This document shows positions 1 to 64,000 of a DNA stretch of 64,000 bases, in pieces (the stretch's first letter is position 1; every line of letters starts with the position of its first letter). Made by a program: the position numbers and the translations under genes. The stretch is from Elusimicrobiota bacterium (GTDB taxonomy: Bacteria; Elusimicrobiota; UBA8919). Under the pieces are notes generated by a model. It was not told the DNA's origin. It ran no database searches and was given only the letters and a program-made list of their open reading frames with translations. Where the stretch lies: positions 343,186-407,185 of the forward strand of contig JAQUMH010000001.1 of NCBI GenBank assembly GCA_028718185.1, written 5' to 3'.

Positions 1-304
1 TTGAATCAACTTCAGGCTTATCTCTTTCAACTTTAACCTTAATCACAATTTTATGCCCGTATGTGAATGAAAAAAGATAAAATACAAGTTCAAAATATTC
101 TTTATAATCTACTGCCGTAATGAAAGACAGATAATCAAATAAAATAGATTTATCTTCTTTAAAATATTTACATATTTCTAATATTTTTTCTTTAGGAATA
201 TCAATGTGTAATATATCATCCTGATATACATTATCTTGTCTTTGAAATTCTTTTACATATTTAAACCTGACTTTTATTAAATTTAATAATTCTGATTTAT
301 TCAT
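1..304 (-). CDS. nuoC: NADH-quinone oxidoreductase subunit C, N-terminal part
   Basis: This is the 30-kDa peripheral-arm subunit of complex I, cut by the left window edge so that only about 101 N-terminal residues are present. The ATG is at 304. The visible protein has the NuoC pattern DYLSFITAVDY, then FELVFYLFSF, then a basic VKVERDKPEVDS stretch near the cut. It follows nuoB and nuoA in the same direction, the usual nuoABC order. The rest of the nuo operon should lie to the left of the window. The identification rests on motif pattern plus gene order. Confidence 0.88.
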   Translation of the reverse strand, partial: MNKSELLNLIKVRFKYVKEFQRQDNVYQDDILHIDIPKEKILEICKYFKEDKSILFDYLSFITAVDYKEYFELVFYLFSFTYGHKIVIKVKVERDKPEVDS

Positions 305-330
305 AATTTTTTGCAGAATGCGAAAAATGT

Positions 331-370
331 ATCCCCCTGTCAGTTTTGTCTACGACAAAACTAGGGGGAT
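331..370. repeat. Inverted repeat between nuoB and nuoC
   Basis: The arms ATCCCCCT and AGTTTTGTC pair with GACAAAACT and AGGGGGAT around a TAC loop, with a GTC bulge, giving about 17 paired bases. The stem lies wholly between two genes of one operon and has no clear U-run on the minus strand. It could be an intercistronic mRNA-stability hairpin or a small dispersed repeat. Confidence 0.75.
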
Positions 371-374
371 TGCT

Positions 375-878
375 TTATAGATGCATTTTTTTAATTTTTT
401 CCTGCAGTTTAATTACTGCATGCATTAATGCCTCAGGTCTTACCGGACAACCGGGTACATATATATCTACCGGAATTATTTTATCTACCCCTTTAACGAC
501 AGAATACGAATTGTAAAACGGTCCGCCGGTATTAGCACAACTTCCCATAGAAATAACAAATTTTGGTTCAGGCATCTGACGATATAACCTTATAATAGCA
601 GGTGCCATTTTTTTCACAACAGTCCCGGCAACTATCATGCAATCAGCCTGCCTTGGAGTAGGACGCATAAATACACCAAATCTATCAAAATCAAATCTAC
701 TGGCATATGAAGACATCATTTCTATAGCACAGCATGCTAATCCAAAAGTAAGCGGCCAAACAGATGACATTCTTGACCAGTTAATAATAAATTCTGTTGA
801 AGTAAGTAAAATTTTCCCGCCAAACGGTAACTTACGCGATATTACGGGAATTTTATCAAGAATTATACTATTTACCAT
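375..878 (-). CDS. nuoB: NADH-quinone oxidoreductase subunit B
   Basis: NuoB carries the N2 4Fe-4S cluster that passes electrons from the peripheral arm to quinone. The 167-residue protein has the tandem cysteines in GLACCAIEM, the [14 protein letters not shown] motif and the [11 protein letters not shown] motif, which supply the cluster ligands. [17 protein letters not shown] is also a family signature. Length is normal. It overlaps the end of nuoA by 7 bases, which implies translational coupling, and is separated from nuoC by a hairpin. Confidence 0.97.
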
Positions 879-1225
879 TCTAATGCTCCTTTACGCCAGG
901 CATATATTAATCCTAAAAAAAGTATCATTATAAATATCAACATCTCCAAAAAACTTGTTATTCCGAGTTGTTTGAACGTAACTGCCCAAGGATAAAGATA
1001 TACCGCTTCTATATCAAATATTATAAATATCAATGCAAATACATAATAGCGAACATTAAACTGTATCCATGAAGAACCAAACGGTTCAATACCGCATTCA
1101 TATGTGGTATTTTTAACTTCGTCATATTTAAATACACGAAGTAAATATGCAAGTGTCAATCCGATTACGACAAATCCTATTCCAATAATAATAAAAAATA
1201 AAACAGGTAAATATCCTTTGTTCAT
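872..1225 (-). CDS. nuoA: NADH-quinone oxidoreductase subunit A
   Basis: This is a small membrane subunit of complex I (117 residues) with three hydrophobic segments at about 8-30, 62-82 and 88-108. The conserved [12 protein letters not shown] motif and [11 protein letters not shown] region are diagnostic. It is the first nuo gene here and overlaps nuoB by 7 bases. The preceding 190 bases hold short palindromic repeats, and no convincing promoter was found. Its presence beside an Nqr operon elsewhere in the window indicates two NADH:quinone entry points. Confidence 0.96.
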
Positions 1226-1258
1226 AGTTATTTTCTGAACTCTTTAATCAGAGAATTC

Positions 1259-1276
1259 CCCGCATCTTGATGCGGG
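1259..1276. repeat. Perfect hairpin upstream of nuoA
   Basis: CCCGCATC and GATGCGGG form an 8-bp stem around TT. It lies about 35 bases upstream of the nuoA start, with no U-run on either side. It is part of a stretch of short palindromes between the CBS-domain gene and nuoA, so a repeat is as likely as a regulatory element. Confidence 0.6.
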
Positions 1277-1291
1277 TTTGCAACAACAGTA

Positions 1292-1366
1292 TCATTCTGA
1301 CCCGCCAACGGTTTAGTGACGGGGAAGAATCTCAAAAACGAGATGCTTCACTATCGTTCAGCATGA
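1292..1366. repeat. MITE-like intergenic element
   Basis: A 75-bp stretch begins TCATTCTGA and ends TCAGCATGA, imperfect terminal inverted repeats matching 8 of 9 positions. An inner GAATCTC...GAGATGCTTC pairing is also visible. It contains no coding sequence and fills most of the gap between the CBS gene and nuoA. It resembles the small non-autonomous repeats seen at other gene boundaries in this window. Confidence 0.5.
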
Positions 1367-1412
1367 CTACACTGTTTACTGAACTCTTACTAAGATGGTA
1401 CCTTTTATGCTG

Positions 1413-1787
1413 TTACATCAGTGAATGGAGTATATCTCTCCGGCTGATAATACCTACAAGTTTGTCTCCATCAATAATCGGAACCCGTCTAAAATTGCTC
1501 TTTGTAAAACATGATGATATTTTATCAATATCAGTATCCGATGTGAAACTGACGACCTTTTTTGTCATTGCTTCTTCGACTTTCATGAAACGCAAATTGC
1601 TGCTAAATGTAAATGCAAAATTCAATATATCTTTTTCTGTTATTATTCCTATAACCTTTTCACCGGTATCAACCACAGGTATCCCTGTTATTCTCTTTGA
1701 CTCCAATAATTCCATTACATCCATCAAAGTAGCATCTTTAGATATAGTAACTACTTTTTTTGTCATAACATCTTTTGCTTTTAACAT
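1413..1787 (-). CDS. Two-CBS-domain protein
   Basis: The protein is about 124 residues and almost entirely a tandem CBS pair (Bateman module). Each half has the pattern AxDVMTKKVVTxSxDxxxxDxxxxL...GIPVVD...GIITEKDIL; the second starts at VEEAMTKKVVSF. Such modules usually bind adenine nucleotides or S-adenosylmethionine and act as regulatory sensors. I chose the start at 1787 because a GGGGGG ribosome-binding tract sits just upstream; the reading frame is open for 18 more codons. A perfect palindrome lies directly upstream. The cellular role is unknown. Confidence 0.85.
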   Translation of the reverse strand: MLKAKDVMTKKVVTISKDATLMDVMELLESKRITGIPVVDTGEKVIGIITEKDILNFAFTFSSNLRFMKVEEAMTKKVVSFTSDTDIDKISSCFTKSNFRRVPIIDGDKLVGIISRRDILHSLM

Positions 1788-1796
1788 AATCCCCCC

Positions 1797-1816
1797 GATA
1801 TAATGTTCATTATATC
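1797..1816. promoter_or_regulatory. 20-bp palindrome over a possible -10 box of the CBS gene
   Basis: GATATAAT-GTTC-ATTATATC is a perfect inverted repeat just upstream of the ribosome-binding site of the CBS gene. On the minus strand it contains TATAAT, with a weak TTCTCA 18 bases further upstream (plus positions 1833-1838). The position fits an operator over a promoter; an mRNA hairpin is the alternative. Confidence 0.4.
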
Positions 1817-1867
1817 TGATTAAACAGATTTTTGAGAACATCCTTCTCTTTATTGAATGTCTAAATA

Positions 1868-3100
1868 TTAATCGATTTGTAAACGCATTTTCTCACGAAA
1901 TGTATTCACTGTATTGAAAAATTCAGACATTATTCGTATCCAGAGATACATACCGTACTTTGTCAGACGAAACAATCGACCTTCGTTCCGTATTCCACCC
2001 ATCATCCTTATAATAATGTATTCAGGAAACATCATAAACCAAAACTTCAACCCATATTTACGCATAATATATTCACGGTCAAGACTTAAACCAAAGAACT
2101 TGATTATGAAGTCATAACACATCCGCTGTTTTAATGTAAGAACTTTTTTCCTTGTAATACCGCTGAGACCACATTCTATGCGACTTATATACTGTTTAAG
2201 GGAAAAAGTCGTAGAATACATCACACCGTCAACATAACTGAATGCTCCACTACCTACGCCGATATAATCGTCACAATTGATAATATATTCATCAATCATT
2301 AAACTGTTCCGTGAAAAACACCAAGCTGAACTAGCCTTATATGCAGGCACCATATTATTAAGGATAATTTCATAATATTTTCTGAGCCGCACCTGATTCG
2401 TCACACCCATTGTACGCAATACTTTTGTCCTTACACTCTCCGGCACCATAAATGGATAAAACGATATCTGGTCAATCTTGAGATTCATGAGAATATCAAT
2501 ATCACGTTGCAAGGAATATTTTGTCTGATTCGGCTGATTTATTATCATATCTACATTAAGTGTCTGGAACTTACCCTGAACTGTCTTGAGACGAGCTATT
2601 GTTTTTTCACCACTACCATACTTTTCATAACGCCCCATTTGTTGTAACAAATCATCATCAAAACTTTGGACTCCTACCGACAATCTCACAACACCGGCAT
2701 TCTTCAGTATATTAAGTATATCATCGTGCAAATCGTCCGGATTTGTTTCAACTGATATCTTACAGTCAGGAAATAATGAACGTAGAAGTATGAGCGTTTC
2801 GTGTAACTCTGATGGTGCAACCGTAGGTGTTCCACCACCAATATATACATCGGAAAACATATAACCATGTTTATGGTAATGTCTAATCTCTGCTCTCAAC
2901 GCCTTGAAGTAGTGTTTTGCTTCATTTTCGTTAAAGCTTATGCGATGGAACGAACAGTATGGACATAGAACTTTACAAAATGGTATATGTACATAGAGAT
3001 AACAAGGTTTATTCACAAATGGAATCTGTTGTGAAATAACATCACATCTATCAAAATTCATAATATTTTTTGTAATAATTTTATTAAATATTGTTTTCAT
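1868..3100 (-). CDS. Radical SAM protein of the HemN/HemW family
   Basis: Residues after the N-terminal leader read YVHIPFCKVLCPYCSF, the CxxxCxxC motif that binds the radical-SAM 4Fe-4S cluster. YIGGGTPT (SAM-binding GGTP) and RLSVGVQSFDD follow, both typical of oxygen-independent coproporphyrinogen oxidase relatives. The length, about 410 residues, fits HemN/HemW/ChuW-like enzymes. Sequence alone does not separate an oxidase from a haem chaperone or a haem-degrading enzyme. The frame extends to 3181 into the preceding gene, so I chose the ATG at 3100; 3061 is an alternative. Its neighbour is an outer-membrane barrel, which could mean porphyrin or haem handling. Confidence 0.75.
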   Translation of the reverse strand: MKTIFNKIITKNIMNFDRCDVISQQIPFVNKPCYLYVHIPFCKVLCPYCSFHRISFNENEAKHYFKALRAEIRHYHKHGYMFSDVYIGGGTPTVAPSELHETLILLRSLFPDCKISVETNPDDLHDDILNILKNAGVVRLSVGVQSFDDDLLQQMGRYEKYGSGEKTIARLKTVQGKFQTLNVDMIINQPNQTKYSLQRDIDILMNLKIDQISFYPFMVPESVRTKVLRTMGVTNQVRLRKYYEIILNNMVPAYKASSAWCFSRNSLMIDEYIINCDDYIGVGSGAFSYVDGVMYSTTFSLKQYISRIECGLSGITRKKVLTLKQRMCYDFIIKFFGLSLDREYIMRKYGLKFWFMMFPEYIIIRMMGGIRNEGRLFRLTKYGMYLWIRIMSEFFNTVNTFREKMRLQID

Positions 3101-3125
3101 CGGTAATTTTATACTTTTTTGTAGT

Positions 3126-4037
3126 TTAGTATTCAAGTACCAAACTCGTGACAATACCCCAATGTGTTTCCATCCGGGCACCTTTGTCTATTGGAAACAC
3201 AAATCCGAGTCCTGGCCGTGGCAATACCTGTCCGATGTCTTTACAATTGAAGCGAAATCCCATATTTCCGATGAGATTGTTGTGTCCTGAGTCATCCTTG
3301 TTTAACTCGGTCTCTCCTTTCAATTCAAATATCGGTACGAATTGTTGTACTCCGGGCAAAGCCAGTTCATCTTTCGGAATCCGATATCCAAAAACAAAGC
3401 TGTATTCAAAGGTCTGTAAGCCGCCGTCATCACCGCCACCGAAAAGTTTTGAATAGCCAAATATGGACTGAAGAGTAAAATGATCACCAAGTTTTAAGTC
3501 GTTAAATATTTTGGGGACTAACTCGGTATTTTTGCTGATATCAGTGTTTATCGGAGTTCCTATTTCAATCGCTATGCCAAAAGTCGAATCTACAAATCCT
3601 TTATCAGAGATGAATTGATGAACGGGATATCTCGCACCTAAACTAGCATTACCGATGCCTTGCGAAGTTTGACCTTGTGATGTATCGCTCTCAAACGGAA
3701 CTTCAAGTTCCACGGTCAGCAGACCGAAACCTTTCTCCACCTCCGCCTTAACAGTATCGCTTTGTTGATTATTTTTTTCAGTATGTAACCAATCAATGCG
3801 GTCTTCATTGACTTCCAAGTCTGAATCATCCACCAGAAAAGGCTCAGGAAATAGTCCCTGTCCATAGTCACTGCGATGGTCCAGCCAGTTGAATATACCG
3901 TATCGCTCACCCGACGATTGCGTTGCTATGGATAAAGCTGATGCAACCTGCTCATCTATTACTATTATTGTAAAAGTGCATATTCCTATAAACACGAACA
4001 TATATGACAAGTCAAAAAACATTCTACTTTTATTCAT
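3126..4037 (-). CDS. Predicted outer-membrane beta-barrel protein
   Basis: The 303-residue protein has a basic N-terminus and a hydrophobic segment at about 9-35, consistent with a signal sequence. Alternating strands follow (GLLTVELEVPFES, SLGARYPVHQF, FEYSFVFGYRI, VTSLVLEY). The final aromatic residue is typical of outer-membrane barrels. The pattern is reminiscent of the MetA-pathway phenol-degradation-like transporter family, but I cannot confirm it. The gene looks somewhat richer in GC than its neighbours. It overlaps the end of tatC by 8 bases and is followed closely by the radical SAM gene. Confidence 0.6.
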   Translation of the reverse strand: MNKSRMFFDLSYMFVFIGICTFTIIVIDEQVASALSIATQSSGERYGIFNWLDHRSDYGQGLFPEPFLVDDSDLEVNEDRIDWLHTEKNNQQSDTVKAEVEKGFGLLTVELEVPFESDTSQGQTSQGIGNASLGARYPVHQFISDKGFVDSTFGIAIEIGTPINTDISKNTELVPKIFNDLKLGDHFTLQSIFGYSKLFGGGDDGGLQTFEYSFVFGYRIPKDELALPGVQQFVPIFELKGETELNKDDSGHNNLIGNMGFRFNCKDIGQVLPRPGLGFVFPIDKGARMETHWGIVTSLVLEY

Positions 4038-4764
4038 TTACAACCTCTTTTTGCTGTTTTTTAAAGTTTGAGTTATTAAAAACTAATTTAGAAAGTAAGA
4101 TACTTATCTCATAAAGAATCAATGTAGGAATAGCCATCATAAATTGTGAAAATATATCAGGTCCTGGAGTCAATATTCCGGACACAAGAAAAATTAACAC
4201 AATTGCATACTTACGATTTTTGGATAACCACTTTGGAGTAATCACTCCTAATTTTACAAGGAATAGAATCACAAGCGGTAACTGAAAAATAACTCCAAAA
4301 GCCAGCAAAAAAATAGTTACAAAAGATAGGTATGAATCTACTGAAATCATAGGTTGAATATTTTCTGTACCCAAAGAAAGTAAATATTTCATTCCAGTAG
4401 GCAATACCGCATAAAAAGCAAAAAACATACCTGCAACAAACAGAAAATAAGAAGATAGGATAATCAAGTAACCATATCGCCGTTCTGTTTTTAAAAATCC
4501 AGGACTGACAAATTTCCATATCTGGTAAATAATAACTGGCAGAGATACAAAAACAGCACTATAAAATGCTAATTTTAATCTAACAAAAAACGCCTCAGTA
4601 AGTTTAAGGAAAACAAGATGTCCTATTTGCTTAGATAAGACCAATAAAATTTTATCACTGTAGTAAAAACAAAATACTCCACAGATAAAAATTGTCATTA
4701 AACAAACAATTATACGTTTCCTTAGTTCTGTCAGGTGTTCAACCAGAGTAAGATTTTGTTCCAT
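4030..4764 (-). CDS. tatC: Sec-independent protein translocase TatC
   Basis: TatC is the receptor of the twin-arginine translocase in the inner membrane. The start MEQNLTLVEHLTELRKRI is the classic TatC N-terminus, and six hydrophobic segments follow, including FVSPGFLKTERRYGY and the VSGILTPGPDIFSQ loop. The open frame runs 29 codons further upstream without family similarity, so I placed the start at 4764. It lies downstream of tatA and of a Tat-signal-bearing molybdoenzyme, its likely main client. A MITE-like element separates it from tatA. Confidence 0.95.
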   Translation of the reverse strand: MEQNLTLVEHLTELRKRIIVCLMTIFICGVFCFYYSDKILLVLSKQIGHLVFLKLTEAFFVRLKLAFYSAVFVSLPVIIYQIWKFVSPGFLKTERRYGYLIILSSYFLFVAGMFFAFYAVLPTGMKYLLSLGTENIQPMISVDSYLSFVTIFLLAFGVIFQLPLVILFLVKLGVITPKWLSKNRKYAIVLIFLVSGILTPGPDIFSQFMMAIPTLILYEISILLSKLVFNNSNFKKQQKEVVNE

Positions 4765-4909
4765 AGGATATACTTCACTACGAGACCGTATCGCAATAAC
4801 TGTTTTTTTGTTTTTGTCATTCCCAAATACATTAATCCCCGATAAAGACACTCGGGAACGAATCCAGTCTCTGAAGATAACACAACCTCATAGATTCCCG
4901 TTTTCGAGG

Positions 4910-5033
4910 CTGTGTCACAATGCCATTGCGAGCGTTAGTGAAGCAATCTCATAAAATATAGCTCGTAGAAGAAGGGATTGCCACGAGCCAATAAATTGGC
5001 TCTCGCAATGACAAATCATGGGTTGTGACACAG
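4910..5033. repeat. 124-bp MITE-like element between tatA and tatC
   Basis: The element has perfect 11-bp terminal inverted repeats, CTGTGTCACAA and TTGTGACACAG. A nested pair, CATTGCGAG and CTCGCAATG, lies inside it. No coding sequence is present. Its structure suggests a non-autonomous mobile repeat or a large RNA fold; it interrupts an otherwise tight tatA-tatC pair. Confidence 0.7.
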
Positions 5034-5065
5034 TAGCTACGCCCATGATGCTACAGCACTACGTG

Positions 5066-5254
5066 TCATTTATTTTCTTCTTTTTTTTCTTCACCAAGTT
5101 TCTTAATTTCTTCTTCTGATTCTTTAATCCCTCTCTTAAATGCACCTATACTCTTTCCAAGTGATTTGGCTATTTCTGGTATTTTTGCTGAACCAAAAAT
5201 AAGCAACGCAATCACAAGAACTACTAAAAGTTCCGGCATGCCTAATCCAAACAT
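5066..5254 (-). CDS. tatA: Sec-independent protein translocase TatA
   Basis: A 62-residue TatA/E-type pore component. It has a short N-terminal transmembrane helix (MFGLGMPELLVVLVIALLIF), the FG hinge followed by SAKIPEIAKSLGKSIGAFK, an amphipathic helix, and a charged tail rich in Glu and Lys. Length is typical. It sits directly downstream of the molybdoenzyme gene, whose product carries a twin-arginine signal, so co-expression with its substrate is likely. Confidence 0.95.
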   Translation of the reverse strand: MFGLGMPELLVVLVIALLIFGSAKIPEIAKSLGKSIGAFKRGIKESEEEIKKLGEEKKEENK

Positions 5255-5268
5255 AACTCACCCCCGTG

Positions 5269-5284
5269 CCGACCAAGGTCGGCA
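5269..5284. repeat. Short GCCGACC/GGTCGGC hairpin
   Basis: A 7-bp perfect stem around AA lies between tatA and the molybdoenzyme gene. It is similar in design to the CCGACT/AGTCGG hairpin near 45040, so it looks like one member of a dispersed palindrome family. There is no U-run. Confidence 0.5.
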
Positions 5285-5301
5285 ACTACATCTATTTATA
5301 C

Positions 5302-7746
5302 TTATATTTTATAAATCTTTACACAACATTCTTTATGTAATGCCTGACCTGAAATAGGGCAGGAGGCAGTGGGTCTTAGTGAAGCATCACTTGTACCACG
5401 ACCTTTCGCTATTTCGCCCAATGCCCAGTGACCGAATCCATACTGTAATCCGACAACTTCGGGATGCATTCCTTCAGTTGTTTTTGTTTTGGCTTTGACT
5501 TTACCGTAAAGAGATTCTATCCAAACAATATCTCCATCTCTTATTCCTAATTTTTTTGCTGTATCAATATTTATCCTAAGTGGATTTTCTGATTTTAATT
5601 CCGCAAGATAAGCATTATTTTGTGTCCTTGTATGTGTATGTGATGCTTCTCCCCAATTGATTAAATACAATGGATATTTTTCATCAGGTTGCCAAGCCCG
5701 GGGAATATATACAGATAATTGATAAAGTGATTTGCCGTTGGCATCTCTTTTATCTTTATGTTTCTCTGCATAAAAATGTATTTTTCCTGTTGGAGTTAAA
5801 AATCCTCTTGTTGGTATACCATCTTTTAAGAATCCAATCTGTCTGTCTTTTTTTCCATCCTTGACACTGTATATAATTAGTCCTTCAGTAATTGTATCCT
5901 TTAATTTATTTTCAGGAATGGGTTTTTTATATTTATCGTATTCGGTGCCTTTACTACTAACCCAAACTGCGCCGGGTAGTTTTTTTAATTCTTCTAAAGT
6001 AATTTTGGGCTCACCTTCTTTTAATTCCCTGGAAAGTGACTCTTCATACCATTTGGTTTTATTGGCAATTCGATTCCCTGACATTTTACCAACCCAGAAA
6101 AATTCCTTTCCGTCTTTTTCCTTAAGTCCTAACTGACGACCAAGTTCACAAACAAACTCATATTCTGTCGGCTGATTAAAAACCGGTTTTACTACGGGCT
6201 GTCTAAGTCCGACTGCGGGCCATGTTACCCAATGCGTATTTAAGTCGTATCTTTCAAAATATGTCGTTCCCGGAATAACAATATCGGCGAATTGAGCTGT
6301 TTCTGACAAAAGAATATCATTGACTACTACGAACTCAAGTTTAGATAATGCTTTAGAAACTGTCTCGGTTCCAGGAACTGACATCAATGGATTTTGAAAA
6401 ATTATCATTGCTATTTTTGGTTGGTATGGACCTTTCCCTTCTGCAATATTTTTGAAGATTTCAGTGTATACACCTGATTTATGGAAATATGGATATTTAT
6501 CTTTACCATAATCCATCCGCTTTTCCTTCAATGTTTTCTCTGAAGTATCATCAGGATAAGTTTCAATATGTTTATTCCCTTTCCTGTCGGGGATAATCAA
6601 AGTGCCCGGCTTTTCGATTTGTCCGACAAGTGCAGCCAATAATCCGATTGCCCATCCGCTATAAAACTGATTTGAGTGTTGTCCTATCCCGGACCATACA
6701 TCAACTATTGCAGGTTTAGTAGTTGCAAACTCGATTGCAATCCGTTCAATTGTCTTTGCCGGAACGGAAGTTATTTTCTCAGCCCATTCAGGTGTTTTAT
6801 TTTTAACATACTTAGCATATTCTTCGAAACCCGTTGTCCACTCTTTAACAAATTCTTCATCATAAAGTTTTTTACTGATTATCACATTGCCCATTGCCAA
6901 AGCCATAGCTCCGTCAGTAGATGGTCTTATCGGTATCCATTCCTGTGCTTTTGTTGCAGTCCCGCTTAAATTTGGATCAACAACAACAAGTTTCGCTCCT
7001 TTTTCTATTGCTCTTGGAATGATTCTACCTAAATGGGCCCAATTGAACGATGAAAGCGGATTCCAGCCAAAGAGCAGAATGTATTTTGAATTAATGAAAT
7101 CACATAATGGTCTTTCATCTCCCATCATTACTTTGAAACTGGATTTTCTTGCAGTATCATACAGATTGGAATCCACTGAATAATTAGGTGTGCCATATAA
7201 TTTACAAAAATCATCTTGAATATGTTTAAATGAATGGTTTTCAGAAAACCATAAAAGTTTATGTGCTTCACCATTATTCCGAAGTTTTTTTAGTCGTGAT
7301 ACTATCTCCTTATATGCTTCATCCCAGGAAATTTCTTTCCACTTTGGGTCAACTCCTATACCTTTATTGGGATTAGTTCTCTTCAACGGTGTTTTCACTC
7401 TGTCAGGGTCATACAAAGTAGCTATTCCGGCATTACCCTTAGGACAAATTAATCCGCCTTCTATTAGATGGTTCTTAAAAAAATCTTCGGAATTGTTAGA
7501 AAAATTAATTGGGTTATGCGGGTTTGGTTCAATTTTTACTACTTTGCCATCAATAGTTCTAACAAGAATACCGGATTGTCCGCCACACATATTGCAACAG
7601 GATGGTATCCATTCCTCTTTGCCAATTTGGTCCTGCTCAGCAGGTTCTTTTTCTTTTTTCAATGCGGAAACAAGTTTTTTACCAAAAACTAACGTTCCTG
7701 TTACTATTCCGGCAATACCTAAAAATTTTCTTCTTGTTAGTTTCAC
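5302..7746 (-). CDS. Psr/Phs-like molybdopterin oxidoreductase catalytic subunit (Tat-exported)
   Basis: This is an 814-residue catalytic subunit of the DMSO-reductase superfamily. It begins with a twin-arginine signal (LTRRKFLGIAG). An N-terminal cluster region follows (C50, C51, C54, C101), then the GTPN segment near 185, a molybdopterin core, and a C-terminal dinucleotide-binding domain (from about 690). With the FeS and NrfD genes upstream it forms a PsrABC-type periplasmic quinol-linked reductase; polysulfide, thiosulfate, tetrathionate or arsenate are possible substrates and the sequence does not decide. The expected third cluster Cys is Ser58 (CNMCGGQSGI). The position 11 residues after the Gly of GTPN, where the Mo ligand is usually Cys, Ser or SeCys, is Tyr196 followed by Asp197. 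Confidence 0.85.
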   Translation of the reverse strand: MKLTRRKFLGIAGIVTGTLVFGKKLVSALKKEKEPAEQDQIGKEEWIPSCCNMCGGQSGILVRTIDGKVVKIEPNPHNPINFSNNSEDFFKNHLIEGGLICPKGNAGIATLYDPDRVKTPLKRTNPNKGIGVDPKWKEISWDEAYKEIVSRLKKLRNNGEAHKLLWFSENHSFKHIQDDFCKLYGTPNYSVDSNLYDTARKSSFKVMMGDERPLCDFINSKYILLFGWNPLSSFNWAHLGRIIPRAIEKGAKLVVVDPNLSGTATKAQEWIPIRPSTDGAMALAMGNVIISKKLYDEEFVKEWTTGFEEYAKYVKNKTPEWAEKITSVPAKTIERIAIEFATTKPAIVDVWSGIGQHSNQFYSGWAIGLLAALVGQIEKPGTLIIPDRKGNKHIETYPDDTSEKTLKEKRMDYGKDKYPYFHKSGVYTEIFKNIAEGKGPYQPKIAMIIFQNPLMSVPGTETVSKALSKLEFVVVNDILLSETAQFADIVIPGTTYFERYDLNTHWVTWPAVGLRQPVVKPVFNQPTEYEFVCELGRQLGLKEKDGKEFFWVGKMSGNRIANKTKWYEESLSRELKEGEPKITLEELKKLPGAVWVSSKGTEYDKYKKPIPENKLKDTITEGLIIYSVKDGKKDRQIGFLKDGIPTRGFLTPTGKIHFYAEKHKDKRDANGKSLYQLSVYIPRAWQPDEKYPLYLINWGEASHTHTRTQNNAYLAELKSENPLRINIDTAKKLGIRDGDIVWIESLYGKVKAKTKTTEGMHPEVVGLQYGFGHWALGEIAKGRGTSDASLRPTASCPISGQALHKECCVKIYKI

Positions 7747-7769
7747 AGTTTTAACCTCCTAATTAGTGT

Positions 7770-7826
7770 CTGTTGAAAAAACCCTCAACAGCCACTGATT
7801 ACATCCATCCCGACGTAACGTCGGGA
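7770..7826. repeat. Two hairpins between the psrA-like and nrfD-like genes
   Basis: CTGTTGA pairs with TCAACAG (7770-7791), and TCCCGACGT pairs with ACGTCGGGA around one base (7808-7826). Downstream, 7838-7920 holds repeated fragments of the type ATTACACAGAT and TGTGTAATC, related to those at 15949-16060. The whole gap is non-coding and looks like clustered dispersed repeats. Confidence 0.55.
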
Positions 7827-7932
7827 CAGGAATTTTGAAAACCTATTACACAGATACATCACTGACATTTAATTTGTGTAATCTCACTTTTAATCTATGT
7901 AATCATAGTTTTTGTGCTTTTTTTAACAAAAG

Positions 7933-9036
7933 CTATTTACTCCGCACTCTCAAAGGTATAATTTGAAAAGCGATGATAAATAAAAATATTCCTAAAGCAT
8001 ATGTACCGGCAATTAACGACCATTCTACCCATGTAGGAGAATAAGCAGCAAAATAAGGTAAAAAAGTATGGTAAAAACTCGGTAGAATTATGTTGGTTCT
8101 CTCAGCAAAAACACCCAAAAAGCACATTAAAGAAACTATTCCTACCCCAAATACCGCTTTACCTAAGGGAGATATTATCAAAATAAAAGGCAATACAATC
8201 CCGACTCCTATATCTAACCAGAAAATTTTGGCAAACTTTCCGGTAAGTAGTTCCTTAATAATAACTAAATGTTCCGGTACCTGAGCATATAAACCGGTTA
8301 TAATCTCAGAAAAAAGAAAATAGAATAAAAGGGGTAAAAGAAATTTAAGATATTTTCCTAAACTGATAATTATATCATCCTCTATATTAAAACCTAAAAT
8401 TGTACGGGAAAATATTAATGCCAGGACAATCAAACCCAAACCGGATACTAATGCCGAAATAATAAACAACGGAGCCAAAATAGTTGTATGCCAGCCCGGC
8501 TGCGATTTCATCAAACCAAAAATCCAGGCAGTAACAGAATGCACAAGTACAAATGTCGGAACGGAAATGTAAGCAAATATTTTGGTTAGTTTATGAAAAC
8601 CAACAATGTCGGATATGAGAAGCGCCAAACAAAGTACAAGATAAATATTGATTACTGCTACATCCCAGGTCAACGGAGAAGTGATTTGAGGGTAAAGAAT
8701 AACATTAAGTAACCGGTCAGCTCGCCCGAGATCAAGAACAATAGTAACAATAGCAAGGACTAAACTTATAATCGCTACTACTTCTGTAATTCGTCCGATA
8801 GGTTTGTATTTTTCCATACCGGCAAGATGACAAAGTGATGCTACGGCAATTCCTCCGGCACTAACACCAATAAAAAACACAAAATTAACTATGTATAATC
8901 CCCAGAAAACCGGTTTATTCATTCCGGTTACACCTAAACCATAAGTCAACTGGTGAATATAGGCAAATAACATCCACCCGATAGATATTAACATTAATAC
9001 ACTTACAATTTTTACTTTTGTTGATATTTTTTCCAC
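7933..9036 (-). CDS. NrfD/PsrC-type quinol-interacting membrane subunit
   Basis: A polytopic membrane protein of 367 residues with about nine to ten hydrophobic helices. It has the NrfD-family sequence FWGLYIVNFVFFIGVSAGGI, followed by LDLGRADR and ILYPQITSPLTWD. Such subunits anchor CISM-type enzymes and exchange electrons with the quinone pool. It is flanked by the FeS and catalytic subunits of the same complex. Its direct partner is the 9061-9873 FeS protein. Nothing unusual was seen beyond the repeat-filled gap on its 3' side. Confidence 0.92.
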   Translation of the reverse strand: MEKISTKVKIVSVLMLISIGWMLFAYIHQLTYGLGVTGMNKPVFWGLYIVNFVFFIGVSAGGIAVASLCHLAGMEKYKPIGRITEVVAIISLVLAIVTIVLDLGRADRLLNVILYPQITSPLTWDVAVINIYLVLCLALLISDIVGFHKLTKIFAYISVPTFVLVHSVTAWIFGLMKSQPGWHTTILAPLFIISALVSGLGLIVLALIFSRTILGFNIEDDIIISLGKYLKFLLPLLFYFLFSEIITGLYAQVPEHLVIIKELLTGKFAKIFWLDIGVGIVLPFILIISPLGKAVFGVGIVSLMCFLGVFAERTNIILPSFYHTFLPYFAAYSPTWVEWSLIAGTYALGIFLFIIAFQIIPLRVRSK

Positions 9037-9060
9037 AATATTTACCTCCCAAAAATAATT

Positions 9061-9873
9061 TTATGCTTCTTTAAGATAAAATACTTTTGGTTCATTACCC
9101 AGTTGTTCTTCCAAGCGATATGCACGACCGCTTCTCACCAATTTTGAAACTTTACTTTCAGGATCATTTAAATCACCAAAATATCTTGCTTTACTCATAC
9201 AGGTCTGGGCACAAGCGGGAAGATGAACAAATTCTTCGTCCTTCGGATCGCGACGTTCTTTATCCGCCTGTTCAACAACCTTATTAATGCGATGAAGACA
9301 AAATGTACATTTTTCCACAATACCTGTATATCTCATTTCCACTTCCGGATTAAATGTACCTTCTCTTTCTTTAGGCCAGTGCGGTTTTGACCAATTAAAA
9401 TATCTCGCCCCATAAGGACATGCAACGGCACAATAACGGCAACCTATACAAACCTCATGGTCAACGAGTACAATACCGTCTTCGTTCTTATAAGATGCCC
9501 CTGTAGGACAAACCTTTACACAAGTAGGGTGTTCACAGTGAAAACATGGTCTTGGCCAAAAATTTCTTTTAGTAAACGGATAATTCTTTTCTTCTTTAAA
9601 TAATACTTCATTCCAGAAAATTTTTCTTCCTGTTTTACCTGAATAGTCGACCGGCGTATTGTTCTCTACCTTGCAAGCAACCGTGCAAGATTCACACCCT
9701 ATACATCTTCGCAGGTCAATGACCATAGCATACTTTTTTGTCCCAAGTTCAGGCATAACATCTTCGGCATGAACTTTAACCAATAAACTTTCCAATGTTG
9801 CCAGAGCAATACCTGTACCTGCTATTTTAAGAAATTCCTTTTTAGAAAATTTCTTCTCAAATAGTTTTTCCAT
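9061..9873 (-). CDS. PsrB/DmsB-type four-cluster iron-sulfur subunit
   Basis: A 270-residue electron-transfer subunit with four cysteine groups. They are CIGCESCTVAC, the CFHCEHPTCVKVCP pair, CIGCRYCAVACP, and CTFC with a late CAQTC. Such proteins wire the NrfD subunit to the molybdenum subunit. The N-terminus has a Tat-like layout (FSKKEFLKIAGTGIALATL) with KK in place of RR, so export may depend on co-transport with the RR-bearing catalytic subunit. That is inference. It lies between the nrfD-like and FMN-binding genes. Confidence 0.93.
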   Translation of the reverse strand: MEKLFEKKFSKKEFLKIAGTGIALATLESLLVKVHAEDVMPELGTKKYAMVIDLRRCIGCESCTVACKVENNTPVDYSGKTGRKIFWNEVLFKEEKNYPFTKRNFWPRPCFHCEHPTCVKVCPTGASYKNEDGIVLVDHEVCIGCRYCAVACPYGARYFNWSKPHWPKEREGTFNPEVEMRYTGIVEKCTFCLHRINKVVEQADKERRDPKDEEFVHLPACAQTCMSKARYFGDLNDPESKVSKLVRSGRAYRLEEQLGNEPKVFYLKEA

Positions 9874-9909
9874 ATATTTAAACCCCCTAATTCAGGGAAA
9901 TATTTACTG

Positions 9910-10503
9910 TTATTTTTTTAGAATAACTTTCCCGTAAAGTAAAGTTACTTTCCTAACAGCAAAACATGTCGCTTCGGAAGATATTGTTGCTCCACTAATA
10001 GCCCGTATATCTTTTCCAATTATACAAGTGTCATTGCTATCCTTACCTACAAACTGATCTAAAAAACTATGACGGGCAATAGGACGACCTCTTTTTTCTG
10101 AATATGACATTACTGCCAAGTTTTTAACCTTTCCGTTAGACGGATCTAATGCTATAATATACTTCACAGGACCCCATTTTCCCGGTTGTTCTTCAATTAT
10201 CGCCACTCCTGTTTTTTGTCCTTTCTTAATACAATAATAAAAATCATATTCTGTTTTCTCTTTTACGCTTCCTCCAATACTATGTCCTTTTGAAGAATGG
10301 ACTAACTCACCGCCCAAACTTTTCTTGATACTGCTTATTTCATCAGAAGTTAATACATGGTTTTCGGTTTCTATTTTGTCCGCACCCGGAAACATTTCTT
10401 TTAACGCCTGCTCCTGATTAAGAAGTTCCAATGAAAAACAATTTTTAGAAATTGCAACAATGCTAAAAAACAATATTGTTATTACTATTATTTTAATCTT
10501 CAT
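9910..10503 (-). CDS. Exported FMN-binding domain protein
   Basis: The 197-residue protein starts with a hydrophobic signal or anchor (about 3-23). It contains an FMN-binding domain like that of NqrC/RnfG. The motif DIRAISGATISS near residue 168-180 matches the ApbE flavinylation sequence, in which a hydroxyl residue receives FMN through a phosphoester bond. The modifying enzyme ApbE is encoded immediately upstream, and a respiratory reductase follows. I infer a periplasmic flavin electron carrier linked to this reductase; its exact partner is unknown. Confidence 0.88.
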   Translation of the reverse strand: MKIKIIVITILFFSIVAISKNCFSLELLNQEQALKEMFPGADKIETENHVLTSDEISSIKKSLGGELVHSSKGHSIGGSVKEKTEYDFYYCIKKGQKTGVAIIEEQPGKWGPVKYIIALDPSNGKVKNLAVMSYSEKRGRPIARHSFLDQFVGKDSNDTCIIGKDIRAISGATISSEATCFAVRKVTLLYGKVILKK

Positions 10504-10517
10504 TTTAAATTTCCTCC

Positions 10518-11516
10518 TTATTTTTTTATAATCTTAAGATTTTCTTTCAGACCGGATGAATACAGAATTTTATTCTCCGTGGTCACCATTATTGCTTCTG
10601 CTATAGATGTTTTTTCCACAATATCCATTCCTTTTTCACCTATTACAAAAAGCGCTGTTGACCATGCATCCGCTAATGTCGGATTAGGAGAAATTACAGT
10701 AACACTCATTAATCCTCTTGCAGGATAACCGGTTTTAGGGTCAAGTATGTGGTGATATCTTACACCGTCTTTTTCAAAGAACCTTTCATAATCACCGGAG
10801 GTAGCCATAGATAACTCCGACACTTCAAGAATACCCATAACACCTTCGCCCCTAGGGTTCCTAACTCCTACTTTCCACGGCTTATCTTTCAATTTACCTA
10901 TCGCATAAATATCACCTCCTGCATCTATTAACGCCGATTTTACCCCTGCATTTTTAAGCACTTTAAGTGCTTCCTCCACTGCATAACCTTTTGCAATTGC
11001 TCCAAGATCAATTTTAATATATTTTTTAATTTTTATTAACTTACCATCTTTTATTAAAAGATTTTTATACCCTATTTTCTTTAAACATTCGGCAATATCT
11101 TTTGCTGCAGGTACATGCATATCTTTATCGTAAAAACCCCATAACTTTACCAGAGGATATACCGTAATATCAAAACTACCATTGCTTTGTTCGCTAACCT
11201 GCTGGCATATCTTTATTAAACCAACTATTTCGGGGTCTGAAATAGGAACATCGTTATTATTAAATTCATAAATAGGACTTTTAGGATTTAACGCATTAAA
11301 TTTCCTGTCAATTTCTTCTATCCTATCAAGTGCCTTATCAATAATTTTAAGTACCTCCGTATTTCCCGGAACCTGTATAGCACAGTAAGTATCCATCAGA
11401 AAACGTGTTTGTTTTTGTATCTTTTCTTTATTAAAAAAATTCTTCCAAAGAAAAACTAACGCAAAAAACACAATAAATGTACCTAAAATACCATATGTTA
11501 ATCTTTTGATTTTCAT
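10518..11516 (-). CDS. apbE: FAD:protein FMN transferase (ApbE)
   Basis: ApbE transfers FMN from FAD to a Ser/Thr in target proteins outside the cytoplasmic membrane. The 332-residue protein has an N-terminal membrane anchor (about 8-24), then RFLMDTYCAIQV, DLGAIAKGYAV, DAGGDI and HHILDPKTGYPA, all conserved in the family. Candidate substrates in this window are the adjacent FMN-binding protein and the NqrB- and NqrC-like subunits. It is separated from the upstream porin by a strong hairpin. Confidence 0.95.
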   Translation of the reverse strand: MKIKRLTYGILGTFIVFFALVFLWKNFFNKEKIQKQTRFLMDTYCAIQVPGNTEVLKIIDKALDRIEEIDRKFNALNPKSPIYEFNNNDVPISDPEIVGLIKICQQVSEQSNGSFDITVYPLVKLWGFYDKDMHVPAAKDIAECLKKIGYKNLLIKDGKLIKIKKYIKIDLGAIAKGYAVEEALKVLKNAGVKSALIDAGGDIYAIGKLKDKPWKVGVRNPRGEGVMGILEVSELSMATSGDYERFFEKDGVRYHHILDPKTGYPARGLMSVTVISPNPTLADAWSTALFVIGEKGMDIVEKTSIAEAIMVTTENKILYSSGLKENLKIIKK

Positions 11517-11540
11517 TTAGATATCTCCGCACTACAAATC

Positions 11541-11575
11541 TGTGTAAGGCGGGAACTAAATCCCCGCCTTACACA
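11541..11575. repeat. Strong intercistronic stem-loop upstream of apbE
   Basis: TGTGTAAGGCGGG pairs with CCCGCCTTACACA, 13 bp, around about nine bases. It lies just downstream of the porin stop (11597) and before apbE. There is no U-run on the minus strand. A transcript-stability or partial-attenuation role would give more porin mRNA than apbE mRNA; that is inference. Confidence 0.6.
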
Positions 11576-11596
11576 ATTTTATTTTCTAATATTAAA

Positions 11597-12754
11597 TTAG
11601 AAAGTTGTCCTCCAACCAAGAACTACACGGCTATACTTAAGTTTCGCAGAATCATCATCTCTTTTGTTGTTAGTAAAGTTTGTCTGAAGAAATACAATTG
11701 ACTCCGGAGAAGCGTAAAAATTAAGTATCGGCGATATGTTACTATATGTTTCACCTACCTTGGTCTGTTTAGAAGAAGTTGTTCCTGCTATTGTTTTGTC
11801 AGCACTGGTAAAATTATAATCATATTGTGCATAACTCAACAATATCCGCACCCATGGATAAATTCTATACGCAACTTTTGCATAGTAACCCCACGGCTTA
11901 AGGTCACCGTATCCTTTTGAAAGGTCGGTTTTAACAGTGTTATCATAAAGTTCTTTATTTTCCCAGATGCCTCCCATATATTCACTTCTAAACATAAACT
12001 TTCCTTTTTCAAAACCAAGTCCGCCTGACCATCTGTTCACATCATATTTATCAGCCGCATCCCATTTATAAGTAAAAAAAGAACCCATAATTTTGAAGTT
12101 ACCTATTTCAGGAGCAACATGAACCATTATTCCTTTGTTATTGTTATTATCACCATATGTAGCGCCACCATTAACAATATAAAGATAAGCGGGAAGAGAA
12201 ACCGCTCCTAACCCGAAATCTTTTAATTCAAAGTTCTTATAAAGTTCAATTCCACCTTCATCAGATGAACCTAAATAACCGTTAGCACTTGCATAGTTGG
12301 CATGGTATTCTTCTCCATAAAATAATTGCGCACCGTAATCCTCGGTAAATATGGGCCTTAAAATACCAGCTGTTAGTTCTACTTGATAAGGTAACTTCGC
12401 AGTTATCTGTGCTCTGACAAAACCAATACTTGGTGTAATACCGGCAGTCGGATCTTTCAATTGTGAACCTATCGCTGTTCCCAATTTAGGCGTAGCACTG
12501 GTAGATGCACTTATTTTCGGCTCTATATCAAGCGAGAGTTTATCCGTCAATTCCCGGCTGATAAAAATATATAAACTACTGAACCCGAATTGAGAAATCT
12601 GGTTTCTCTTAACATCATTGCTTTTCCCGGAAGATACATCATAAAGATAAAACTTTAGATCCCCGCCGATTTTTCCTTCGCCTGCTTGGAGCGAAGGAAC
12701 TAAACCAACCATCAAACAGCAAATCGCTGTTAAAAACAAAAATTTTCTTGACAT
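11597..12754 (-). CDS. Outer-membrane porin, first psr-linked copy
   Basis: About 385 residues with a clear signal peptide (hydrophobic core about 5-20, cleavage near LQAGEG). A long beta-strand-rich region follows and ends in aromatic-hydrophobic WRTTF, typical of outer-membrane barrels. I placed the start at 12754, where AAGGAGGGG sits at good spacing; the open frame continues nine codons further to a GTG. It lies between a second porin and the apbE/psr genes, so it may admit the substrate of the periplasmic reductase. Confidence 0.72.
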   Translation of the reverse strand: MSRKFLFLTAICCLMVGLVPSLQAGEGKIGGDLKFYLYDVSSGKSNDVKRNQISQFGFSSLYIFISRELTDKLSLDIEPKISASTSATPKLGTAIGSQLKDPTAGITPSIGFVRAQITAKLPYQVELTAGILRPIFTEDYGAQLFYGEEYHANYASANGYLGSSDEGGIELYKNFELKDFGLGAVSLPAYLYIVNGGATYGDNNNNKGIMVHVAPEIGNFKIMGSFFTYKWDAADKYDVNRWSGGLGFEKGKFMFRSEYMGGIWENKELYDNTVKTDLSKGYGDLKPWGYYAKVAYRIYPWVRILLSYAQYDYNFTSADKTIAGTTSSKQTKVGETYSNISPILNFYASPESIVFLQTNFTNNKRDDDSAKLKYSRVVLGWRTTF

Positions 12755-12865
12755 CTTTCCCCTCCTTTTATTTTTTTTCACTTGTATTATTTTGATACAA
12801 GCTTTTTTACTACACTAAACTTCTTTCACCTCCTTTGTTTTATTTTCTTATTCTCTTCATTTGTC

Positions 12866-14134
12866 TTAGAAACTCATTCCGGCACTCATCTGAATTCTTG
12901 AAAGATTCTCAATTTTATCACCATATGTGGCTACATTAGTAGAAGTAGCGTTATATCCTGAAAGCGGGGTGTATTGATACTCAATTTTATATTTTAATGA
13001 CAGATCCGGCATAAAAGTTATAGCTGTTGCTATACGAGACATTTTATCGAAGGTATGCATATCATCAACTTTTGTCCTTGCGCCTTCAAGCACACTGTAC
13101 ATAGCTGCAAACTCAAATTTCTTTGCCGCCTCCGACTCTTTGAATATCAAATCAAACGGGAAGTCAAATTGGGTATACCAACCTTTTTTTGTATATTTCT
13201 TTTTGGTTCCGAGTGTATAAAAATCTTCCGGGCTTGTCATTCCAGGAACACTATCAATCCACTCAATAGGATTTTGAGCATACTCAAACCGCAGGTTAGC
13301 TTTACTCAATGGAACATAAAGGTCCGCTCCGGAGACTGTATTGGATAATTGGCTTTTTTCATCATATTTACCGGTAAAGTAAGAAGCCCCAACAGTAAAA
13401 ATATCAGCCATAGAGTAGGTAATTCTTGTCCCAACCTGTTTATTCTTACTAAGATCGTCATGTGGAGGTACCTCGGTTTCCCACTCCACGTTTAGTCTAC
13501 TCATCTCAGGGGCATCAAAATGATCCTCTTCGTAATGCATTCCATTTACCATATATACTCCGTACCATAGTTGATCTTTCTCTCTCAAAGATTTAATTCC
13601 AAAAAGCAATATTCCGGTATCAAAGTATGGTGTCATAAAAATCGGTTGCGGACCACCATTAAGTTGCATATCTTCCTGATCGTGGTCAACATACATCAAA
13701 GGACGGGAAATAGTCTTAAGGTCAACCGGATTGGCATAATTTTCATTGAAATACCCAAATGGCACAAAAAATCTTCCGATGCGAATAGTGACCGGATTAT
13801 CATCTGATTTTTTCGACAGATATGGGGTATAATCAACAAAAGCGTTCCAAACCGTGGCTGGATGAGCTTCAACAATGCATATCATAGATTCTGCCTTTAC
13901 TTTATCCGAAATATCCGCACTAATTATCGGATGAAAGTGTGTGAGCATAAAATCTCTATCATCAAGCTCATGTACCCAGATACTACTGAAACCCTCTTGA
14001 GGCTCACCACCAGATAGTGTCACTGGATAATTTATATCCAACGTTCCACCAATATTCGCAACAGCCCCGGCATGATTAATTCCTAAACCCACCATCAACC
14101 CAACTGACAATAACATTAAGTTCAATCTTTTCAT
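12866..14134 (-). CDS. Outer-membrane porin-like protein, second psr-linked copy
   Basis: A 422-residue protein with a signal peptide (MKRLNLMLLSVGLMVGLGINHAGA) and many amphipathic strands, ending RIQMSAGMSF with a terminal Phe, as outer-membrane barrels do. Segments such as VTIRIGRFFVPFGYFNENYANPVDL resemble phosphate-selective or Zn-type porin-like proteins. I cannot assign a substrate. The start at 14134 has AAAGGAGG ten bases upstream. It is the first gene of the respiratory part that follows the Gx/EcfT gene. Confidence 0.7.
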   Translation of the reverse strand: MKRLNLMLLSVGLMVGLGINHAGAVANIGGTLDINYPVTLSGGEPQEGFSSIWVHELDDRDFMLTHFHPIISADISDKVKAESMICIVEAHPATVWNAFVDYTPYLSKKSDDNPVTIRIGRFFVPFGYFNENYANPVDLKTISRPLMYVDHDQEDMQLNGGPQPIFMTPYFDTGILLFGIKSLREKDQLWYGVYMVNGMHYEEDHFDAPEMSRLNVEWETEVPPHDDLSKNKQVGTRITYSMADIFTVGASYFTGKYDEKSQLSNTVSGADLYVPLSKANLRFEYAQNPIEWIDSVPGMTSPEDFYTLGTKKKYTKKGWYTQFDFPFDLIFKESEAAKKFEFAAMYSVLEGARTKVDDMHTFDKMSRIATAITFMPDLSLKYKIEYQYTPLSGYNATSTNVATYGDKIENLSRIQMSAGMSF

Positions 14135-14199
14135 TATTTTGATTCCTCCTTTCTAGTACAACCTAATTTCCAACGTTTCACCACCTCCTTTTTTTTCCA

Positions 14200-15414
14200 T
14201 CAAATTAGTTCTTCATCACTTTGCTGATATAAAACAACAATTAAACCGACTATTGTCGGGAAAAAATCCTTAAACGTTTTCTTGTTAAATTTCTGTTCTT
14301 TTATAAAAGAGCGCGATTTTTCCATTAAAACAGGGATAGATACCAATGATAATGTTATTATTTCTGCCATTCTATCTCCTGAAATACCTATTATTCTTAA
14401 CGGACTTAATATCTTTTTTAAATCATTAGTTAATTCGTTAGGTGAAGTTGTCTTAATCAATAAAAAAGCACTTGTCATCATAAGTATAAGTCTAAAAACA
14501 AACATGCTTCCCATAAATAACCCTTCTTTCGTAATATTAAACATACCTAAACTTAACAGTATTTCACCGTTTTTGTTAAATAAAACCGGAACTAATAAAG
14601 ATATAATAATAAGTGAATATATTTTTTTAATATCAGATAATAAGTTGAAAAAAGATATTTTTGATATATGAAGCACACCTAATAATAAAATTAATATTGC
14701 AACATAAACCAGAAAATTATTTAAAATTAAAATAACTAAAGCTAAAACAAACACTGTTATAATCTTTATGTACGGTGCCACATGATGAACAGGTGAATCT
14801 ATACTTACATAACGCCCTATACTAAAACTATTTTCTACTGATGGAACGTTCTTACTGATATTCTTACTTGAAGTGTTTTGCGGTAAATTAACTTTAATTG
14901 CTGATATTTCTAATTTTTTACATACACCGGATGCAATAAATCCTGTTACCCACCCTGTTATAACTGCACTGATTCCAAGCCAGGGTAAAAGTAAAAACAC
15001 ACCTTTATGTCTTATTAGCAATAAATAAACCATACTTATCTGAACCATATTATTTGTAATTGCACCAACTAAACTTATACCGATAAGACTCAGATATAGT
15101 TTAGAGTTGAGAGTCGAGAGTTTATAGAATAGTCCCATAACTAAAGTGCTTATTAATGCAGATGAGAAGCTTAAAAGAAATGTAGGGGAAAGAAAAGTCC
15201 CTAAAATGAAAGAACTGATAATAGTTCGTAATATAGCTATTTCTACTGCAACACCGAATCCAAGATTAACTAACGTTACTAATGTAATCATATTTGCCAG
15301 ACCTAATTTTACTCCAGGTAAGGGTTGAGGAAAAAGATATTCAACCATCTGCAAAACAGAGGCGCAGGAAACTAAAAATGCTATTTTTCTAATTTTATTG
15401 TATTCTTCCATCAC
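14200..15414 (-). CDS. Gx transporter / EcfT-like fusion membrane protein
   Basis: The 404-residue protein has two parts. Residues about 1-165 match the Gx transporter family (formerly heptaprenyl diphosphate synthase component I), with YLFPQPLPGVKLGLANMITL. Residues about 210-400 resemble the CbiQ/EcfT transmembrane component of ECF transporters (SPVHHVAPYIKI, RLILMMTSAFLLIKTTSPNEL). The proteins are often found next to NusG-II and Rnf/ApbE genes, as here. No ECF ATPase gene is present in the window. Substrate and function are unknown; a link to flavin or quinone supply is only suggested by context. Confidence 0.7.
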   Translation of the reverse strand: MMEEYNKIRKIAFLVSCASVLQMVEYLFPQPLPGVKLGLANMITLVTLVNLGFGVAVEIAILRTIISSFILGTFLSPTFLLSFSSALISTLVMGLFYKLSTLNSKLYLSLIGISLVGAITNNMVQISMVYLLLIRHKGVFLLLPWLGISAVITGWVTGFIASGVCKKLEISAIKVNLPQNTSSKNISKNVPSVENSFSIGRYVSIDSPVHHVAPYIKIITVFVLALVILILNNFLVYVAILILLLGVLHISKISFFNLLSDIKKIYSLIIISLLVPVLFNKNGEILLSLGMFNITKEGLFMGSMFVFRLILMMTSAFLLIKTTSPNELTNDLKKILSPLRIIGISGDRMAEIITLSLVSIPVLMEKSRSFIKEQKFNKKTFKDFFPTIVGLIVVLYQQSDEELI

Positions 15415-15479
15415 TCGCTCCGCTCACTTAATCACGAATAGAGACCCCAAATAAAGACACACATCGCGAACACGACACG

Positions 15480-15542
15480 AATAACGGCAATGATTTATCC
15501 GTGATAATTCGTGATAAAATTCGTGATGTGTTATTCGCGAAT
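15480..15542. repeat. ATTCGTGATAATTCGTG-type dispersed repeat
   Basis: This gap between the NusG-II and Gx/EcfT genes contains direct repeats of the type CGTGATAATTCGTGATAAAA. The same motif, inverted, fills the gap between nqrE and nqrF (21276-21330). The unit is short and non-coding. Confidence 0.6.
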
Positions 15543-15543
15543 C

Positions 15544-15927
15544 TTAATAACTTACGGCATTACATTCCGTATCCGTATCTTTGTTACTGCCTGCTATCTC
15601 TATCAATATTTTATTTGGCACACAGACTATTGTCTGAGCAGGACTTGTTATCCAGCCGGAGTGTTTACATATTTGATGCGGACAATCCGACTCCAATATT
15701 CTGATACGCCCATCTCTAACTTCTATTTCCATTTTGCCAATATTTATTACTTTTTTTTGAGATAGATTAATTCTTTCAATCAATTTACCATTTTTATAGA
15801 TAATAGCTTCTTTATCAGCAATGTTAATATTTTTTAACGACATAAGTGAGCCGGAAGAAAATACCAATATCGCTATTGCAACAATGAAATCATATTTAGA
15901 CACTTGATAAAATTTTTGTTTGTTCAT
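15544..15927 (-). CDS. NusG domain II-containing membrane-anchored protein
   Basis: About 127 residues with one N-terminal transmembrane helix (about 16-34) and a NusG-II-like domain. SDCPHQICKHSGWI and TIVCVPNKILIEI hold three conserved cysteines of that family. These proteins regularly neighbour Gx transporter, ApbE and Rnf/Nqr genes, but their role is not established. I chose the ATG at 15927 because AAGGAAAAC precedes it; the open frame upstream (to 15990) is repeat-derived. Confidence 0.8.
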   Translation of the reverse strand: MNKQKFYQVSKYDFIVAIAILVFSSGSLMSLKNINIADKEAIIYKNGKLIERINLSQKKVINIGKMEIEVRDGRIRILESDCPHQICKHSGWITSPAQTIVCVPNKILIEIAGSNKDTDTECNAVSY

Positions 15928-15948
15928 GTTTTCCTTGTATTGAGATTG

Positions 15949-16060
15949 TTGGAAAAACCAACAATCCCTGATTACACCTATTAAAAACAAGATTACACAG
16001 ATTAAGGAACTACGGTAGTATCTGTGTAATCATTTTTCAAAATCTGCGTAATCAAGACCG
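15949..16060. repeat. ATTACACAGATTA-type dispersed repeat overlapping a gene end
   Basis: The stretch contains TTGTTGGAAAAACCAACAA (a hairpin) and several copies of GATTACACAGATT or its inverse TCTGTGTAATCA. It overlaps the last codons of the polyprenyl synthase gene (stop at 16002). The same sequence type occurs at 7838-7920. It appears to have inserted at or replaced the 3' end of the gene. Confidence 0.6.
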
Positions 16061-16880
16061 TTGATGACCTTTTCGACGGGCTTATTACATATTCAGCTAA
16101 ATTTTTAAGACCATCTTTATATTCGGAATTGTCCAATATTTCTAAATATTTTATAGCCCTTACGGCATATTCTCTTGCTGTCTCAAGCATATTTATTTTG
16201 GAAGTAATTGTAGCATCACCATCCATATAGTCATCCATCAACTGGTAACTAATCCCAAAATTTAGACCATATTCTTTAAGTGCTAATGTAACTTCTTCGT
16301 TATGTTCATCTATCATTGCTCCACACTGACAACAAACAGCCATAAAACATGCAGTTTTATTTTTTATTATCTCCAAGTATTCTTCTAAAGAAGATATTTT
16401 ATTTCTCAATTCATTTATCTCACCATAACACATTTTTTCTACACAATGAGATAATATTGTCAGCATTTTTTTATCAAATTTATCAGACAAAAGTGAGAAA
16501 GCACGGATATATAACATATCACCTGCCAATACAGCTATTTGATTACCAAACTGTTTATTCATGCTTGGTTGCTCTCTTCGGAAAGAATCATCATCAACTA
16601 TATCATCATGTATAAGAGACGCGCTATGGATAAGCTCAACAGCAGTAGCCAATGGAATTAGTTGATTAGTTGATTGGTTAATTAGTTGATTAGGAGAAAC
16701 TGCTCTTGATGATAGTAAAACCAGTGCGGGTCGGAGACGTTTGCCTGGAACTTTAAAAAAATGGTTAACGATTTGTTGAGAATCTTCTGTCCCGGTAAGT
16801 CGGGACACTACACTTATTAATTCTTTCTCAACCTGAAATAATTCTTTAGATATTGGTTTATAGATTTCCTTTAAGGTCAT
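16002..16880 (-). CDS. Polyprenyl diphosphate synthase (quinone side-chain)
   Basis: A trans-prenyltransferase that builds the isoprenoid chain used for quinones. The 292-residue protein has GKRLRPALVLL, the first Asp-rich motif HDDIVDD and the second motif DDYMDGD. A short low-complexity insert (NQLINQSTNQL) comes from a GATTAGTTGATT-like repeat at about 16657-16700. The final residues (NDYTDTTVVP) are encoded by an intergenic repeat. It overlaps the receiver gene by ATGA and lies in the quinone/nqr operon with a UbiA-type enzyme, so a menaquinone-like role is likely. Confidence 0.9.
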   Translation of the reverse strand: MTLKEIYKPISKELFQVEKELISVVSRLTGTEDSQQIVNHFFKVPGKRLRPALVLLSSRAVSPNQLINQSTNQLIPLATAVELIHSASLIHDDIVDDDSFRREQPSMNKQFGNQIAVLAGDMLYIRAFSLLSDKFDKKMLTILSHCVEKMCYGEINELRNKISSLEEYLEIIKNKTACFMAVCCQCGAMIDEHNEEVTLALKEYGLNFGISYQLMDDYMDGDATITSKINMLETAREYAVRAIKYLEILDNSEYKDGLKNLAEYVISPSKRSSTVLITQILKNDYTDTTVVP

Positions 16881-17311
16881 AAAATATTTTTTCTCCCTCC
16901 AATATTTATCTTTTCTTTTGATAGTTTTAGAAGTTTTTCTACGCGATTCAACAAATCATACGGTTGAACAGGTTTTTCCACGAAATCGTCAACGGGAAGA
17001 AATTCTCCATCTGTCTCCGGGGAAAACGGAAATCCTGTTTTTTGAGTTATAGATGTAATCATCAAAATAGGAATGTACTTTGTCCGTTCGTTTCTTCGCA
17101 GATTTTGGGTTACGTCAAATCCTTCAGTTTCATGGCGCATTATCACATCCAAAATAATTAAATTCGGTTTTTCGGATTCTGCTTTCTCAAAACCTTCTTT
17201 TCCATCATTAGCATAAATAACCTGATATTTTTTTGATTCTAAAACTACTTTCATTGCCTCAATTATATCAAGGTCATCTTCAATAATAAGAACTTTTGCT
17301 CGTTCTATCAT
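16877..17311 (-). CDS. Stand-alone response-regulator receiver protein
   Basis: The 144-residue protein is a single receiver domain. It has acidic residues in IIEDDLD, the phospho-accepting Asp in LIILDVI, Thr in MITSIT and Lys in DDFVEKPVQPYDL. No DNA-binding domain follows. It overlaps its presumed cognate kinase by ATGA. The loop between the Thr and Lys is longer than usual (QKTGFPFSPETDGEFLPV). Without an output domain it may work through protein contact or a phosphorelay. Confidence 0.9.
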   Translation of the reverse strand: MIERAKVLIIEDDLDIIEAMKVVLESKKYQVIYANDGKEGFEKAESEKPNLIILDVIMRHETEGFDVTQNLRRNERTKYIPILMITSITQKTGFPFSPETDGEFLPVDDFVEKPVQPYDLLNRVEKLLKLSKEKINIGGRKNIL

Positions 17312-18684
17312 TTTACCTTCCCAATTTTAGGTAGTGTAAAGGAAAATTTACTACCTTTACCTACTTCACTTTCTACCCAAATATCTCCACTATGAGAATT
17401 TATAATTTGTTTTACAATTGATAATCCAAGTCCTGTGCCATCTTTTTCCATCTGCTCAGCATTTTTTGCTCTATAGAAATCTTCGAAAATATGTGATAAA
17501 TCTTCTTGTGGAATACCAATACCTGTATCTTCAATAGAAACTTGTACAGAATTATTTAATGTTGAATGTGTAATGCGTAACGCAACTTTACCACCCCAGG
17601 GAGTATATTTAATGGCGTTTAGTGTCAAATTAATCAGCAGTTGTTCCATAGCATCAGGATTAGCAGAAATCAAAGTGTTCCCAGCAAAATTTCCTACTGA
17701 TATGGTTAATCCTTTTTCTTCTGCTTTCAGTTTTAGTTGTTCAACTACTTTTATTACTATTTCGGATAAAGATACAGGTTTTTTCTCTATTTCTTTATCC
17801 ACTCTCATTTTAGAAAGGTCTAAAAGATCTTTTACAAAATGTAATAAATGTTGACTGCGTTGTTCAGAACGAGCAATCATTTCTCTTGACTTTTCAGAAA
17901 TTGCCCCTGTTAAATCACTTAAAACAACTTTGAGACAACTTTGAATTGCTGAAAGTGATGACTGTAAATCATGAGATACCGTTAGAACATATTGTGACTT
18001 TAATTTATCTTGTTCTTCAAGCTTCTTATTAACTACTGCAAGTTCTGTTTCTTCCGCTCTTAACCTGTTAACAATAGTTGTTGCAAAATAGATAGTTATA
18101 TATAACGTGGAAATGAAAGTAGAAAATATACCTAACAAATAACGAGGATTTAAATATAATTCTGACCCAACAGACAAAACCGGAAAAAATCCTTCTAAGT
18201 GATAATGAGGTAAAACTCTTAAATATTCTCCTGCAATAATTACTCCTAAAAGAACAACAGCCAGCGTAGCTTGAAAATAAGCTGCCTTATTTGATAAAAG
18301 TATACTTGCAATAACCATATGAAAGATAAAATAAAATATAAAAGGATTTTCCACACCTCCGGAAAAATGAATCAAATAAGCAAGCGCAACTAAATCCATT
18401 AATATCTGAAGTTTAGCAAAGTAGTTAGCTTTCTTAAAATATTGGGTAACTGTACCTTTCTGAAATTCTAATTTGCGGTTATAAATGAAAAATAAAATAT
18501 TATAAGAAAACAATACGATATTACCCGTGTAAAGAGGAATTAATGGTAATTTTATTTCTAATACATATCGTGTAAACGTAATGACAATAAAAACAACAAC
18601 AACAGCAATCCATCTCAAATTAATAAGCCATCTCAAATCGATGGATTGGTTTATCTTTTCTTCGATTTTATTTTCTTTATTCAT
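17308..18684 (-). CDS. Membrane sensor histidine kinase with RegB-like quinone-binding motif
   Basis: A 458-residue kinase with about six transmembrane helices (about 20-215). After a short coiled coil come the H-box VSHDLQSSLSAIQ, N-box NLTLNAIKYT, G1 DTGIGIP and G2 GTGLGLS. In the third helix region it carries FSGGVENPFIF, matching the GGxxNPF heptapeptide that binds quinone in the RegB/PrrB family. It is encoded with nqr genes, a UbiA prenyltransferase and a polyprenyl synthase, so sensing of quinone redox state is a strong inference. It overlaps the UbiA and receiver genes by 4 bases each. Confidence 0.88.
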   Translation of the reverse strand: MNKENKIEEKINQSIDLRWLINLRWIAVVVVFIVITFTRYVLEIKLPLIPLYTGNIVLFSYNILFFIYNRKLEFQKGTVTQYFKKANYFAKLQILMDLVALAYLIHFSGGVENPFIFYFIFHMVIASILLSNKAAYFQATLAVVLLGVIIAGEYLRVLPHYHLEGFFPVLSVGSELYLNPRYLLGIFSTFISTLYITIYFATTIVNRLRAEETELAVVNKKLEEQDKLKSQYVLTVSHDLQSSLSAIQSCLKVVLSDLTGAISEKSREMIARSEQRSQHLLHFVKDLLDLSKMRVDKEIEKKPVSLSEIVIKVVEQLKLKAEEKGLTISVGNFAGNTLISANPDAMEQLLINLTLNAIKYTPWGGKVALRITHSTLNNSVQVSIEDTGIGIPQEDLSHIFEDFYRAKNAEQMEKDGTGLGLSIVKQIINSHSGDIWVESEVGKGSKFSFTLPKIGKVK

Positions 18685-20189
18685 ATAATTTCTTTCAATC
18701 TTAAAAAAGTTTCTTTTTGCCGTATTACAGCTTTATAGTTCCAAACTATGAAAACAGAAGCCAAAAATAAAATAGGTAATAAATATAAATTTCTTAATGA
18801 CAACCAAAGATATGAAATTATGGAGATAACTGATACTATATTGAAACACAAAATTGTAAATCCATTTCCAATAGCCATATCGGATGAATTTGAATGAAAT
18901 TTTTTAGCATATATTACCGATTGAATTGCAAATGGCAGGGAAATTAATCCAAATAATATAATCTTTGGCAAATATCCGGCAATAACTCCTGCTACAAGAA
19001 CTACATAACTACTTATCATTATATATCCAAAAATATTAGCAGATTTTTCTTTACCCAAACGCACTACTTGTGTATTTTTACTTACTTTTTTGTCAGCGGT
19101 ATAATCAGGAAATTCATTTATCAACAGAATTGCAGTTACCAGAATTCCAAGCGGTAAAGATGCCCAGAATACTTCCCATGAAAATGTTCCGGTCTGAACA
19201 TAGTAACTTCCCAATGAAACTAAAACACCAAAATTTAATCCAACTAATAATTCTCCTATACCCTTACTCGCCCAATTGAATAAAGGTGCAGTATAGAAAA
19301 ATCCTGAAATAACACCTATTAATCCCAAAAGAAGCACTGACAACCCACATTTATAAACAAGGTATAACCCTATGCCACTTCCAACAATAAAGAACATTAA
19401 TGCTCCAGTTAAAACCTCAAGAGGAGTCAGTAAACCCATTTGTATCATTCTTGAACCTCCGGAAAAAGGTCGTACAAATTCGTTATTTATTTCATCATTA
19501 CCCGATTTATGGTCAAAATAATCATTTATGATATTTGTTCCAAGGTGAAGAGAAACTGTACCAAGAAGGGCAAGAACGAAATATATAGGATTAAAAATAC
19601 TTTTTTTCACGAATGCAATTGTCGTTCCAAGAAGTACCGGCAAAACGGTAACTGAAAGAAAAGGATATCTTGTTTCCGTTATCCATGCATTAATTTTTTT
19701 CTTAAACCTATCCCAATCAGAAATGGATGTTTGGTTTTGCTCAAATCCAATAACTGTTGGAGATATACCTTGTAAGATATCTTTTACATGGCGAAATTTT
19801 ATCTGTAAAGGTATAATTTTAATAAAAGCAAGCATGTCAAGTTTGTTATATTGTGAAAGTTGTGAAACGACGGGCGAACGTTTAATTAAAAGTTGAACTG
19901 CACACTCTTTATTCTCTTCTCTCACCATTTGTGCATACCCAGTAAGTTCTATTTCTTTATCATCAGGGAATGTATTTCCGGGAATATAAATAAGCATTGA
20001 AACTTCAGACCGTAAGAGTATTTGTTTGGTTTTGGGATCCGTTTTCATAGAAGATAAATAAAAATTAAAGTCGGGTGAAACAGCAAAATGCATCATCCTA
20101 TTTTTAATCTTGATTCCTGAATAGGTAGATACACAACAAATACTTGCCTTATTAATTTCATTCAAAATTTCTTCTTTAGAATTTGTCAT
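18681..20189 (-). CDS. Flavin split-barrel domain fused to UbiA-type prenyltransferase
   Basis: The N-terminal 140 or so residues are a pyridoxamine-phosphate-oxidase-like split barrel (SPDFNFYLSSMKTDPKTKQIL). The C-terminal 310 residues are a UbiA prenyltransferase with Asp-rich motifs NDYFDHKSGNDE and NEFPDYTADK and about eight helices. The UbiA part should prenylate an aromatic quinone precursor, as MenA does. The split-barrel part ends in LQGISPTVIGF, nearly the same tail as the separate protein at 28447-28911. I chose the ATG at 20189, within the last codons of nqrF; 20204 is an alternative non-ATG start. Confidence 0.88.
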   Translation of the reverse strand: MTNSKEEILNEINKASICCVSTYSGIKIKNRMMHFAVSPDFNFYLSSMKTDPKTKQILLRSEVSMLIYIPGNTFPDDKEIELTGYAQMVREENKECAVQLLIKRSPVVSQLSQYNKLDMLAFIKIIPLQIKFRHVKDILQGISPTVIGFEQNQTSISDWDRFKKKINAWITETRYPFLSVTVLPVLLGTTIAFVKKSIFNPIYFVLALLGTVSLHLGTNIINDYFDHKSGNDEINNEFVRPFSGGSRMIQMGLLTPLEVLTGALMFFIVGSGIGLYLVYKCGLSVLLLGLIGVISGFFYTAPLFNWASKGIGELLVGLNFGVLVSLGSYYVQTGTFSWEVFWASLPLGILVTAILLINEFPDYTADKKVSKNTQVVRLGKEKSANIFGYIMISSYVVLVAGVIAGYLPKIILFGLISLPFAIQSVIYAKKFHSNSSDMAIGNGFTILCFNIVSVISIISYLWLSLRNLYLLPILFLASVFIVWNYKAVIRQKETFLRLKEII

Positions 20190-21255
20190 AAAATATTTTT
20201 CCAATGTTCATACCTTTCTTTGTAAGCACTCGTATAGACGCATCTATCATGGGAGTAGGTCCGCACAAATAAGCTTCAGAATTACTTGCATCTTCGATAC
20301 ATTTCTCCATCACATATGTAATCATCCCGGTTTCACCATCCCATTTATCTGAAGCTTTTGGTTCTGAAAGTGCCGGAATATACTTAAAATTAGGATATTT
20401 ATTTTCTATCTCACGCAGTTCCTCAGTGAAAAATAAATCTTTTTTAGACCTTGCACCAAAAAAGTAAACAGCTTTTCTAACCACACCTTTTTCAATTAAT
20501 GCTGAAAGTATTGATTTTATGGGAGCCATTCCACATCCGCCCCCAACAAAAATAATATCTCTTTCCGAATCCTCCTGAAGATAAAATTCTCCAAAGGGAC
20601 CATTTATGTCCAGATAATTTCCTGTATTAAGAACTTCATGCACATAACCGGAACATAGTCCACCAGGTACATGCCTTATTATTAACTCTATCTTATCCGT
20701 CTGCTTAGGAGAAGAACTTATTGAATATGCCCGGTATTCGTCAATTCCCGGCACTTTAATCTGAATATATTGACCGGGTTTAAATTCCACTTTTTGCTTG
20801 GGGTCAAGAGATAAAGTTATCTGCTTGATATCATGAGTTAACTGCTTTATTTCCTCAACTCTCGTATGATATTCTTTTGTACTAAGAAGATATTTTGGAA
20901 ACCATATTTCGATATCATTCTTTACTTTTACCTGACATGCAAGTCTTATTCCTTCCGCTTTCTCATTTTTATTAATGAATACCTCTTCCGTAGGTAAAAG
21001 ATTTCCCGCACCACTTAAAACCTTTACCTTGCAAAATCCGCACGTAGCCTTGCCACCGCATGCCGAAGGAATGAATATTCTACTGGAAATCAGATACGAA
21101 ATCAGGGTATACCCGCCTTTTACATTGAAAACTTTTTCTTTGTTAATTACTATTTTACAGTCACCATAATTAACCAATAGCATCTGAGCTGATGCGAGAA
21201 TAACAGATACTACTAACAATATTAACATGATTACAAGAAGCGGAACAAAATTCAA
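20176..21255 (-). CDS. nqrF: Na+-translocating NADH:quinone reductase subunit F
   Basis: This is the NADH-oxidising entry subunit. It has an N-terminal transmembrane helix, a 2Fe-2S ferredoxin domain (CGGKATCGFC with a later LACQ), an FAD-binding domain (RAYSISSSP) and an NAD-binding domain (VGGGCGMAPI, CGPTPMID). I favour a TTG start at 21255, preceded by GTGAGG; an in-frame GTG at 21282 lies in a repeat. Gene order and the UbiA gene downstream support its place in the nqr operon. No RnfB gene is present, so this is the only NADH/ferredoxin entry module here. Confidence 0.93.
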   Translation of the reverse strand: MNFVPLLVIMLILLVVSVILASAQMLLVNYGDCKIVINKEKVFNVKGGYTLISYLISSRIFIPSACGGKATCGFCKVKVLSGAGNLLPTEEVFINKNEKAEGIRLACQVKVKNDIEIWFPKYLLSTKEYHTRVEEIKQLTHDIKQITLSLDPKQKVEFKPGQYIQIKVPGIDEYRAYSISSSPKQTDKIELIIRHVPGGLCSGYVHEVLNTGNYLDINGPFGEFYLQEDSERDIIFVGGGCGMAPIKSILSALIEKGVVRKAVYFFGARSKKDLFFTEELREIENKYPNFKYIPALSEPKASDKWDGETGMITYVMEKCIEDASNSEAYLCGPTPMIDASIRVLTKKGMNIGKIFYDKF

Positions 21256-21275
21256 GTTAATCCTCACTTCGTTTG

Positions 21276-21330
21276 GAAACACGAATTATCACGAATTTTA
21301 TAAAACCTCACGAATTTATTACAAATATTC
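21276..21330. repeat. CGAATTATCACGAATTTTA-type dispersed repeat in the nqr operon
   Basis: Non-coding sequence between nqrE and nqrF made of repeated CACGAATT units, the inverse of the sequence at 15480-15542. It interrupts an otherwise overlapping nqr gene string. Confidence 0.55.
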
Positions 21331-21338
21331 GTACTTTC

Positions 21339-21926
21339 TTAACCTATTCCAAAGATACCTGAAAAACCCATAAAAGCGAGCGCCATTATACCGGCTATTA
21401 TTAATGTAATACCCCCACCTTTTATACCGTCAGGTATGTCACCGATCAATAGTAATCTTGCTCTTATAGAAGCTATTGATACAATTGCAAGCATCCATCC
21501 GACTGCAGAACCAAAAGAAAAAACTATCGTTTTAATATATGAATAGTTCCTTAACACCATGAATATTGAAATCACCAGCACAATAGAGTTCGCCGCTATA
21601 AGCGGAAGAAATACTCCAAACAATGATTGCAGAGTAGGAAAATATTTTTCCATCACCATTTCAAGTAACTGAACAGTCGCTGCGATTATTATGATAAAAA
21701 CAAGAAAAGAAAAATATTCACTGTGCGTAGGTACAAGTATTAATTTATAAATAGGCCAGTTTATCGCAGATGTAAGTGTCATTACTATCATCACACAGAT
21801 ACCCATACCGAAAGATGTCTTAAGACTCTGCGATAACGAAATAACCGGGCACATGCCCAAAAGGTACGTAAGGGCTATATTGTGCGTGAATATCGCCGCC
21901 AGCAATATTGTTAATAGTTCAGCCAT
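21339..21926 (-). CDS. nqrE: Na+-translocating NADH:quinone reductase subunit E
   Basis: A 195-residue, six-helix integral subunit. NqrE-specific stretches include YLLGMCPVISLS, VQLLEMVMEKYFP, FGSAVGWMLAIVSIASIR and MALAFMGFSGI. In known enzymes NqrD and NqrE each give two cysteines to an intramembrane iron centre. Here Cys26 is present, but the second position reads AANSIVLV, with Ser114 (codon TCT) in place of Cys. Overlap of 8 bases with nqrD suggests coupling. Confidence 0.94.
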   Translation of the reverse strand: MAELLTILLAAIFTHNIALTYLLGMCPVISLSQSLKTSFGMGICVMIVMTLTSAINWPIYKLILVPTHSEYFSFLVFIIIIAATVQLLEMVMEKYFPTLQSLFGVFLPLIAANSIVLVISIFMVLRNYSYIKTIVFSFGSAVGWMLAIVSIASIRARLLLIGDIPDGIKGGGITLIIAGIMALAFMGFSGIFGIG

Positions 21927-22560
21927 GTAATACTCCTATTTTACCAGGGTCTACTTTTGCAAGAGTCCTGACAATCCATAAATATATGCTTAATACGAAA
22001 AATGCTCCCGGCGCCATCCCGATAACAAGACAATTTGTCCAGTTTTCCGGAGTTACCTTAATGTCCAATATTGTGCCAAATCCAAGAAATTCTCTGATGA
22101 CGGCCAATATTATAAGTGTATATGCAAATCCTATACCGGATGCAAAAGCATCAAGCATTGAAAAGTACACCGGATTTTTTATAGAAAATTCTTCGAGCCG
22201 TCCGACAAGTATGCAACTGGTTATTATTAACCCTATATATGGACCCAATGTTTCACTTACTGAAGGATAAAATGCCATCAGGAAACGGTCCACAACAATT
22301 ACAAATGATGATATTATTACCATATATATTATTACACGCGCATTTCTTGGAATATAATTCCTTAGCATGGATATTATGGCTGCTGTTACCACAAGCACAA
22401 AAGTAAATCCCAACCCTATTGCTAACGCATTTGAAACCTTATTGCTTACCCCAAGAGTAAGACACATTCCTAACAATTTGCACGAAACAGGATGGTCTCT
22501 CCATAAACCATTCAGCAGAATCCGGTAAGTCTTTGTATAATATAGCCTCTTTAATTTCAT
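21919..22560 (-). CDS. nqrD: Na+-translocating NADH:quinone reductase subunit D
   Basis: About 213 residues with six helices. IPRNARVIIYMVIISSFVIVVD and GLIITSCILVGR match NqrD rather than RnfE. Cys33 (LLGMCLTLG) and Cys116 (IITSCILVG), the ligands of the intramembrane iron centre, are both present. I chose the ATG at 22560, just past the nqrC stop; the open frame upstream (to 22599) lies inside nqrC. Confidence 0.94.
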   Translation of the reverse strand: MKLKRLYYTKTYRILLNGLWRDHPVSCKLLGMCLTLGVSNKVSNALAIGLGFTFVLVVTAAIISMLRNYIPRNARVIIYMVIISSFVIVVDRFLMAFYPSVSETLGPYIGLIITSCILVGRLEEFSIKNPVYFSMLDAFASGIGFAYTLIILAVIREFLGFGTILDIKVTPENWTNCLVIGMAPGAFFVLSIYLWIVRTLAKVDPGKIGVLHG

Positions 22561-22567
22561 TGTAATT

Positions 22568-23143
22568 TTAGTTCCCTCTATAAACTGACAGCTTTTCACT
22601 TATCTGGGTGTTAAGTATCTTCTCAAACGCCTTGCACGTCATAGTAGCCCCCGTAATCCCATCCACTTCATTGTCTTTTTCTGCCTTAACTCTGTTCACA
22701 ATATTTATCCGAGGTAAAACAGTTTTATTATGGAACTTTTGAAGATATTTTTCGTTGGCTAATTCCCCGCCTAATCCGGGCGTTTCTTCCTGATGAATTA
22801 TCCGGATTTTCTTTATTGTCTTTAGATCGCTGAATAACGAAATTACAGCCTTTATAGGACCCCATAACCCGGAACCTGACAATTCAAAAGCTATATCCTT
22901 ATTTTTTAGGACATAGAAATTTACAGATCCTTTTTTTATTACCTTTATATTATCCGAAAATATTTTTTCCACTTCGTTTTTTTGGAAAACCATATTCTGG
23001 GCTTCCAGCACGGTCTTTTGTATCATCAGATTATTGTTCTTGATTATAAGCGGTTCAGTAAAGTGATTAACGGTAACAATCACCGTGGAAAGAACTCCAC
23101 CCAACACCAGAATGAATAGTATCATAAAAATAGTATTTTTCAT
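22568..23143 (-). CDS. nqrC: Na+-translocating NADH:quinone reductase subunit C
   Basis: NqrC is a periplasmic flavoprotein with an N-terminal membrane anchor (about 4-28) and an FMN-binding domain. SGSGLWGPI and HQEETPGLGGE are family motifs, and VDGITGATMT contains the Thr that receives FMN by ApbE action. The ATG at 23143 overlaps the nqrB stop (ATGA). The frame is open further upstream inside nqrB, but that part does not resemble the family. Confidence 0.93.
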   Translation of the reverse strand: MKNTIFMILFILVLGGVLSTVIVTVNHFTEPLIIKNNNLMIQKTVLEAQNMVFQKNEVEKIFSDNIKVIKKGSVNFYVLKNKDIAFELSGSGLWGPIKAVISLFSDLKTIKKIRIIHQEETPGLGGELANEKYLQKFHNKTVLPRINIVNRVKAEKDNEVDGITGATMTCKAFEKILNTQISEKLSVYRGN

Positions 23144-24174
23144 CTTCTTAAATTTCTGTACTTGAACCCAATTATCGTACTGTCTATTAACGGAGTAAAT
23201 GTATTCATTAATATAATGCTGAACATTACTCCTTCTACGTAGCCGGAAAAACTCCTTATTATTACTGTCAGTAATCCACATAATAGTCCGAAAATGTATT
23301 TACCTTCCTTAGTGAAAGGAGAAGTTACAGGGTCCGTCGCCATAAATAATGCTCCAAACAACAGTCCACCGGATAATAACTGAAACAGCGGCGGAGCAAT
23401 CTTCTCCGGAATAAAATGACTGCCTATTAAAGACATTATCAAAACTGACGCCAGATATGAAAAAGGAATCCGCCAATTGCTTATTTTTGTTAAAATCAAA
23501 AATATACCGCCAAATATCAATCCGATACGGAAAGTCTCTCCTATACTTCCCGCTGTTTTACCCAACAGTAAATCTGAGTAATTCGCAATTATGTGGGAGG
23601 ACTTATAGAGTATTAGAGGTGTTGCAGATGCAATCGCATTTATGCCCGGATCCTGAAAATGCAGGCTGGTCAGCGAAGGAAAGGATATCGTTATAAACAA
23701 CCTGCCGACAAGTGCCGGATTGAATATGTTCCTTCCTGTACCACCAAATACTTCTTTTCCGAAAAATGTTCCAAAAAATATACCCACAGCAACCACCCAG
23801 AGTGGTACGGTGGACGGAAGCGTCAACGCAAAGATAAGACCGGTAACCAAAAACCCCTCTTCTATCTCTCTTTTCCTTATTATTGCAAATAGCACTTCAA
23901 CTAAACCTCCGGCAAGATATGACACGGCTATTATCAGTACCGCTTTTAAACCGTAATAATATACACCCGCCAGTGCCGCCGGCATAAGAGCAATAACTAC
24001 CACACTCATGAATCTCTTGATATCAATACCATCTGCAATATGCGGCGCACCTATCGTAACATCGCCAGTTCCATAAATGGATGCATCTAAAGCAACCAGA
24101 ATAGGCTTCAATGCAGACGCAGCCTTGTTTTTCTCAGTAAATCTAAATCCTATATCCATAATCTTTCTAATCAT
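23140..24174 (-). CDS. nqrB: Na+-translocating NADH:quinone reductase subunit B
   Basis: A 344-residue polytopic subunit. HIADGIDIKRFM, PLWVVAVGIFFGTFFGKEVFGG and GRNIFNPALVGR match NqrB better than RnfD. The covalent-FMN segment reads GSIGETFRIG, with Thr in the expected GET position. It starts two bases after the preceding gene's stop, so the two are tightly linked. The N-terminus is short compared with classical NqrB (about 410 residues), as in compact homologues. Confidence 0.93.
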   Translation of the reverse strand: MIRKIMDIGFRFTEKNKAASALKPILVALDASIYGTGDVTIGAPHIADGIDIKRFMSVVVIALMPAALAGVYYYGLKAVLIIAVSYLAGGLVEVLFAIIRKREIEEGFLVTGLIFALTLPSTVPLWVVAVGIFFGTFFGKEVFGGTGRNIFNPALVGRLFITISFPSLTSLHFQDPGINAIASATPLILYKSSHIIANYSDLLLGKTAGSIGETFRIGLIFGGIFLILTKISNWRIPFSYLASVLIMSLIGSHFIPEKIAPPLFQLLSGGLLFGALFMATDPVTSPFTKEGKYIFGLLCGLLTVIIRSFSGYVEGVMFSIILMNTFTPLIDSTIIGFKYRNLRR

Positions 24175-24175
24175 G

Positions 24176-25663
24176 CTATTTTATCCCTTTATATTCTTTA
24201 AGACCTTTTAAATCGAAAAATGGCATTATACACTGCGAACTGTCGCATCCCATTAGAATAAGTTTCTCCTGACCATCTTTAATAGATTTTGCCAGTTGTA
24301 TCTTTGATGGACATACAAAGCTGCAAAGATTGCATTCTATGCATTTAAATATTCCATAATTCATTAACCGCTCATCAATAAGATTGTTTACTATGTGATT
24401 GTATAGAAAATGCGGGACAATTTTTACCGGACAAACCTCTTCGCAAAAACTACAGGCTATGCAATGTCTTTTCTCACCACGAATATTAGTGTCCAGGGTC
24501 TTATTAAATATTGGAAATAGAGATGAAGCAAAAGTTCCTGAATACGAATGCTCTTTAAATCCGGGTCTTATAAAAGACAGCATCTTGCGGACTTTATTTT
24601 CCGGAACTGCGATTAGATGTGAAAATGTCCTGTTTATAGGTAACGAAAAATCATTTAACACTACCCCTGTTAACAGACTATTCAATATTATCCTGTATTC
24701 CCTGTCCTTTTTCAAATATTCCGCAATTATATATTTAAGCGGTGTTCCGACACGGACTTTTATATGAGTATTCTCTTTCCAGCCCGAACCACAGAGTGCA
24801 ATCGTACGTTCTATTAGCGGGTATCCTTCCGCAACAGCATGATATGCTTGCAGGACCGCCTGAATGTTTAAAACCACAACACCTATACTCGCCGCTGAAT
24901 AACCGTATGGGAATTTCTTTCTGAGAATAGTCGGGATAAGCACCTCATCATATCCCTGCGGGTATTTCGGTTCCAGAAGATGGATTTCTATCCAATCGTA
25001 ACTTGCTGTAAGTTTCATTATCTCTTCTATAAGTTTCTTTTTATATCTGCTTAAAGCAACATGAACCTTTGCCTTTGGCATAATTGTTTTTAGTATCCTT
25101 AATCCTTCCACAAAATGCAGTATCTCCTTGCCTCCAAGCAATACTGTAAGTGAAAGGTTGTGCGGCTCTGAACCGACACCGTGAACAATTATGCTTTCTA
25201 CTTCTTCCGAAGAAATTATCGAACTTTTGTACATTGTCGGCATACCTTCCCTGTCAAGAGATGATACACCGGAAAAATAAAGTAATTCCTCTATTTTGGA
25301 TTTTTCGAGTTTTGACCAGTCAGAATTATATCCATCTAAACGTTCTATGCCGTCTGTCCTATCGGATATTATTCTTACAAATGTAACTTCCCGTTTAAAA
25401 TAATTTTGTTTCTTTATTTCTTCTACTACCCCGTTAACAGATGAGTGGATGGGACTTGATACCGTGTTGTTATCTATCCCTATAATCTGTCCTGCTTTAA
25501 CTAATTCTCCAATTTTTACTAATGGAATCACTTCATTGCCAAAACCCTGCTGTAGTGGAATAAGAACTTCGGGCGGAACTATAAATTTTTCCGCCATGCC
25601 TTCAGGCTGACCTTCGTATTTCACGAATTTATAACCACCTGGAAATGTTTTATTTTTTATCAT
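24176..25663 (-). CDS. Nqr A-position subunit resembling RnfC, with two 4Fe-4S motifs
   Basis: The gene occupies the nqrA position, but the 495-residue product looks like RnfC. It has a barrel-sandwich start (PLVKIGELVKAGQIIG, SPIHSSVNGVV), a central Rossmann-like region (SIGVVVLNIQAV, GYPLIERTI) and two intact ferredoxin motifs, CIACSFCEEVCP (C401-C411) and CIECNLCSFVCP (C441-C451). Classical NqrA lacks functional clusters. Two more cysteines (C473, C478) lie near the end. It is the first gene after a sigma54 promoter. I leave the symbol empty because nqrA and rnfC are both defensible. Confidence 0.85.
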   Translation of the reverse strand: MIKNKTFPGGYKFVKYEGQPEGMAEKFIVPPEVLIPLQQGFGNEVIPLVKIGELVKAGQIIGIDNNTVSSPIHSSVNGVVEEIKKQNYFKREVTFVRIISDRTDGIERLDGYNSDWSKLEKSKIEELLYFSGVSSLDREGMPTMYKSSIISSEEVESIIVHGVGSEPHNLSLTVLLGGKEILHFVEGLRILKTIMPKAKVHVALSRYKKKLIEEIMKLTASYDWIEIHLLEPKYPQGYDEVLIPTILRKKFPYGYSAASIGVVVLNIQAVLQAYHAVAEGYPLIERTIALCGSGWKENTHIKVRVGTPLKYIIAEYLKKDREYRIILNSLLTGVVLNDFSLPINRTFSHLIAVPENKVRKMLSFIRPGFKEHSYSGTFASSLFPIFNKTLDTNIRGEKRHCIACSFCEEVCPVKIVPHFLYNHIVNNLIDERLMNYGIFKCIECNLCSFVCPSKIQLAKSIKDGQEKLILMGCDSSQCIMPFFDLKGLKEYKGIK

Positions 25664-25717
25664 TATCTTTTTATATTATTTCAGCAATAATAGATATACT
25701 TCTTACTTATTAAGTAA

Positions 25718-25733
25718 TGCAAAATACCTGCCA
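25718..25733 (-). promoter_or_regulatory. Sigma54 (-24/-12) promoter of the nqr operon
   Basis: On the minus strand TGGCAGG-TATT-TTGCA matches the sigma54 consensus TGGCACG-N4-TTGCA, with GG and GC exactly ten bases apart. It lies about 55 bases upstream of the first nqr start codon and faces it. An NtrC-type activator gene is encoded directly upstream. Confidence 0.78.
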
Positions 25734-25750
25734 AAAGCATAATTATTAGC

Positions 25751-25786
25751 AAAAAAAACATTACCGACGAAAGATAATGTTTTTTA
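25751..25786 (-). terminator. Hairpin terminator after the sigma54 activator gene
   Basis: AACATTA pairs with TAATGTT around about 11 bases and is flanked by A and T runs, so it can work on either strand. On the minus strand it follows the regulator stop and precedes the sigma54 promoter, which would separate the two transcripts. Confidence 0.6.
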
Positions 25787-25820
25787 CTAAATAAATAACT
25801 TTTTTTCTTAATTAAGTTTT

Positions 25821-25925
25821 GTTGTTAAAAAGTAACTGCAAGAGGATTTAAATAAAGATAATCGCCTAGTCTATGACGACAAGATTCAAATGTTACTTAA
25901 AAGTAACGTTTTATGGAAAAGTAAC
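25821..25925. promoter_or_regulatory. Palindromic upstream activator sites of the nqr promoter
   Basis: A perfect inverted repeat GTTACTT-AA-AAGTAAC lies at 25892-25907. A degraded copy with the same layout, GTTGTTA-AA-AAGTAAC, lies 71 bp nearer the promoter (25821-25836). A further half-site AAGTAAC is at 25919-25925. Distances of about 90-190 bp upstream of the -24 box fit enhancer sites for an NtrC-family activator. Confidence 0.6.
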
Positions 25926-25926
25926 G

Positions 25927-27267
25927 CTATTTAATACCGTATTCCTTAATTTTCTGCCAAAGAGTTTTCCGATTTATACCTAATATATCAGCTGCTTTTT
26001 CTTTCTGCCAGCCAGTGAACTCTAAAACCTTAACAATATGTTCTTTTTCTGTTTCTTGTAAGGCTTTCTGCAATGTAGTTGCTGTCCATTTTTTCTTTTC
26101 ATTAAAAACAGGTGGTAAATCTGCAGGCAAAATTTCATCTTTTATGAAAATAGTGATTAATCGTTCTATTAAATGTTGCAACTCTCGAATATTTCCCGGC
26201 CACTCATAATGCAACATTAGTTGCAATGCATTAGGCGAAATCTTAATGTTTTTATCTGTTTCACGATTGTATCTATCAAGAAAATGTTTTACCAGGAGAG
26301 GAATATCTTCTTTTCGTTCTCTTAAAGGAGGAAGAAAAACAGGAATAACATTCAACCGATAATAGAGGTCTTCACGAAATGTTCCTTTTGATATCGTTTC
26401 CTGCAGATTGGGTCTACTGGCAGCAATAATACGCACATCAACTTTAATGGTTTTGGTTCCACCTACTCTTTCAAATTCCTTTTCCTGAAGAATACGAAGA
26501 AGTTTTATCTGAATTGCAGGATTCATATTATCAATATCATCCAGGAATAATGTTCCTTCGTGTGCTAATTCAAAACGACCTATTCTTTTATTTATAGCAT
26601 CGGTGAAAGCTCCTTTTTCATGACCAAATAACTCACTCTCTAAAAGAGTTTCCGGTAAAGCAGCACAATTAACTTTTATTAACGGTTTATCCTTCCGTTG
26701 GCTTAGATGATGAATTGCTTCTGCCACCAATTCTTTACCTGTTCCGCTTTCACCTTGGATCAGAACTGTAGCATTACTGGGAGCAACCGTTTCAATTAAA
26801 TCATAAATTTTCTGCATTGATTTACTTTTACCGATAATGCTACATAATTGGTAACGATGATTTAACTCTTTATGAAGAAGTACATTTTCCTGTTTAATAC
26901 TTTGAAATTCGAGGGCTTTATTTATAAGTAAAACTAATTCTTCAGAAAGAAAAGGTTTTGTAATATAATCATATGCACCAACCTTCATTGCCTCTACTGC
27001 TGTCTCAACTGTTCCGTAACCGGTCATTATAATCGCCATTGTTTCAGATGAAAATTCTTTTATTTTTTTTAATAAGGTAATCCCATCCATTTTTGGTAGT
27101 TTTATATCTAATAATACCAAGTCAAAACTTGATTTCTGAAATTCTTCGTAACCACTAAATCCATCAGTAGCAACTGAAACTTCATAACCTTCTTTAACTA
27201 ACAAATCTCTAATCATACCCAACATTAAATCATCATCTTCAATAATTAAAATCTTTTTCTTAATCAT
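25927..27267 (-). CDS. NtrC-family sigma54-dependent response regulator
   Basis: A 446-residue protein with a receiver domain (1-120; phospho-Asp in LVLLDIKLP), an AAA+ domain (Walker A GESGTGKE) and a C-terminal Fis-type helix-turn-helix (AADILGINRKTLWQKIKEYG). The sigma54-contact loop reads GAFTDA rather than GAFTGA, a variant I regard as tolerated in the family. Walker B is FLDDID instead of the usual FLDEI. It overlaps its kinase gene by 8 bases and lies directly upstream of a sigma54 promoter, its likely target. Confidence 0.93.
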   Translation of the reverse strand: MIKKKILIIEDDDLMLGMIRDLLVKEGYEVSVATDGFSGYEEFQKSSFDLVLLDIKLPKMDGITLLKKIKEFSSETMAIIMTGYGTVETAVEAMKVGAYDYITKPFLSEELVLLINKALEFQSIKQENVLLHKELNHRYQLCSIIGKSKSMQKIYDLIETVAPSNATVLIQGESGTGKELVAEAIHHLSQRKDKPLIKVNCAALPETLLESELFGHEKGAFTDAINKRIGRFELAHEGTLFLDDIDNMNPAIQIKLLRILQEKEFERVGGTKTIKVDVRIIAASRPNLQETISKGTFREDLYYRLNVIPVFLPPLRERKEDIPLLVKHFLDRYNRETDKNIKISPNALQLMLHYEWPGNIRELQHLIERLITIFIKDEILPADLPPVFNEKKKWTATTLQKALQETEKEHIVKVLEFTGWQKEKAADILGINRKTLWQKIKEYGIK

Positions 27268-28402
27268 CGGTTTTTATAGGAAAAGCAATAGTAACTGTTG
27301 TTCCTTTTCCTTCCTCACTTTTTATTTTTATTGTTCCTCCGTGAATTTGAATGATATTGTAACTAACAAAAAGCCCCAGACCAGTACCTTTACCAACTTC
27401 CTTATCCGTATAAAATGGATCAAATATCTTATCCAATTTTTCCTCTTTAATCCCTTTCCCATTATCAATAAATTTTATTTCTGTTTCTTTTCCATTAGAA
27501 TCTGTTTCTATTTTCAAAATTCCATCAATATGAAGAGCATCAATTGCATTGTTTATTATATTAATAAATACCTGTTGTAACTGATGTGAATCAGCTAAAA
27601 TGTCCGGTAATGTGTTGTTTAAATTTAATACGAGCTCGATTTTTTGGTCTAATAATTTATGTTGCACAAAAGGTATCGTATCTTTAATCACTTGGTTAAT
27701 ATTAACAGACCCAAGTTCGCATTTTTGATGTCCCGAATAATTCAGAATCTGTTTAACAATGTTTTCAATTCTAAATAATCCTTTTAATGTTAATTCTATA
27801 TATCCTTTATTTTGTCCTTTGATTTCCGGATTTGCTAATGTGGCACGAACATAATTTATAATAGCACCTAATGGATTATTAATTTCATGGGCGATACCAG
27901 CAGAGAACTGTCCTATACTCGCCATCTTAGCAGATTGAATCAGTTGTGTCTGCATACTGCGGATTTCATGGGTCCTCTCATCCACTTTCTTTTCTAAATC
28001 ACTTTTTGCTTCCTCTATATAATTTTTAGACAACATCAATTCTTCACTTTTTTTATCTAATTCTTTTAACATATATACACTGGTAAGTTTAAACTCTGTC
28101 ATTCGCTTATTTGTTTCCTCAAGTTGTTCTGTTCTTTCAAGTACTTTTTGTTTATATTCTTTAAATTGGATTCCTATCAGAGAAAGCGTTTCTATTGAAT
28201 CTTTCTCTTGGAAATTTGTTATGAATACCTTGCATTTGATACAAGCTTCCATTTTTTCTAACCAAGTCTCTTGAATTTCGTTGTGACAATGCGTCCCACA
28301 TTGTAACCAACAACGCAAGTCACTTGATTGGTAAGCTGAACATTCTTTCTTACTACATTTATAATATTCCCAGCATTTCAAAAGATTTTTTATTTGTTGC
28401 AT
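27260..28402 (-). CDS. Cytoplasmic sensor histidine kinase with Cys-rich N-terminus
   Basis: The first 60 residues contain eight cysteines (KCWEYYKC, ECSAY, RCWLQCGTHC, ACIKCKVF), resembling the so-called two-CW module found in various signalling proteins. A metal or Fe-S centre or a redox role is plausible but unproven. A coiled coil (about 75-150) leads to the H-box AHEINNPLGAI and ATPase motifs NNAIDAL, DNGKGI and GTGLGLFVS. No transmembrane segment is seen. I chose the ATG at 28402, after AAGGAAAAA. It is the probable partner of the adjacent sigma54 activator. Confidence 0.9.
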   Translation of the reverse strand: MQQIKNLLKCWEYYKCSKKECSAYQSSDLRCWLQCGTHCHNEIQETWLEKMEACIKCKVFITNFQEKDSIETLSLIGIQFKEYKQKVLERTEQLEETNKRMTEFKLTSVYMLKELDKKSEELMLSKNYIEEAKSDLEKKVDERTHEIRSMQTQLIQSAKMASIGQFSAGIAHEINNPLGAIINYVRATLANPEIKGQNKGYIELTLKGLFRIENIVKQILNYSGHQKCELGSVNINQVIKDTIPFVQHKLLDQKIELVLNLNNTLPDILADSHQLQQVFINIINNAIDALHIDGILKIETDSNGKETEIKFIDNGKGIKEEKLDKIFDPFYTDKEVGKGTGLGLFVSYNIIQIHGGTIKIKSEEGKGTTVTIAFPIKTDD

Positions 28403-28446
28403 TTTTTCCTTATATAATAAGTTTGTTGATGACTTTTTCAACGGTC

Positions 28447-28911
28447 TTATAATTCTAAAACCGTAGGAGATATTCCTTTCAAAGCTTCACCATAAAGTCT
28501 GAATCTGACAATTTTAGGAATAAGTTTTATTAAATCAAATTGTCCGGTAATACCTGACTCTGAAGCTACATCAGCGAATGGATTACGCTCTTTTAGCCGT
28601 TCTATAGCATGATTTATTTCTTCTGTTTGTCTCAGAAGTGCAGCCTCCCCATCAATTTCAACTTCCCATGAATTATCATATGGGTCTTCTAACCCAAATA
28701 CAAGAAATGATACATTTGAAGAAGATAGAATCTGTTCTATCTTTGGGCTATCTTTCATGGACATAAGATAACAATTAAACTTGCTATCCACCCCATAATA
28801 CATAACTCTTAATCTTACATATTTTGAATCTTTATCCAATGTCCCAAGAATACCCACAGTTTTTTTCTCCAAACGAAAAAGGATTTCCCCTACTCCATGT
28901 TTTTCATTCAT
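28447..28911 (-). CDS. Flavin split-barrel (pyridoxamine oxidase-like) protein
   Basis: A 154-residue protein with the FNCYLMSMKDSPKIEQIL pattern of the pyridoxamine-5'-phosphate-oxidase-like split barrel, likely binding FMN or a related cofactor. Its C-terminus, LKGISPTVLEL, closely matches the end of the split-barrel domain fused to UbiA at 18681-20189, so the two look paralogous. It lies upstream of the kinase/activator pair and downstream of bioA. Its function is unknown; a redox or ligand-sensing role with the kinase is conceivable. Confidence 0.8.
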   Translation of the reverse strand: MNEKHGVGEILFRLEKKTVGILGTLDKDSKYVRLRVMYYGVDSKFNCYLMSMKDSPKIEQILSSSNVSFLVFGLEDPYDNSWEVEIDGEAALLRQTEEINHAIERLKERNPFADVASESGITGQFDLIKLIPKIVRFRLYGEALKGISPTVLEL

Positions 28912-28955
28912 ATTAAACCTCCTTATGTATTTTGAATCATCAAAAAAGCAATAAT

Positions 28956-30296
28956 TTACTTAATGTTTTTTATTACATCAAACATTTTATCTAGAATAAT
29001 AGTCATTTCATATCTTTTTATAGATAATGGTAAATAAAGATATATAACGTTACCAAGAGGACGCAAAATAATTCCTTTTTTAATTCCTTCTTTATAAATT
29101 TTCATTCCTATTCTCTCTTCAAAAGCAAACGGTATTTTTGTCTTCTTATCTTTAACTAATTCTATCGCGCCAATCATACCGATATATCGCACATCTCCGA
29201 CAAAAGCAAGCAGCCTGAATTCTTCCATTCTTCTATGGAAAATCGGAATTAGATTTTTAATTCTGAATAACGTATTTTCTTCTTCAAATATTTCAAGGGA
29301 TGCCAAAGCTGTGGCACAAGATATTGGATTTGCTGTGTATGTATGTCCATGATAAAATGTTTTCTTTTTCTCATAATAATCATAAAATCCAGAATATATT
29401 TCATCGGTCGTAATTGTAACTCCAAGCGGTAAATATCCGGAAGTTATACCTTTTGAAATACACAGAAAATCAGGTTTTATCTCCGTATATTGGTAAGCAA
29501 ACATCTTTCCTGTCCTACCAAATCCAGTTGCAACTTCATCAAGAATAAGATGAATTTTATATTTTTTACATAATTTATATGCCTTTATAATATATTCCTT
29601 CGGATAAATAATCATACCGCCGGCTGCCTGTACTAATGGCTCAATAATAAAAGCAGAAATCTCATTATGCTTATCTTTTAATAATTTCTCTAATTGCACT
29701 ATGCAGTCGATTTTACATTCATTTATTCCCTTTTTCACATGACACCTGTAACAATATGGCGAAGGAACTTTATATGAATCAAACATAATATCCGAGAAAT
29801 TTTCATTGAACAACGAAACATCACTTACACTCATAGCACCAACAGTATCTCCATGATAACTATTCCCAAGATGAACAAATTTCTTCTTTTGTTTTTGTCC
29901 GGTATTTTTCCAGTACTGTAGCGACATCTTCAATGCTACCTCAACTGAAGTAGAACCATTATCTGAGTAAAATACTTTCCTAAGGTCTGTATCGGAAACA
30001 AGAGAAATAAGTTTTTCCGACAGCAATATTGCCGGTTTATGTGTAAACCCTGCGAACAAAACATGGTCAAGTTTATCAATCTGTTTTTTAATAGCAGCTT
30101 TGATTTTTGGGTGATTGTGTCCATGGATATTGCACCACCATGAAGAAATAGTATCATAATACATTTTCCCGTTTGTCCCATATAATTTAATTCCTTTCGC
30201 TCTTTCAATAACAATAGGAGGATTTACATCATGGTCCTTCATCTGAGTATACGGATGCCATATATATTTTTTATCTTTTTCCAATAATTTATCCAT
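28956..30296 (-). CDS. bioA: Adenosylmethionine-8-amino-7-oxononanoate aminotransferase
   Basis: BioA converts 7-keto-8-aminopelargonate to 7,8-diaminopelargonate with SAM as amino donor and PLP as cofactor. The 446-residue protein begins KYIWHPYTQMKDH, a BioA hallmark. It has SYHGDTVGAMSVS, LDEVATGFGRTG and the PLP lysine in CISKGITSGYLPLG. It is the last biotin gene in transcription order and overlaps bioD by 8 bases. The window therefore encodes all steps from pimeloyl-ACP methyl ester to biotin. Confidence 0.97.
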   Translation of the reverse strand: MDKLLEKDKKYIWHPYTQMKDHDVNPPIVIERAKGIKLYGTNGKMYYDTISSWWCNIHGHNHPKIKAAIKKQIDKLDHVLFAGFTHKPAILLSEKLISLVSDTDLRKVFYSDNGSTSVEVALKMSLQYWKNTGQKQKKKFVHLGNSYHGDTVGAMSVSDVSLFNENFSDIMFDSYKVPSPYCYRCHVKKGINECKIDCIVQLEKLLKDKHNEISAFIIEPLVQAAGGMIIYPKEYIIKAYKLCKKYKIHLILDEVATGFGRTGKMFAYQYTEIKPDFLCISKGITSGYLPLGVTITTDEIYSGFYDYYEKKKTFYHGHTYTANPISCATALASLEIFEEENTLFRIKNLIPIFHRRMEEFRLLAFVGDVRYIGMIGAIELVKDKKTKIPFAFEERIGMKIYKEGIKKGIILRPLGNVIYLYLPLSIKRYEMTIILDKMFDVIKNIK

Positions 30297-30963
30297 GTAA
30301 TATTTTCTTCCCTATTTTCCTAAAATTATTTATTAATTTATTTTTTGATCTTTCTTTCTTCATTATTCCGAGAACTTTAATTCCGGAGATTTTTTCTATA
30401 ATATCAGGATTATCTTTTAAAATGGTTTTTTTCTGTTTTTGAAAAATATTATTAAAAATAAGTCCGATAATTCTTATGTTCCTTCTCTTTAATGAATCAA
30501 TTGTTAAAAGTGTGTGATTTATGCAGCCCAGTTTATTCCCTACAACAATTATTACCGATAAATTAAGTTTCTTAACCAAATCAATACTTAAATACTTTCC
30601 ATTAAACGGAACCATTATCCCACCGGTCCCCTCAACAATTAAAAAATCATATTTTCTGCATAATTTATTAAAACTTTCAATTATTTTTTTTATATTTATT
30701 CTTCTGCCTTCAAGTTTTGCCGCTAAATGTGGTGAACCTGGGAATCTAAAACAATATGGAAGTGAATATGAATGGAAATTAACATCAGTAGAGTGAAAAT
30801 AGTGATGCGCAACATCGCTTTCAAGGAGAGTTTTTGTACCTGTCTGAACCCATTTTTGTGTTATTACACTATACCCTTTTTTTGTAATGTACTGATACAG
30901 TAAACCGGTAATCATTGTTTTACCTACACCAGTATCTGTTCCGGTAACAAAAATCACGCTCAT
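30289..30963 (-). CDS. bioD: Dethiobiotin synthetase
   Basis: A 224-residue ATP-dependent carboxylase. VTGTDTGVGKTM is the BioD P-loop, and VEGTGGIMVPFNG and VVGNKLGCINHTLL are conserved ATP and substrate segments. QKWVQTGT corresponds to the usual QKPVQTG loop, with Trp replacing Pro. It overlaps bioA (8 bases) and bioC (ATGA). Length is normal. Confidence 0.95.
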   Translation of the reverse strand: MSVIFVTGTDTGVGKTMITGLLYQYITKKGYSVITQKWVQTGTKTLLESDVAHHYFHSTDVNFHSYSLPYCFRFPGSPHLAAKLEGRRINIKKIIESFNKLCRKYDFLIVEGTGGIMVPFNGKYLSIDLVKKLNLSVIIVVGNKLGCINHTLLTIDSLKRRNIRIIGLIFNNIFQKQKKTILKDNPDIIEKISGIKVLGIMKKERSKNKLINNFRKIGKKILHG

Positions 30964-31733
30964 TTTATTCCATTACAAAAATATATTTGATATGTAGCGA
31001 TAATTTGCCCAAAGATTGATCTATATTTCTGTTCTATTTTCTTTAAAACTTCCTGTGTTAATCTGAACTCACCATTTATACCATTCCCTCGTGTTCCCGT
31101 ATATCTTATTTTATTCAGAAAATCCATTAGTGAATGATATTTTTCTATTATTATAACTTCTTTAATACTAACTTTCATAAAATATCTTTTTAAAATTGCC
31201 TCTATTTTTTCTTTTTCCAAAAAGTTCTTAGAATTGATTTGAATATCATTACTTAATGTTTCTCTTATGGACATATTCAATTCCTTAAAAGTCAAAGGAC
31301 CGAAAATAGAAAACGAAATGACACCTCGTTCCGCAAGCGAATTACTATATTTTACTATCGTATCTTCTATATTTTCAAACCATTGAAAAGCTGCATTTGA
31401 AGTAATAATATTGAATTTATGATTATTTAGGTCTATAGTTTCTGCATCATCAACAATAAAACCTATTTCGCTATCCTTCAATTTCTGTCTTGCGACTTCA
31501 ATCATCTTCTCTGATATATCTATTGCTTTTATGTTCGCATTCTTATATTCTTGTTTTAAAATAGTTGTGTAATTGCCAGTACCACAACCCACTTCCAGAA
31601 TATATTCTGCTCTTCCCTTCTCCGACAACAATTCTTTTATAAGTATACCTGCTGCCATCTGCTGAACATTAGCATATTCGTCGTAAACGGTTGCATATCT
31701 TGAGAAATTCTCTATTATTTTATTTTTGTTCAT
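30960..31733 (-). CDS. bioC: Malonyl-ACP O-methyltransferase
   Basis: BioC methylates malonyl-ACP to start pimeloyl synthesis. The 257-residue protein has IIENFSRYATVYDEYANVQ, a characteristic BioC start, then EVGCGTGNYT (SAM motif I) and ITSNAAFQWFENIEDTI. It lies between the esterase and bioD with ATGA-type overlaps on both sides. C-terminal length is normal. Confidence 0.93.
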   Translation of the reverse strand: MNKNKIIENFSRYATVYDEYANVQQMAAGILIKELLSEKGRAEYILEVGCGTGNYTTILKQEYKNANIKAIDISEKMIEVARQKLKDSEIGFIVDDAETIDLNNHKFNIITSNAAFQWFENIEDTIVKYSNSLAERGVISFSIFGPLTFKELNMSIRETLSNDIQINSKNFLEKEKIEAILKRYFMKVSIKEVIIIEKYHSLMDFLNKIRYTGTRGNGINGEFRLTQEVLKKIEQKYRSIFGQIIATYQIYFCNGIK

Positions 31734-32452
31734 TTTAATAGATTACAGCTTTCGTTATAATGACATGCAGGGGTGGGAATGACATCTAATATCCATGGAA
31801 GATGCCCCGCACATTCTATAATTTCATATTCGGCATCAGGCAAACTATTTTTAATTTTCAATACTTCCTCCACAGGTACAATTCTGTCCTCGTTACCATG
31901 AATGAATTTTATTTTCAGATCCTTTAATGTTTCATAATCTATTCTTGCAACTAACAGGTAATCAAGTCCTTCAAGCAATAAATTCAGCTCCATGTTTTCA
32001 TAATAACTTTTTAAAAGATTCTTCCTGAACCAATCAAACATCTTTTCTTCTTTCTTTGAAAAACATTCTATGTAAAATTTATAAAGATATCCGTTTTTGT
32101 TTTTTTTAATATAATTCTTTATTCTTGCTATGCTTTCTTTTTCATATCTTTCTTTTGCACTTACAAAGATAATTTCCTGAACTTTCTCAGGATACTTTGA
32201 TGCAAAACCTGCTGCGATAAAAGCACCCATTGACCAACCGAAGATAGATACCCTACTCAATTTATTGCTAATTAAAAAATCTGAGATATCATCTATAAAA
32301 CCATAAGGTGAAAACTTTACAGGAACGATATAATTGAAATCCAGGTTCAGGGAATTGAAAATCCTGTAATCGAAAGCCCAACCGGGTATCAAGACAATGC
32401 TTTCTTTATAACCCCTATCAATTAATCTGAATTCTGATTTCTGTAATATCAT
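31730..32452 (-). CDS. BioH-like alpha/beta hydrolase (pimeloyl-ACP methyl ester esterase)
   Basis: A 240-residue alpha/beta hydrolase with nucleophile elbow FGWSMGAF, a likely acid in HGNEDRIVP and catalytic His in CAGHLPWI. Its place between bioF and bioC suggests removal of the methyl group that BioC installs. Whether it belongs to the BioH or another esterase class cannot be decided by eye. The last 15 or so residues (IPTPACHYNESCNLLK) have a repeat-like DNA source and may be an acquired tail. It overlaps bioF by 35 bases. Confidence 0.85.
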   Translation of the reverse strand: MILQKSEFRLIDRGYKESIVLIPGWAFDYRIFNSLNLDFNYIVPVKFSPYGFIDDISDFLISNKLSRVSIFGWSMGAFIAAGFASKYPEKVQEIIFVSAKERYEKESIARIKNYIKKNKNGYLYKFYIECFSKKEEKMFDWFRKNLLKSYYENMELNLLLEGLDYLLVARIDYETLKDLKIKFIHGNEDRIVPVEEVLKIKNSLPDAEYEIIECAGHLPWILDVIPTPACHYNESCNLLK

Positions 32453-33578
32453 TTGTCAATTTTTGTAAAACTTCTTTGTTATGATAAAAAGTTAATGAAA
32501 ATCTTAAACGGGATTCTCCGGTTGGAACAGTTGGCGGTCTTATCGGTAAAACCCAGTAACCTTTTTTCTGGAGACGTTTTGCAAATTCCACTGTTTTTGT
32601 ATTGTCGCCAATAATTACAGGAACAATATGGGAATTTCCTCTTATTTCAAATTTTTTACTTTTCAATTCATTATAAAAATATTTTGCATTTTCCAAGAGT
32701 TCTTCTCTGCGAAAAGGTTCTCCTTTTATTAAGTCAATACTTGCTAAATTACAAGCAATAATTTGAGGAGGTAACGCCGTGGAATAAATAAAACTTCTGC
32801 AGGTGTTTATCAAATACTCAACTGTCTTCTTTGAAGTAGCTATGTATGCACCGAAACTCCCAAGTGCTTTGCTAAACGTTCCCATTACAATATCTATTTT
32901 ATCAGATAACTCTTCTTCTTCCGCTATACCTGAACCGTTTTTGCCGTATATTCCCGTTGCATGAGCTTCATCCACCATAATCTGACAATTGTATCTATTT
33001 TTCAATTCAACAAGTCCTTTTAAATCAGGTTTATCCCCATCCATACTGAATATTGTTTCAGTTACAATTAAAGCTTTATTATATTTTTGTCTTTCTTTTG
33101 TTAAAAGATGCTCCAGATGATTTAAGTCATTGTGTTGAAAACGGAAGAACTTAGCCCCGGATAGAAGTATACCATCTACAATACTTGCATGATTTAATCT
33201 ATCCGAAAAAATAACATCGCCTTTTACGAAAAGAGAGCTTATTATCCCGATATTTGCCTGATACCCGGAATTAAAAATTAGTGCGGCCTCTTTATTTTTA
33301 AATTTTGCCACTTTATCTTCCAATATATGATATATTTCCATATCCCCACTTAGAAGTCGTGAAGCGGAAGACCCTGTTCCATATTTATCTAAAGCTTCTT
33401 TAGATTTATTTATAAGATTCGGATGTCCTGCTAAACCAAGATAGTCATTTGAAGAAAAATCAATGTATTCTTCTGTGTTAAACCATATATGGCCATTTTT
33501 TTTACGGGTTATGGGATGAAGTTCTCTCAACAACCCTTGTTCTTTTCTCTTTTCTAAAAAGTCTTCTATTTCATTCAT
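32418..33578 (-). CDS. bioF: 8-amino-7-oxononanoate synthase
   Basis: BioF condenses pimeloyl-ACP with L-alanine using PLP. The 386-residue protein has FSSNDYLGLAGHP, GTGSSASRLLSGD, VDEAHATGIYGKNG and the PLP lysine in TFSKALGSFGAY. RSFIYSTALPP is also a family signature. It overlaps the following esterase gene by 35 bases, unusually long for this operon. It is preceded by bioB with a 17-base gap. Confidence 0.96.
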   Translation of the reverse strand: MNEIEDFLEKRKEQGLLRELHPITRKKNGHIWFNTEEYIDFSSNDYLGLAGHPNLINKSKEALDKYGTGSSASRLLSGDMEIYHILEDKVAKFKNKEAALIFNSGYQANIGIISSLFVKGDVIFSDRLNHASIVDGILLSGAKFFRFQHNDLNHLEHLLTKERQKYNKALIVTETIFSMDGDKPDLKGLVELKNRYNCQIMVDEAHATGIYGKNGSGIAEEEELSDKIDIVMGTFSKALGSFGAYIATSKKTVEYLINTCRSFIYSTALPPQIIACNLASIDLIKGEPFRREELLENAKYFYNELKSKKFEIRGNSHIVPVIIGDNTKTVEFAKRLQKKGYWVLPIRPPTVPTGESRLRFSLTFYHNKEVLQKLTNDITEIRIQIN

Positions 33579-33595
33579 ATTTTTAATTTCTAATT

Positions 33596-34522
33596 TTATT
33601 CACACCACACTTTTTTTATTTCCTCAACCAACTGCCGGTCGTCTTTAACATTTCTGCCCTTTATCGTTAAATATCCTCCGATAAGCATACCGTTTGCCCC
33701 AGCCATAAAAGCCATTGCCTGAAAATCTTTTAAAACCGACTCTCTGCCTGCAGCTATTTTTATTATTTTGTCTTGCAAAACAATCCTGAAAATTGCTATA
33801 GTTTTTATTGCATCTACACAAGAAAGCGACTTCTGCGATTCCATATTTGTTCCTTTTATCGGAACAAGTACATTTATCGGCACCGAATCCACATTTAACT
33901 CTTTTAATGTAAGGACCATATCAATTCTATCTGACCATGTTTCTCCTATCCCAATTATTCCTCCGCTACAGACCTGAAGCCCGACTTTTTTTGCTGTCTT
34001 AATAGTATCAATTCTATCCTGAAAACTATGCGTTGAAACAATATTTGGAAAATAGTTTCGCGAGGTTTCAATATTGTGGTGATATCTGGAAAGACCTGCA
34101 TTTTTTAATAATAATAAATTTTCTTCGTTCAATTTTCCCAAAGAAGCACACATATCTATACCAATTTTTTTCCTTATTTCTACAATTGCTTCTGCAATAA
34201 TACTTACTTCATCATTAGATAAAGTATTCCCGCTTGAAACAATATCAAATCTTCCCGCCCCAATATCTTTCGCCTGTTGCGCTGCTACAAGCATTTCTTT
34301 TTTATTTTTCAGGGGATAAACTGATATATCTGTTGAGTGATGAGCGGATTGAGCGCAGAATTTACAATCCTCACTGCAAAGTCCCGACTTAGCATTCATT
34401 ATACTGCATAATTCCAGATTATTACCTACCCCTCTCTTCCGCACTTCATTAGCGCGAGAAATCAGTTCCGGTAACGGCAAGTCCAGCAGTAAATTTATTT
34501 CAGATTTGTTAATTTTTTTCAT
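33596..34522 (-). CDS. bioB: Biotin synthase
   Basis: A radical SAM enzyme that inserts sulfur into dethiobiotin. The 308-residue protein has CSEDCKFCAQSA (CxxxCxxC cluster ligands), the MNAKSGLC segment and YHHNIETSRNYF. IIGIGETWSDR and AAGRESV follow, with Arg near the auxiliary 2Fe-2S site. It is the first gene of the biotin operon; a TTGAAA...TATAGA pair with a 15-base gap lies just upstream of its start (near 34540-34565), a weak promoter candidate. Confidence 0.96.
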   Translation of the reverse strand: MKKINKSEINLLLDLPLPELISRANEVRKRGVGNNLELCSIMNAKSGLCSEDCKFCAQSAHHSTDISVYPLKNKKEMLVAAQQAKDIGAGRFDIVSSGNTLSNDEVSIIAEAIVEIRKKIGIDMCASLGKLNEENLLLLKNAGLSRYHHNIETSRNYFPNIVSTHSFQDRIDTIKTAKKVGLQVCSGGIIGIGETWSDRIDMVLTLKELNVDSVPINVLVPIKGTNMESQKSLSCVDAIKTIAIFRIVLQDKIIKIAAGRESVLKDFQAMAFMAGANGMLIGGYLTIKGRNVKDDRQLVEEIKKVWCE

Positions 34523-34703
34523 TGTATTATTACATTCTATAATATTAGCTGATTTTTTTCAACAGCAGCCACAAAGATTTTTTTTGATAGAGCGGATTAG
34601 ATTTTTTAGTTGAACCAAGTGAGGTAGATTAAACTTTAATTATTATTGACATTTCACATTCAGGAATGATAAACCGGTAATAGTAAAAAATTAAAAAAAC
34701 CTT
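34523..34703. other. AT-rich gap upstream of the biotin operon
   Basis: This 181-bp gap holds no gene I can support. It contains a small palindrome, CATTC-AG-GAATG (about 34661-34672), T-runs, and the weak promoter candidate of bioB. No BirA-type operator was recognised. Confidence 0.4.
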
Positions 34704-35324
34704 CTACTGCTTTATCGTTTTAATTACTACAAAAAGACCATCTCCGCTACCTTTTCTGAATTTTTGGATTCTATTACAATCGGCTTCAAAAATTGTCTGA
34801 ATTATTTTGGATATTTTTAATTCTGTTTCTTCTAACATTCTGAGTATTTGAGATACTGAATAAAATCTTGCATGCCTCTGAAATCTGTTGTTTTTCTTTT
34901 CTTGTAGGTATTTCTTGCCTAATGTCGAATTTTTGTCAATCATACCTATAATTATAGAACCATTTTTATGCAACACTCTATTTGCTTCTTTTATTGCTTT
35001 TCGTGGGTCATTAACAAAACATAGTGTTGTTACAAATAAAACGTAGTTGAATGTTTTATCCGGGAACGGCAATTCTTCGGCAACCCCTTTATAAACTCTT
35101 ATCCCTCTTTTTTCTGCAAACTCTAACATTTTCTCTGACGGTTCAACCCCATATTTTATTCCAAGTGGTGCAGCGAACCTTCCCGTACCAACGCCAATCT
35201 CAATGCCTTTCCCTTTTTTAGGCAAAACTTTCCTTATCGCTTCAATCTCCGATAAATATTCAAATTTATGTTTGTCATACCAGTCATCATATTCTTTCCG
35301 GTATTTGTCAAAAATGTTGCTCAT
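34704..35324 (-). CDS. Class I SAM-dependent methyltransferase
   Basis: A 206-residue Methyltransf_11-type protein with motif I IEIGVGTGRFAAPLG, acidic residue in VEPSEKMLEFA, and motif LPFPDKTFNYVLFVTTLCFV followed by VLHKNGSIIIG. The substrate is unknown. It overlaps the J-domain gene by ATGA, so the two are probably co-transcribed. Nothing in the sequence ties it to the biotin operon downstream. Confidence 0.88.
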   Translation of the reverse strand: MSNIFDKYRKEYDDWYDKHKFEYLSEIEAIRKVLPKKGKGIEIGVGTGRFAAPLGIKYGVEPSEKMLEFAEKRGIRVYKGVAEELPFPDKTFNYVLFVTTLCFVNDPRKAIKEANRVLHKNGSIIIGMIDKNSTLGKKYLQEKKNNRFQRHARFYSVSQILRMLEETELKISKIIQTIFEADCNRIQKFRKGSGDGLFVVIKTIKQ

Positions 35325-35638
35325 AAATCTAAATCCCCATACCAGCCATCATAGAATTTTTCCAGATGTTCACATAATTCCTTATCCACAGTATTTTTCT
35401 TTATATCTTTTTCTTTAAACGAATACCTGTAACTTGCGCAGTAACTAAAAATAACATCCTTTGCATGGCTTATCTTTTTAAACATTTCTTCACAACGTTT
35501 TTTATCTTTCTCTTTACATCTGTCGGGATGGTATTTTAAACTTAAACTACGGAATGCTCCTTTGATTTCTTCCATACTTGCTTCTTCATCCAGCCTTAAT
35601 AATTTTCTTGCCCCATCAATTTGTTTAAAATCTTCCAT
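35321..35638 (-). CDS. Small J-domain (DnaJ-like) protein
   Basis: A 105-residue protein whose residues about 10-75 form a J domain: LRLDEEASMEEIKGAFRSLS, then KYHPDR with the HPD tripeptide that stimulates Hsp70 ATPase, and KKISHAKDVIF. No Gly/Phe or zinc region follows, so it is not a classical DnaJ. It sits between a phosphorylase and a methyltransferase gene. The C-terminal 30 residues have no recognised domain. Confidence 0.8.
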   Translation of the reverse strand: MEDFKQIDGARKLLRLDEEASMEEIKGAFRSLSLKYHPDRCKEKDKKRCEEMFKKISHAKDVIFSYCASYRYSFKEKDIKKNTVDKELCEHLEKFYDGWYGDLDL

Positions 35639-35640
35639 TT

Positions 35641-36444
35641 TTATCTCTCAGTAATAACGGAATCCCATATACCAGCGACAGAATTAATAAGATGAATTGC
35701 CAATTCACTTCCGTTGTGTTCGCCTTTTTCAAAATCCTTTGTCTTTTTTCCCATCTGATTTGTAACATACGCAAAACAGATAAGAGGTTTCTTCTTGACT
35801 TTTGAGAAAGCATATAATGCAGCTGCTTCCATTTCCACTGCAAGAATTTTTTGTAATTTAAATTGTTTAATACATGACGCCGTTTCCCGAAAGGGAGCGT
35901 CAGTTGTCCATGTAACGCCTCTTTTCAAGGGAATAGTTTTGTCTTTAATAATGCCGGAGAATAATTTGAGTAATGTTTTATCCATATATGCAAATTTTGA
36001 AGGCGGAAGATAATGATAGCTCGTCCCTTCGTCTCTTATTGCCTTTTCTATGAGAACAAAATAAGGCGGCGGCATTACAGGATATATCTGACCAGCGGAA
36101 GTTATGCTGATAAGCAATTTACAACCCATGCTAAACAGTTCTTCGGCTACAAGTACTGCAAACGAAGATCCGACAGCCCCGGGTACAATTCCTATTTCTC
36201 TGTCTTTGTTTTTGAAAACATACATATCCGTATGATAACACGGCCAAAAGATATTTTTTTTTGCCTGACCTTTTCTTAATAAATACTCCGCTATATCCCC
36301 GTCCGGGTCAAGTACACAGACCGCCGGAACTTTTTTTGGAATTAACGACTTCTGCCGTATGGATTGTTTGAGAAGGTTATCGGGTAAAAAGACAGAAGGT
36401 TCTTTATAGTATTTATTTTCTATTATAGGTTTTTCTTGTTTCAT
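35641..36444 (-). CDS. Nucleoside phosphorylase-superfamily protein
   Basis: About 267 residues of the PNP/UDP phosphorylase fold. GIVPGAVGSSFAVLVAEEL and ISITSAGQI correspond to phosphate- and base-binding regions, and ILAVEMEAAALYAF contains the ribose-binding Met-Glu. The substrate (uridine, purine nucleoside or other) is not decidable. The frame is open to 36498; I prefer the ATG at 36444, where family similarity begins. It lies two bases upstream of the J-domain gene. Confidence 0.82.
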   Translation of the reverse strand: MKQEKPIIENKYYKEPSVFLPDNLLKQSIRQKSLIPKKVPAVCVLDPDGDIAEYLLRKGQAKKNIFWPCYHTDMYVFKNKDREIGIVPGAVGSSFAVLVAEELFSMGCKLLISITSAGQIYPVMPPPYFVLIEKAIRDEGTSYHYLPPSKFAYMDKTLLKLFSGIIKDKTIPLKRGVTWTTDAPFRETASCIKQFKLQKILAVEMEAAALYAFSKVKKKPLICFAYVTNQMGKKTKDFEKGEHNGSELAIHLINSVAGIWDSVITER

Positions 36445-36518
36445 AATATAACTGATAACTTTTGAGCTTTCAAATGCCAATCGGACTGACACTACCATCT
36501 GTTCTAATGTCTTAAATT

Positions 36519-36734
36519 TTAAAGTATATCCTTCTTTTTTTCCTCATATTCCGTTTTGCTAATTTCTCCTTTAGCATATCTTTTTTTGAGGATTTCTAAT
36601 GCCGAATCGCCCTCTGATTTTCCTTTTCCCCGATCAATCGACCACTTCGAAATAAAAATTATCCCAACTATAACTAAAATCCAAAATACAATCATAACCA
36701 GTGAACCCCCTTGATACCAACATGTCCCCATCAT
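36519..36734 (-). CDS. Small SHOCT-domain membrane protein
   Basis: About 71 residues with one transmembrane helix (about 12-32) and a C-terminal SHOCT motif (ALEILKKRYAKGEISKTEYEEKKKDIL). These short motifs are common at the ends of small membrane proteins and probably mediate oligomerisation. I chose the ATG at 36734, which has AGGAGGTG at good spacing. Its specific function is unknown. Confidence 0.82.
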   Translation of the reverse strand: MMGTCWYQGGSLVMIVFWILVIVGIIFISKWSIDRGKGKSEGDSALEILKKRYAKGEISKTEYEEKKKDIL

Positions 36735-36790
36735 GATTACACCTCCTGACCGCACTCAATTAATGTATCTCATCAGAACTTTTTACTCGA

Positions 36791-37960
36791 TTAGAAAACA
36801 GTTTGTCGAACAATTTTATTCTTCCCGCTGTTCCTTATTTCCTTAATAACTTTGATTATCTTTTTTACCGTATAGTTTATTTCTTCTTCAGTTGTAAATA
36901 ATCCGAGGCTGAACCGTACAGCGGAAAATGCATCTTTATCAGTCACACCCATTGCTGTAAGTATGTTTGAAGGGATTTTTGAATTTGAGTGGCATGCAGA
37001 ACCGGTGGACACGGCTATCTCTGGCATTTTTTCAAGAAGTATTTGGTTTTCTATACCGGCGAAACTCAAATTCAAAATATTCGGCAGTCTTTTTTCCGGA
37101 TGTCCGTTAAGTTTCATTTTGATGCCGTTCATTTTCAGGTCGTTATAAAGTTTATTTCTTAACACTTGTATTCTTTTTGAATTGACCGGCATTTTATGCG
37201 ACGATAATTCACATGCTTTTCCCAGTCCTACAATTTCAATAACATTTTCAGTTCCCGCTCTTCTTCCACTTTCGTGGCCGGCACCGAGAATCAGGGGTTG
37301 AATCTGGATACCTCGTCTTATGTATATAGCCCCCACTCCTTTCGGAGCATATAGTTTATGTCCTGCAATAGTAAGAAAGTCAACCCCTAATTCATTTACT
37401 TTCGCAGGTATCTTTCCTACGCTTTGCGCGGCATCTGTGTGAACCAGAATTTTTTTGCTTCGTGCAATACGAGAAATCTCTTTTATCGGTTGAATCGTTC
37501 CAGTCTCGTTATTTGCGTGCATTATGGTAATAAGAATCGTTGAAGATCTGATTGCTTTTTTTAGATCATAAGGATTAACCATTCCATATCGGTCTACCGG
37601 TAGATATGTTATTTCATATCCTTTCTTTTCCAGATACTGACAGGGCTTTATTATCGCCGGATGTTCTATCGCACTTGTGATGATGTGATTTCCTTTATTT
37701 CTGAACGTCTCCGCAACGCCGCGGATTACATAATTATTTGATTCCGTTCCTCCGCTTGTAAAAACAATCTCTTCAGGCTTGCATCCAAGTAAAACAGAAA
37801 CTCGGCGCCTTGCTTTTTCAACTCCCTCATGGGCTTTTCTGCCATACCAATGCCCGCTTGAAGGGTTGCCAAAATATTCATATATATATTTCTGCATTTC
37901 TCCGGCAACCGATGGATGCACTGGTGTTGTGGCATTATAATCCAGATATATTCTTTTCAT
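36791..37960 (-). CDS. Cysteine desulfurase (NifS/IscS family)
   Basis: A PLP enzyme of about 389 residues that releases sulfur from cysteine as a persulfide. It starts MKRIYLDYNATTPVHP and has TSGGTESNNYVI, HANNETGTIQPI, HTDAAQSVGKIP, the PLP lysine in TIAGHKLYAPKGVG, and the active-site loop Cys in STGSACHSNS. The start is placed at 37960, 12 bases past the preceding stop. It ends an ArsR-DsrE-SQR-like cluster, suggesting sulfur mobilisation under sulfide or metalloid stress. Confidence 0.93.
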   Translation of the reverse strand: MKRIYLDYNATTPVHPSVAGEMQKYIYEYFGNPSSGHWYGRKAHEGVEKARRRVSVLLGCKPEEIVFTSGGTESNNYVIRGVAETFRNKGNHIITSAIEHPAIIKPCQYLEKKGYEITYLPVDRYGMVNPYDLKKAIRSSTILITIMHANNETGTIQPIKEISRIARSKKILVHTDAAQSVGKIPAKVNELGVDFLTIAGHKLYAPKGVGAIYIRRGIQIQPLILGAGHESGRRAGTENVIEIVGLGKACELSSHKMPVNSKRIQVLRNKLYNDLKMNGIKMKLNGHPEKRLPNILNLSFAGIENQILLEKMPEIAVSTGSACHSNSKIPSNILTAMGVTDKDAFSAVRFSLGLFTTEEEINYTVKKIIKVIKEIRNSGKNKIVRQTVF

Positions 37961-37971
37961 ACTTAGTTTTG

Positions 37972-39153
37972 TTAGGCAAACCATGTTGTCAATAGTTTTT
38001 CTAACTCCTCCTTTGCTTTATGTCCTTCCTTGGATGGTGATTCAATCAGAATTCTCGGTTCCGGATAAGCATAAAATTCCCCTGAACCGGTTGATGCCAT
38101 GCCATCGCCAGTTTCTATATAACAAATTCCTTTCCCATCAAAAACCTTATTTGATTCTTCACCACGTATCAGTGCAGCAATATTACCTGCTATTGCAGAA
38201 GCCTGTTCCTCAGCAAAAACTCCGGCTTTTGGTAACAGCATAGAATTGAGAAGAGTTATGGCAGCTATGTCGCCAAGCACATATATACCGGGAAGTTTTG
38301 TTTCAAGGGTTTCAACATTGGAAAGCACACGCATAGTTTGAGGATGGGTCGGTATATAACCCGTAGAATCCGTGAGTCCTGCTTCCACAACAACCCGAGG
38401 AGCACGATGCGGCGGAACTCCTATCAGCAGGTCATATTTTGCATCAATCCCGTCCTGGAAAAACATCTTCCGCAATGTTCCGTCAATACGAATAACTTTA
38501 TGTTCCGGATGATATATAATACCACGGTTTTCAATCATCTGTCTCAGCATTGCTCCGATTTTTGGTCCTCCCACCGGCATAGGTTGTTTTTCGGGTGTAT
38601 AGATATGGACTTCAATTTTGTCTTTGAGACCGCGATTTCGAAACAATGATTCTATCAGCAGAGCGGCTTCATAAGGAGCAGGCGGGCAACGAAACGGAGT
38701 AGATGAACAAAAAACAATAATTTTGCCTCCGGTGAACTGCTGTATCGCTTCATGAAGTCGCACAACACTGGATAAATCATAGAGATTATATGCATTTTCG
38801 GAAAAACCAGGAACCTCTTCTGTATATAATTCAGAACCCAGCGATATCACAAGATAATCACCGCTTATTATCCCCTTTGAAGTATGCACTTTTTTATTCT
38901 CCGTTTCTATACCAGTCACTTCTGCATGCAACCATTCTATATCTTTACGCAATAATCTCGACATAGAGCGTTCTACATCCCCGGGATATTGCCGGTCCCC
39001 AGTCATAACCCAAAGGTTTGACGGACCCAGGGAAAATTTGTCATTTTTCTCAATTATAACAACACGATGTTCCTGGCCGAGATAACCACGCAAACGGTGA
39101 GCCACAGATAATCCGCCCCAGCCGCCGCCTAATATGAGTATTGTTTTTCCCAT
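37972..39153 (-). CDS. Sulfide:quinone oxidoreductase-like flavoprotein
   Basis: A 393-residue FAD enzyme of the SQR/flavocytochrome c sulfide dehydrogenase group. ILILGGGWGGLSVAH is the FAD-binding start, SLGSELY a second nucleotide element, and YVLGDIAAI near residue 310 binds FAD. Cys149 and Cys156 (VFCSSTPFRCPPAPYE) and a later Cys in GICYIETGDG fit redox-active cysteines of SQR. Its place between a DsrE-like protein and a cysteine desulfurase under an ArsR regulator supports a sulfur role; electrons would go to quinone. Confidence 0.82.
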   Translation of the reverse strand: MGKTILILGGGWGGLSVAHRLRGYLGQEHRVVIIEKNDKFSLGPSNLWVMTGDRQYPGDVERSMSRLLRKDIEWLHAEVTGIETENKKVHTSKGIISGDYLVISLGSELYTEEVPGFSENAYNLYDLSSVVRLHEAIQQFTGGKIIVFCSSTPFRCPPAPYEAALLIESLFRNRGLKDKIEVHIYTPEKQPMPVGGPKIGAMLRQMIENRGIIYHPEHKVIRIDGTLRKMFFQDGIDAKYDLLIGVPPHRAPRVVVEAGLTDSTGYIPTHPQTMRVLSNVETLETKLPGIYVLGDIAAITLLNSMLLPKAGVFAEEQASAIAGNIAALIRGEESNKVFDGKGICYIETGDGMASTGSGEFYAYPEPRILIESPSKEGHKAKEELEKLLTTWFA

Positions 39154-39169
39154 AAATGAATACCTCCAT

Positions 39170-39490
39170 TCAAAATGAAACTATTTTATCCGAATCCCTA
39201 ATAATATTATAAAGGTCTTTCATTGTTGATATTGGGCACAACTGGCTGCCATCTTTCTGTCTTTGTTTTAGACAAGTACCGCAGGCAAGTATTTTACCGT
39301 TATTATTTATAAAATCCTGCGCCAGTTTCAGGATATTATACTTCTCATTGGAAAGGGATTCGTATTCAACTCCCTTTGCCAAAAGAAATATACTGACTTT
39401 ATCTTTTTGTTCAACAGCCAGATTAGCAAATCTGAAAGCATTCCAGACCAGTTCCGAATCATTTGAATACAATATAATTCCCATTTTCAT
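39170..39490 (-). CDS. DsrE-like sulfur-relay protein
   Basis: About 106 residues with a DsrE/DsrF-type fold (GIILYSNDSELVWNAFRFANLAV, VSIFLLAKGVEYES). It has conserved-type cysteines in ILACGTCLKQRQ and SQLCPIS that could carry persulfide. I placed the start at 39490 because GGAGGGATTT precedes it. The gene follows an ArsR-type regulator and precedes an SQR-like flavoprotein, consistent with sulfur transfer. Confidence 0.82.
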   Translation of the reverse strand: MKMGIILYSNDSELVWNAFRFANLAVEQKDKVSIFLLAKGVEYESLSNEKYNILKLAQDFINNNGKILACGTCLKQRQKDGSQLCPISTMKDLYNIIRDSDKIVSF

Positions 39491-39501
39491 AAATCCCTCC
39501 A

Positions 39502-39819
39502 TTATTTTATTTTCTTAAGAATATTTTTATTTTGCTCAAGATACTTAATAAGTACATTTCTCATAATATCACAAGCTTTAATAATTTCCGTATCCCTTAG
39601 TTGATAGAATACCTTTTTACCGGCTCTCTCCGAAATCACAACTCCTTTCTGAACAAGTATCGTCATGTGTTGAGAAAGACTCACTTTGTTGATGTTGAGC
39701 TTTTTTATCAAATCGCCTGCTGATAGTTTTTTGTCTCTTAAAGTATTTATTATTTTTAGCCTTACAGGACTGGCTAATGTTTTACATATTTCCGCATGAA
39801 GATTATAAATATCGATCAT
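39502..39819 (-). CDS. ArsR/SmtB-family transcriptional regulator
   Basis: A 105-residue winged-helix protein. ICKTLASPVRLKIINTL and INKVSLSQHMTILVQKGVVISERAGKKVFYQL are typical ArsR helix-turn-helix and wing sequences. No CxC metal site is seen in the recognition region; Cys residues near the ends (ICK, KACD) could serve as a redox or sulfide sensor. An inverted repeat overlaps its own promoter, so autorepression is likely. Confidence 0.92.
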   Translation of the reverse strand: MIDIYNLHAEICKTLASPVRLKIINTLRDKKLSAGDLIKKLNINKVSLSQHMTILVQKGVVISERAGKKVFYQLRDTEIIKACDIMRNVLIKYLEQNKNILKKIK

Positions 39820-39854
39820 TTTATTGAACCTCCCTTTAGTGTTATAGTATGCAT

Positions 39855-39898
39855 GTTAATGAATATATTAACTATACAAAATATAAAATAATTGTCAA
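39855..39898 (-). promoter_or_regulatory. Promoter and operator of the ArsR-sulfide cluster
   Basis: On the minus strand TTGACA (39893-39898) and TATAGT (39871-39876) are 16 bases apart. The inverted repeat GTTAAT-GAATAT-ATTAAC (39855-39872) overlaps the downstream edge of the -10 box, a normal place for an ArsR operator. The first gene starts about 36 bases downstream. Confidence 0.72.
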
Positions 39899-40005
39899 GA
39901 AGATTTTTATAATTTCTAATTTTTTGTTTTTATACAATCGGCTTTCCGAGTATGTGTTTCTTATCTAAGAATATTTTTTCATATTTAATATAAAATTATA
40001 GATGA

Positions 40006-41262
40006 TTATTTATATTTTCTTATGCTGCAAAGAGTTTTCCGGAGAATTATTGGATTGTGCTTAATTGAAATAAAATTTGTTTCCCCCTGCGAAGGAGACA
40101 AATATATTCCTTCTTTAAGCAAATTATTATAGAATCCGGCAAATTTTATTGTATCACACTTTTTAAGGTCACTATAATTATTTATATTTCCTTTAGAAAA
40201 AAATACTGAAAACATAGAACCTATTGCATTGATATTAAGTCCCATCTTTCTCACTTCTTTTGTAAAATCATCTGCAATGCTATTTAATCTCTCATAAAAT
40301 CCTTTTTTCGATATTTCTTTTAAAACAGCGATACCTGCACTCATAGCCAATGGATTCCCGGAAAGCGTCCCTGCCTGATATACTGGTCCATCCGGTGCTA
40401 AAAGATCCATAATATCGATTCTTCCGCCAAAAGCACCAACAGGCAGTCCTCCGCCAATGATTTTACCAAGACAAGTAATATCCGGAATTACACCAAAATA
40501 TCCCTGAGCTCCATCTATTTTTAAACGAAAACCTGTAATAACTTCATCAAATATTAAAAGTGTATCATTTGCTTTGGTTATCTTTCTCAGAAATTGTAAA
40601 AAGTTATCGTTCGGTAATATGACTCCCATATTAGCAGGCACCGGCTCAACTATGACTGCCGCTATTTTACCTTTATATTTATTAAAAACACTTTCAACTA
40701 ACGGTTGGTTATTAAAAGGTATGCTTATCGTCTGTTTAATAAAGTCTTGAGGAACGCCTGCGGAAGAACTTTTCTTTAACTCACTCAAACCGGACCCACC
40801 GGAAACAAGCAGATAATCAGCATGACCGTGATAACAACCGTCAAACTTGACAATAATATTTCTTTTGGTGAAAGCCCGTGCCAGACGTACGGCACTCATT
40901 ACAGCTTCTGTCCCGGAATTTACAAAACGCATTTTTTTAATTGATGGAATTGCCCCAATAATTCTCTCTGCAAGTTCAGTTTCAAGCAAAGTAGGGGCTC
41001 CGTAAGAGGTCCCATTTTTTAAGACATTTCTTACTGCTTTATTAATCTGTTCACTTTTGTGACCCAAAATGTGAACACCCCAAGATAAGCAATAATCAAT
41101 ATATGTATTATCATCTATATCGGTTATTAGTGCTCCTGACGCCCGCTTTATAAATAATGGATTCCGTCCAATATTACGGAAAGCCCTGACAGGACTATTT
41201 ACTCCACCGGGAATATATTTACTTGCTTTTTGATAAGCAATTTTTGATTTTAAATCTTTCAT
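40006..41262 (-). CDS. hemL: Glutamate-1-semialdehyde 2,1-aminomutase
   Basis: HemL forms 5-aminolevulinate from glutamate-1-semialdehyde with PLP. The 418-residue protein has GGVNSPVRAFRNIG, NSGTEAVMSAVRLARA, FDGCYHGHADYLLV, FDEVITGFR and the PLP lysine in CLGKIIGGGLPVGAFGG. Its length fits. It overlaps hemB by 4 bases and ends the thi/hem gene string. Confidence 0.97.
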   Translation of the reverse strand: MKDLKSKIAYQKASKYIPGGVNSPVRAFRNIGRNPLFIKRASGALITDIDDNTYIDYCLSWGVHILGHKSEQINKAVRNVLKNGTSYGAPTLLETELAERIIGAIPSIKKMRFVNSGTEAVMSAVRLARAFTKRNIIVKFDGCYHGHADYLLVSGGSGLSELKKSSSAGVPQDFIKQTISIPFNNQPLVESVFNKYKGKIAAVIVEPVPANMGVILPNDNFLQFLRKITKANDTLLIFDEVITGFRLKIDGAQGYFGVIPDITCLGKIIGGGLPVGAFGGRIDIMDLLAPDGPVYQAGTLSGNPLAMSAGIAVLKEISKKGFYERLNSIADDFTKEVRKMGLNINAIGSMFSVFFSKGNINNYSDLKKCDTIKFAGFYNNLLKEGIYLSPSQGETNFISIKHNPIILRKTLCSIRKYK

Positions 41263-42200
41263 TTTTTCAATCTCTTTAAAATATACGGCGTAAAATATGA
41301 AATAATTCTATCAGCCCCTGCACGCTTCATAGAAACTAATGTTTCTTCTATAATATCAGAATTACAACATTTACTAGCTACTGCACACTTAATCATTTGA
41401 TATTCTCCGGAAACATTATAAGCCACAATAGGTATTGCAAACAAATTGCTTGCTTTCGAAATAACATCAAGGTAACCTAAAGCCGGTTTAATTATTATTT
41501 GGTCTGCACCCTCTTCTATATCTGCCCTTATTTCATCCATTGCTTCATTGACATTCGCAGTATCCATTTGATAGCTTTTCCTGTCACCAATTTTAGGAGC
41601 ACAATCTGCAGCTGAACGGAAAGGACCATAAAAATTTGATGCATATTTGGCGGAATATGACATTATTTTAACATCAGATAAATTATTTATTTTCAATGCT
41701 TTCTTAATAAAATAAACTCTTCCATCCATCATATCAGAAGGTGCAACAATATCTGCACCTGCTTTTGAATGGCTTAATGCGATTTTTGCAAGTATTTCAC
41801 AGGTCTCATCATTATCACCGATATGACAATGACCATTAGCAGTATACGAACACAAACACACATCGGTGACTATTTCAAGTTTAGGAAATGCTCTTTTTAT
41901 AATGGGAATTGCCGACTGAACTATTCCATCTTGCGCATATGACTGTTCAACACCTTTCTTTTCAGGAACCCCAAATAGTAAAACCGACTTTAAACCTTCA
42001 TCAACAAGAATCTTCAAAACTTCAACCAGTTTATCAGTTGAATATCTGAATACTTCATTCATTGTCGGTATCTCTTGTATAATATTTTTTCCTCTAACAA
42101 GAAAAACCGGCCAGATAAAATCTGACGGATAAAGAAAAGTTTCACGATATTTAATGCGTGTCTTTTCATTTATTCTTCTATGACGAAATCGTTTGAACAT
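41259..42200 (-). CDS. hemB: Delta-aminolevulinic acid dehydratase
   Basis: HemB condenses two 5-aminolevulinate molecules to porphobilinogen. The 313-residue protein has DVCLCSYTANGHCHIG (metal-type site), SDMMDGRV, the Schiff-base lysines in MSYSAKYAS and IIIKPALGYLD, and YNVSGEYQM. It is five bases downstream of thiE. With hemA, hemC-cobA-hemD and a Met8-like gene nearby, it completes a route from glutamyl-tRNA to sirohaem. Confidence 0.96.
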   Translation of the reverse strand: MFKRFRHRRINEKTRIKYRETFLYPSDFIWPVFLVRGKNIIQEIPTMNEVFRYSTDKLVEVLKILVDEGLKSVLLFGVPEKKGVEQSYAQDGIVQSAIPIIKRAFPKLEIVTDVCLCSYTANGHCHIGDNDETCEILAKIALSHSKAGADIVAPSDMMDGRVYFIKKALKINNLSDVKIMSYSAKYASNFYGPFRSAADCAPKIGDRKSYQMDTANVNEAMDEIRADIEEGADQIIIKPALGYLDVISKASNLFAIPIVAYNVSGEYQMIKCAVASKCCNSDIIEETLVSMKRAGADRIISYFTPYILKRLKK

Positions 42201-42205
42201 TTTTA

Positions 42206-42862
42206 TCAGTATACTTTTGATTTTGAGTTATGTTTGAATATATTCATTGCTTCTTTTATTCTACCTTGTATATCTTGAGCACCTATTATTTCAGTTACCA
42301 TAGATACACATTTTGCGCCATGATGCAGAACATAAGGAAGGTTATGCAACTTAATACCTCCGATAGCAACAAAAGGTATATTTATATTATTCACAACAAA
42401 ATCCAAATATTCTAAACCAACGGCATCGCATGCATCTTTTTTTGTCTTGGTGGAATAAATTGGGCCAACACCTATATAATCTGCTCCACGCATTACTGCA
42501 TCGCGTGCTTGTACCGATGAGTGCGTAGAAACCCCTATAATAAAATTCCCTGGTGCCAATCGACGTGCAACTTCAATCGGAATATCATCTTGTCCAATAT
42601 GAACTCCGTCCGCTTCTACGGCAAGAGCAATATCCACGTTATCATTAACGATAAAAGTCGTACCGCTTCTATTTGTCAAATCTCTAATCTTTTTACAATC
42701 AATATACTTATCTTTATTACATTTGTATTTTTCCCGGTACTGTATTATTTTAACCCCTGCTTCAATTAATTCTTCGGTGACCTGAATGACATTTCTTCCT
42801 AAAGAACATTCTTCAGTTATTATACAATATAATCCATGATTAAAATTTCCCAATGGTTTCAT
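42206..42862 (-). CDS. thiE: Thiamine-phosphate synthase
   Basis: A 218-residue TIM-barrel enzyme joining the thiazole and pyrimidine parts of thiamine. IIQYREK, FIVNDNVDIALAVEADGVHIGQDD, IIGVSTHS, ADYIGVGPIYSTKTK and FVAIGGIKL are all ThiE motifs. The pyrimidine-side genes (thiC, thiD) are not in the window. It lies between thiH and hemB in the same direction. Confidence 0.96.
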   Translation of the reverse strand: MKPLGNFNHGLYCIITEECSLGRNVIQVTEELIEAGVKIIQYREKYKCNKDKYIDCKKIRDLTNRSGTTFIVNDNVDIALAVEADGVHIGQDDIPIEVARRLAPGNFIIGVSTHSSVQARDAVMRGADYIGVGPIYSTKTKKDACDAVGLEYLDFVVNNINIPFVAIGGIKLHNLPYVLHHGAKCVSMVTEIIGAQDIQGRIKEAMNIFKHNSKSKVY

Positions 42863-42892
42863 TTTAAATATCTTAAATCTCTAATATTCTTA

Positions 42893-43996
42893 TCAAATAT
42901 TATTCCAATCTTTCATAATGGGCTGGTAACCTTTTAAACAAATCATATCTTTTACTTCTTTAACACTGCTTCTATCCACAACATCGAACTGTCGTTCGCT
43001 TTCCCGATTCTGTGAGTAACCGCCGACAGCAGTGTTTGATCCGGCTGACATTTTAGTAATACCGAGTCCGATAAGATTATTTCTTAACATTTTAGATTCC
43101 CTTGTAGAAATATTTATACCAACTCGCGGTAAAAACAATCTTACAGCAATAATAAACTGGACAAGTTCTCTGTCAGAAATAGTATATGCAGGTACGAAAT
43201 CACCTGTTTGGGGACGTATTCTTGGAAATGAAACACTTATTTCAGTGTCGGGATAATTATTTTGCAGATAAACAGCATGAAGTCCGGTAAAAAACATTTC
43301 TTTCCTGAACTCAGAAAGACCTAAAAGTGCACCAATATTTACCGTACGGAATCTTGCATCACATGCACGCTCTGGTGTAGACAATCTATAAAGATAATCT
43401 GTTTTTTTACCTCTTAAATGATAGCTTTTATATAGTGATTCATCGTAAGTCTCTTGATAAATGGTAATTCCGTCAACACCTGTAGAAACAAGTTCTTTGT
43501 ACTCATTTGTTTCCAAAGGATATACTTCAACAGAAATTGAGCTAAAATATTTTGATAAAATCAATACACATTCTTTTAAATAAGAAACCGGTGTTTTTTT
43601 TCTCGATTCACCGGTAAGTATAAGTATATGGCGTATTCCTGTCCCAAAAATTATTTTTGCTTCTTTTTCTAATTCTTCAAATGAAAGCATTTTCCTGTTT
43701 ATATTATTAGTATGTTTAAAACCACAATATACACATTCATTGTCACAAAAATTACTTAGATAAAGCGGCGTATAAAGCTGTATAACTTTCCCAAAATATT
43801 TTAAAGTAATTTCATTGGCTTTCTTAGCCATTGTTTCTATAAAATTGTATGCTATGGGCGACAATAACGAAATGAAATCAGTTATATCCAGTTTTTGTTT
43901 ATCCAATATTTTAAATATTTCATTCTCGTTAATACGGGAAAATAAATTATCAAAATTATAATCTCTATATTCTGAATATATTTCGTAAAAATTCAT
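42893..43996 (-). CDS. thiH: 2-iminoacetate synthase (tyrosine lyase)
   Basis: ThiH is a radical SAM enzyme that makes dehydroglycine from tyrosine for thiazole synthesis. The 367-residue protein has [18 protein letters not shown] with the CxxxCxxC cluster motif, [13 protein letters not shown], and [19 protein letters not shown]. The latter stretch is specific to ThiH. It overlaps thiG by 4 bases. Use of ThiH rather than the oxygen-requiring ThiO fits an anaerobic lifestyle. Confidence 0.96.
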
Positions 43997-44760
43997 CTTA
44001 AAAATCCTGTTAAAGGAGAAGATGCTGATGCTTCATCTTTGACTGCACCCTGCCCGGCAAGATATGCCTGTCTTCCTGCTTGCACGGCAAGAGAAAATGC
44101 TCTTGCCATCATTACTGGATTATCAGCAACAGCAACGGCAGTATTTACCAAAACCGCATCAGCCCCGAACTCCATAGCTTCTGCGACATGAGAAGGTTTT
44201 CCAAGACCTGCGTCAACGATAATAGGTAAATCAATTTCATCAATAAGTATTTTTATCATCTCCATTGTCCTTAAGCCCTTATTCGTTCCAATAGGTGCGC
44301 CGAGAGGCATAACAGATGCGGCACCGGCATTTACTAAACGCCTTGCATCCGATAGATTTGGGTTCATGTATGGCATAACTATGAAACCTTCCTTTACCAA
44401 AATTTCTGTTGCTTTTATTGTCTCTGCATTATCCGGCAAGAGATATTTATTATCCGAAATAACTTCAATCTTTATCCATTTGCCGCATCCTACTGTTTTA
44501 GCAAGACGAGCTATACGAATTGCCTCTTCCGCATTTCTGGCACCTGATGTATTTGTCATAATAATGCAATTTTTGGGTATATAATCTACTATGTTTTCAT
44601 CTTTTGAATTCATATCGACTCTTCTTAAAGCAACAGTTATTATGTGTGCTTCTGAACTTTCCACAGCTTCTTTCATTATTGAATATGACGAGAACTTACC
44701 GGTGCCAAGCAAAAATCTGTTATTGATAGTATGTCCGGCTATTTTAAAAATATCATCCAC
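43993..44760 (-). CDS. thiG: Thiazole synthase
   Basis: ThiG forms the thiazole phosphate from deoxyxylulose phosphate, dehydroglycine and ThiS thiocarboxylate. The 255-residue protein has [34 protein letters not shown], and the active-site Lys region [32 protein letters not shown] and [27 protein letters not shown] complete the pattern. It is two bases after thiS. Confidence 0.97.
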
Positions 44761-44762
44761 AA

Positions 44763-44963
44763 TTATCCTCCACCCATAAATGTCAAAATCTCAACACAAT
44801 CGTTTTGATTTAAAGTTATTCTATCCCAATCTTCATACTTTAAGATATGCCGATTGACTTCAATTACGATAGTTTCCGGATCTACATTTATGCCAGCAAT
44901 AAGACTCTTAAGCAAAATCGCATCTTTAACATCGGTTTCTTTTCCATTTAATTTTATTATCAT
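44763..44963 (-). CDS. thiS: Sulfur carrier protein ThiS
   Basis: A 66-residue ubiquitin-like protein. It starts [12 protein letters not shown] and ends EILTFMGGG, so the C-terminal Gly-Gly (here Gly-Gly-Gly) for thiocarboxylate formation is intact and already exposed. It precedes thiG. No thiF gene is present in this thi cluster. The MoeB/ThiF-like E1 at 53544-54350 is the only E1 candidate in the window. Confidence 0.93.
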
Positions 44964-45033
44964 CTCTTTTTCTTTTAAAAGTATATCTATTTAGAATATA
45001 TTTTTTTACAATATTTTGTTAATTCAGTGGAGC

Positions 45034-45111
45034 CCACCGACTAAAGTCGGTGGCACCTGCTCCTCCTTCGGCGAAATCTGCCGAAGCATCCGCCACAAAA
45101 CGTTGGCGGAT
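45034..45111. repeat. Cluster of three hairpins between thi and hem genes
   Basis: Three consecutive stems are visible: CCACCGACT/AGTCGGTGG (45034-45053), CTTCGGC/GCCGAAG (45066-45086) and ATCCGCCA/TGGCGGAT (45088-45111). The block is non-coding. Adjacent sequence of the same character runs into the last codons of the HemC-CobA-HemD gene. No thiamine riboswitch signature was found here. Confidence 0.65.
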
Positions 45112-45124
45112 ACACTTTACGCAT

Positions 45125-47086
45125 TCATCCCCCAACTTCGTGAGGGCATTCTGCGTAGGCGGGTAAAATCGTTTGGACATTTGCAATATATCCTTTCTCT
45201 TTTAATCTCTTTTTAGTATGTTTGCCAAATACTGAAACAACTATATGCGAAGGTATATTACCGTAAATATTAAAGAAACTATCTACTGTAGACGGACTAG
45301 TGAAAACTATACCCGAAAACATTTTAAGATTTACTTTAACCTGACTTACTGCTATTGTCTTATAAATAACTTTTTTTTCTACTGAAGGCAGTTTGTGAAT
45401 TTTGTTATCGGACAAATTTGAACATGGATATAATATTTTTTTTAGATTCGTATTTTTTATCAATTCTGCCAAAACATCGGAATCCGGGAATCCGGCTTCA
45501 CTATTAATCTTATATCCATATTTTTTCAATTCTTTGGATGTTTGCGGACCTATACTCAATATCTTCATGTTTTGTGGGATAATATATCTTTCACAGAAAA
45601 AATGAACACTCTGCCCGCTGGTAAAAACTATACCTTCATATTTAGTTATGTCTACATCAAATTTAATAGGATGGATTTTTATAAGCGGATAATAAATTAA
45701 ATGTCCGGGAACTAAACAATTATAAGGATTAATTCCGGTAAACAATATTTTTTTACGTTGCCTAAACAAACCCGCTGTTTTTCCTACAATGACAATTAAA
45801 GGTGATTTTTGCAGTTTTACATTCATATTGCTTATATTAGTTAATAGTACCCTTTCATCCCAAAAACCTGCTTTGTTTATAAGAACAACCGGAGTTTCAA
45901 TATCATGTTTTTGTTTTATTAAATAACTTTTTATCTCTTTTAATTTTGATGCACCCATATAATATACAAGGGTCTCGCCTTCTGTTTTAAAATTTTCTTC
46001 CGCGTTGTGTCCGCTTAGTAAACTCAATTTATTGCTTAAACCCCGCATTGTAAGAGGTAACTCTGCAGAAGCACTTGCTGTCTGTGCTGCCGTTATCCCT
46101 GGTACGATTTCTACATCAATATATCGCTCCCTGAGATAAACCAACTCTTCCCCTCCACGTCCGAATACGAACGGATCTCCGCCTTTAAGACGTACTACAA
46201 CCTGTTTCTTTTTTGCGGCTTCATATAAATTATGGTTTATTTCATTCTGTGATAAACTGTATTTCCCTTTTCTTTTTCCTACATATACTTTATGGAATAG
46301 ATAGTTATTTAGCAATGTTTTATCTATAAGGTCATCATAAAATATTATATCTGCATTCTGAAGTATAGTTTCTGCTTTAATTGTCAGCAAATCGCGTATT
46401 CCCGGACCGGCTCCGATTAGATATACTTTGCCATAAGACATACGCACATCTATTTTACTAAAAAGTACTTTCAAATCTGATCTTGATTGTTTTGCAACAA
46501 TCGCAAGACTACCTTGTAAAGGGTGAGTTTCAAAAGGTAGTATTTCTGTTATTTTTGACGTAAGTCCCATCCGTTTAATCGCACAGGTTGCAACTACAAG
46601 AGCATCAATTTTTCCACTTTCAACAAGAGCCAATCTTTCATTGATAATTCCACGGACAGGAACAATTTCTAAATCCGGTCTTATATCGAGTAATTGTTTT
46701 TTTCTTGAGATTGAACTCGTCCCGATTTTTGAACCCCTGTTAAGTTTTTTCAATGGAAGGTTATCCCGGGAAACAAGACAATCAGTAGAATCCTCTGCTT
46801 TAGTAAGAGCTATAACTTCTAATCCTTCCATAAGCGGAACTGGCAGATCCTTCGCAGAATGCACTGCTATATCAGCCTTTCCGGAGATGACTGCATTATC
46901 CAACTCTCTTGTAAAAAAATCCGGCGGAACATCCGACATCAGAGAAAGATGTTTATTTTTATCCCCATAACTTTCAACTGTGATGATTTTAAAGTTAATA
47001 TCTGAAATTGAGTTAATAATCTCTTCTGTTTGTATTACTGCAAGAGGACTCTTCCTTGTGACAATCTTTATTTTATTTTTTATCAT
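45125..47086 (-). CDS. HemC-CobA-HemD fusion, HemC part truncated
   Basis: A 653-residue fusion. Residues 1-218 are hydroxymethylbilane synthase domains 1 and 2 (TRKSPLAVIQTEE, DIAVHSAKDLPVP, GTSSISRKKQLL). Residues about 219-455 are uroporphyrinogen-III C-methyltransferase (VYLIGAGPGIRDLLT, VVRLKGGDPFVFGRGGEE, VEIVPGIT). The rest resembles uroporphyrinogen-III synthase. The third HemC domain, with the Cys that carries the dipyrromethane cofactor, is missing: CobA follows directly after LQGSLAIVAKQSRSDLKVLF. The last residues (AYAECPHEVGG) are encoded by repeat-like DNA. It overlaps hemA by 14 bases. Confidence 0.88.
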   Translation of the reverse strand: MIKNKIKIVTRKSPLAVIQTEEIINSISDINFKIITVESYGDKNKHLSLMSDVPPDFFTRELDNAVISGKADIAVHSAKDLPVPLMEGLEVIALTKAEDSTDCLVSRDNLPLKKLNRGSKIGTSSISRKKQLLDIRPDLEIVPVRGIINERLALVESGKIDALVVATCAIKRMGLTSKITEILPFETHPLQGSLAIVAKQSRSDLKVLFSKIDVRMSYGKVYLIGAGPGIRDLLTIKAETILQNADIIFYDDLIDKTLLNNYLFHKVYVGKRKGKYSLSQNEINHNLYEAAKKKQVVVRLKGGDPFVFGRGGEELVYLRERYIDVEIVPGITAAQTASASAELPLTMRGLSNKLSLLSGHNAEENFKTEGETLVYYMGASKLKEIKSYLIKQKHDIETPVVLINKAGFWDERVLLTNISNMNVKLQKSPLIVIVGKTAGLFRQRKKILFTGINPYNCLVPGHLIYYPLIKIHPIKFDVDITKYEGIVFTSGQSVHFFCERYIIPQNMKILSIGPQTSKELKKYGYKINSEAGFPDSDVLAELIKNTNLKKILYPCSNLSDNKIHKLPSVEKKVIYKTIAVSQVKVNLKMFSGIVFTSPSTVDSFFNIYGNIPSHIVVSVFGKHTKKRLKEKGYIANVQTILPAYAECPHEVGG

Positions 47087-47933
47087 GAAACACTCTTATT
47101 TCTTCTTCAATGATTTCTTCAACCCTCTTAATTTCATTTATTCGTTTATTTTTATTAATGTTAATTTTTTTTTCTACATCCTCAATATTATACAGTGTAA
47201 CATTAGGTAATATTCCAATTTCAGGATCAATATCTCTCGGTACTGCAAGATCAAATATAAGCATCTGTTTATCTGTTATGAAATCAGATTTTTTTACTAT
47301 AAGATGCGGCGATGAAGTAGCAGAAATGATAATGTCGGCAGAATTTATCTCTTCATTCAGCTTATTAAATCTTACTGTCTTACAACAATACTTAATGCTT
47401 AAGTCAAAAGCTTTTTTATAAGTACGGTTTGCAACAAATACAGTTTTGTTTCCTTTTTCTGTTATATATTTTACAACCGATTCATTAAAATTATTTACTC
47501 CGATTATAAGTATCTTTGAAACTGACATATCAACTCTGTCCCGTTTCAACACCTCTATCACAACTCTACCATGAGTCATAGCACCCTTTGATATATCCGT
47601 CTCACTTCTTGCTCTTTTACCTACACGCAAAGCATGCTGAAAAAGCTTATGCAATTGAGGTGATAAATAAGAATCATCACGTGCTTTTTCATATGCACTT
47701 TTTACCTGCCCTTGTATGGCTGTTTCACCCAGCAACGCTGATTCAATACCACACACGACACGGAATAGATGACGGACAATATATTCAGGCACATCGCCAT
47801 TACCTTGATATGCTTCTGTACGATTACAGGTATGCAAAAGAATATAATTATTTTTCATCTTTTCAAGACTATAAAAATATTTTTCTCTTTCATTCAGAGC
47901 ATATTTAAGATCCATGCTTTGCAAAGTAATCAT
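47073..47933 (-). CDS. hemA: Glutamyl-tRNA reductase, short form
   Basis: HemA reduces glutamyl-tRNA to glutamate-1-semialdehyde. The protein has the catalytic Cys in LLHTCNRTEAY, GETAIQGQVKSAYEKA, and an NADPH domain (ILIIGVNNFNESVVKYI, ADIIISATSSP, FDLAVPRDIDPEIG). At 286 residues it lacks the C-terminal dimerisation domain of the usual 400-plus-residue enzyme and has a shortened N-terminus. The stop at 47073 lies inside the start region of the next gene. It is coupled to the Met8-like gene by a 4-base overlap. Confidence 0.9.
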   Translation of the reverse strand: MITLQSMDLKYALNEREKYFYSLEKMKNNYILLHTCNRTEAYQGNGDVPEYIVRHLFRVVCGIESALLGETAIQGQVKSAYEKARDDSYLSPQLHKLFQHALRVGKRARSETDISKGAMTHGRVVIEVLKRDRVDMSVSKILIIGVNNFNESVVKYITEKGNKTVFVANRTYKKAFDLSIKYCCKTVRFNKLNEEINSADIIISATSSPHLIVKKSDFITDKQMLIFDLAVPRDIDPEIGILPNVTLYNIEDVEKKININKNKRINEIKRVEEIIEEEIRVFHDKK

Positions 47934-48367
47934 TTTTCAAAAATATCCTTTATTTTATTTCTCCATATGATTGATTTTTTGACATCCCTGCCGTCAGAAG
48001 AAACTGCTATGGTCATATATCCTTTTTTATATATTGCAGGAGAAATGAAATCGCAGTTTTGTGGACTATCAACAACATTTATTAATACACACTTTTTTTG
48101 TGCATCAATTCTAATTTTGGTATTAAGATTTTTATTATTGGTACAAGCATAGACAATAAAAACACCGTTCAGGTCTTTTGATTCGTAGTTTTTTTCTTTA
48201 CAATCACAGTCGCACTTTTTAATTTCATCATTAATATAAGGTGCAACAACTGTAATAGATTTTGAAAACTGCTTAAGCGTTTTTATCTTCTGATAAGCGA
48301 TTTTTCCGCCACCAATTATTAATATTTTTTTATCGGCGATATTAAGGGATATGGGAAGGTATCTCAT
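47930..48367 (-). CDS. Precorrin-2 dehydrogenase / sirohydrochlorin ferrochelatase-like
   Basis: A 145-residue Met8/CysG-N-type protein. [27 protein letters not shown] is the NAD-binding start, and [28 protein letters not shown] and IAVSSDG follow. It should oxidise precorrin-2 to sirohydrochlorin and possibly insert iron. It is shorter than full Met8 (about 200 residues), with little of the helical C-terminal domain. It sits between CysN and HemA and overlaps both, linking sirohaem supply to the sulfite reductase upstream. Confidence 0.9.
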
Positions 48368-50160
48368 ATCGAATAGTCGAGGATAATATCCCTGAACTTA
48401 AGTAATTCAAACACTTTTTTTACAGCTTGTTCAACACTTTCATTTGCCGGTATCTGGAGGTCGACTGAATAATGACTGAAATTATTTTCCCCTACATTTA
48501 TAACAAGTATTTCATTCGGTTCATTTAGAAGTTTCAATGTCTCAATATCATAGTCGTCTGCATCATCAATGGTAGTTATGAATATAAGACCGGCATCTGT
48601 CATTATTCTGGCAAGTTCACCAAGTCTTCGCATGCGTTCTTCAGGATTGCCTGAAATATCAGAATCGAGACCTTTCTCAATATTAGCTATTCCAAGATAG
48701 TATGTATTATATTCATAACTGAATAATTCTTTTTCAAGGGCTTTGGCAATAGCCCTTTTCCCGGTACCTATTGTACCTGTGAATGCAATAAATTTTGCTT
48801 TGTGCTTATGGTGTTCAAACCGCTGGGCTGAAGTAATTAACCCTTTTTCCCAGATACTTTCACGTTCGCGTATATGCTGTTTCAAAGTAGAATCCTGCGT
48901 TGAATAATTTTCAACAATAATTCCGCCTCCTGCAATCTCATAATTATCAACAACCACAAATCTTCCGGTACCTTCATTATCATCAACAATATCAAAAGCA
49001 ATCGGCTTCATAGTTTCAAGAATACATTCCGCGACATCATGGCGGTCGAGCTGCTGCTTATTGGAAACGGTGCTGAGATCCACTGCATCAATAGCCTGTT
49101 TTATTTCTATAAGCTTAACATATGCCTGTGAAGATGCATGCTTTAATTTATAAAATTTATCTTTTATCATTGGCGCCATACCCACCCAAAATATATTTGC
49201 TTTAAACCGGCTCCCTACTTTAGGTAGAATATCATTTGCTTTTGCCATGATTTCACCGGGACGTATATATATCTGCGTTGTAAGGGTGAATCCGGTTGCT
49301 TCTCCTGTCTGCACTGCTGATTTAACCGGTGTATTAAATGATTCTATAGACTTAATAGCGGATTTTTTATTTGAAGGAAGAAAGATAACTTCATCTCCGA
49401 CATCTACCGAACCTGAATCTACTGTACCTGCAACAATTCTTCTATCATCATTATCCTGAGTAAATTTGTAAATATCTTGCACTGGAAAACGAAATGGTTT
49501 TTGGTCAAGATTTTTAGCTTGATTAAATTTATCGAGTTGTTCAAGCACTGTCTGTCCATTATACCACTCCATTTTATTTGAATGAACCGTTATATTTTCT
49601 CCTTCCAGAGCACTGATAGGAATAAAACTCAACGGGACAATATTGATTTGATTTAGAAAATCCGAATATGTTTTCTTTATGCCGTCAAAAACTTCCTGCC
49701 TGTATCCAACAATATCCATTTTGTTAACCAAAACTGTTATCTGTTTTACACCCAGCATCGAAACCATATGTCCGTGGCGTTTTGAGTTCTCTTTTATACC
49801 CTCATGGGCGTCAATTACAAGTAAAGCTGCTTCAGCTCTTGCGGCACCGGTTATCATATTTTTAAGAAATTCAATATGTCCCGGAGCATCTATTATAATG
49901 TAATCTCTTTTCTTTGTTTTAAAAAAACTTCTTGCCGTATCTATAGTAATACCCTGTGACTGTTCATCCTTGAGTGCATCTAACAAAAAAGCATATTCAA
50001 ATGGTTTGGAATTACGAAGACACATTTCTTTAACCTGCTGTAGCTTCCCTTTAGGAAGAGAATCTGTATCTACAAGCAGTCTTCCGATAACAGTACTCTT
50101 ACCATGGTCAACATGACCAACTATAACTATATTTATAGATTCTCTTATATTATGAACCAT
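48364..50160 (-). CDS. cysN: Sulfate adenylyltransferase subunit 1 with degenerate APS-kinase-like domain
   Basis: Residues 1-430 form the GTPase subunit of ATP sulfurylase: [25 protein letters not shown] and translation-factor-like barrels. Residues about 435-598 resemble APS kinase (CysC), but the P-loop reads GTIGTGKR, with Arg in place of Ser/Thr. The DGDNxR segment is replaced by GIANIEK. I infer that this domain does not phosphorylate APS. The neighbouring reductase looks like an APS reductase, for which PAPS is not needed. It overlaps the Met8-like gene by 4 bases. Confidence 0.9.
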
Positions 50161-50168
50161 CTTATCCC

Positions 50169-51050
50169 CTACATATATCCGTCCCGTCTAAGTTTTTCAA
50201 GTCCGCCGCCGTCTTCTTTATCCTGCTCCCTGCCGGATCTTTCTGCTATATTGGCAAATTTTCCGCTGCGCAGTTCTTTTATAATTTCTTTTACCGTTTT
50301 GGCATCGGAATCAACCGGTTTGGTGCAAGGATAACATCCCAATGAACGGTAACGTTTTCCTTTTCCCTGATTAAAATACAGAGAAACCATCGGTATGTTT
50401 TCCCTGTCAATATACTCCCAAATATTTAATTCTGTCCAATCCAATAACGGATGTACACGCACATGTGTTCCCGGAGCAAAATCTGTCTTGAACTGGTTCC
50501 AAAATTCCGGCGGCTGATCACCCACATCCCACTCGTTGTTTTTATCTCTTGGTGAAAAATATCTTTCTTTTGAACGACTGCCTTCTTCATCAGCTCTCAC
50601 ACCGACAATAACACCTGTATACGGTTCTTTATTTGTATCAATCACATATTTCTTCTGATTGTGGTCCATTCTATAACGCGGCCACTCACCTGAAAGCGTA
50701 CGTTTCAATGCTTCACTCTTCAAGTTTTTACAACATGCAATACGATCAACTTTTCCGTCAGGAAATGTCTGCTTGTTTTCCAGAGCTTCTTTATTCTCGC
50801 CATAAATCATATTTAGATTCCATTCCAGTGCCAGGCGGTTGCGATATTCAATCATTTCAGGAATTTTATAATGCGTATCTATATGAACCAACGGAACAGG
50901 TACATGCCCAAAAAATGCTTTGCGTGTTAACCATAATAATACTGTACTGTCTTTCCCAATAGACCAGAGCATGCAAAGATTTTTAAATTCACGATATGCT
51001 TCACGAATAATATAAACACTCTGCGCTTCAAGTTTTTCAAGATGTTCCAT
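50169..51050 (-). CDS. cysD: Sulfate adenylyltransferase subunit 2
   Basis: CysD makes APS from ATP and sulfate together with CysN. The 293-residue protein has the PP-loop [46 protein letters not shown], and the C-terminal [17 protein letters not shown] typical of the family. It is followed after 8 bases by cysN and preceded by the reductase with a 1-base overlap. Length is normal. Confidence 0.97.
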
Positions 51051-51787
51051 TATATCTTCCTTTTTGATGCAGTTTTAATATTTTTTACATGCAAACCGCA
51101 TTCTTTCTGTTCCGAAGTTTCCCACCACCATCGCCCTGCCCGAACATCCTCGCCATGCCTGACGGCCCTTGTACAAGGAGCACAACCTATGCTTGGATAT
51201 CCTTTATCATGCAGTTTATTATAAGGCACATTATTATCTTTTATATATTTCCACACCTTATCTTCCGTCCAGTCCGCCAGAGGATTAATCTTAAACAAAC
51301 CAAACGCTTCATCCCATTCAATTTTTTGAACATCAGATCTAGTAATAGACTGTTCTTTACGAAGCCCGCATATCCATGCTTTTAGTGTCACAAGTTTTTT
51401 TTTAAGAGGTTCTATTTTACGCACACGGCAGCAAAGTTTTCTTTTTTCAATGCTTTCATAAAAAAGACTGGCACCATGCTCCTTAATCATATTCTCTACA
51501 GCCGCTGTTTCGGGCTTAAGAATTTCGACGGCAATATTGTAACGATGTTCGGTTTCTACAATCAAATCTCTTGTTTCCTTAGGTAATAAACCGGTATCCA
51601 ATGTAAACATTGATACATTTGGATTAATTTTTATCAACATATCCGTAATAACCTGATCTTCCGCACCGAAACTTGAGGCAAAAGCAACATCTTTTACCCC
51701 ATACTTGCCGATAGACCACTTGATAGTATCTAATGCCGATAAATTCTTTAATTCTTCTTGTAATCGGGTGATAATCAAATTATTCAT
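51050..51787 (-). CDS. cysH: Adenylylsulfate (APS) reductase, 4Fe-4S type
   Basis: A 245-residue PP-loop reductase forming sulfite. It has [27 protein letters not shown], and both cysteine pairs of the Fe-S class (KLCCRVRK and [10 protein letters not shown]). The active-site Cys lies near the end in KECGLH. The two pairs favour APS over PAPS as the substrate, in line with the broken APS-kinase domain next door. It is coupled to cysD. Confidence 0.93.
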
Positions 51788-51792
51788 TTTTT

Positions 51793-52023
51793 TTAAATAT
51801 TGTAATCTATTTCTTTACTTTGAACACGTCCATAATTTATTTTATTCCAAAATCTTTCATGTAAATAATATAATGCTATCTTGGTAAAAACCTCAACCCC
51901 GCCTATTGAAAGTGCAAAGGAAAGTTTTCCTGTAATTATAAACGATATAATCATAGTATCTATTGTTCCTGTCACCCTCCAGGAAAAAGCTTTTAAAAAA
52001 CTACGCTTTGATTTTTCAATCAT
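51793..52023 (-). CDS. DUF2061 small membrane protein
   Basis: A 76-residue protein with the DUF2061 pattern: RSFLKAFSWRVTGTIDTMIISFIITG followed by a second hydrophobic stretch and FTKIALYYLHERFWNKI. Proteins of this family often occur in sulfate-assimilation operons, but no biochemical role is established to my knowledge. It overlaps the TusA gene by ATGA and precedes cysH by five bases, so it is surely co-transcribed with them. A membrane role in sulfate or sulfite handling is only a guess. Confidence 0.88.
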   Translation of the reverse strand: MIEKSKRSFLKAFSWRVTGTIDTMIISFIITGKLSFALSIGGVEVFTKIALYYLHERFWNKINYGRVQSKEIDYNI

Positions 52024-52259
52024 ATATCACTCTTCCTTATTATTATTTTAAAAAATGTATCAATATTTTCCACATTAACTATCTTATGCCCTTCTTCTTT
52101 TACGCTTCGAGGGACATTTAACATAGCATCTCCTTCATCAAGTACAACCTCAAGTAATTCGTTCGCTTTAATTTCTGTAAGAGCCGCTTTTGTCTTAACA
52201 AAATTCATCGGGCAGGAAACCCCGCGTAAATCTATACTTTTTTTTATATCAAACCCCAT
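52020..52259 (-). CDS. TusA-like sulfur carrier protein
   Basis: About 79 residues with the TusA signature IDLRGVSCPMNFVKTKAAL, including the persulfide Cys followed by Pro. The ATG at 52259 has CAAGGAGG upstream; the open frame to 52301 lies inside the sulfite reductase gene. It lies between sulfite reductase and DUF2061. A role in delivering reduced sulfur or shuttling persulfide to the reductase or to the nearby carrier system is inferred from position. Confidence 0.9.
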   Translation of the reverse strand: MGFDIKKSIDLRGVSCPMNFVKTKAALTEIKANELLEVVLDEGDAMLNVPRSVKEEGHKIVNVENIDTFFKIIIRKSDI

Positions 52260-53148
52260 TAAGTATTTCCTCCTTGACTTTCTCAACACCAATGCGGTCA
52301 ATCATATGACCGAAACGTTCACGTTTGCGTCCATTTTTTTGATAATACAACAATGCTTTTTTTACAATAGTATATAATTCACCGTCATCGGTAATAAGTT
52401 TTTTTAGTAATGTTCCAAACCGGGGTATTTTACCCATAGTACCGCCTATACTAATATTATATCCTTTTATAGCCGGAACCCAAGAATTTACCGGGCATGA
52501 AGATGTACAAATACTGCAGTAAATACACTTTTCTTCATCTAATTTATAAAACCGCTTAAGTTTACCTTCAACCATATGTTCTTCGCGTTCAATCGCTTTG
52601 GTGGGACATACATTAATACACAAATGACAGTCTGTACATATTTCATCACTCCACTTAGGCAATATTGCTCCCATAATACCAACATCATTTTCCGTTGCTT
52701 TTGCGCAGTTGTGCGGACATCCGGTAACCGACATTTTAAACTTATGCGGTGTATCCTGCCGGAAATATTTAGCATCGAGTTCATTAGCAATATTTTTAGT
52801 TTCTATAATTCCCCAGCGGCAGGTAACATTACCTGGGCAGGCAACTATAACACGCACCCTTGGACCGCAGGCTCCCATACGAACATCAACAGTTTCAAGT
52901 TCTTGGCGCGCTTTCTCAAGATTAGTATAATGAACATTGTGTATCTCTACTCCTTGGCGTGTAGAAAGATGTACCGCACCTTTTCCGTATCTCTCAGCAA
53001 CCTCGGCAATCTTACCAAGTTGTTTTGCTGATAAATCGCCGCCAACAGCATGAAGACGCATAACAAAATATTCTTTCTGTATCTGCTGTATCATTCCTAT
53101 TTTTTTTAAAGCCGCCAAATCAAATTCTTTCTCTGCCATAAAATTCAC
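52249..53148 (-). CDS. Single-subunit sirohaem sulfite (or nitrite) reductase with ferredoxin insert
   Basis: A 299-residue protein. HAVGGDLSAKQL and GAVHLSTRQGVEIHNV form the N-terminal half of the sirohaem-binding fold. CPGNVTC and CPHNC hold the coupled sirohaem/4Fe-4S ligands. Two ferredoxin motifs follow, CTDCHLCINVCP and CIYCSICTSSCP. This layout is that of AsrC/Fsr-type or other small dissimilatory-type reductases. Its operon partners (APS reductase, ATP sulfurylase, sirohaem genes, sulfur carriers) argue for assimilatory sulfite reduction to sulfide. Confidence 0.9.
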   Translation of the reverse strand: MNFMAEKEFDLAALKKIGMIQQIQKEYFVMRLHAVGGDLSAKQLGKIAEVAERYGKGAVHLSTRQGVEIHNVHYTNLEKARQELETVDVRMGACGPRVRVIVACPGNVTCRWGIIETKNIANELDAKYFRQDTPHKFKMSVTGCPHNCAKATENDVGIMGAILPKWSDEICTDCHLCINVCPTKAIEREEHMVEGKLKRFYKLDEEKCIYCSICTSSCPVNSWVPAIKGYNISIGGTMGKIPRFGTLLKKLITDDGELYTIVKKALLYYQKNGRKRERFGHMIDRIGVEKVKEEILNGV

Positions 53149-53540
53149 TCCTCAATAATCAGAAACTCTTCCGTTACCTGTCCTTTGATAATACGAAATG
53201 CCTTAATATCTTTACTTTCCGGAATCAGTGAACAGATAACATATATAATAGCAGGATCATAAGCAAGCCGAATATCTTCTGCTGACGGGCGTGCAGGAGT
53301 AGATGGATGAGTATGATATACAGCCAATATATCAAAACCTTCTTCTCTTGCCTGCCGAATACAGTTGAATTGTTCCTTGGGATCTAAAGAAAAATGCTCA
53401 CTGCTCAAATCACTATTGCGCATAGGATAATGTTTGAAAATCTGAGCTTTCTTACCTGCAAGATAACCGCAAGATTCTATAGGCGATTCCTTTTCTCCTT
53501 GCGCAAAAATAAAACCGATTATTTTCTTTGGAATTTTCAT
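53145..53540 (-). CDS. JAMM/MPN+ metalloprotease, HcyD-like
   Basis: A 131-residue M67-type zinc peptidase. ESCGYLAG supplies the catalytic Glu, and YHTHPSTPARPSAEDI gives the H-x-H-x7-S-x2-D JAMM zinc motif. Such enzymes cut residues from the C-terminus of ubiquitin-like sulfur carriers. The carrier encoded three genes upstream ends GGGR, so trimming of the Arg to expose a terminal Gly is the likely reaction. This follows the HcyD/HcyS model of Wolinella succinogenes methionine synthesis. It is 3 bases from the E1 gene. Confidence 0.9.
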   Translation of the reverse strand: MKIPKKIIGFIFAQGEKESPIESCGYLAGKKAQIFKHYPMRNSDLSSEHFSLDPKEQFNCIRQAREEGFDILAVYHTHPSTPARPSAEDIRLAYDPAIIYVICSLIPESKDIKAFRIIKGQVTEEFLIIEE

Positions 53541-53543
53541 ATT

Positions 53544-54350
53544 CTATTTCTTTTTCAAATCGCATGTGGTTTGTTCATAATCTTCTAATTTTATTATTGA
53601 AGGATTTGTACCGCAAACCGGGCATTTGCTATTTCTATTAATCTTCACTGTACGGAAATCCATATTAAAAGCATTGAATATCAACAATCTATCTGTAAGC
53701 AATCGTCCTTTTCCTATAAGATATTTTAAAACTTCTGTTGCTTGAATCGTTCCCAATATACCCGCTACTGAACCAAGTATTCCTGCTTGCGAGCAAGTAG
53801 GTACAGCATTTTTTGGAGGTGGATTCTGAAACACACATCTATAACAAGTATGGCCCGGAACATATGTCATTGTCTGTCCGTCAAACCGCAGAATACCTCC
53901 ATGTGAGAATGGTTTTTTTGCCATCACACAGGCATCATTGATAAGAAATTTTGCGGAAAAATTATCTGTACCGTCAACAATAAAATCATAATCGCGTATA
54001 ATATCAAGAATATTATTTGCAAAGACCCTCTCTTGGTATGTCTTTACCTTAATATCAGGATTAATCTGCAATATTTTTTCTTTTGCAGAAATTACTTTAG
54101 GTTTATTTATGTCAGGTGTAAAATGAATTATTTGCCGCTGTAAATTTGTGCGGTCAACTAAATCACCGTCAGCTATACCCAATGTTCCTACTCCTGCTGC
54201 CGCAAGATATAAGGCAGCTGGTGCGCCCAACCCGCCGGCACCTATAATAAGGACTTTCCCTTGCAGTATTTTTTCCTGACCCTCTATACCCACATCTTTC
54301 AGGATTATATGCCTACTGAACCGCTCAAGTTGCTCATCTGTTAATGACAC
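53544..54350 (-). CDS. MoeB/ThiF-like E1 adenylyltransferase, HcyF-like
   Basis: A 268-residue E1-like enzyme that adenylates the C-terminal Gly of sulfur carriers. It starts TDEQLERFSRHIILKDVG and has IIGAGGLGAPAALYLAAAGVG (nucleotide binding), DLVDRTNLQRQ, DGTDNF, a likely catalytic Cys in PTCSQAGILG, and two zinc-type pairs (CYRC, CPVC). It lies between the MetY-like enzyme and the JAMM protease. It is the only E1 in the window and may serve both the HcyS-like carrier and ThiS. Confidence 0.92.
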   Translation of the reverse strand: MSLTDEQLERFSRHIILKDVGIEGQEKILQGKVLIIGAGGLGAPAALYLAAAGVGTLGIADGDLVDRTNLQRQIIHFTPDINKPKVISAKEKILQINPDIKVKTYQERVFANNILDIIRDYDFIVDGTDNFSAKFLINDACVMAKKPFSHGGILRFDGQTMTYVPGHTCYRCVFQNPPPKNAVPTCSQAGILGSVAGILGTIQATEVLKYLIGKGRLLTDRLLIFNAFNMDFRTVKINRNSKCPVCGTNPSIIKLEDYEQTTCDLKKK

Positions 54351-55580
54351 TTATTCCTCCAACGCCTGTTTAATATCATCTATTATGTCTTCGACATCTT
54401 CAATACCGACAGCAATTCTTATAAGCGTATCTGGAACACCCATTTCAAGTTTCAATTGAGGTGAATATTCACAAAATATAGTTGAAGCAGGATGCAATGC
54501 AAGCGTTTTATTATCTTGAATATTTGTCGCTCTCCTGACAAGTTTTAACTTATTAAGAAACGAAAAACATTTTTCTCTTGATTCGAGCTCAAATGTAAGC
54601 AATGCACCGAATTTACCGCTGAACTGTTTATCTGAAATTAAATGATATGGCGAACTTTCAAGTCCGGGATAGTTAACCTTTACAACTCGTTTACTTTTTC
54701 CAAGACTCTTTGCTATTGTCAGTGCATTTGAACATGACTTATCCGCTCTTAACGCAAGGGTTTCAAGCCCGATACTCTGCAAATATGCATTATGAGGGGA
54801 CAGACATGATCCGAGATTTCTATATACTTCTCTTTTTAACTTAGTAATAAAAGCAAATGGTCCGAATTTTTTTGCATCATTTTCAAGTTTAGCAATCTTC
54901 GACCAGTCATATATTCCATTATCTATTATAATACCTCCGACAGAAGTTGCTCCTCCTGATATGTATTTTGTGCTTGAAATTACTTCAATATCTATTCCTA
55001 AATCTTTACTGTTAAAAAAGTATATTGGGGTAAGAGTCGTATCACTTATTAATAGTATTGAGTACTTTCGTGCTATAGATGATAATATTTTTATATCGAC
55101 AACTTCAAGCTGAGGATTTGTAATGGTTTCAAAAAATATTGCCTTTGTATTTTTGTTTATTAGTTTTTCAATAGTTTCCGGTTTTGAGAAATCGGCATAC
55201 CTTGTTTCAAGTCCCCAGGGAGCAAGTGTTTTTTCAAAAAGCGAATATGTATTTCCGAAAACATATTTTGTAGTTATTATGTTATCACCTTTTTGAGCAA
55301 TATTCATCACTGTATTGGCTATTGCAGCCATGCCGGATGATACAGCAACAACTGCCAATGCTCCGGAAACATTTTTAATCTTTTGTTCAAGATGCTCTAC
55401 GGTCGGATTTGTAATTCTTGAGTACGCATGACGCGGTTTTTGACCCATGAATGCTGCTTCTATTTCTTCAGCACTTTCAAATTCAAATGTCACAGAATCA
55501 TAAACAGGCATCTGTAACGACCCATGAACATCTTTTTTAAGATACGGCGTATGTATTGCCTTTGTAGTAAATCCTGCCAT
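54351..55580 (-). CDS. PLP-dependent trans-sulfuration enzyme (MetY-like, carrier-linked)
   Basis: A 409-residue Cys/Met-metabolism PLP enzyme. TKAIHTPYLKKDVHGSLQMPVY, YSRITNPTVEHLE, SSGMAAIANT and the PLP lysine in ISSTKYISGGA are typical. Between a sulfur carrier (1-base overlap) and its E1, it probably takes sulfur from the carrier thiocarboxylate onto an activated homoserine, giving homocysteine. It is a paralogue of the enzyme at 59071-60363 but clearly diverged. Cystathionine gamma-synthase activity is the main alternative. Confidence 0.88.
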   Translation of the reverse strand: MAGFTTKAIHTPYLKKDVHGSLQMPVYDSVTFEFESAEEIEAAFMGQKPRHAYSRITNPTVEHLEQKIKNVSGALAVVAVSSGMAAIANTVMNIAQKGDNIITTKYVFGNTYSLFEKTLAPWGLETRYADFSKPETIEKLINKNTKAIFFETITNPQLEVVDIKILSSIARKYSILLISDTTLTPIYFFNSKDLGIDIEVISSTKYISGGATSVGGIIIDNGIYDWSKIAKLENDAKKFGPFAFITKLKREVYRNLGSCLSPHNAYLQSIGLETLALRADKSCSNALTIAKSLGKSKRVVKVNYPGLESSPYHLISDKQFSGKFGALLTFELESREKCFSFLNKLKLVRRATNIQDNKTLALHPASTIFCEYSPQLKLEMGVPDTLIRIAVGIEDVEDIIDDIKQALEE

Positions 55581-55786
55581 TATCGCCCTCCTCCCATAAA
55601 ATACAAGAAGTCAATCTCATCATTTTCTTTTATAATCACATCAGCAAAATTCTCACGTTTAACAAACTCTCCGTTTAACTGTACGCTTACCATATCCGGC
55701 ATTTCTACTTTATTAAGTACAAGTAGTTCGGCAATCGTAAATTTTTTTTCAATTTCTTGTAATTTTCCGTTAACTTTTATCTGCAT
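55580..55786 (-). CDS. Ubiquitin-like sulfur carrier ending GGGR, HcyS-like
   Basis: A 68-residue ThiS/MoaD-fold protein (MQIKVNGKLQEIEKKFTIAEL ... IDFLYF) ending in MGGGR. The extra Arg after the glycines means the carrier cannot be thiocarboxylated until trimmed. The JAMM protease three genes downstream is the natural candidate for this. The gene starts the sulfate-assimilation string and overlaps the MetY-like gene by one base. A GGAGG site precedes the ATG. Confidence 0.9.
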   Translation of the reverse strand: MQIKVNGKLQEIEKKFTIAELLVLNKVEMPDMVSVQLNGEFVKRENFADVIIKENDEIDFLYFMGGGR

Positions 55787-56019
55787 AATATCATATCCTC
55801 CTTCTATTCCTTTTACTTTATGATTTAGGGCTTAAGAGATACGAATGGGCATTTTAACTAATTCTATAAAATCTTCTGTTTCTTTTATTATCCTAATAAC
55901 AGTGACTACTAAAAGTAAGTTCATAGTTAATAGTTCATAGTTCATAGTTTTTATTTATGAACTCCAAACCGCTAAATACGAACTCCTTATATTCCTAATC
56001 TTCAAGATTTACTTGACAT
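55787..56019. other. Non-coding gap upstream of the sulfur-assimilation operon
   Basis: The 233-bp gap should contain the promoter of the HcyS-led operon, but I could not fix convincing -35/-10 boxes. Its outer part (about 55919-55950) is a tandem of GTTCATAGTTAATAGTTCATAGTT-like units, another dispersed low-complexity repeat. The 12-mer found near rrf2 and metY was not seen here. Confidence 0.4.
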
Positions 56020-56613
56020 CTATTTTGAAATAAGAAATATTCCGTTCAATGCAAACAAATTAGGAAGTATTTTTACCACTTTACTTTTTCCGATGAATAC
56101 TGAATCTTCAATTTTAACGTCACCTTTCCGGCAATATTCAACAAAATCCGAAATACTTAAAAAATGCAGATTTGGCGTATCATACCAGTGAAAAGGCAGT
56201 GAGGGTGTAACCGGGACCTTTCCATTAAGAAAAATCTGTAACCGTGCTTTATAATATACAAAATTTGGAAATCCGACAATAACTTTTTTCCCTACCCTTA
56301 ATGCTTCACTTAAGACAACTGACAGTTTTTTAACTTCCTGAAGACTTTGGTATAATATCACATAATCAAATGACTTATCAGCATAACCTTTTAAGCAGTT
56401 ATCAATATCTTCATGAAAAACACTGATACCCCGCGCAACACATTTATATATTGCTTGTTCATCAAGTTCTATACCCTGAGCTTTTACATTTTTTTGCTCT
56501 ATAAGAACAGACAAAAGATCTCCATCTCCACAACCTAGATCTAAAACAGAGGAATTTTTTTCAATCCAATTTTCAATCAAATTATGTTCTAATTTAATAG
56601 TATCATTTTTCAT
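56020..56613 (-). CDS. metW: MetW-like methyltransferase-fold protein
   Basis: A 197-residue MetW family protein. [25 protein letters not shown] is the SAM-fold motif, and [34 protein letters not shown] is characteristic of Met[35 protein letters not shown] follows. It overlaps metX by ATGA, the standard metX-metW arrangement. Its role in supporting homoserine acetylation is known only indirectly. Confidence 0.94.
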
Positions 56614-57785
56614 TTTAACCTATCTCCTGAAAATATTCGCTCCAAAAAATGTTTAATAAGATGGGTCTCCTGCTCAACTTCTAAAAGAAAAGCATCATGC
56701 CCATATGTTGAATTAATTTCACAGTAAGTAGCATCAATTCCTGCAAGTTTACATGCTTTTACAATTTCCTTTGACTGAGATGAAGGATAAAGCCAATCCG
56801 ACTTAAATGCCAAAATAAGCAATTTCGCTTTTATACCCTTAAATGCTTCATACAATTCTTTGCCGCCTGTAAGGTCAAAATAATCCAGAGCTTTTGTTAT
56901 ATAAAGATACGAATTAGCATCAAATCTCTTAACAAATTTATCTCCCCTGTAACGAAGATATCCCTCAACTTCAAAATCCGGTTCAAATTTTAGAACCGGT
57001 TTTTTTTCTTTTGAACGCCTGCCAAACTTTTCAGCCATTGACATACCACTCATATAAGTTATATGCCCTATCATCCTGGCTACAGACAGCCCTCTTGCAG
57101 GAATAGAAACTCCATAATAGTTGCCATCTTTCCAGTCAGGGTCAGCCATAATTGCCTGCCTGCCTACTTCGCTAAAAGCAATCTGCTGCGGAGAATGTTT
57201 TACAGATGTTGCAAGTGGTATTGCTGAAAATATTCTATCGGGATAAGAAACCAGCCATTGTAAAACCTGCATTCCACCCATAGAACCACCGCTTACTGAT
57301 AAAAGTTTATTTATACCCAGATAATCAACCAAGTGTTTCTGTGCATTTACCATATCTTTGATAGTTATAATGGGGAAGTCTAATCCATAGTGTTTCTGAG
57401 TTTTCGGATTTATAGACGACGGACCTGTTGAACCCTTGCAGCCTCCTATGACATTTGAGCAAATAACAAAGTATTTGTCTGTGTCAAATGCTTTACCCGG
57501 GCCAATCATACTATCCCACCAACCAAGCTCTTTATCATCCTCATGCAAACCTGCTGCATGTGCATCTCCCGACAAGGCATGTTCTACTAAAATAGCATTA
57601 CTTTTATCCTCATTAAGTTTACCATACGTCTCATAAGCAAGCGTAATCGGACCCAGTTTTTCTCCTGAATCTAACACCAACTCATTTGGCGGTTCAGCAA
57701 AAGTAAAATATTCTGTACGGGTATAACAGACACTACCTTTTAAAACTGAATCTTTGTTCTGAAATTTAGTTGTTTTTTTATCCAT
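56610..57785 (-). CDS. metX: Homoserine O-acetyltransferase
   Basis: A 391-residue alpha/beta hydrolase-fold acyltransferase. [44 protein letters not shown], the nucleophile elbow SGGSMGGMQ, the acid in [10 protein letters not shown] and His in YGHDAFLLE match MetX. The product, O-acetylhomoserine, is the substrate for the two MetY-like enzymes in the window. It carries a longer N-terminus of about 20 polar residues. Confidence 0.95.
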
Positions 57786-58016
57786 ATTATTTTAAATCCT
57801 AAATTCTAAACTCTAAATACTAAATGTGTTCACGTGTTCATGTGTTGATATGTTCATATATAAGACATAACACGAAACGGATATTTTATTTTCCTTTCAT
57901 CGCGAAGCGAGGAAGAAATTTCTGAAGAGCCTGAATTTGCGACCTATACCCAACAGGAGCAAATGTTAGAGCGACCTCAAGGGAGCGTCTCAAAAAAATT
58001 TACTCCCGAGCGCATT
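57786..58016. repeat. Repeat-rich gap between cysK and metX
   Basis: The gap contains a tandem of AAATTCTAAACTCTAAATACTAAA (57794-57825, as shorter units), then GTGTTCACGTGTTCATGTGTTG, then palindromic CGCGAAGCG and GAGCGACC...GGAGCGTCTC pieces. A very similar CTAAA tandem lies at 60427-60455. No gene or riboswitch was recognised. Confidence 0.5.
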
Positions 58017-58943
58017 TTATGACTGAAACAGCCAAGTTGAAAGATATCTCTCTCCAGTATCCGGTAAAACCGCTACAATTGTTTTACCTTCGTTTTCTTT
58101 TCTACTGGCAATTTGTAAAGCAGCCCACAATGCAGCACCGCTTGATATTCCAACCAATATGCCTTCCTGCTTTGCTATCTGTCTGGCAGTTGAACCGGCA
58201 TCTTCATTGGAAACTAAAATAATTTCGTCAATGATATCCCTATTCAAAATGTTAGGAATGAATCCGGCACCTATTCCTTGAATTTTATGTGGACCAGCTT
58301 TCCCTGTAGAAAGAACCGGCGAGTCCTTCGGTTCAACCGCTATAATTTTTACTGACGGCTTCTTTTTCTTCAATACTTCTCCGACACCGGTTATCGTTCC
58401 ACCCGTACCTATTCCTGCAACAAAAATATCAACTTTGCCTTCTGTATCGTTCCAAATCTCCTGAGCAGTTGTCTTACGATGGATTTCAGCATTTGCCGGA
58501 TTGTTGAATTGTTGAGGAATAAAACTTTTTGGTGTATTTTTTGCTAATTCCTCAGCTTTTTCAACAGCACCTTTCATACCTTTTGCTCCTTCTGTAAGAA
58601 CAAGTTCTGCACCAAATATTTTCAATAGTTGTCTTCGTTCTACGCTCATCGTATCAGGCATTGTTAAAATTAACCTATAGCCTCTTTCAGCACAGACAAA
58701 TGCCAAAGCAACCCCAGTGTTACCACTGGTTGGTTCTATAATAACAGAGTCCTTTTTCAGAATTCCGCCTTTCTCTGCGGCTTCAATCATAGCAACTCCA
58801 ATCCTATCTTTTACACTTGATAAAGGGTTAAATGATTCAAGTTTTACCAAAACTGTTGCCTTTATCCCTCCCGTTAACTTATTAATCTTTACCAAAGGAG
58901 TATTCCCAATTGTTTTGGTAATATCCTCAAATATCTTCGCCAT
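58017..58943 (-). CDS. cysK: Cysteine synthase (O-acetylserine sulfhydrylase A)
   Basis: A 308-residue PLP enzyme forming cysteine from O-acetylserine and sulfide. [16 protein letters not shown], the PLP lysine in [36 protein letters not shown] and [10 protein letters not shown] are all CysK motifs. It is transcribed alone or with flanking met genes, and repeats lie on both sides. Length is normal. Confidence 0.97.
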
Positions 58944-58959
58944 AAAATTACCTCCAGAA

Positions 58960-59040
58960 TAGAGTCATAGGGTCGTAGGGTCATAGGGTCTTAACTCCTG
59001 CCTTTTGACTCCGGACATCGGACATTGGACTTCGAACGCC
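58960..59040. repeat. GGGTCATAGGGTC-type tandem repeat
   Basis: Degenerate tandem units of the type GTCATAGGGTCGTAGGGTC followed by GGACATCGGACATTGGACTTC. The same unit type recurs at 60990-61060 upstream of the Rrf2 gene. It is non-coding. Confidence 0.55.
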
Positions 59041-59070
59041 CTTAATCTCTACTTGTTTATTAAACACATT

Positions 59071-60411
<1,341 letters not shown>

Positions 60412-60498
60412 TCATGTAAAAAATACAAAATTCTAAACACTAAATACTAAACAAATTCTAATCTCTAATTCACTAATTCTCTAATCAACTATTATTAT

Positions 60499-60510
60499 TT
60501 TGTCTATCAT
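60499..60510. promoter_or_regulatory. Putative Rrf2 operator copy upstream of metY
   Basis: TTTGTCTATCAT is identical to 61072-61083 in the rrf2 promoter. Here it lies about 140 bases upstream of the metY start, in a region with a possible TTGTCC...AATAAT promoter on the minus strand. The intervening DNA is repeat-like (CTAAA tandem). Confidence 0.45.
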
Positions 60511-60537
60511 TGTAATGGACAATTGTCTGAAAAAAAA

Positions 60538-60984
60538 TTAAATTGAATAATCCGGCACTTTATCAGACAAATTTACAGATTCGTCAACTATATCAGCAAA
60601 AGATGTTTTATCTACAATATTATTTATAAAATCTCTTATTTCCAGAAATTTAGGTCTAAAAGGACACTTTGAAATATAATCACATTTTGACGTATCTGTC
60701 TTACTAACACAAGTTATCGGCGCTGTAGTTCCATCCATTAAACGAATAATCTCTCCTAACTTTATTTTTTCAGGTGACTTAGCAAGATGGACACCACCAA
60801 CAGGACCCCTCTTACTCCTTATATAGCCGGCACCCTTCAATATCAAAATAATTTGTTCAAGATATTTAATAGGAATATCCTGCCTCTTTGATATCTCCTT
60901 TATTTGAATAAGCCCCTTATCGTAATTCAGAGACAAATCCAACAAAATCTTTAAAGCATAATCGCCCTTGTAAGTTATTTTCAT
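60538..60984 (-). CDS. Rrf2-family transcriptional regulator
   Basis: A 148-residue winged-helix regulator of the IscR/CymR type. MKITYKGDYALKILLDLSL, the recognition helix IPIKYLEQIILILKGAGYIRSKRGPVGGVHLAK, and three cysteines (C92, C101, C107) in TCVSKTDTSKCDYISKCPF fit an Fe-S- or sulfur-responsive member; IscR has a C-x5-C-x5-C pattern, here C-x8-C-x5-C. Position upstream of metY and cysK suggests control of sulfur amino-acid genes, in the manner of CymR. It has its own strong promoter. Confidence 0.92.
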   Translation of the reverse strand: MKITYKGDYALKILLDLSLNYDKGLIQIKEISKRQDIPIKYLEQIILILKGAGYIRSKRGPVGGVHLAKSPEKIKLGEIIRLMDGTTAPITCVSKTDTSKCDYISKCPFRPKFLEIRDFINNIVDKTSFADIVDESVNLSDKVPDYSI

Positions 60985-61071
60985 ATGTAAAAGTGTCGTT
61001 GGGTCGTAGGGTCATTGGGTCTTTAACCCTAAGACTCTATGACTCTACGAACTCTATGACCGTTTTATGAC

Positions 61072-61120
61072 TTTGTCTATCATCTTACTATACTATAACA
61101 CAATGTTGCAGTTTTGTCAA
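61072..61120 (-). promoter_or_regulatory. Promoter and operator of the Rrf2 gene
   Basis: On the minus strand TTGACA (61115-61120) and TATAGT (61092-61097) are exactly 17 bases apart. TTTGTCTATCAT (61072-61083) lies at the expected transcription start and recurs upstream of metY, so it may be the autoregulatory operator. The upstream A/T block is shared with the fibre-gene promoter. Confidence 0.7.
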
Positions 61121-61172
61121 GTACTTTTTTTATTTTTAAAATATTTTTTATTTGAGGTGCAGGGTTAGGGTA
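61116..61172. repeat. Duplicated promoter-upstream module, copy 1
   Basis: GTCAAGTACTTTTTTTATTT, then an A/T tract, then TTTGAGGTGCAGGGTTAGGGTA. The same order with about 90% identity by eye occurs at 63181-63230, there without the GCAGG insert. It covers the -35 edge and the A/T-rich upstream region of both promoters. Confidence 0.6.
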
Positions 61173-61216
61173 GATTTTACCGTCAAAAAACTGAAAAAGA
61201 TTAAAATAAAACAATA

Positions 61217-61378
61217 TTATTTTTGCATCTGAGTTTGTTTTGCTTTAAGCATTTCAATTAAGGCTCTTTTTAATTCAGCAACTAATTCCACCTGCTCACC
61301 AACATAACTTCCTTTATTTACTATCTGTATTAATAGTGATAACTGCTCCGTAGTTAATTCTGCTTTTGGTTCATTCAT
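61217..61378 (-). CDS. Small conserved-looking 53-residue protein
   Basis: An ATG at 61378 preceded by AAGGAG at 8-base spacing opens a frame of 53 codons ending at TAA (61217). The protein (MNEPKAELTTEQLSLLIQIV..., then YVGEQVELVAELKRALIEML) is predicted helical and acidic/amphipathic, with no signal peptide. It is 12 bases downstream of the beta-barrel gene. I do not recognise a function; the neighbours hint at a module around a fibre-like protein. Confidence 0.65.
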   Translation of the reverse strand: MNEPKAELTTEQLSLLIQIVNKGSYVGEQVELVAELKRALIEMLKAKQTQMQK

Positions 61379-61390
61379 AGTAAAATCTCC

Positions 61391-62110
61391 TTAAAAATAT
61401 GTCTTCAATCCAAGCATTATGCTGTTTCCACCAATGTTGAGTGATTCCTGCGCCTGCACATAATCCTTATTTACAGGAATATTTGCATAGGTGTCCTGTA
61501 ATACTACGCCAAATCTTTCTGATATTTTATATTCACCACCCAAAGAAAAAACTGGTGCAACATTAAAACCAGAGTTTCCAACACGAGAATATGATGTACC
61601 ACCTAATTTTCTTACTTCATCGTATGAAAACCTATTATCAAACCAATAGGAACCATAACCTACCCCAACGAATGTTTTTATCTTATTATTAAGGTTGAAA
61701 ATTATCTTTGGTATAACTTTTAAATATATTACCTTTACTTCTAAAATATTTTTTTTCAAAAATTCATCACCACTAATAATATATGGTTGTTCACTATTAG
61801 ATAAATACCAATTATGCTCTATACTCCCCCTATAATTACCTAATCCCCAACTTAATTCAAAATCAAATTTATTGAATAATTGTTGTTTAACATTGCTGAA
61901 TTCTATTTCATAACTTAAACCCGGTAAATTTTTAGTACCACTTAATGAACGAATCTTAAAATATTCATCGTAGTAATCAAAATAATCACTATCTGGAAAT
62001 ACATGATAACCAGCACTAATTATTATAGACTTTTTTTCGTTTTCTGCTTTAAGATAACCATGAAACATTAATAAAACAAACAATATAATAATTAAAATTT
62101 GCTTTTTCAT
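61391..62110 (-). CDS. Predicted small outer-membrane beta-barrel protein
   Basis: A 239-residue protein with a signal peptide (KKQILIIILFVLLMFHGYLKAEN) and a run of amphipathic strands (SYEIEFSNVKQ, GYGSYWFDNRFSY, PVFSLGGEYKISERFGVVL). It ends NSIMLGLKTYF, with the terminal Phe typical of barrels. The fold resembles OmpA/OmpW-like small barrels. Its function is unknown. It follows the fibre-like gene with a 37-base gap and has a GGAGG site at its start. Confidence 0.7.
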   Translation of the reverse strand: MKKQILIIILFVLLMFHGYLKAENEKKSIIISAGYHVFPDSDYFDYYDEYFKIRSLSGTKNLPGLSYEIEFSNVKQQLFNKFDFELSWGLGNYRGSIEHNWYLSNSEQPYIISGDEFLKKNILEVKVIYLKVIPKIIFNLNNKIKTFVGVGYGSYWFDNRFSYDEVRKLGGTSYSRVGNSGFNVAPVFSLGGEYKISERFGVVLQDTYANIPVNKDYVQAQESLNIGGNSIMLGLKTYF

Positions 62111-62147
62111 AATTTATTTCCTCCCTTAGAAAAATAATTTTACTAAA

Positions 62148-63116
62148 TTATACATAAAAAACTATAACGTATAATACAGCGCCTGACACAAAACTACTAC
62201 CAAAATATAAGGTAATAATATCAGCATTGTCATTTAAGTCAGCAGAAATCCAATAACGAGCGGTACCATAATCCTGAGTATATGCTACAAAATGATATTG
62301 GCCATCAGAATTACCACCACATAGCATTCCTCTCACATTTTCATTTTCAATTGTAACATTAGAAATTTCACAATATTTATTTGTAACCTCGTTTGATGTT
62401 AACGTATGTGAATACACTTTCCATTTTAACCCTTCGTTTCCCGCGGCAACTGCACCACTTGCCTTTATATTCCCATTTACTTCTAATTTTTCTGCCGGAC
62501 TTGTTGTTCCGATACCGACTTTTCCACCCCCTGACTGCAAAATAAGATCACTCCATGCAGACCAACCAGTATTCAATGCACCAAGCTCAGTATAGGTATT
62601 GCCCGTTGAAGCACCGAATAGCACATGAAACAAGGAGCCGGTGTTAGTACCACTATTAAAATCGCTGGTTGTTAGCTCAAGGGGCGTTGCAGTACTACTC
62701 CCTTGCACCCGCAATGTGCCATAAGGACTTGTTGTACCTATGCCTACACTACCTCCTCCTGATTGCAAAATAAGATTACTCCATTGAGACCAGCCATTAT
62801 TAACTGCAGCAAGTTTGGTATAGGTATTACCGGTTGCAGCACCAAATTCAACATGAAACAAGGAACCGACATTGGTACCACTATTGAAATCACTCGTTGT
62901 TAATTCAAGGGGTGTCGCTTCGCTACCACTTTGTACTCGCAATCTACCATATGGACTTGCTGTCCCTATTCCTACTTTACCATCTTCCTGAATCCTCACC
63001 AACTCAGTACCGCTGTCATGTGTGAACTTTATTACATTGGAACTACTGCTTGCATCGTTATCACAATCAATCTGTACATCACCATTTGATAATACCGGAT
63101 TATATTGGTCACTCAT
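62148..63116 (-). CDS. Repeat-containing fibre or adhesin-like protein
   Basis: About 322 residues. Two near-identical 76-residue units (DNA 62975-62748 and 62747-62520) each start VGIGTxSPYGxLRV and contain TPLELTTSDFNSGTN and LILQSGGG. A third VGIGTTSPAEKLEVNG start is followed by a globular C-terminal part of about 110 residues. Such VGIGTTSP repeats form beta-helical shafts in phage tail fibres and some bacterial surface proteins. No signal peptide or chaperone domain is visible. The ATG at 63116 has AGGAGG at proper spacing; 63122 is too close. Confidence 0.75.
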   Translation of the reverse strand: MSDQYNPVLSNGDVQIDCDNDASSSSNVIKFTHDSGTELVRIQEDGKVGIGTASPYGRLRVQSGSEATPLELTTSDFNSGTNVGSLFHVEFGAATGNTYTKLAAVNNGWSQWSNLILQSGGGSVGIGTTSPYGTLRVQGSSTATPLELTTSDFNSGTNTGSLFHVLFGASTGNTYTELGALNTGWSAWSDLILQSGGGKVGIGTTSPAEKLEVNGNIKASGAVAAGNEGLKWKVYSHTLTSNEVTNKYCEISNVTIENENVRGMLCGGNSDGQYHFVAYTQDYGTARYWISADLNDNADIITLYFGSSFVSGAVLYVIVFYV

Positions 63117-63157
63117 TTCCATTGCCTCCTGTTTTTAATTTTTCATCCTTTACTATA

Positions 63158-63185
63158 ATTATACTACCAAAAAAAAAAACGTCAA
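63158..63185 (-). promoter_or_regulatory. Promoter of the fibre-like gene
   Basis: On the minus strand TTGACG (63180-63185) and a perfect TATAAT (63158-63163) are 16 bases apart, with a T-rich spacer. The start codon follows about 40 bases downstream, so the leader is short. Confidence 0.72.
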
Positions 63186-63230
63186 GTACTTTTTTTATTT
63201 TGAAAATTTTTTTTCTTTGAGGTTAGGGTA
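63181..63230. repeat. Duplicated promoter-upstream module, copy 2
   Basis: GTCAAGTACTTTTTTTATTT, A/T tract, then TTTGAGGTTAGGGTA: the second copy of the module at 61116-61172. It overlaps the -35 box of the fibre promoter. Confidence 0.6.
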
Positions 63231-63287
63231 TGTAGCATAATTATTTATGCGGTTTTAGATAATAAACTATAATTATTTTACATATAA

Positions 63288-63304
63288 CACGCCAAGGGCG
63301 TGTA
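63288..63304. repeat. ACACGCC/GGCGTGT hairpin downstream of arsM
   Basis: A 7-bp perfect stem around AAG between the methyltransferase stop and the fibre promoter. No U-run follows on the minus strand. It is of the same style as the other short GC-rich palindromes in the window and might act as a weak terminator. Confidence 0.5.
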
Positions 63305-63360
63305 ACTACAATTATAATATAGCCCGTAACCCCCACAACGACAATACATTACAATGCCTA

Positions 63361-64000
63361 CTAATTAGGTTTAATTCCGGAAACTTTTATGCTGGCTGCT
63401 GAATCTGAAAGTGTTTTTATTTCTTCTTTTGAAAGATTTAGATTTTTAATAATCGTTTGCACATTAGGGTCGTTAAGCATAAATTCTATAGGAAAAGTAG
63501 TTTCATCCATTATTTTAACTTTTTGAAAACCGACCGATTCTATTGTATTTATATAATCCGGCTTGAGCATCGCACCTGCCAGACAGCCGATATGTGCTTC
63601 AACGGATTCTTTTACAAGTTCAGGAAGCTCTTTTAATAAAACAATATCTGAAACCATAATTCTGCCGCCCGGCTTCAGAACTCTGAATGCCTCTTTGAAA
63701 ACCTTATCTTTATCCGGAGAAAGATTAATAACACAGTTTGACATGATTATATCTACTGAAATATCATCAACAGGCAGATTTTCAATTTCACCTAACCTAA
63801 AATCTACATTTTGATAATTGCCTTTTTTAGCATTTTCTTTTGCTTTTTTAATCATTTCGGGCGTCATATCAATTCCAATGACTTTTCCTTTTTTACCTAC
63901 TTTTTGAGCAGCTAAAAAACAGTCAAAGCCGGGACCGGAACCCAAATCAACAACAGTCTCCCCTTCTTTTAATGAAGCAAGTGACGTGGGATTACCGCAA
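63361..64000 (-). CDS. arsM: Arsenite S-adenosylmethionine methyltransferase, N-terminus beyond window
   Basis: The frame runs off the right edge, so the N-terminus is missing; about 212 residues are visible. [14 protein letters not shown], then [62 protein letters not shown] and HIGCLAGAM match ArsM, with Cys residues at the FDCF and IGCLAG positions that bind As(III). It methylates arsenite. No ArsR regulator is adjacent in the window; the arsR-like gene is 24 kb away with a sulfide module. Confidence 0.87.

Follow-up and report, generated by a model that had tools for sequence, protein, structure and literature searches.

A probable deep-branching Na+-NQR-type operon with two [4Fe-4S] motifs in its NqrA-lineage subunit

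Within a 64,000-nucleotide stretch of an Elusimicrobiota contig (JAQUMH010000001.1; the whole stretch analysed, hereafter the window), we identified a six-gene operon that probably encodes a deep-branching Na+-NQR-type NADH:quinone oxidoreductase, in which NqrA, judging from its residues, would have lost its FMN/NAD site first and kept both [4Fe-4S] sites. The operon seems to be a surviving offshoot of the stage at which NQR arose out of an older, ferredoxin-using Rnf. Its genes follow the nqr order A-B-C-D-E-F, with an NADH/FAD/2Fe-2S reductase of the NqrF type, and the RnfB ferredoxin subunit is absent from the operon. The genes, and the parts of subunit A that bear on this reading, lie as follows:

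24176..25663, minus: subunit A, assigned to the NqrA lineage, with two [4Fe-4S] motifs (ORF, profile scores, alignment, tree)
25226..25270, minus: degenerate Gly-rich FMN/NADH loop of A, SGVSSLDREGMPTMYK in place of AGIVGxGGAxFPTHVK (alignment with RnfC)
24464..24628, minus: segment of A, residues 346-400, common to NqrA and missing from RnfC (alignment)
24431..24463, minus: Cys motif 1 of A, C401-C411, invariant in three orthologues
24311..24343, minus: Cys motif 2 of A, C441-C451, invariant in three orthologues
23140..24174, minus: NqrB-type subunit bearing the quinone-site residues and N-terminal extension of NqrB (alignment)
22568..23281, minus: NqrC-type FMN-binding subunit with a TGATMT flavinylation motif (profiles)
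21919..22599, minus: NqrD-type membrane subunit that has both of its [2Fe-2S] Cys (profiles, alignment)
21339..21926, minus: NqrE-type membrane subunit, second [2Fe-2S] Cys replaced by Ser (alignment)
20176..21282, minus: NqrF-type NADH reductase with 2Fe-2S, FAD and NAD domains (profiles, F tree)

The first gene of the operon, A, encodes a 495-aa protein with Pfam matches to RnfC_N (6e-15), Complex1_51K (7.5e-14) and a dicluster Fer4 domain over residues 399-455, along with a weak, sub-threshold match to NQRA_SLBB. Among NCBIfam models, A scored 245.4 bits with rnfC (cut-off 245.95) versus 116-186 with nqrA, and B reached 274 bits with rnfD, over the cut-off. C, D, E and F each matched the respective nqr model best, yet below cut-off (for F, 285 bits with TIGR01941, slightly under the cut-off of 295), and every subunit from A to F fell under the cut-offs of the nqr equivalog models. 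The solved chains (PDB) closest to A by sequence were RnfC first and NqrA after, and an AlphaFold model of A, built from three sequences, had a pLDDT of 41, too low for it to be of use. Taken alone, the profile scores of A and B point to RNF, which explains why a sequence-only reading of this DNA had described A as RnfC-like; that description holds for the domains and clusters, but not for the extra NqrA segment with its quinone-pocket Arg, nor for the FMN/NADH loop. The same reading took B to F for NqrB-F, which agrees with the nqr gene order, the NqrF-type reductase and the lack of RnfB, except that B by score is an rnfD. The NQR-type identity of A and B is shown only by residue-level and tree evidence, against their profile scores.

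Around the FMN/NADH loops, 5 of the 20 positions conserved in 17 RnfC sequences are kept in the three A orthologues and 15 are lost, with GxGGAxFP replaced by SLDREG(M/I)P and NxxECEP likewise gone in all three. Between the core and the first Cys, the A lineage has 55-56 residues, NqrA 55-57 and RnfC 19-22. In NqrA this extra segment contributes part of the quinone pocket, of which W337 and R372 are neighbours (PMC12779168); the A segment keeps the equivalent of R372 (Vibrio NqrA) and has Phe at that of W337, as do some Bacteroidota NqrA. The NqrA-type segment with its pocket Arg, together with the decayed FMN/NADH loop, leads us to assign A to the NqrA lineage, and the best reading of its sequence is that A would be a member of this lineage with ancestral clusters, its FMN/NAD site having been lost first, rather than an RnfC that had been joined to an NQR.

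The cluster motifs are intact, as the sequence-only reading had observed: C401, C404, C407 and C411, and C441, C444, C447 and C451, form two complete CxxCxxCxxxC motifs. All eight Cys are invariant across A and two independent orthologues, which is not attributable to chance since only 251 of the 495 positions are invariant three-way. Positions conserved in the 17 RnfC were kept in all three A orthologues at 10 of 13 sites in the Fe-S domain and at 13 of 18 in the N-terminal barrel. Possession of both motifs is not common among NqrA orthologues: none of the nine aligned NqrA in our sample has them, nor does the later-added L159. A classical NqrA from a complete operon in Elusimicrobiota genome G223 (L110, contig C11) carries F,S,Y,C,C,C,C,C at the eight ligand positions. 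In the usual two-cluster ferredoxin pattern, the ligands of cluster II are the first three Cys of motif 2 and the fourth of motif 1, and L110 keeps exactly this set (the equivalents of C411, C441, C444 and C447), with Cys 1-3 of cluster I gone. Retention of ligands is graded, from eight in RnfC and eight in the A lineage (without the FMN site) to one cluster's four in L110 and 0-2 in other NqrA, and because L110 has exactly one cluster's four, cluster loss appears stepwise. The best reading of these alignments is that A has lost neither of the [4Fe-4S] sites present in the ancestor that RnfC and NqrA share, with cluster binding predicted.

Residue-level evidence also bears on the membrane subunits. 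At the quinone site, B carries K54, G140, G141, E144, E157, G158 and F159 (Vibrio numbering); the combination of K54, G140, E157, G158 and F159 is present in 3 of 3 A-lineage orthologues and 9 of 9 NQR, and in none of the 16 RNF and 12 NqrBCDEF complexes without A (hereafter A-less) that were aligned. E144 is conserved in every group and is therefore not diagnostic, and we take G140 of NqrB to be a quinone-site residue. Apart from G140, the residue list comes from PMC12779168. The N-terminal extension of B places 53-56 residues ahead of the KRxM Met, compared with medians of 23 in RNF and 10 in A-less complexes. The [2Fe-2S] ligands of D and E are four Cys in both orthologous loci (L034, L038) and three Cys plus Ser in the window, where residue 114 of E is Ser (TCT, 21585-21587); it is Cys in all 39 other aligned D/E-bearing complexes, both orthologues included. 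This one-base change may be either an error in the metagenome-assembled genome (MAG) or genuine.

In the A, B+D+E and F trees alike, the operon formed a separate clade, placed to the NQR side of RNF without falling among the sampled NQRs, in keeping with the earlier suggestion of an evolutionary intermediate; A itself fell between RnfC and NqrA, and thus not inside the sampled NqrA. The sampled NQRs were from Bacteroidota, Alpha- and Gammaproteobacteria, one Elusimicrobiota and two members of the phylum of genome G341, so that a position outside crown NQR holds only against these groups. In the B+D+E tree, RNF, NQR, the A-less complexes and the A-bearing lineage were each a single group (100/100), the last three stood together against RNF (100/100), and the core subunits did not branch with RnfD/E/A. 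A D/E tree rooted by the D-E duplication nested this NqrF-bearing set (A-bearing lineage, NQR and A-less) inside RNF (100/100, 100/98), and the F tree united all NqrF in a single clade against monooxygenase reductases (96/98). The branching order within the set is not firm: with Ilyobacter added, the A-bearing lineage split first of the three in the B+D+E tree (97/94), AU tests of the alternative orders gave p-values of 0.052 and 0.056, and D and E disagreed on the order in the duplication-rooted tree. The A-less complexes form one clade beside NQR. Five-gene NqrBCDEF sets without A were seen at L124, L126, L143-L149, L151 and L152 (phylum of G341) and on the Ilyobacter polytropus plasmid pILYOP01 (L153), and such complexes have already been reported from Thermotoga thermarum/lettingae and C. 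ultunense (PMC4148951, PMC5924567).

The same operon occurs in two other MAGs, with A identities of 66% and 57%. Subunit A was found in 2 of 341 genomes of the host phylum, namely the host and an Endomicrobia MAG (CALJEJ01, G053); the 57% identical third copy lies in a MAG named 'Armatimonadetes' (JABMPU01), 1 of 125 genomes of its phylum. These counts cover two phyla; a contig scan with poorly suited peptide patterns returned only two loci, and nothing of this type was found in viral contigs. All three genomes share a block in the order regulator-A-F-MenA-kinase-regulator-synthase, where A-F is the whole operon, and its conservation points to horizontal transfer of the module. Each of the three also holds separate RnfC or RNF genes; in the host genome, a second RnfC-like ORF of 680 aa (L035, contig C16, 6796-7857) lies apart from the RNF operon of that contig. 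Around the operon, the window contains the following features:

27260..28441, minus: AtoS-like sensor kinase, upstream of A
25927..27267, minus: NtrC/AtoC-type sigma-54 response regulator, upstream of A, with orthologues in the related loci
25718..25733, minus: sigma-54 promoter-like site TGGCAGGTATTTTGCA, one mismatch, 55 bp upstream of A (sequence match)
18681..20204, minus: MenA-type prenyltransferase, adjoining the operon in all three genomes
17308..18684, minus: sensor histidine kinase, conserved in the block
16877..17311, minus: response regulator, conserved in the block
16002..16880, minus: polyprenyl diphosphate synthase, conserved in the block
10518..11516, minus: ApbE flavin transferase (covalent FMN attachment), further downstream

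Sigma-54-like sites with one mismatch also lie 21 and 48 bp ahead of A in the two orthologous loci, and the make-up of the block suggests a naphthoquinone-based respiratory chain under regulatory control. Markers of both menaquinone head-group pathways (MqnA/D-type PF02621 for the futalosine route; MenB) had no match in the host genome, so the quinone must either be scavenged, be made by prenylation of imported DHNA, or be of an unusual kind; with MenA and a polyprenyl synthase but neither PF02621 nor MenB, the host is possibly a DHNA scavenger. The MenA-type protein has an extra N-terminal domain of ~165 residues that by eye resembles a PNPOx-like protein at 28447-28911. Positions 4030-11516 of the window encode TatC, a PhsA/Arr-like molybdoenzyme, NrfD/DsrP, a QrcC/DsrO Fe-S protein, an exported FMN-binding protein and ApbE; together these make up a putative periplasmic terminal reductase tied to the quinone pool. 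Upstream of the block, a biotin synthesis run (bioA-bioD-bioC-bioH-bioF-bioB-like, by eye) spans 28956-34522.

By homology, NADH would be oxidised by F (FAD, 2Fe-2S), from which electrons would pass to the [2Fe-2S] cluster of D/E, the FMN of C, and the FMN and riboflavin of B; the terminal acceptor would be a naphthoquinone in the B/A pocket, with pumping of an ion that is presumably Na+. Counting against the reading as a quinone-reducing NQR are the scores below the nqr equivalog cut-offs, the two menaquinone marker families that had no match in the host genome, the Ser at one [2Fe-2S] ligand of E, and the loose branching order. The A clusters are probably still within riboflavin's reach, as in RnfC, and since A has no FMN beyond them, a side pool or relay is expected; the main competing view is that they are a structural relic. 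We tentatively propose, at somewhat less than even chance, that they serve as a one-electron side pool or relay beside the quinone site and not as an outlet to NAD+ or ferredoxin. A stem-lineage NQR in which they provide a second, functional branch that carries electrons from riboflavin to quinone or another cytoplasmic acceptor is a slightly more doubtful proposition. That the clusters are instead relics or serve structure alone, being bound in an inert scaffold without redox activity during turnover, is similarly unlikely, though far from negligible. Classical NqrA is cofactor-free with no direct function assigned (PMC12174285), and L110 sits in a complete operon despite having lost one cluster, both of which fit inertness; against it, all eight Cys are invariant at 57-66% identity, and the riboflavin-adjacent site in RnfC, as judged from RNF structures, makes reduction likely if the clusters exist.

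The remaining explanations fare worse. In an RNF/NQR hybrid, A would act as an RnfC with FMN, clusters and NAD+ or ferredoxin chemistry, F bringing in NADH; the near-cut-off rnfC score, the rnfD score of B and the RnfC chains heading the PDB matches favour it, but both FMN/NADH motifs are lost in all three orthologues, taking in NADH only to hand its electrons back to NAD+ would be futile, and the decayed loop, the absent RnfB and the quinone-site residues of B led us to reject a scheme that was improbable overall. The sequence-only proposal of a hybrid using both NADH and ferredoxin is likewise not supported, because ferredoxin is an unlikely donor without RnfB and RnfC-type clusters lie on the output side of the complex. 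Recombination could have swapped the C-terminal domain of an NqrA for the ferredoxin domain of an RnfC, for which the RNF operons in the same genomes offer donors; such a regain has little in its favour given that RnfC-like residues run all along A, as in the N-terminal barrel, that the NqrA-type segment extends to the first Cys, and that the operon falls outside the sampled NQRs in the B+D+E tree and, independently, in the F tree. An assembly or binning artefact fusing rnf and nqr genes is scarcely credible: each of the three sources is, or could be, a draft genome or one derived from a metagenome, but a fusion is contradicted by the recurrence of this operon, with its flanks, in three genomes at 57-66% identity.

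Reviews describe NqrA as devoid of cofactors (PMC4014512, PMC12174285), and we found no report of NqrA with Fe-S cluster motifs in the open-access literature searched. In the published scenario, RnfB was lost, RnfC then underwent decay of its FMN, NAD and Fe-S sites, and NqrF was recruited last (PMC4014512). An NqrF and a quinone site beside intact Fe-S motifs conflict with this order of Fe-S loss before NqrF; the order offered here is that the FMN/NAD site was lost, the quinone site gained, and the clusters then lost singly. If the stem-lineage reading is true, NqrF recruitment and the quinone site would precede Fe-S loss, reversing the published order. Structural papers leave the role of NqrA open, and the complex encoded here would be an enzyme in which that purpose could be probed spectroscopically.

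Compared with known systems, subunit A shares with RnfC (PDB 7ZC6, 9ERI, 8AHX), whose clusters receive electrons from riboflavin (PMC12174285), the two CxxCxxCxxxC motifs and the overall fold domains, but unlike RnfC it lacks the FMN/NADH site residues and has the NqrA-type segment, in an operon with no RnfB and with a quinone site in B. The A-less NqrBCDEF complexes have a similar NqrF-driven core and lie near the A-bearing lineage in the B+D+E and F trees, but their operons lack A, and the quinone-site residues of NqrB are missing from their B subunit. L110 keeps the ligands of one cluster versus two in A and is otherwise part of a classical NQR. Na+-NQR itself, for example that of Vibrio cholerae (PDB 8A1U, 7XK3), resembles A-F in gene order, NqrF donor module, NqrB N-terminal extension, quinone-site residues and the NqrA segment with its pocket Arg, whereas its NqrA is cofactor-free and A has eight Cys and lies outside the sampled NQR clade. 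With all eight cluster Cys present, the operon would thus encode a variant NQR and not a classical member.
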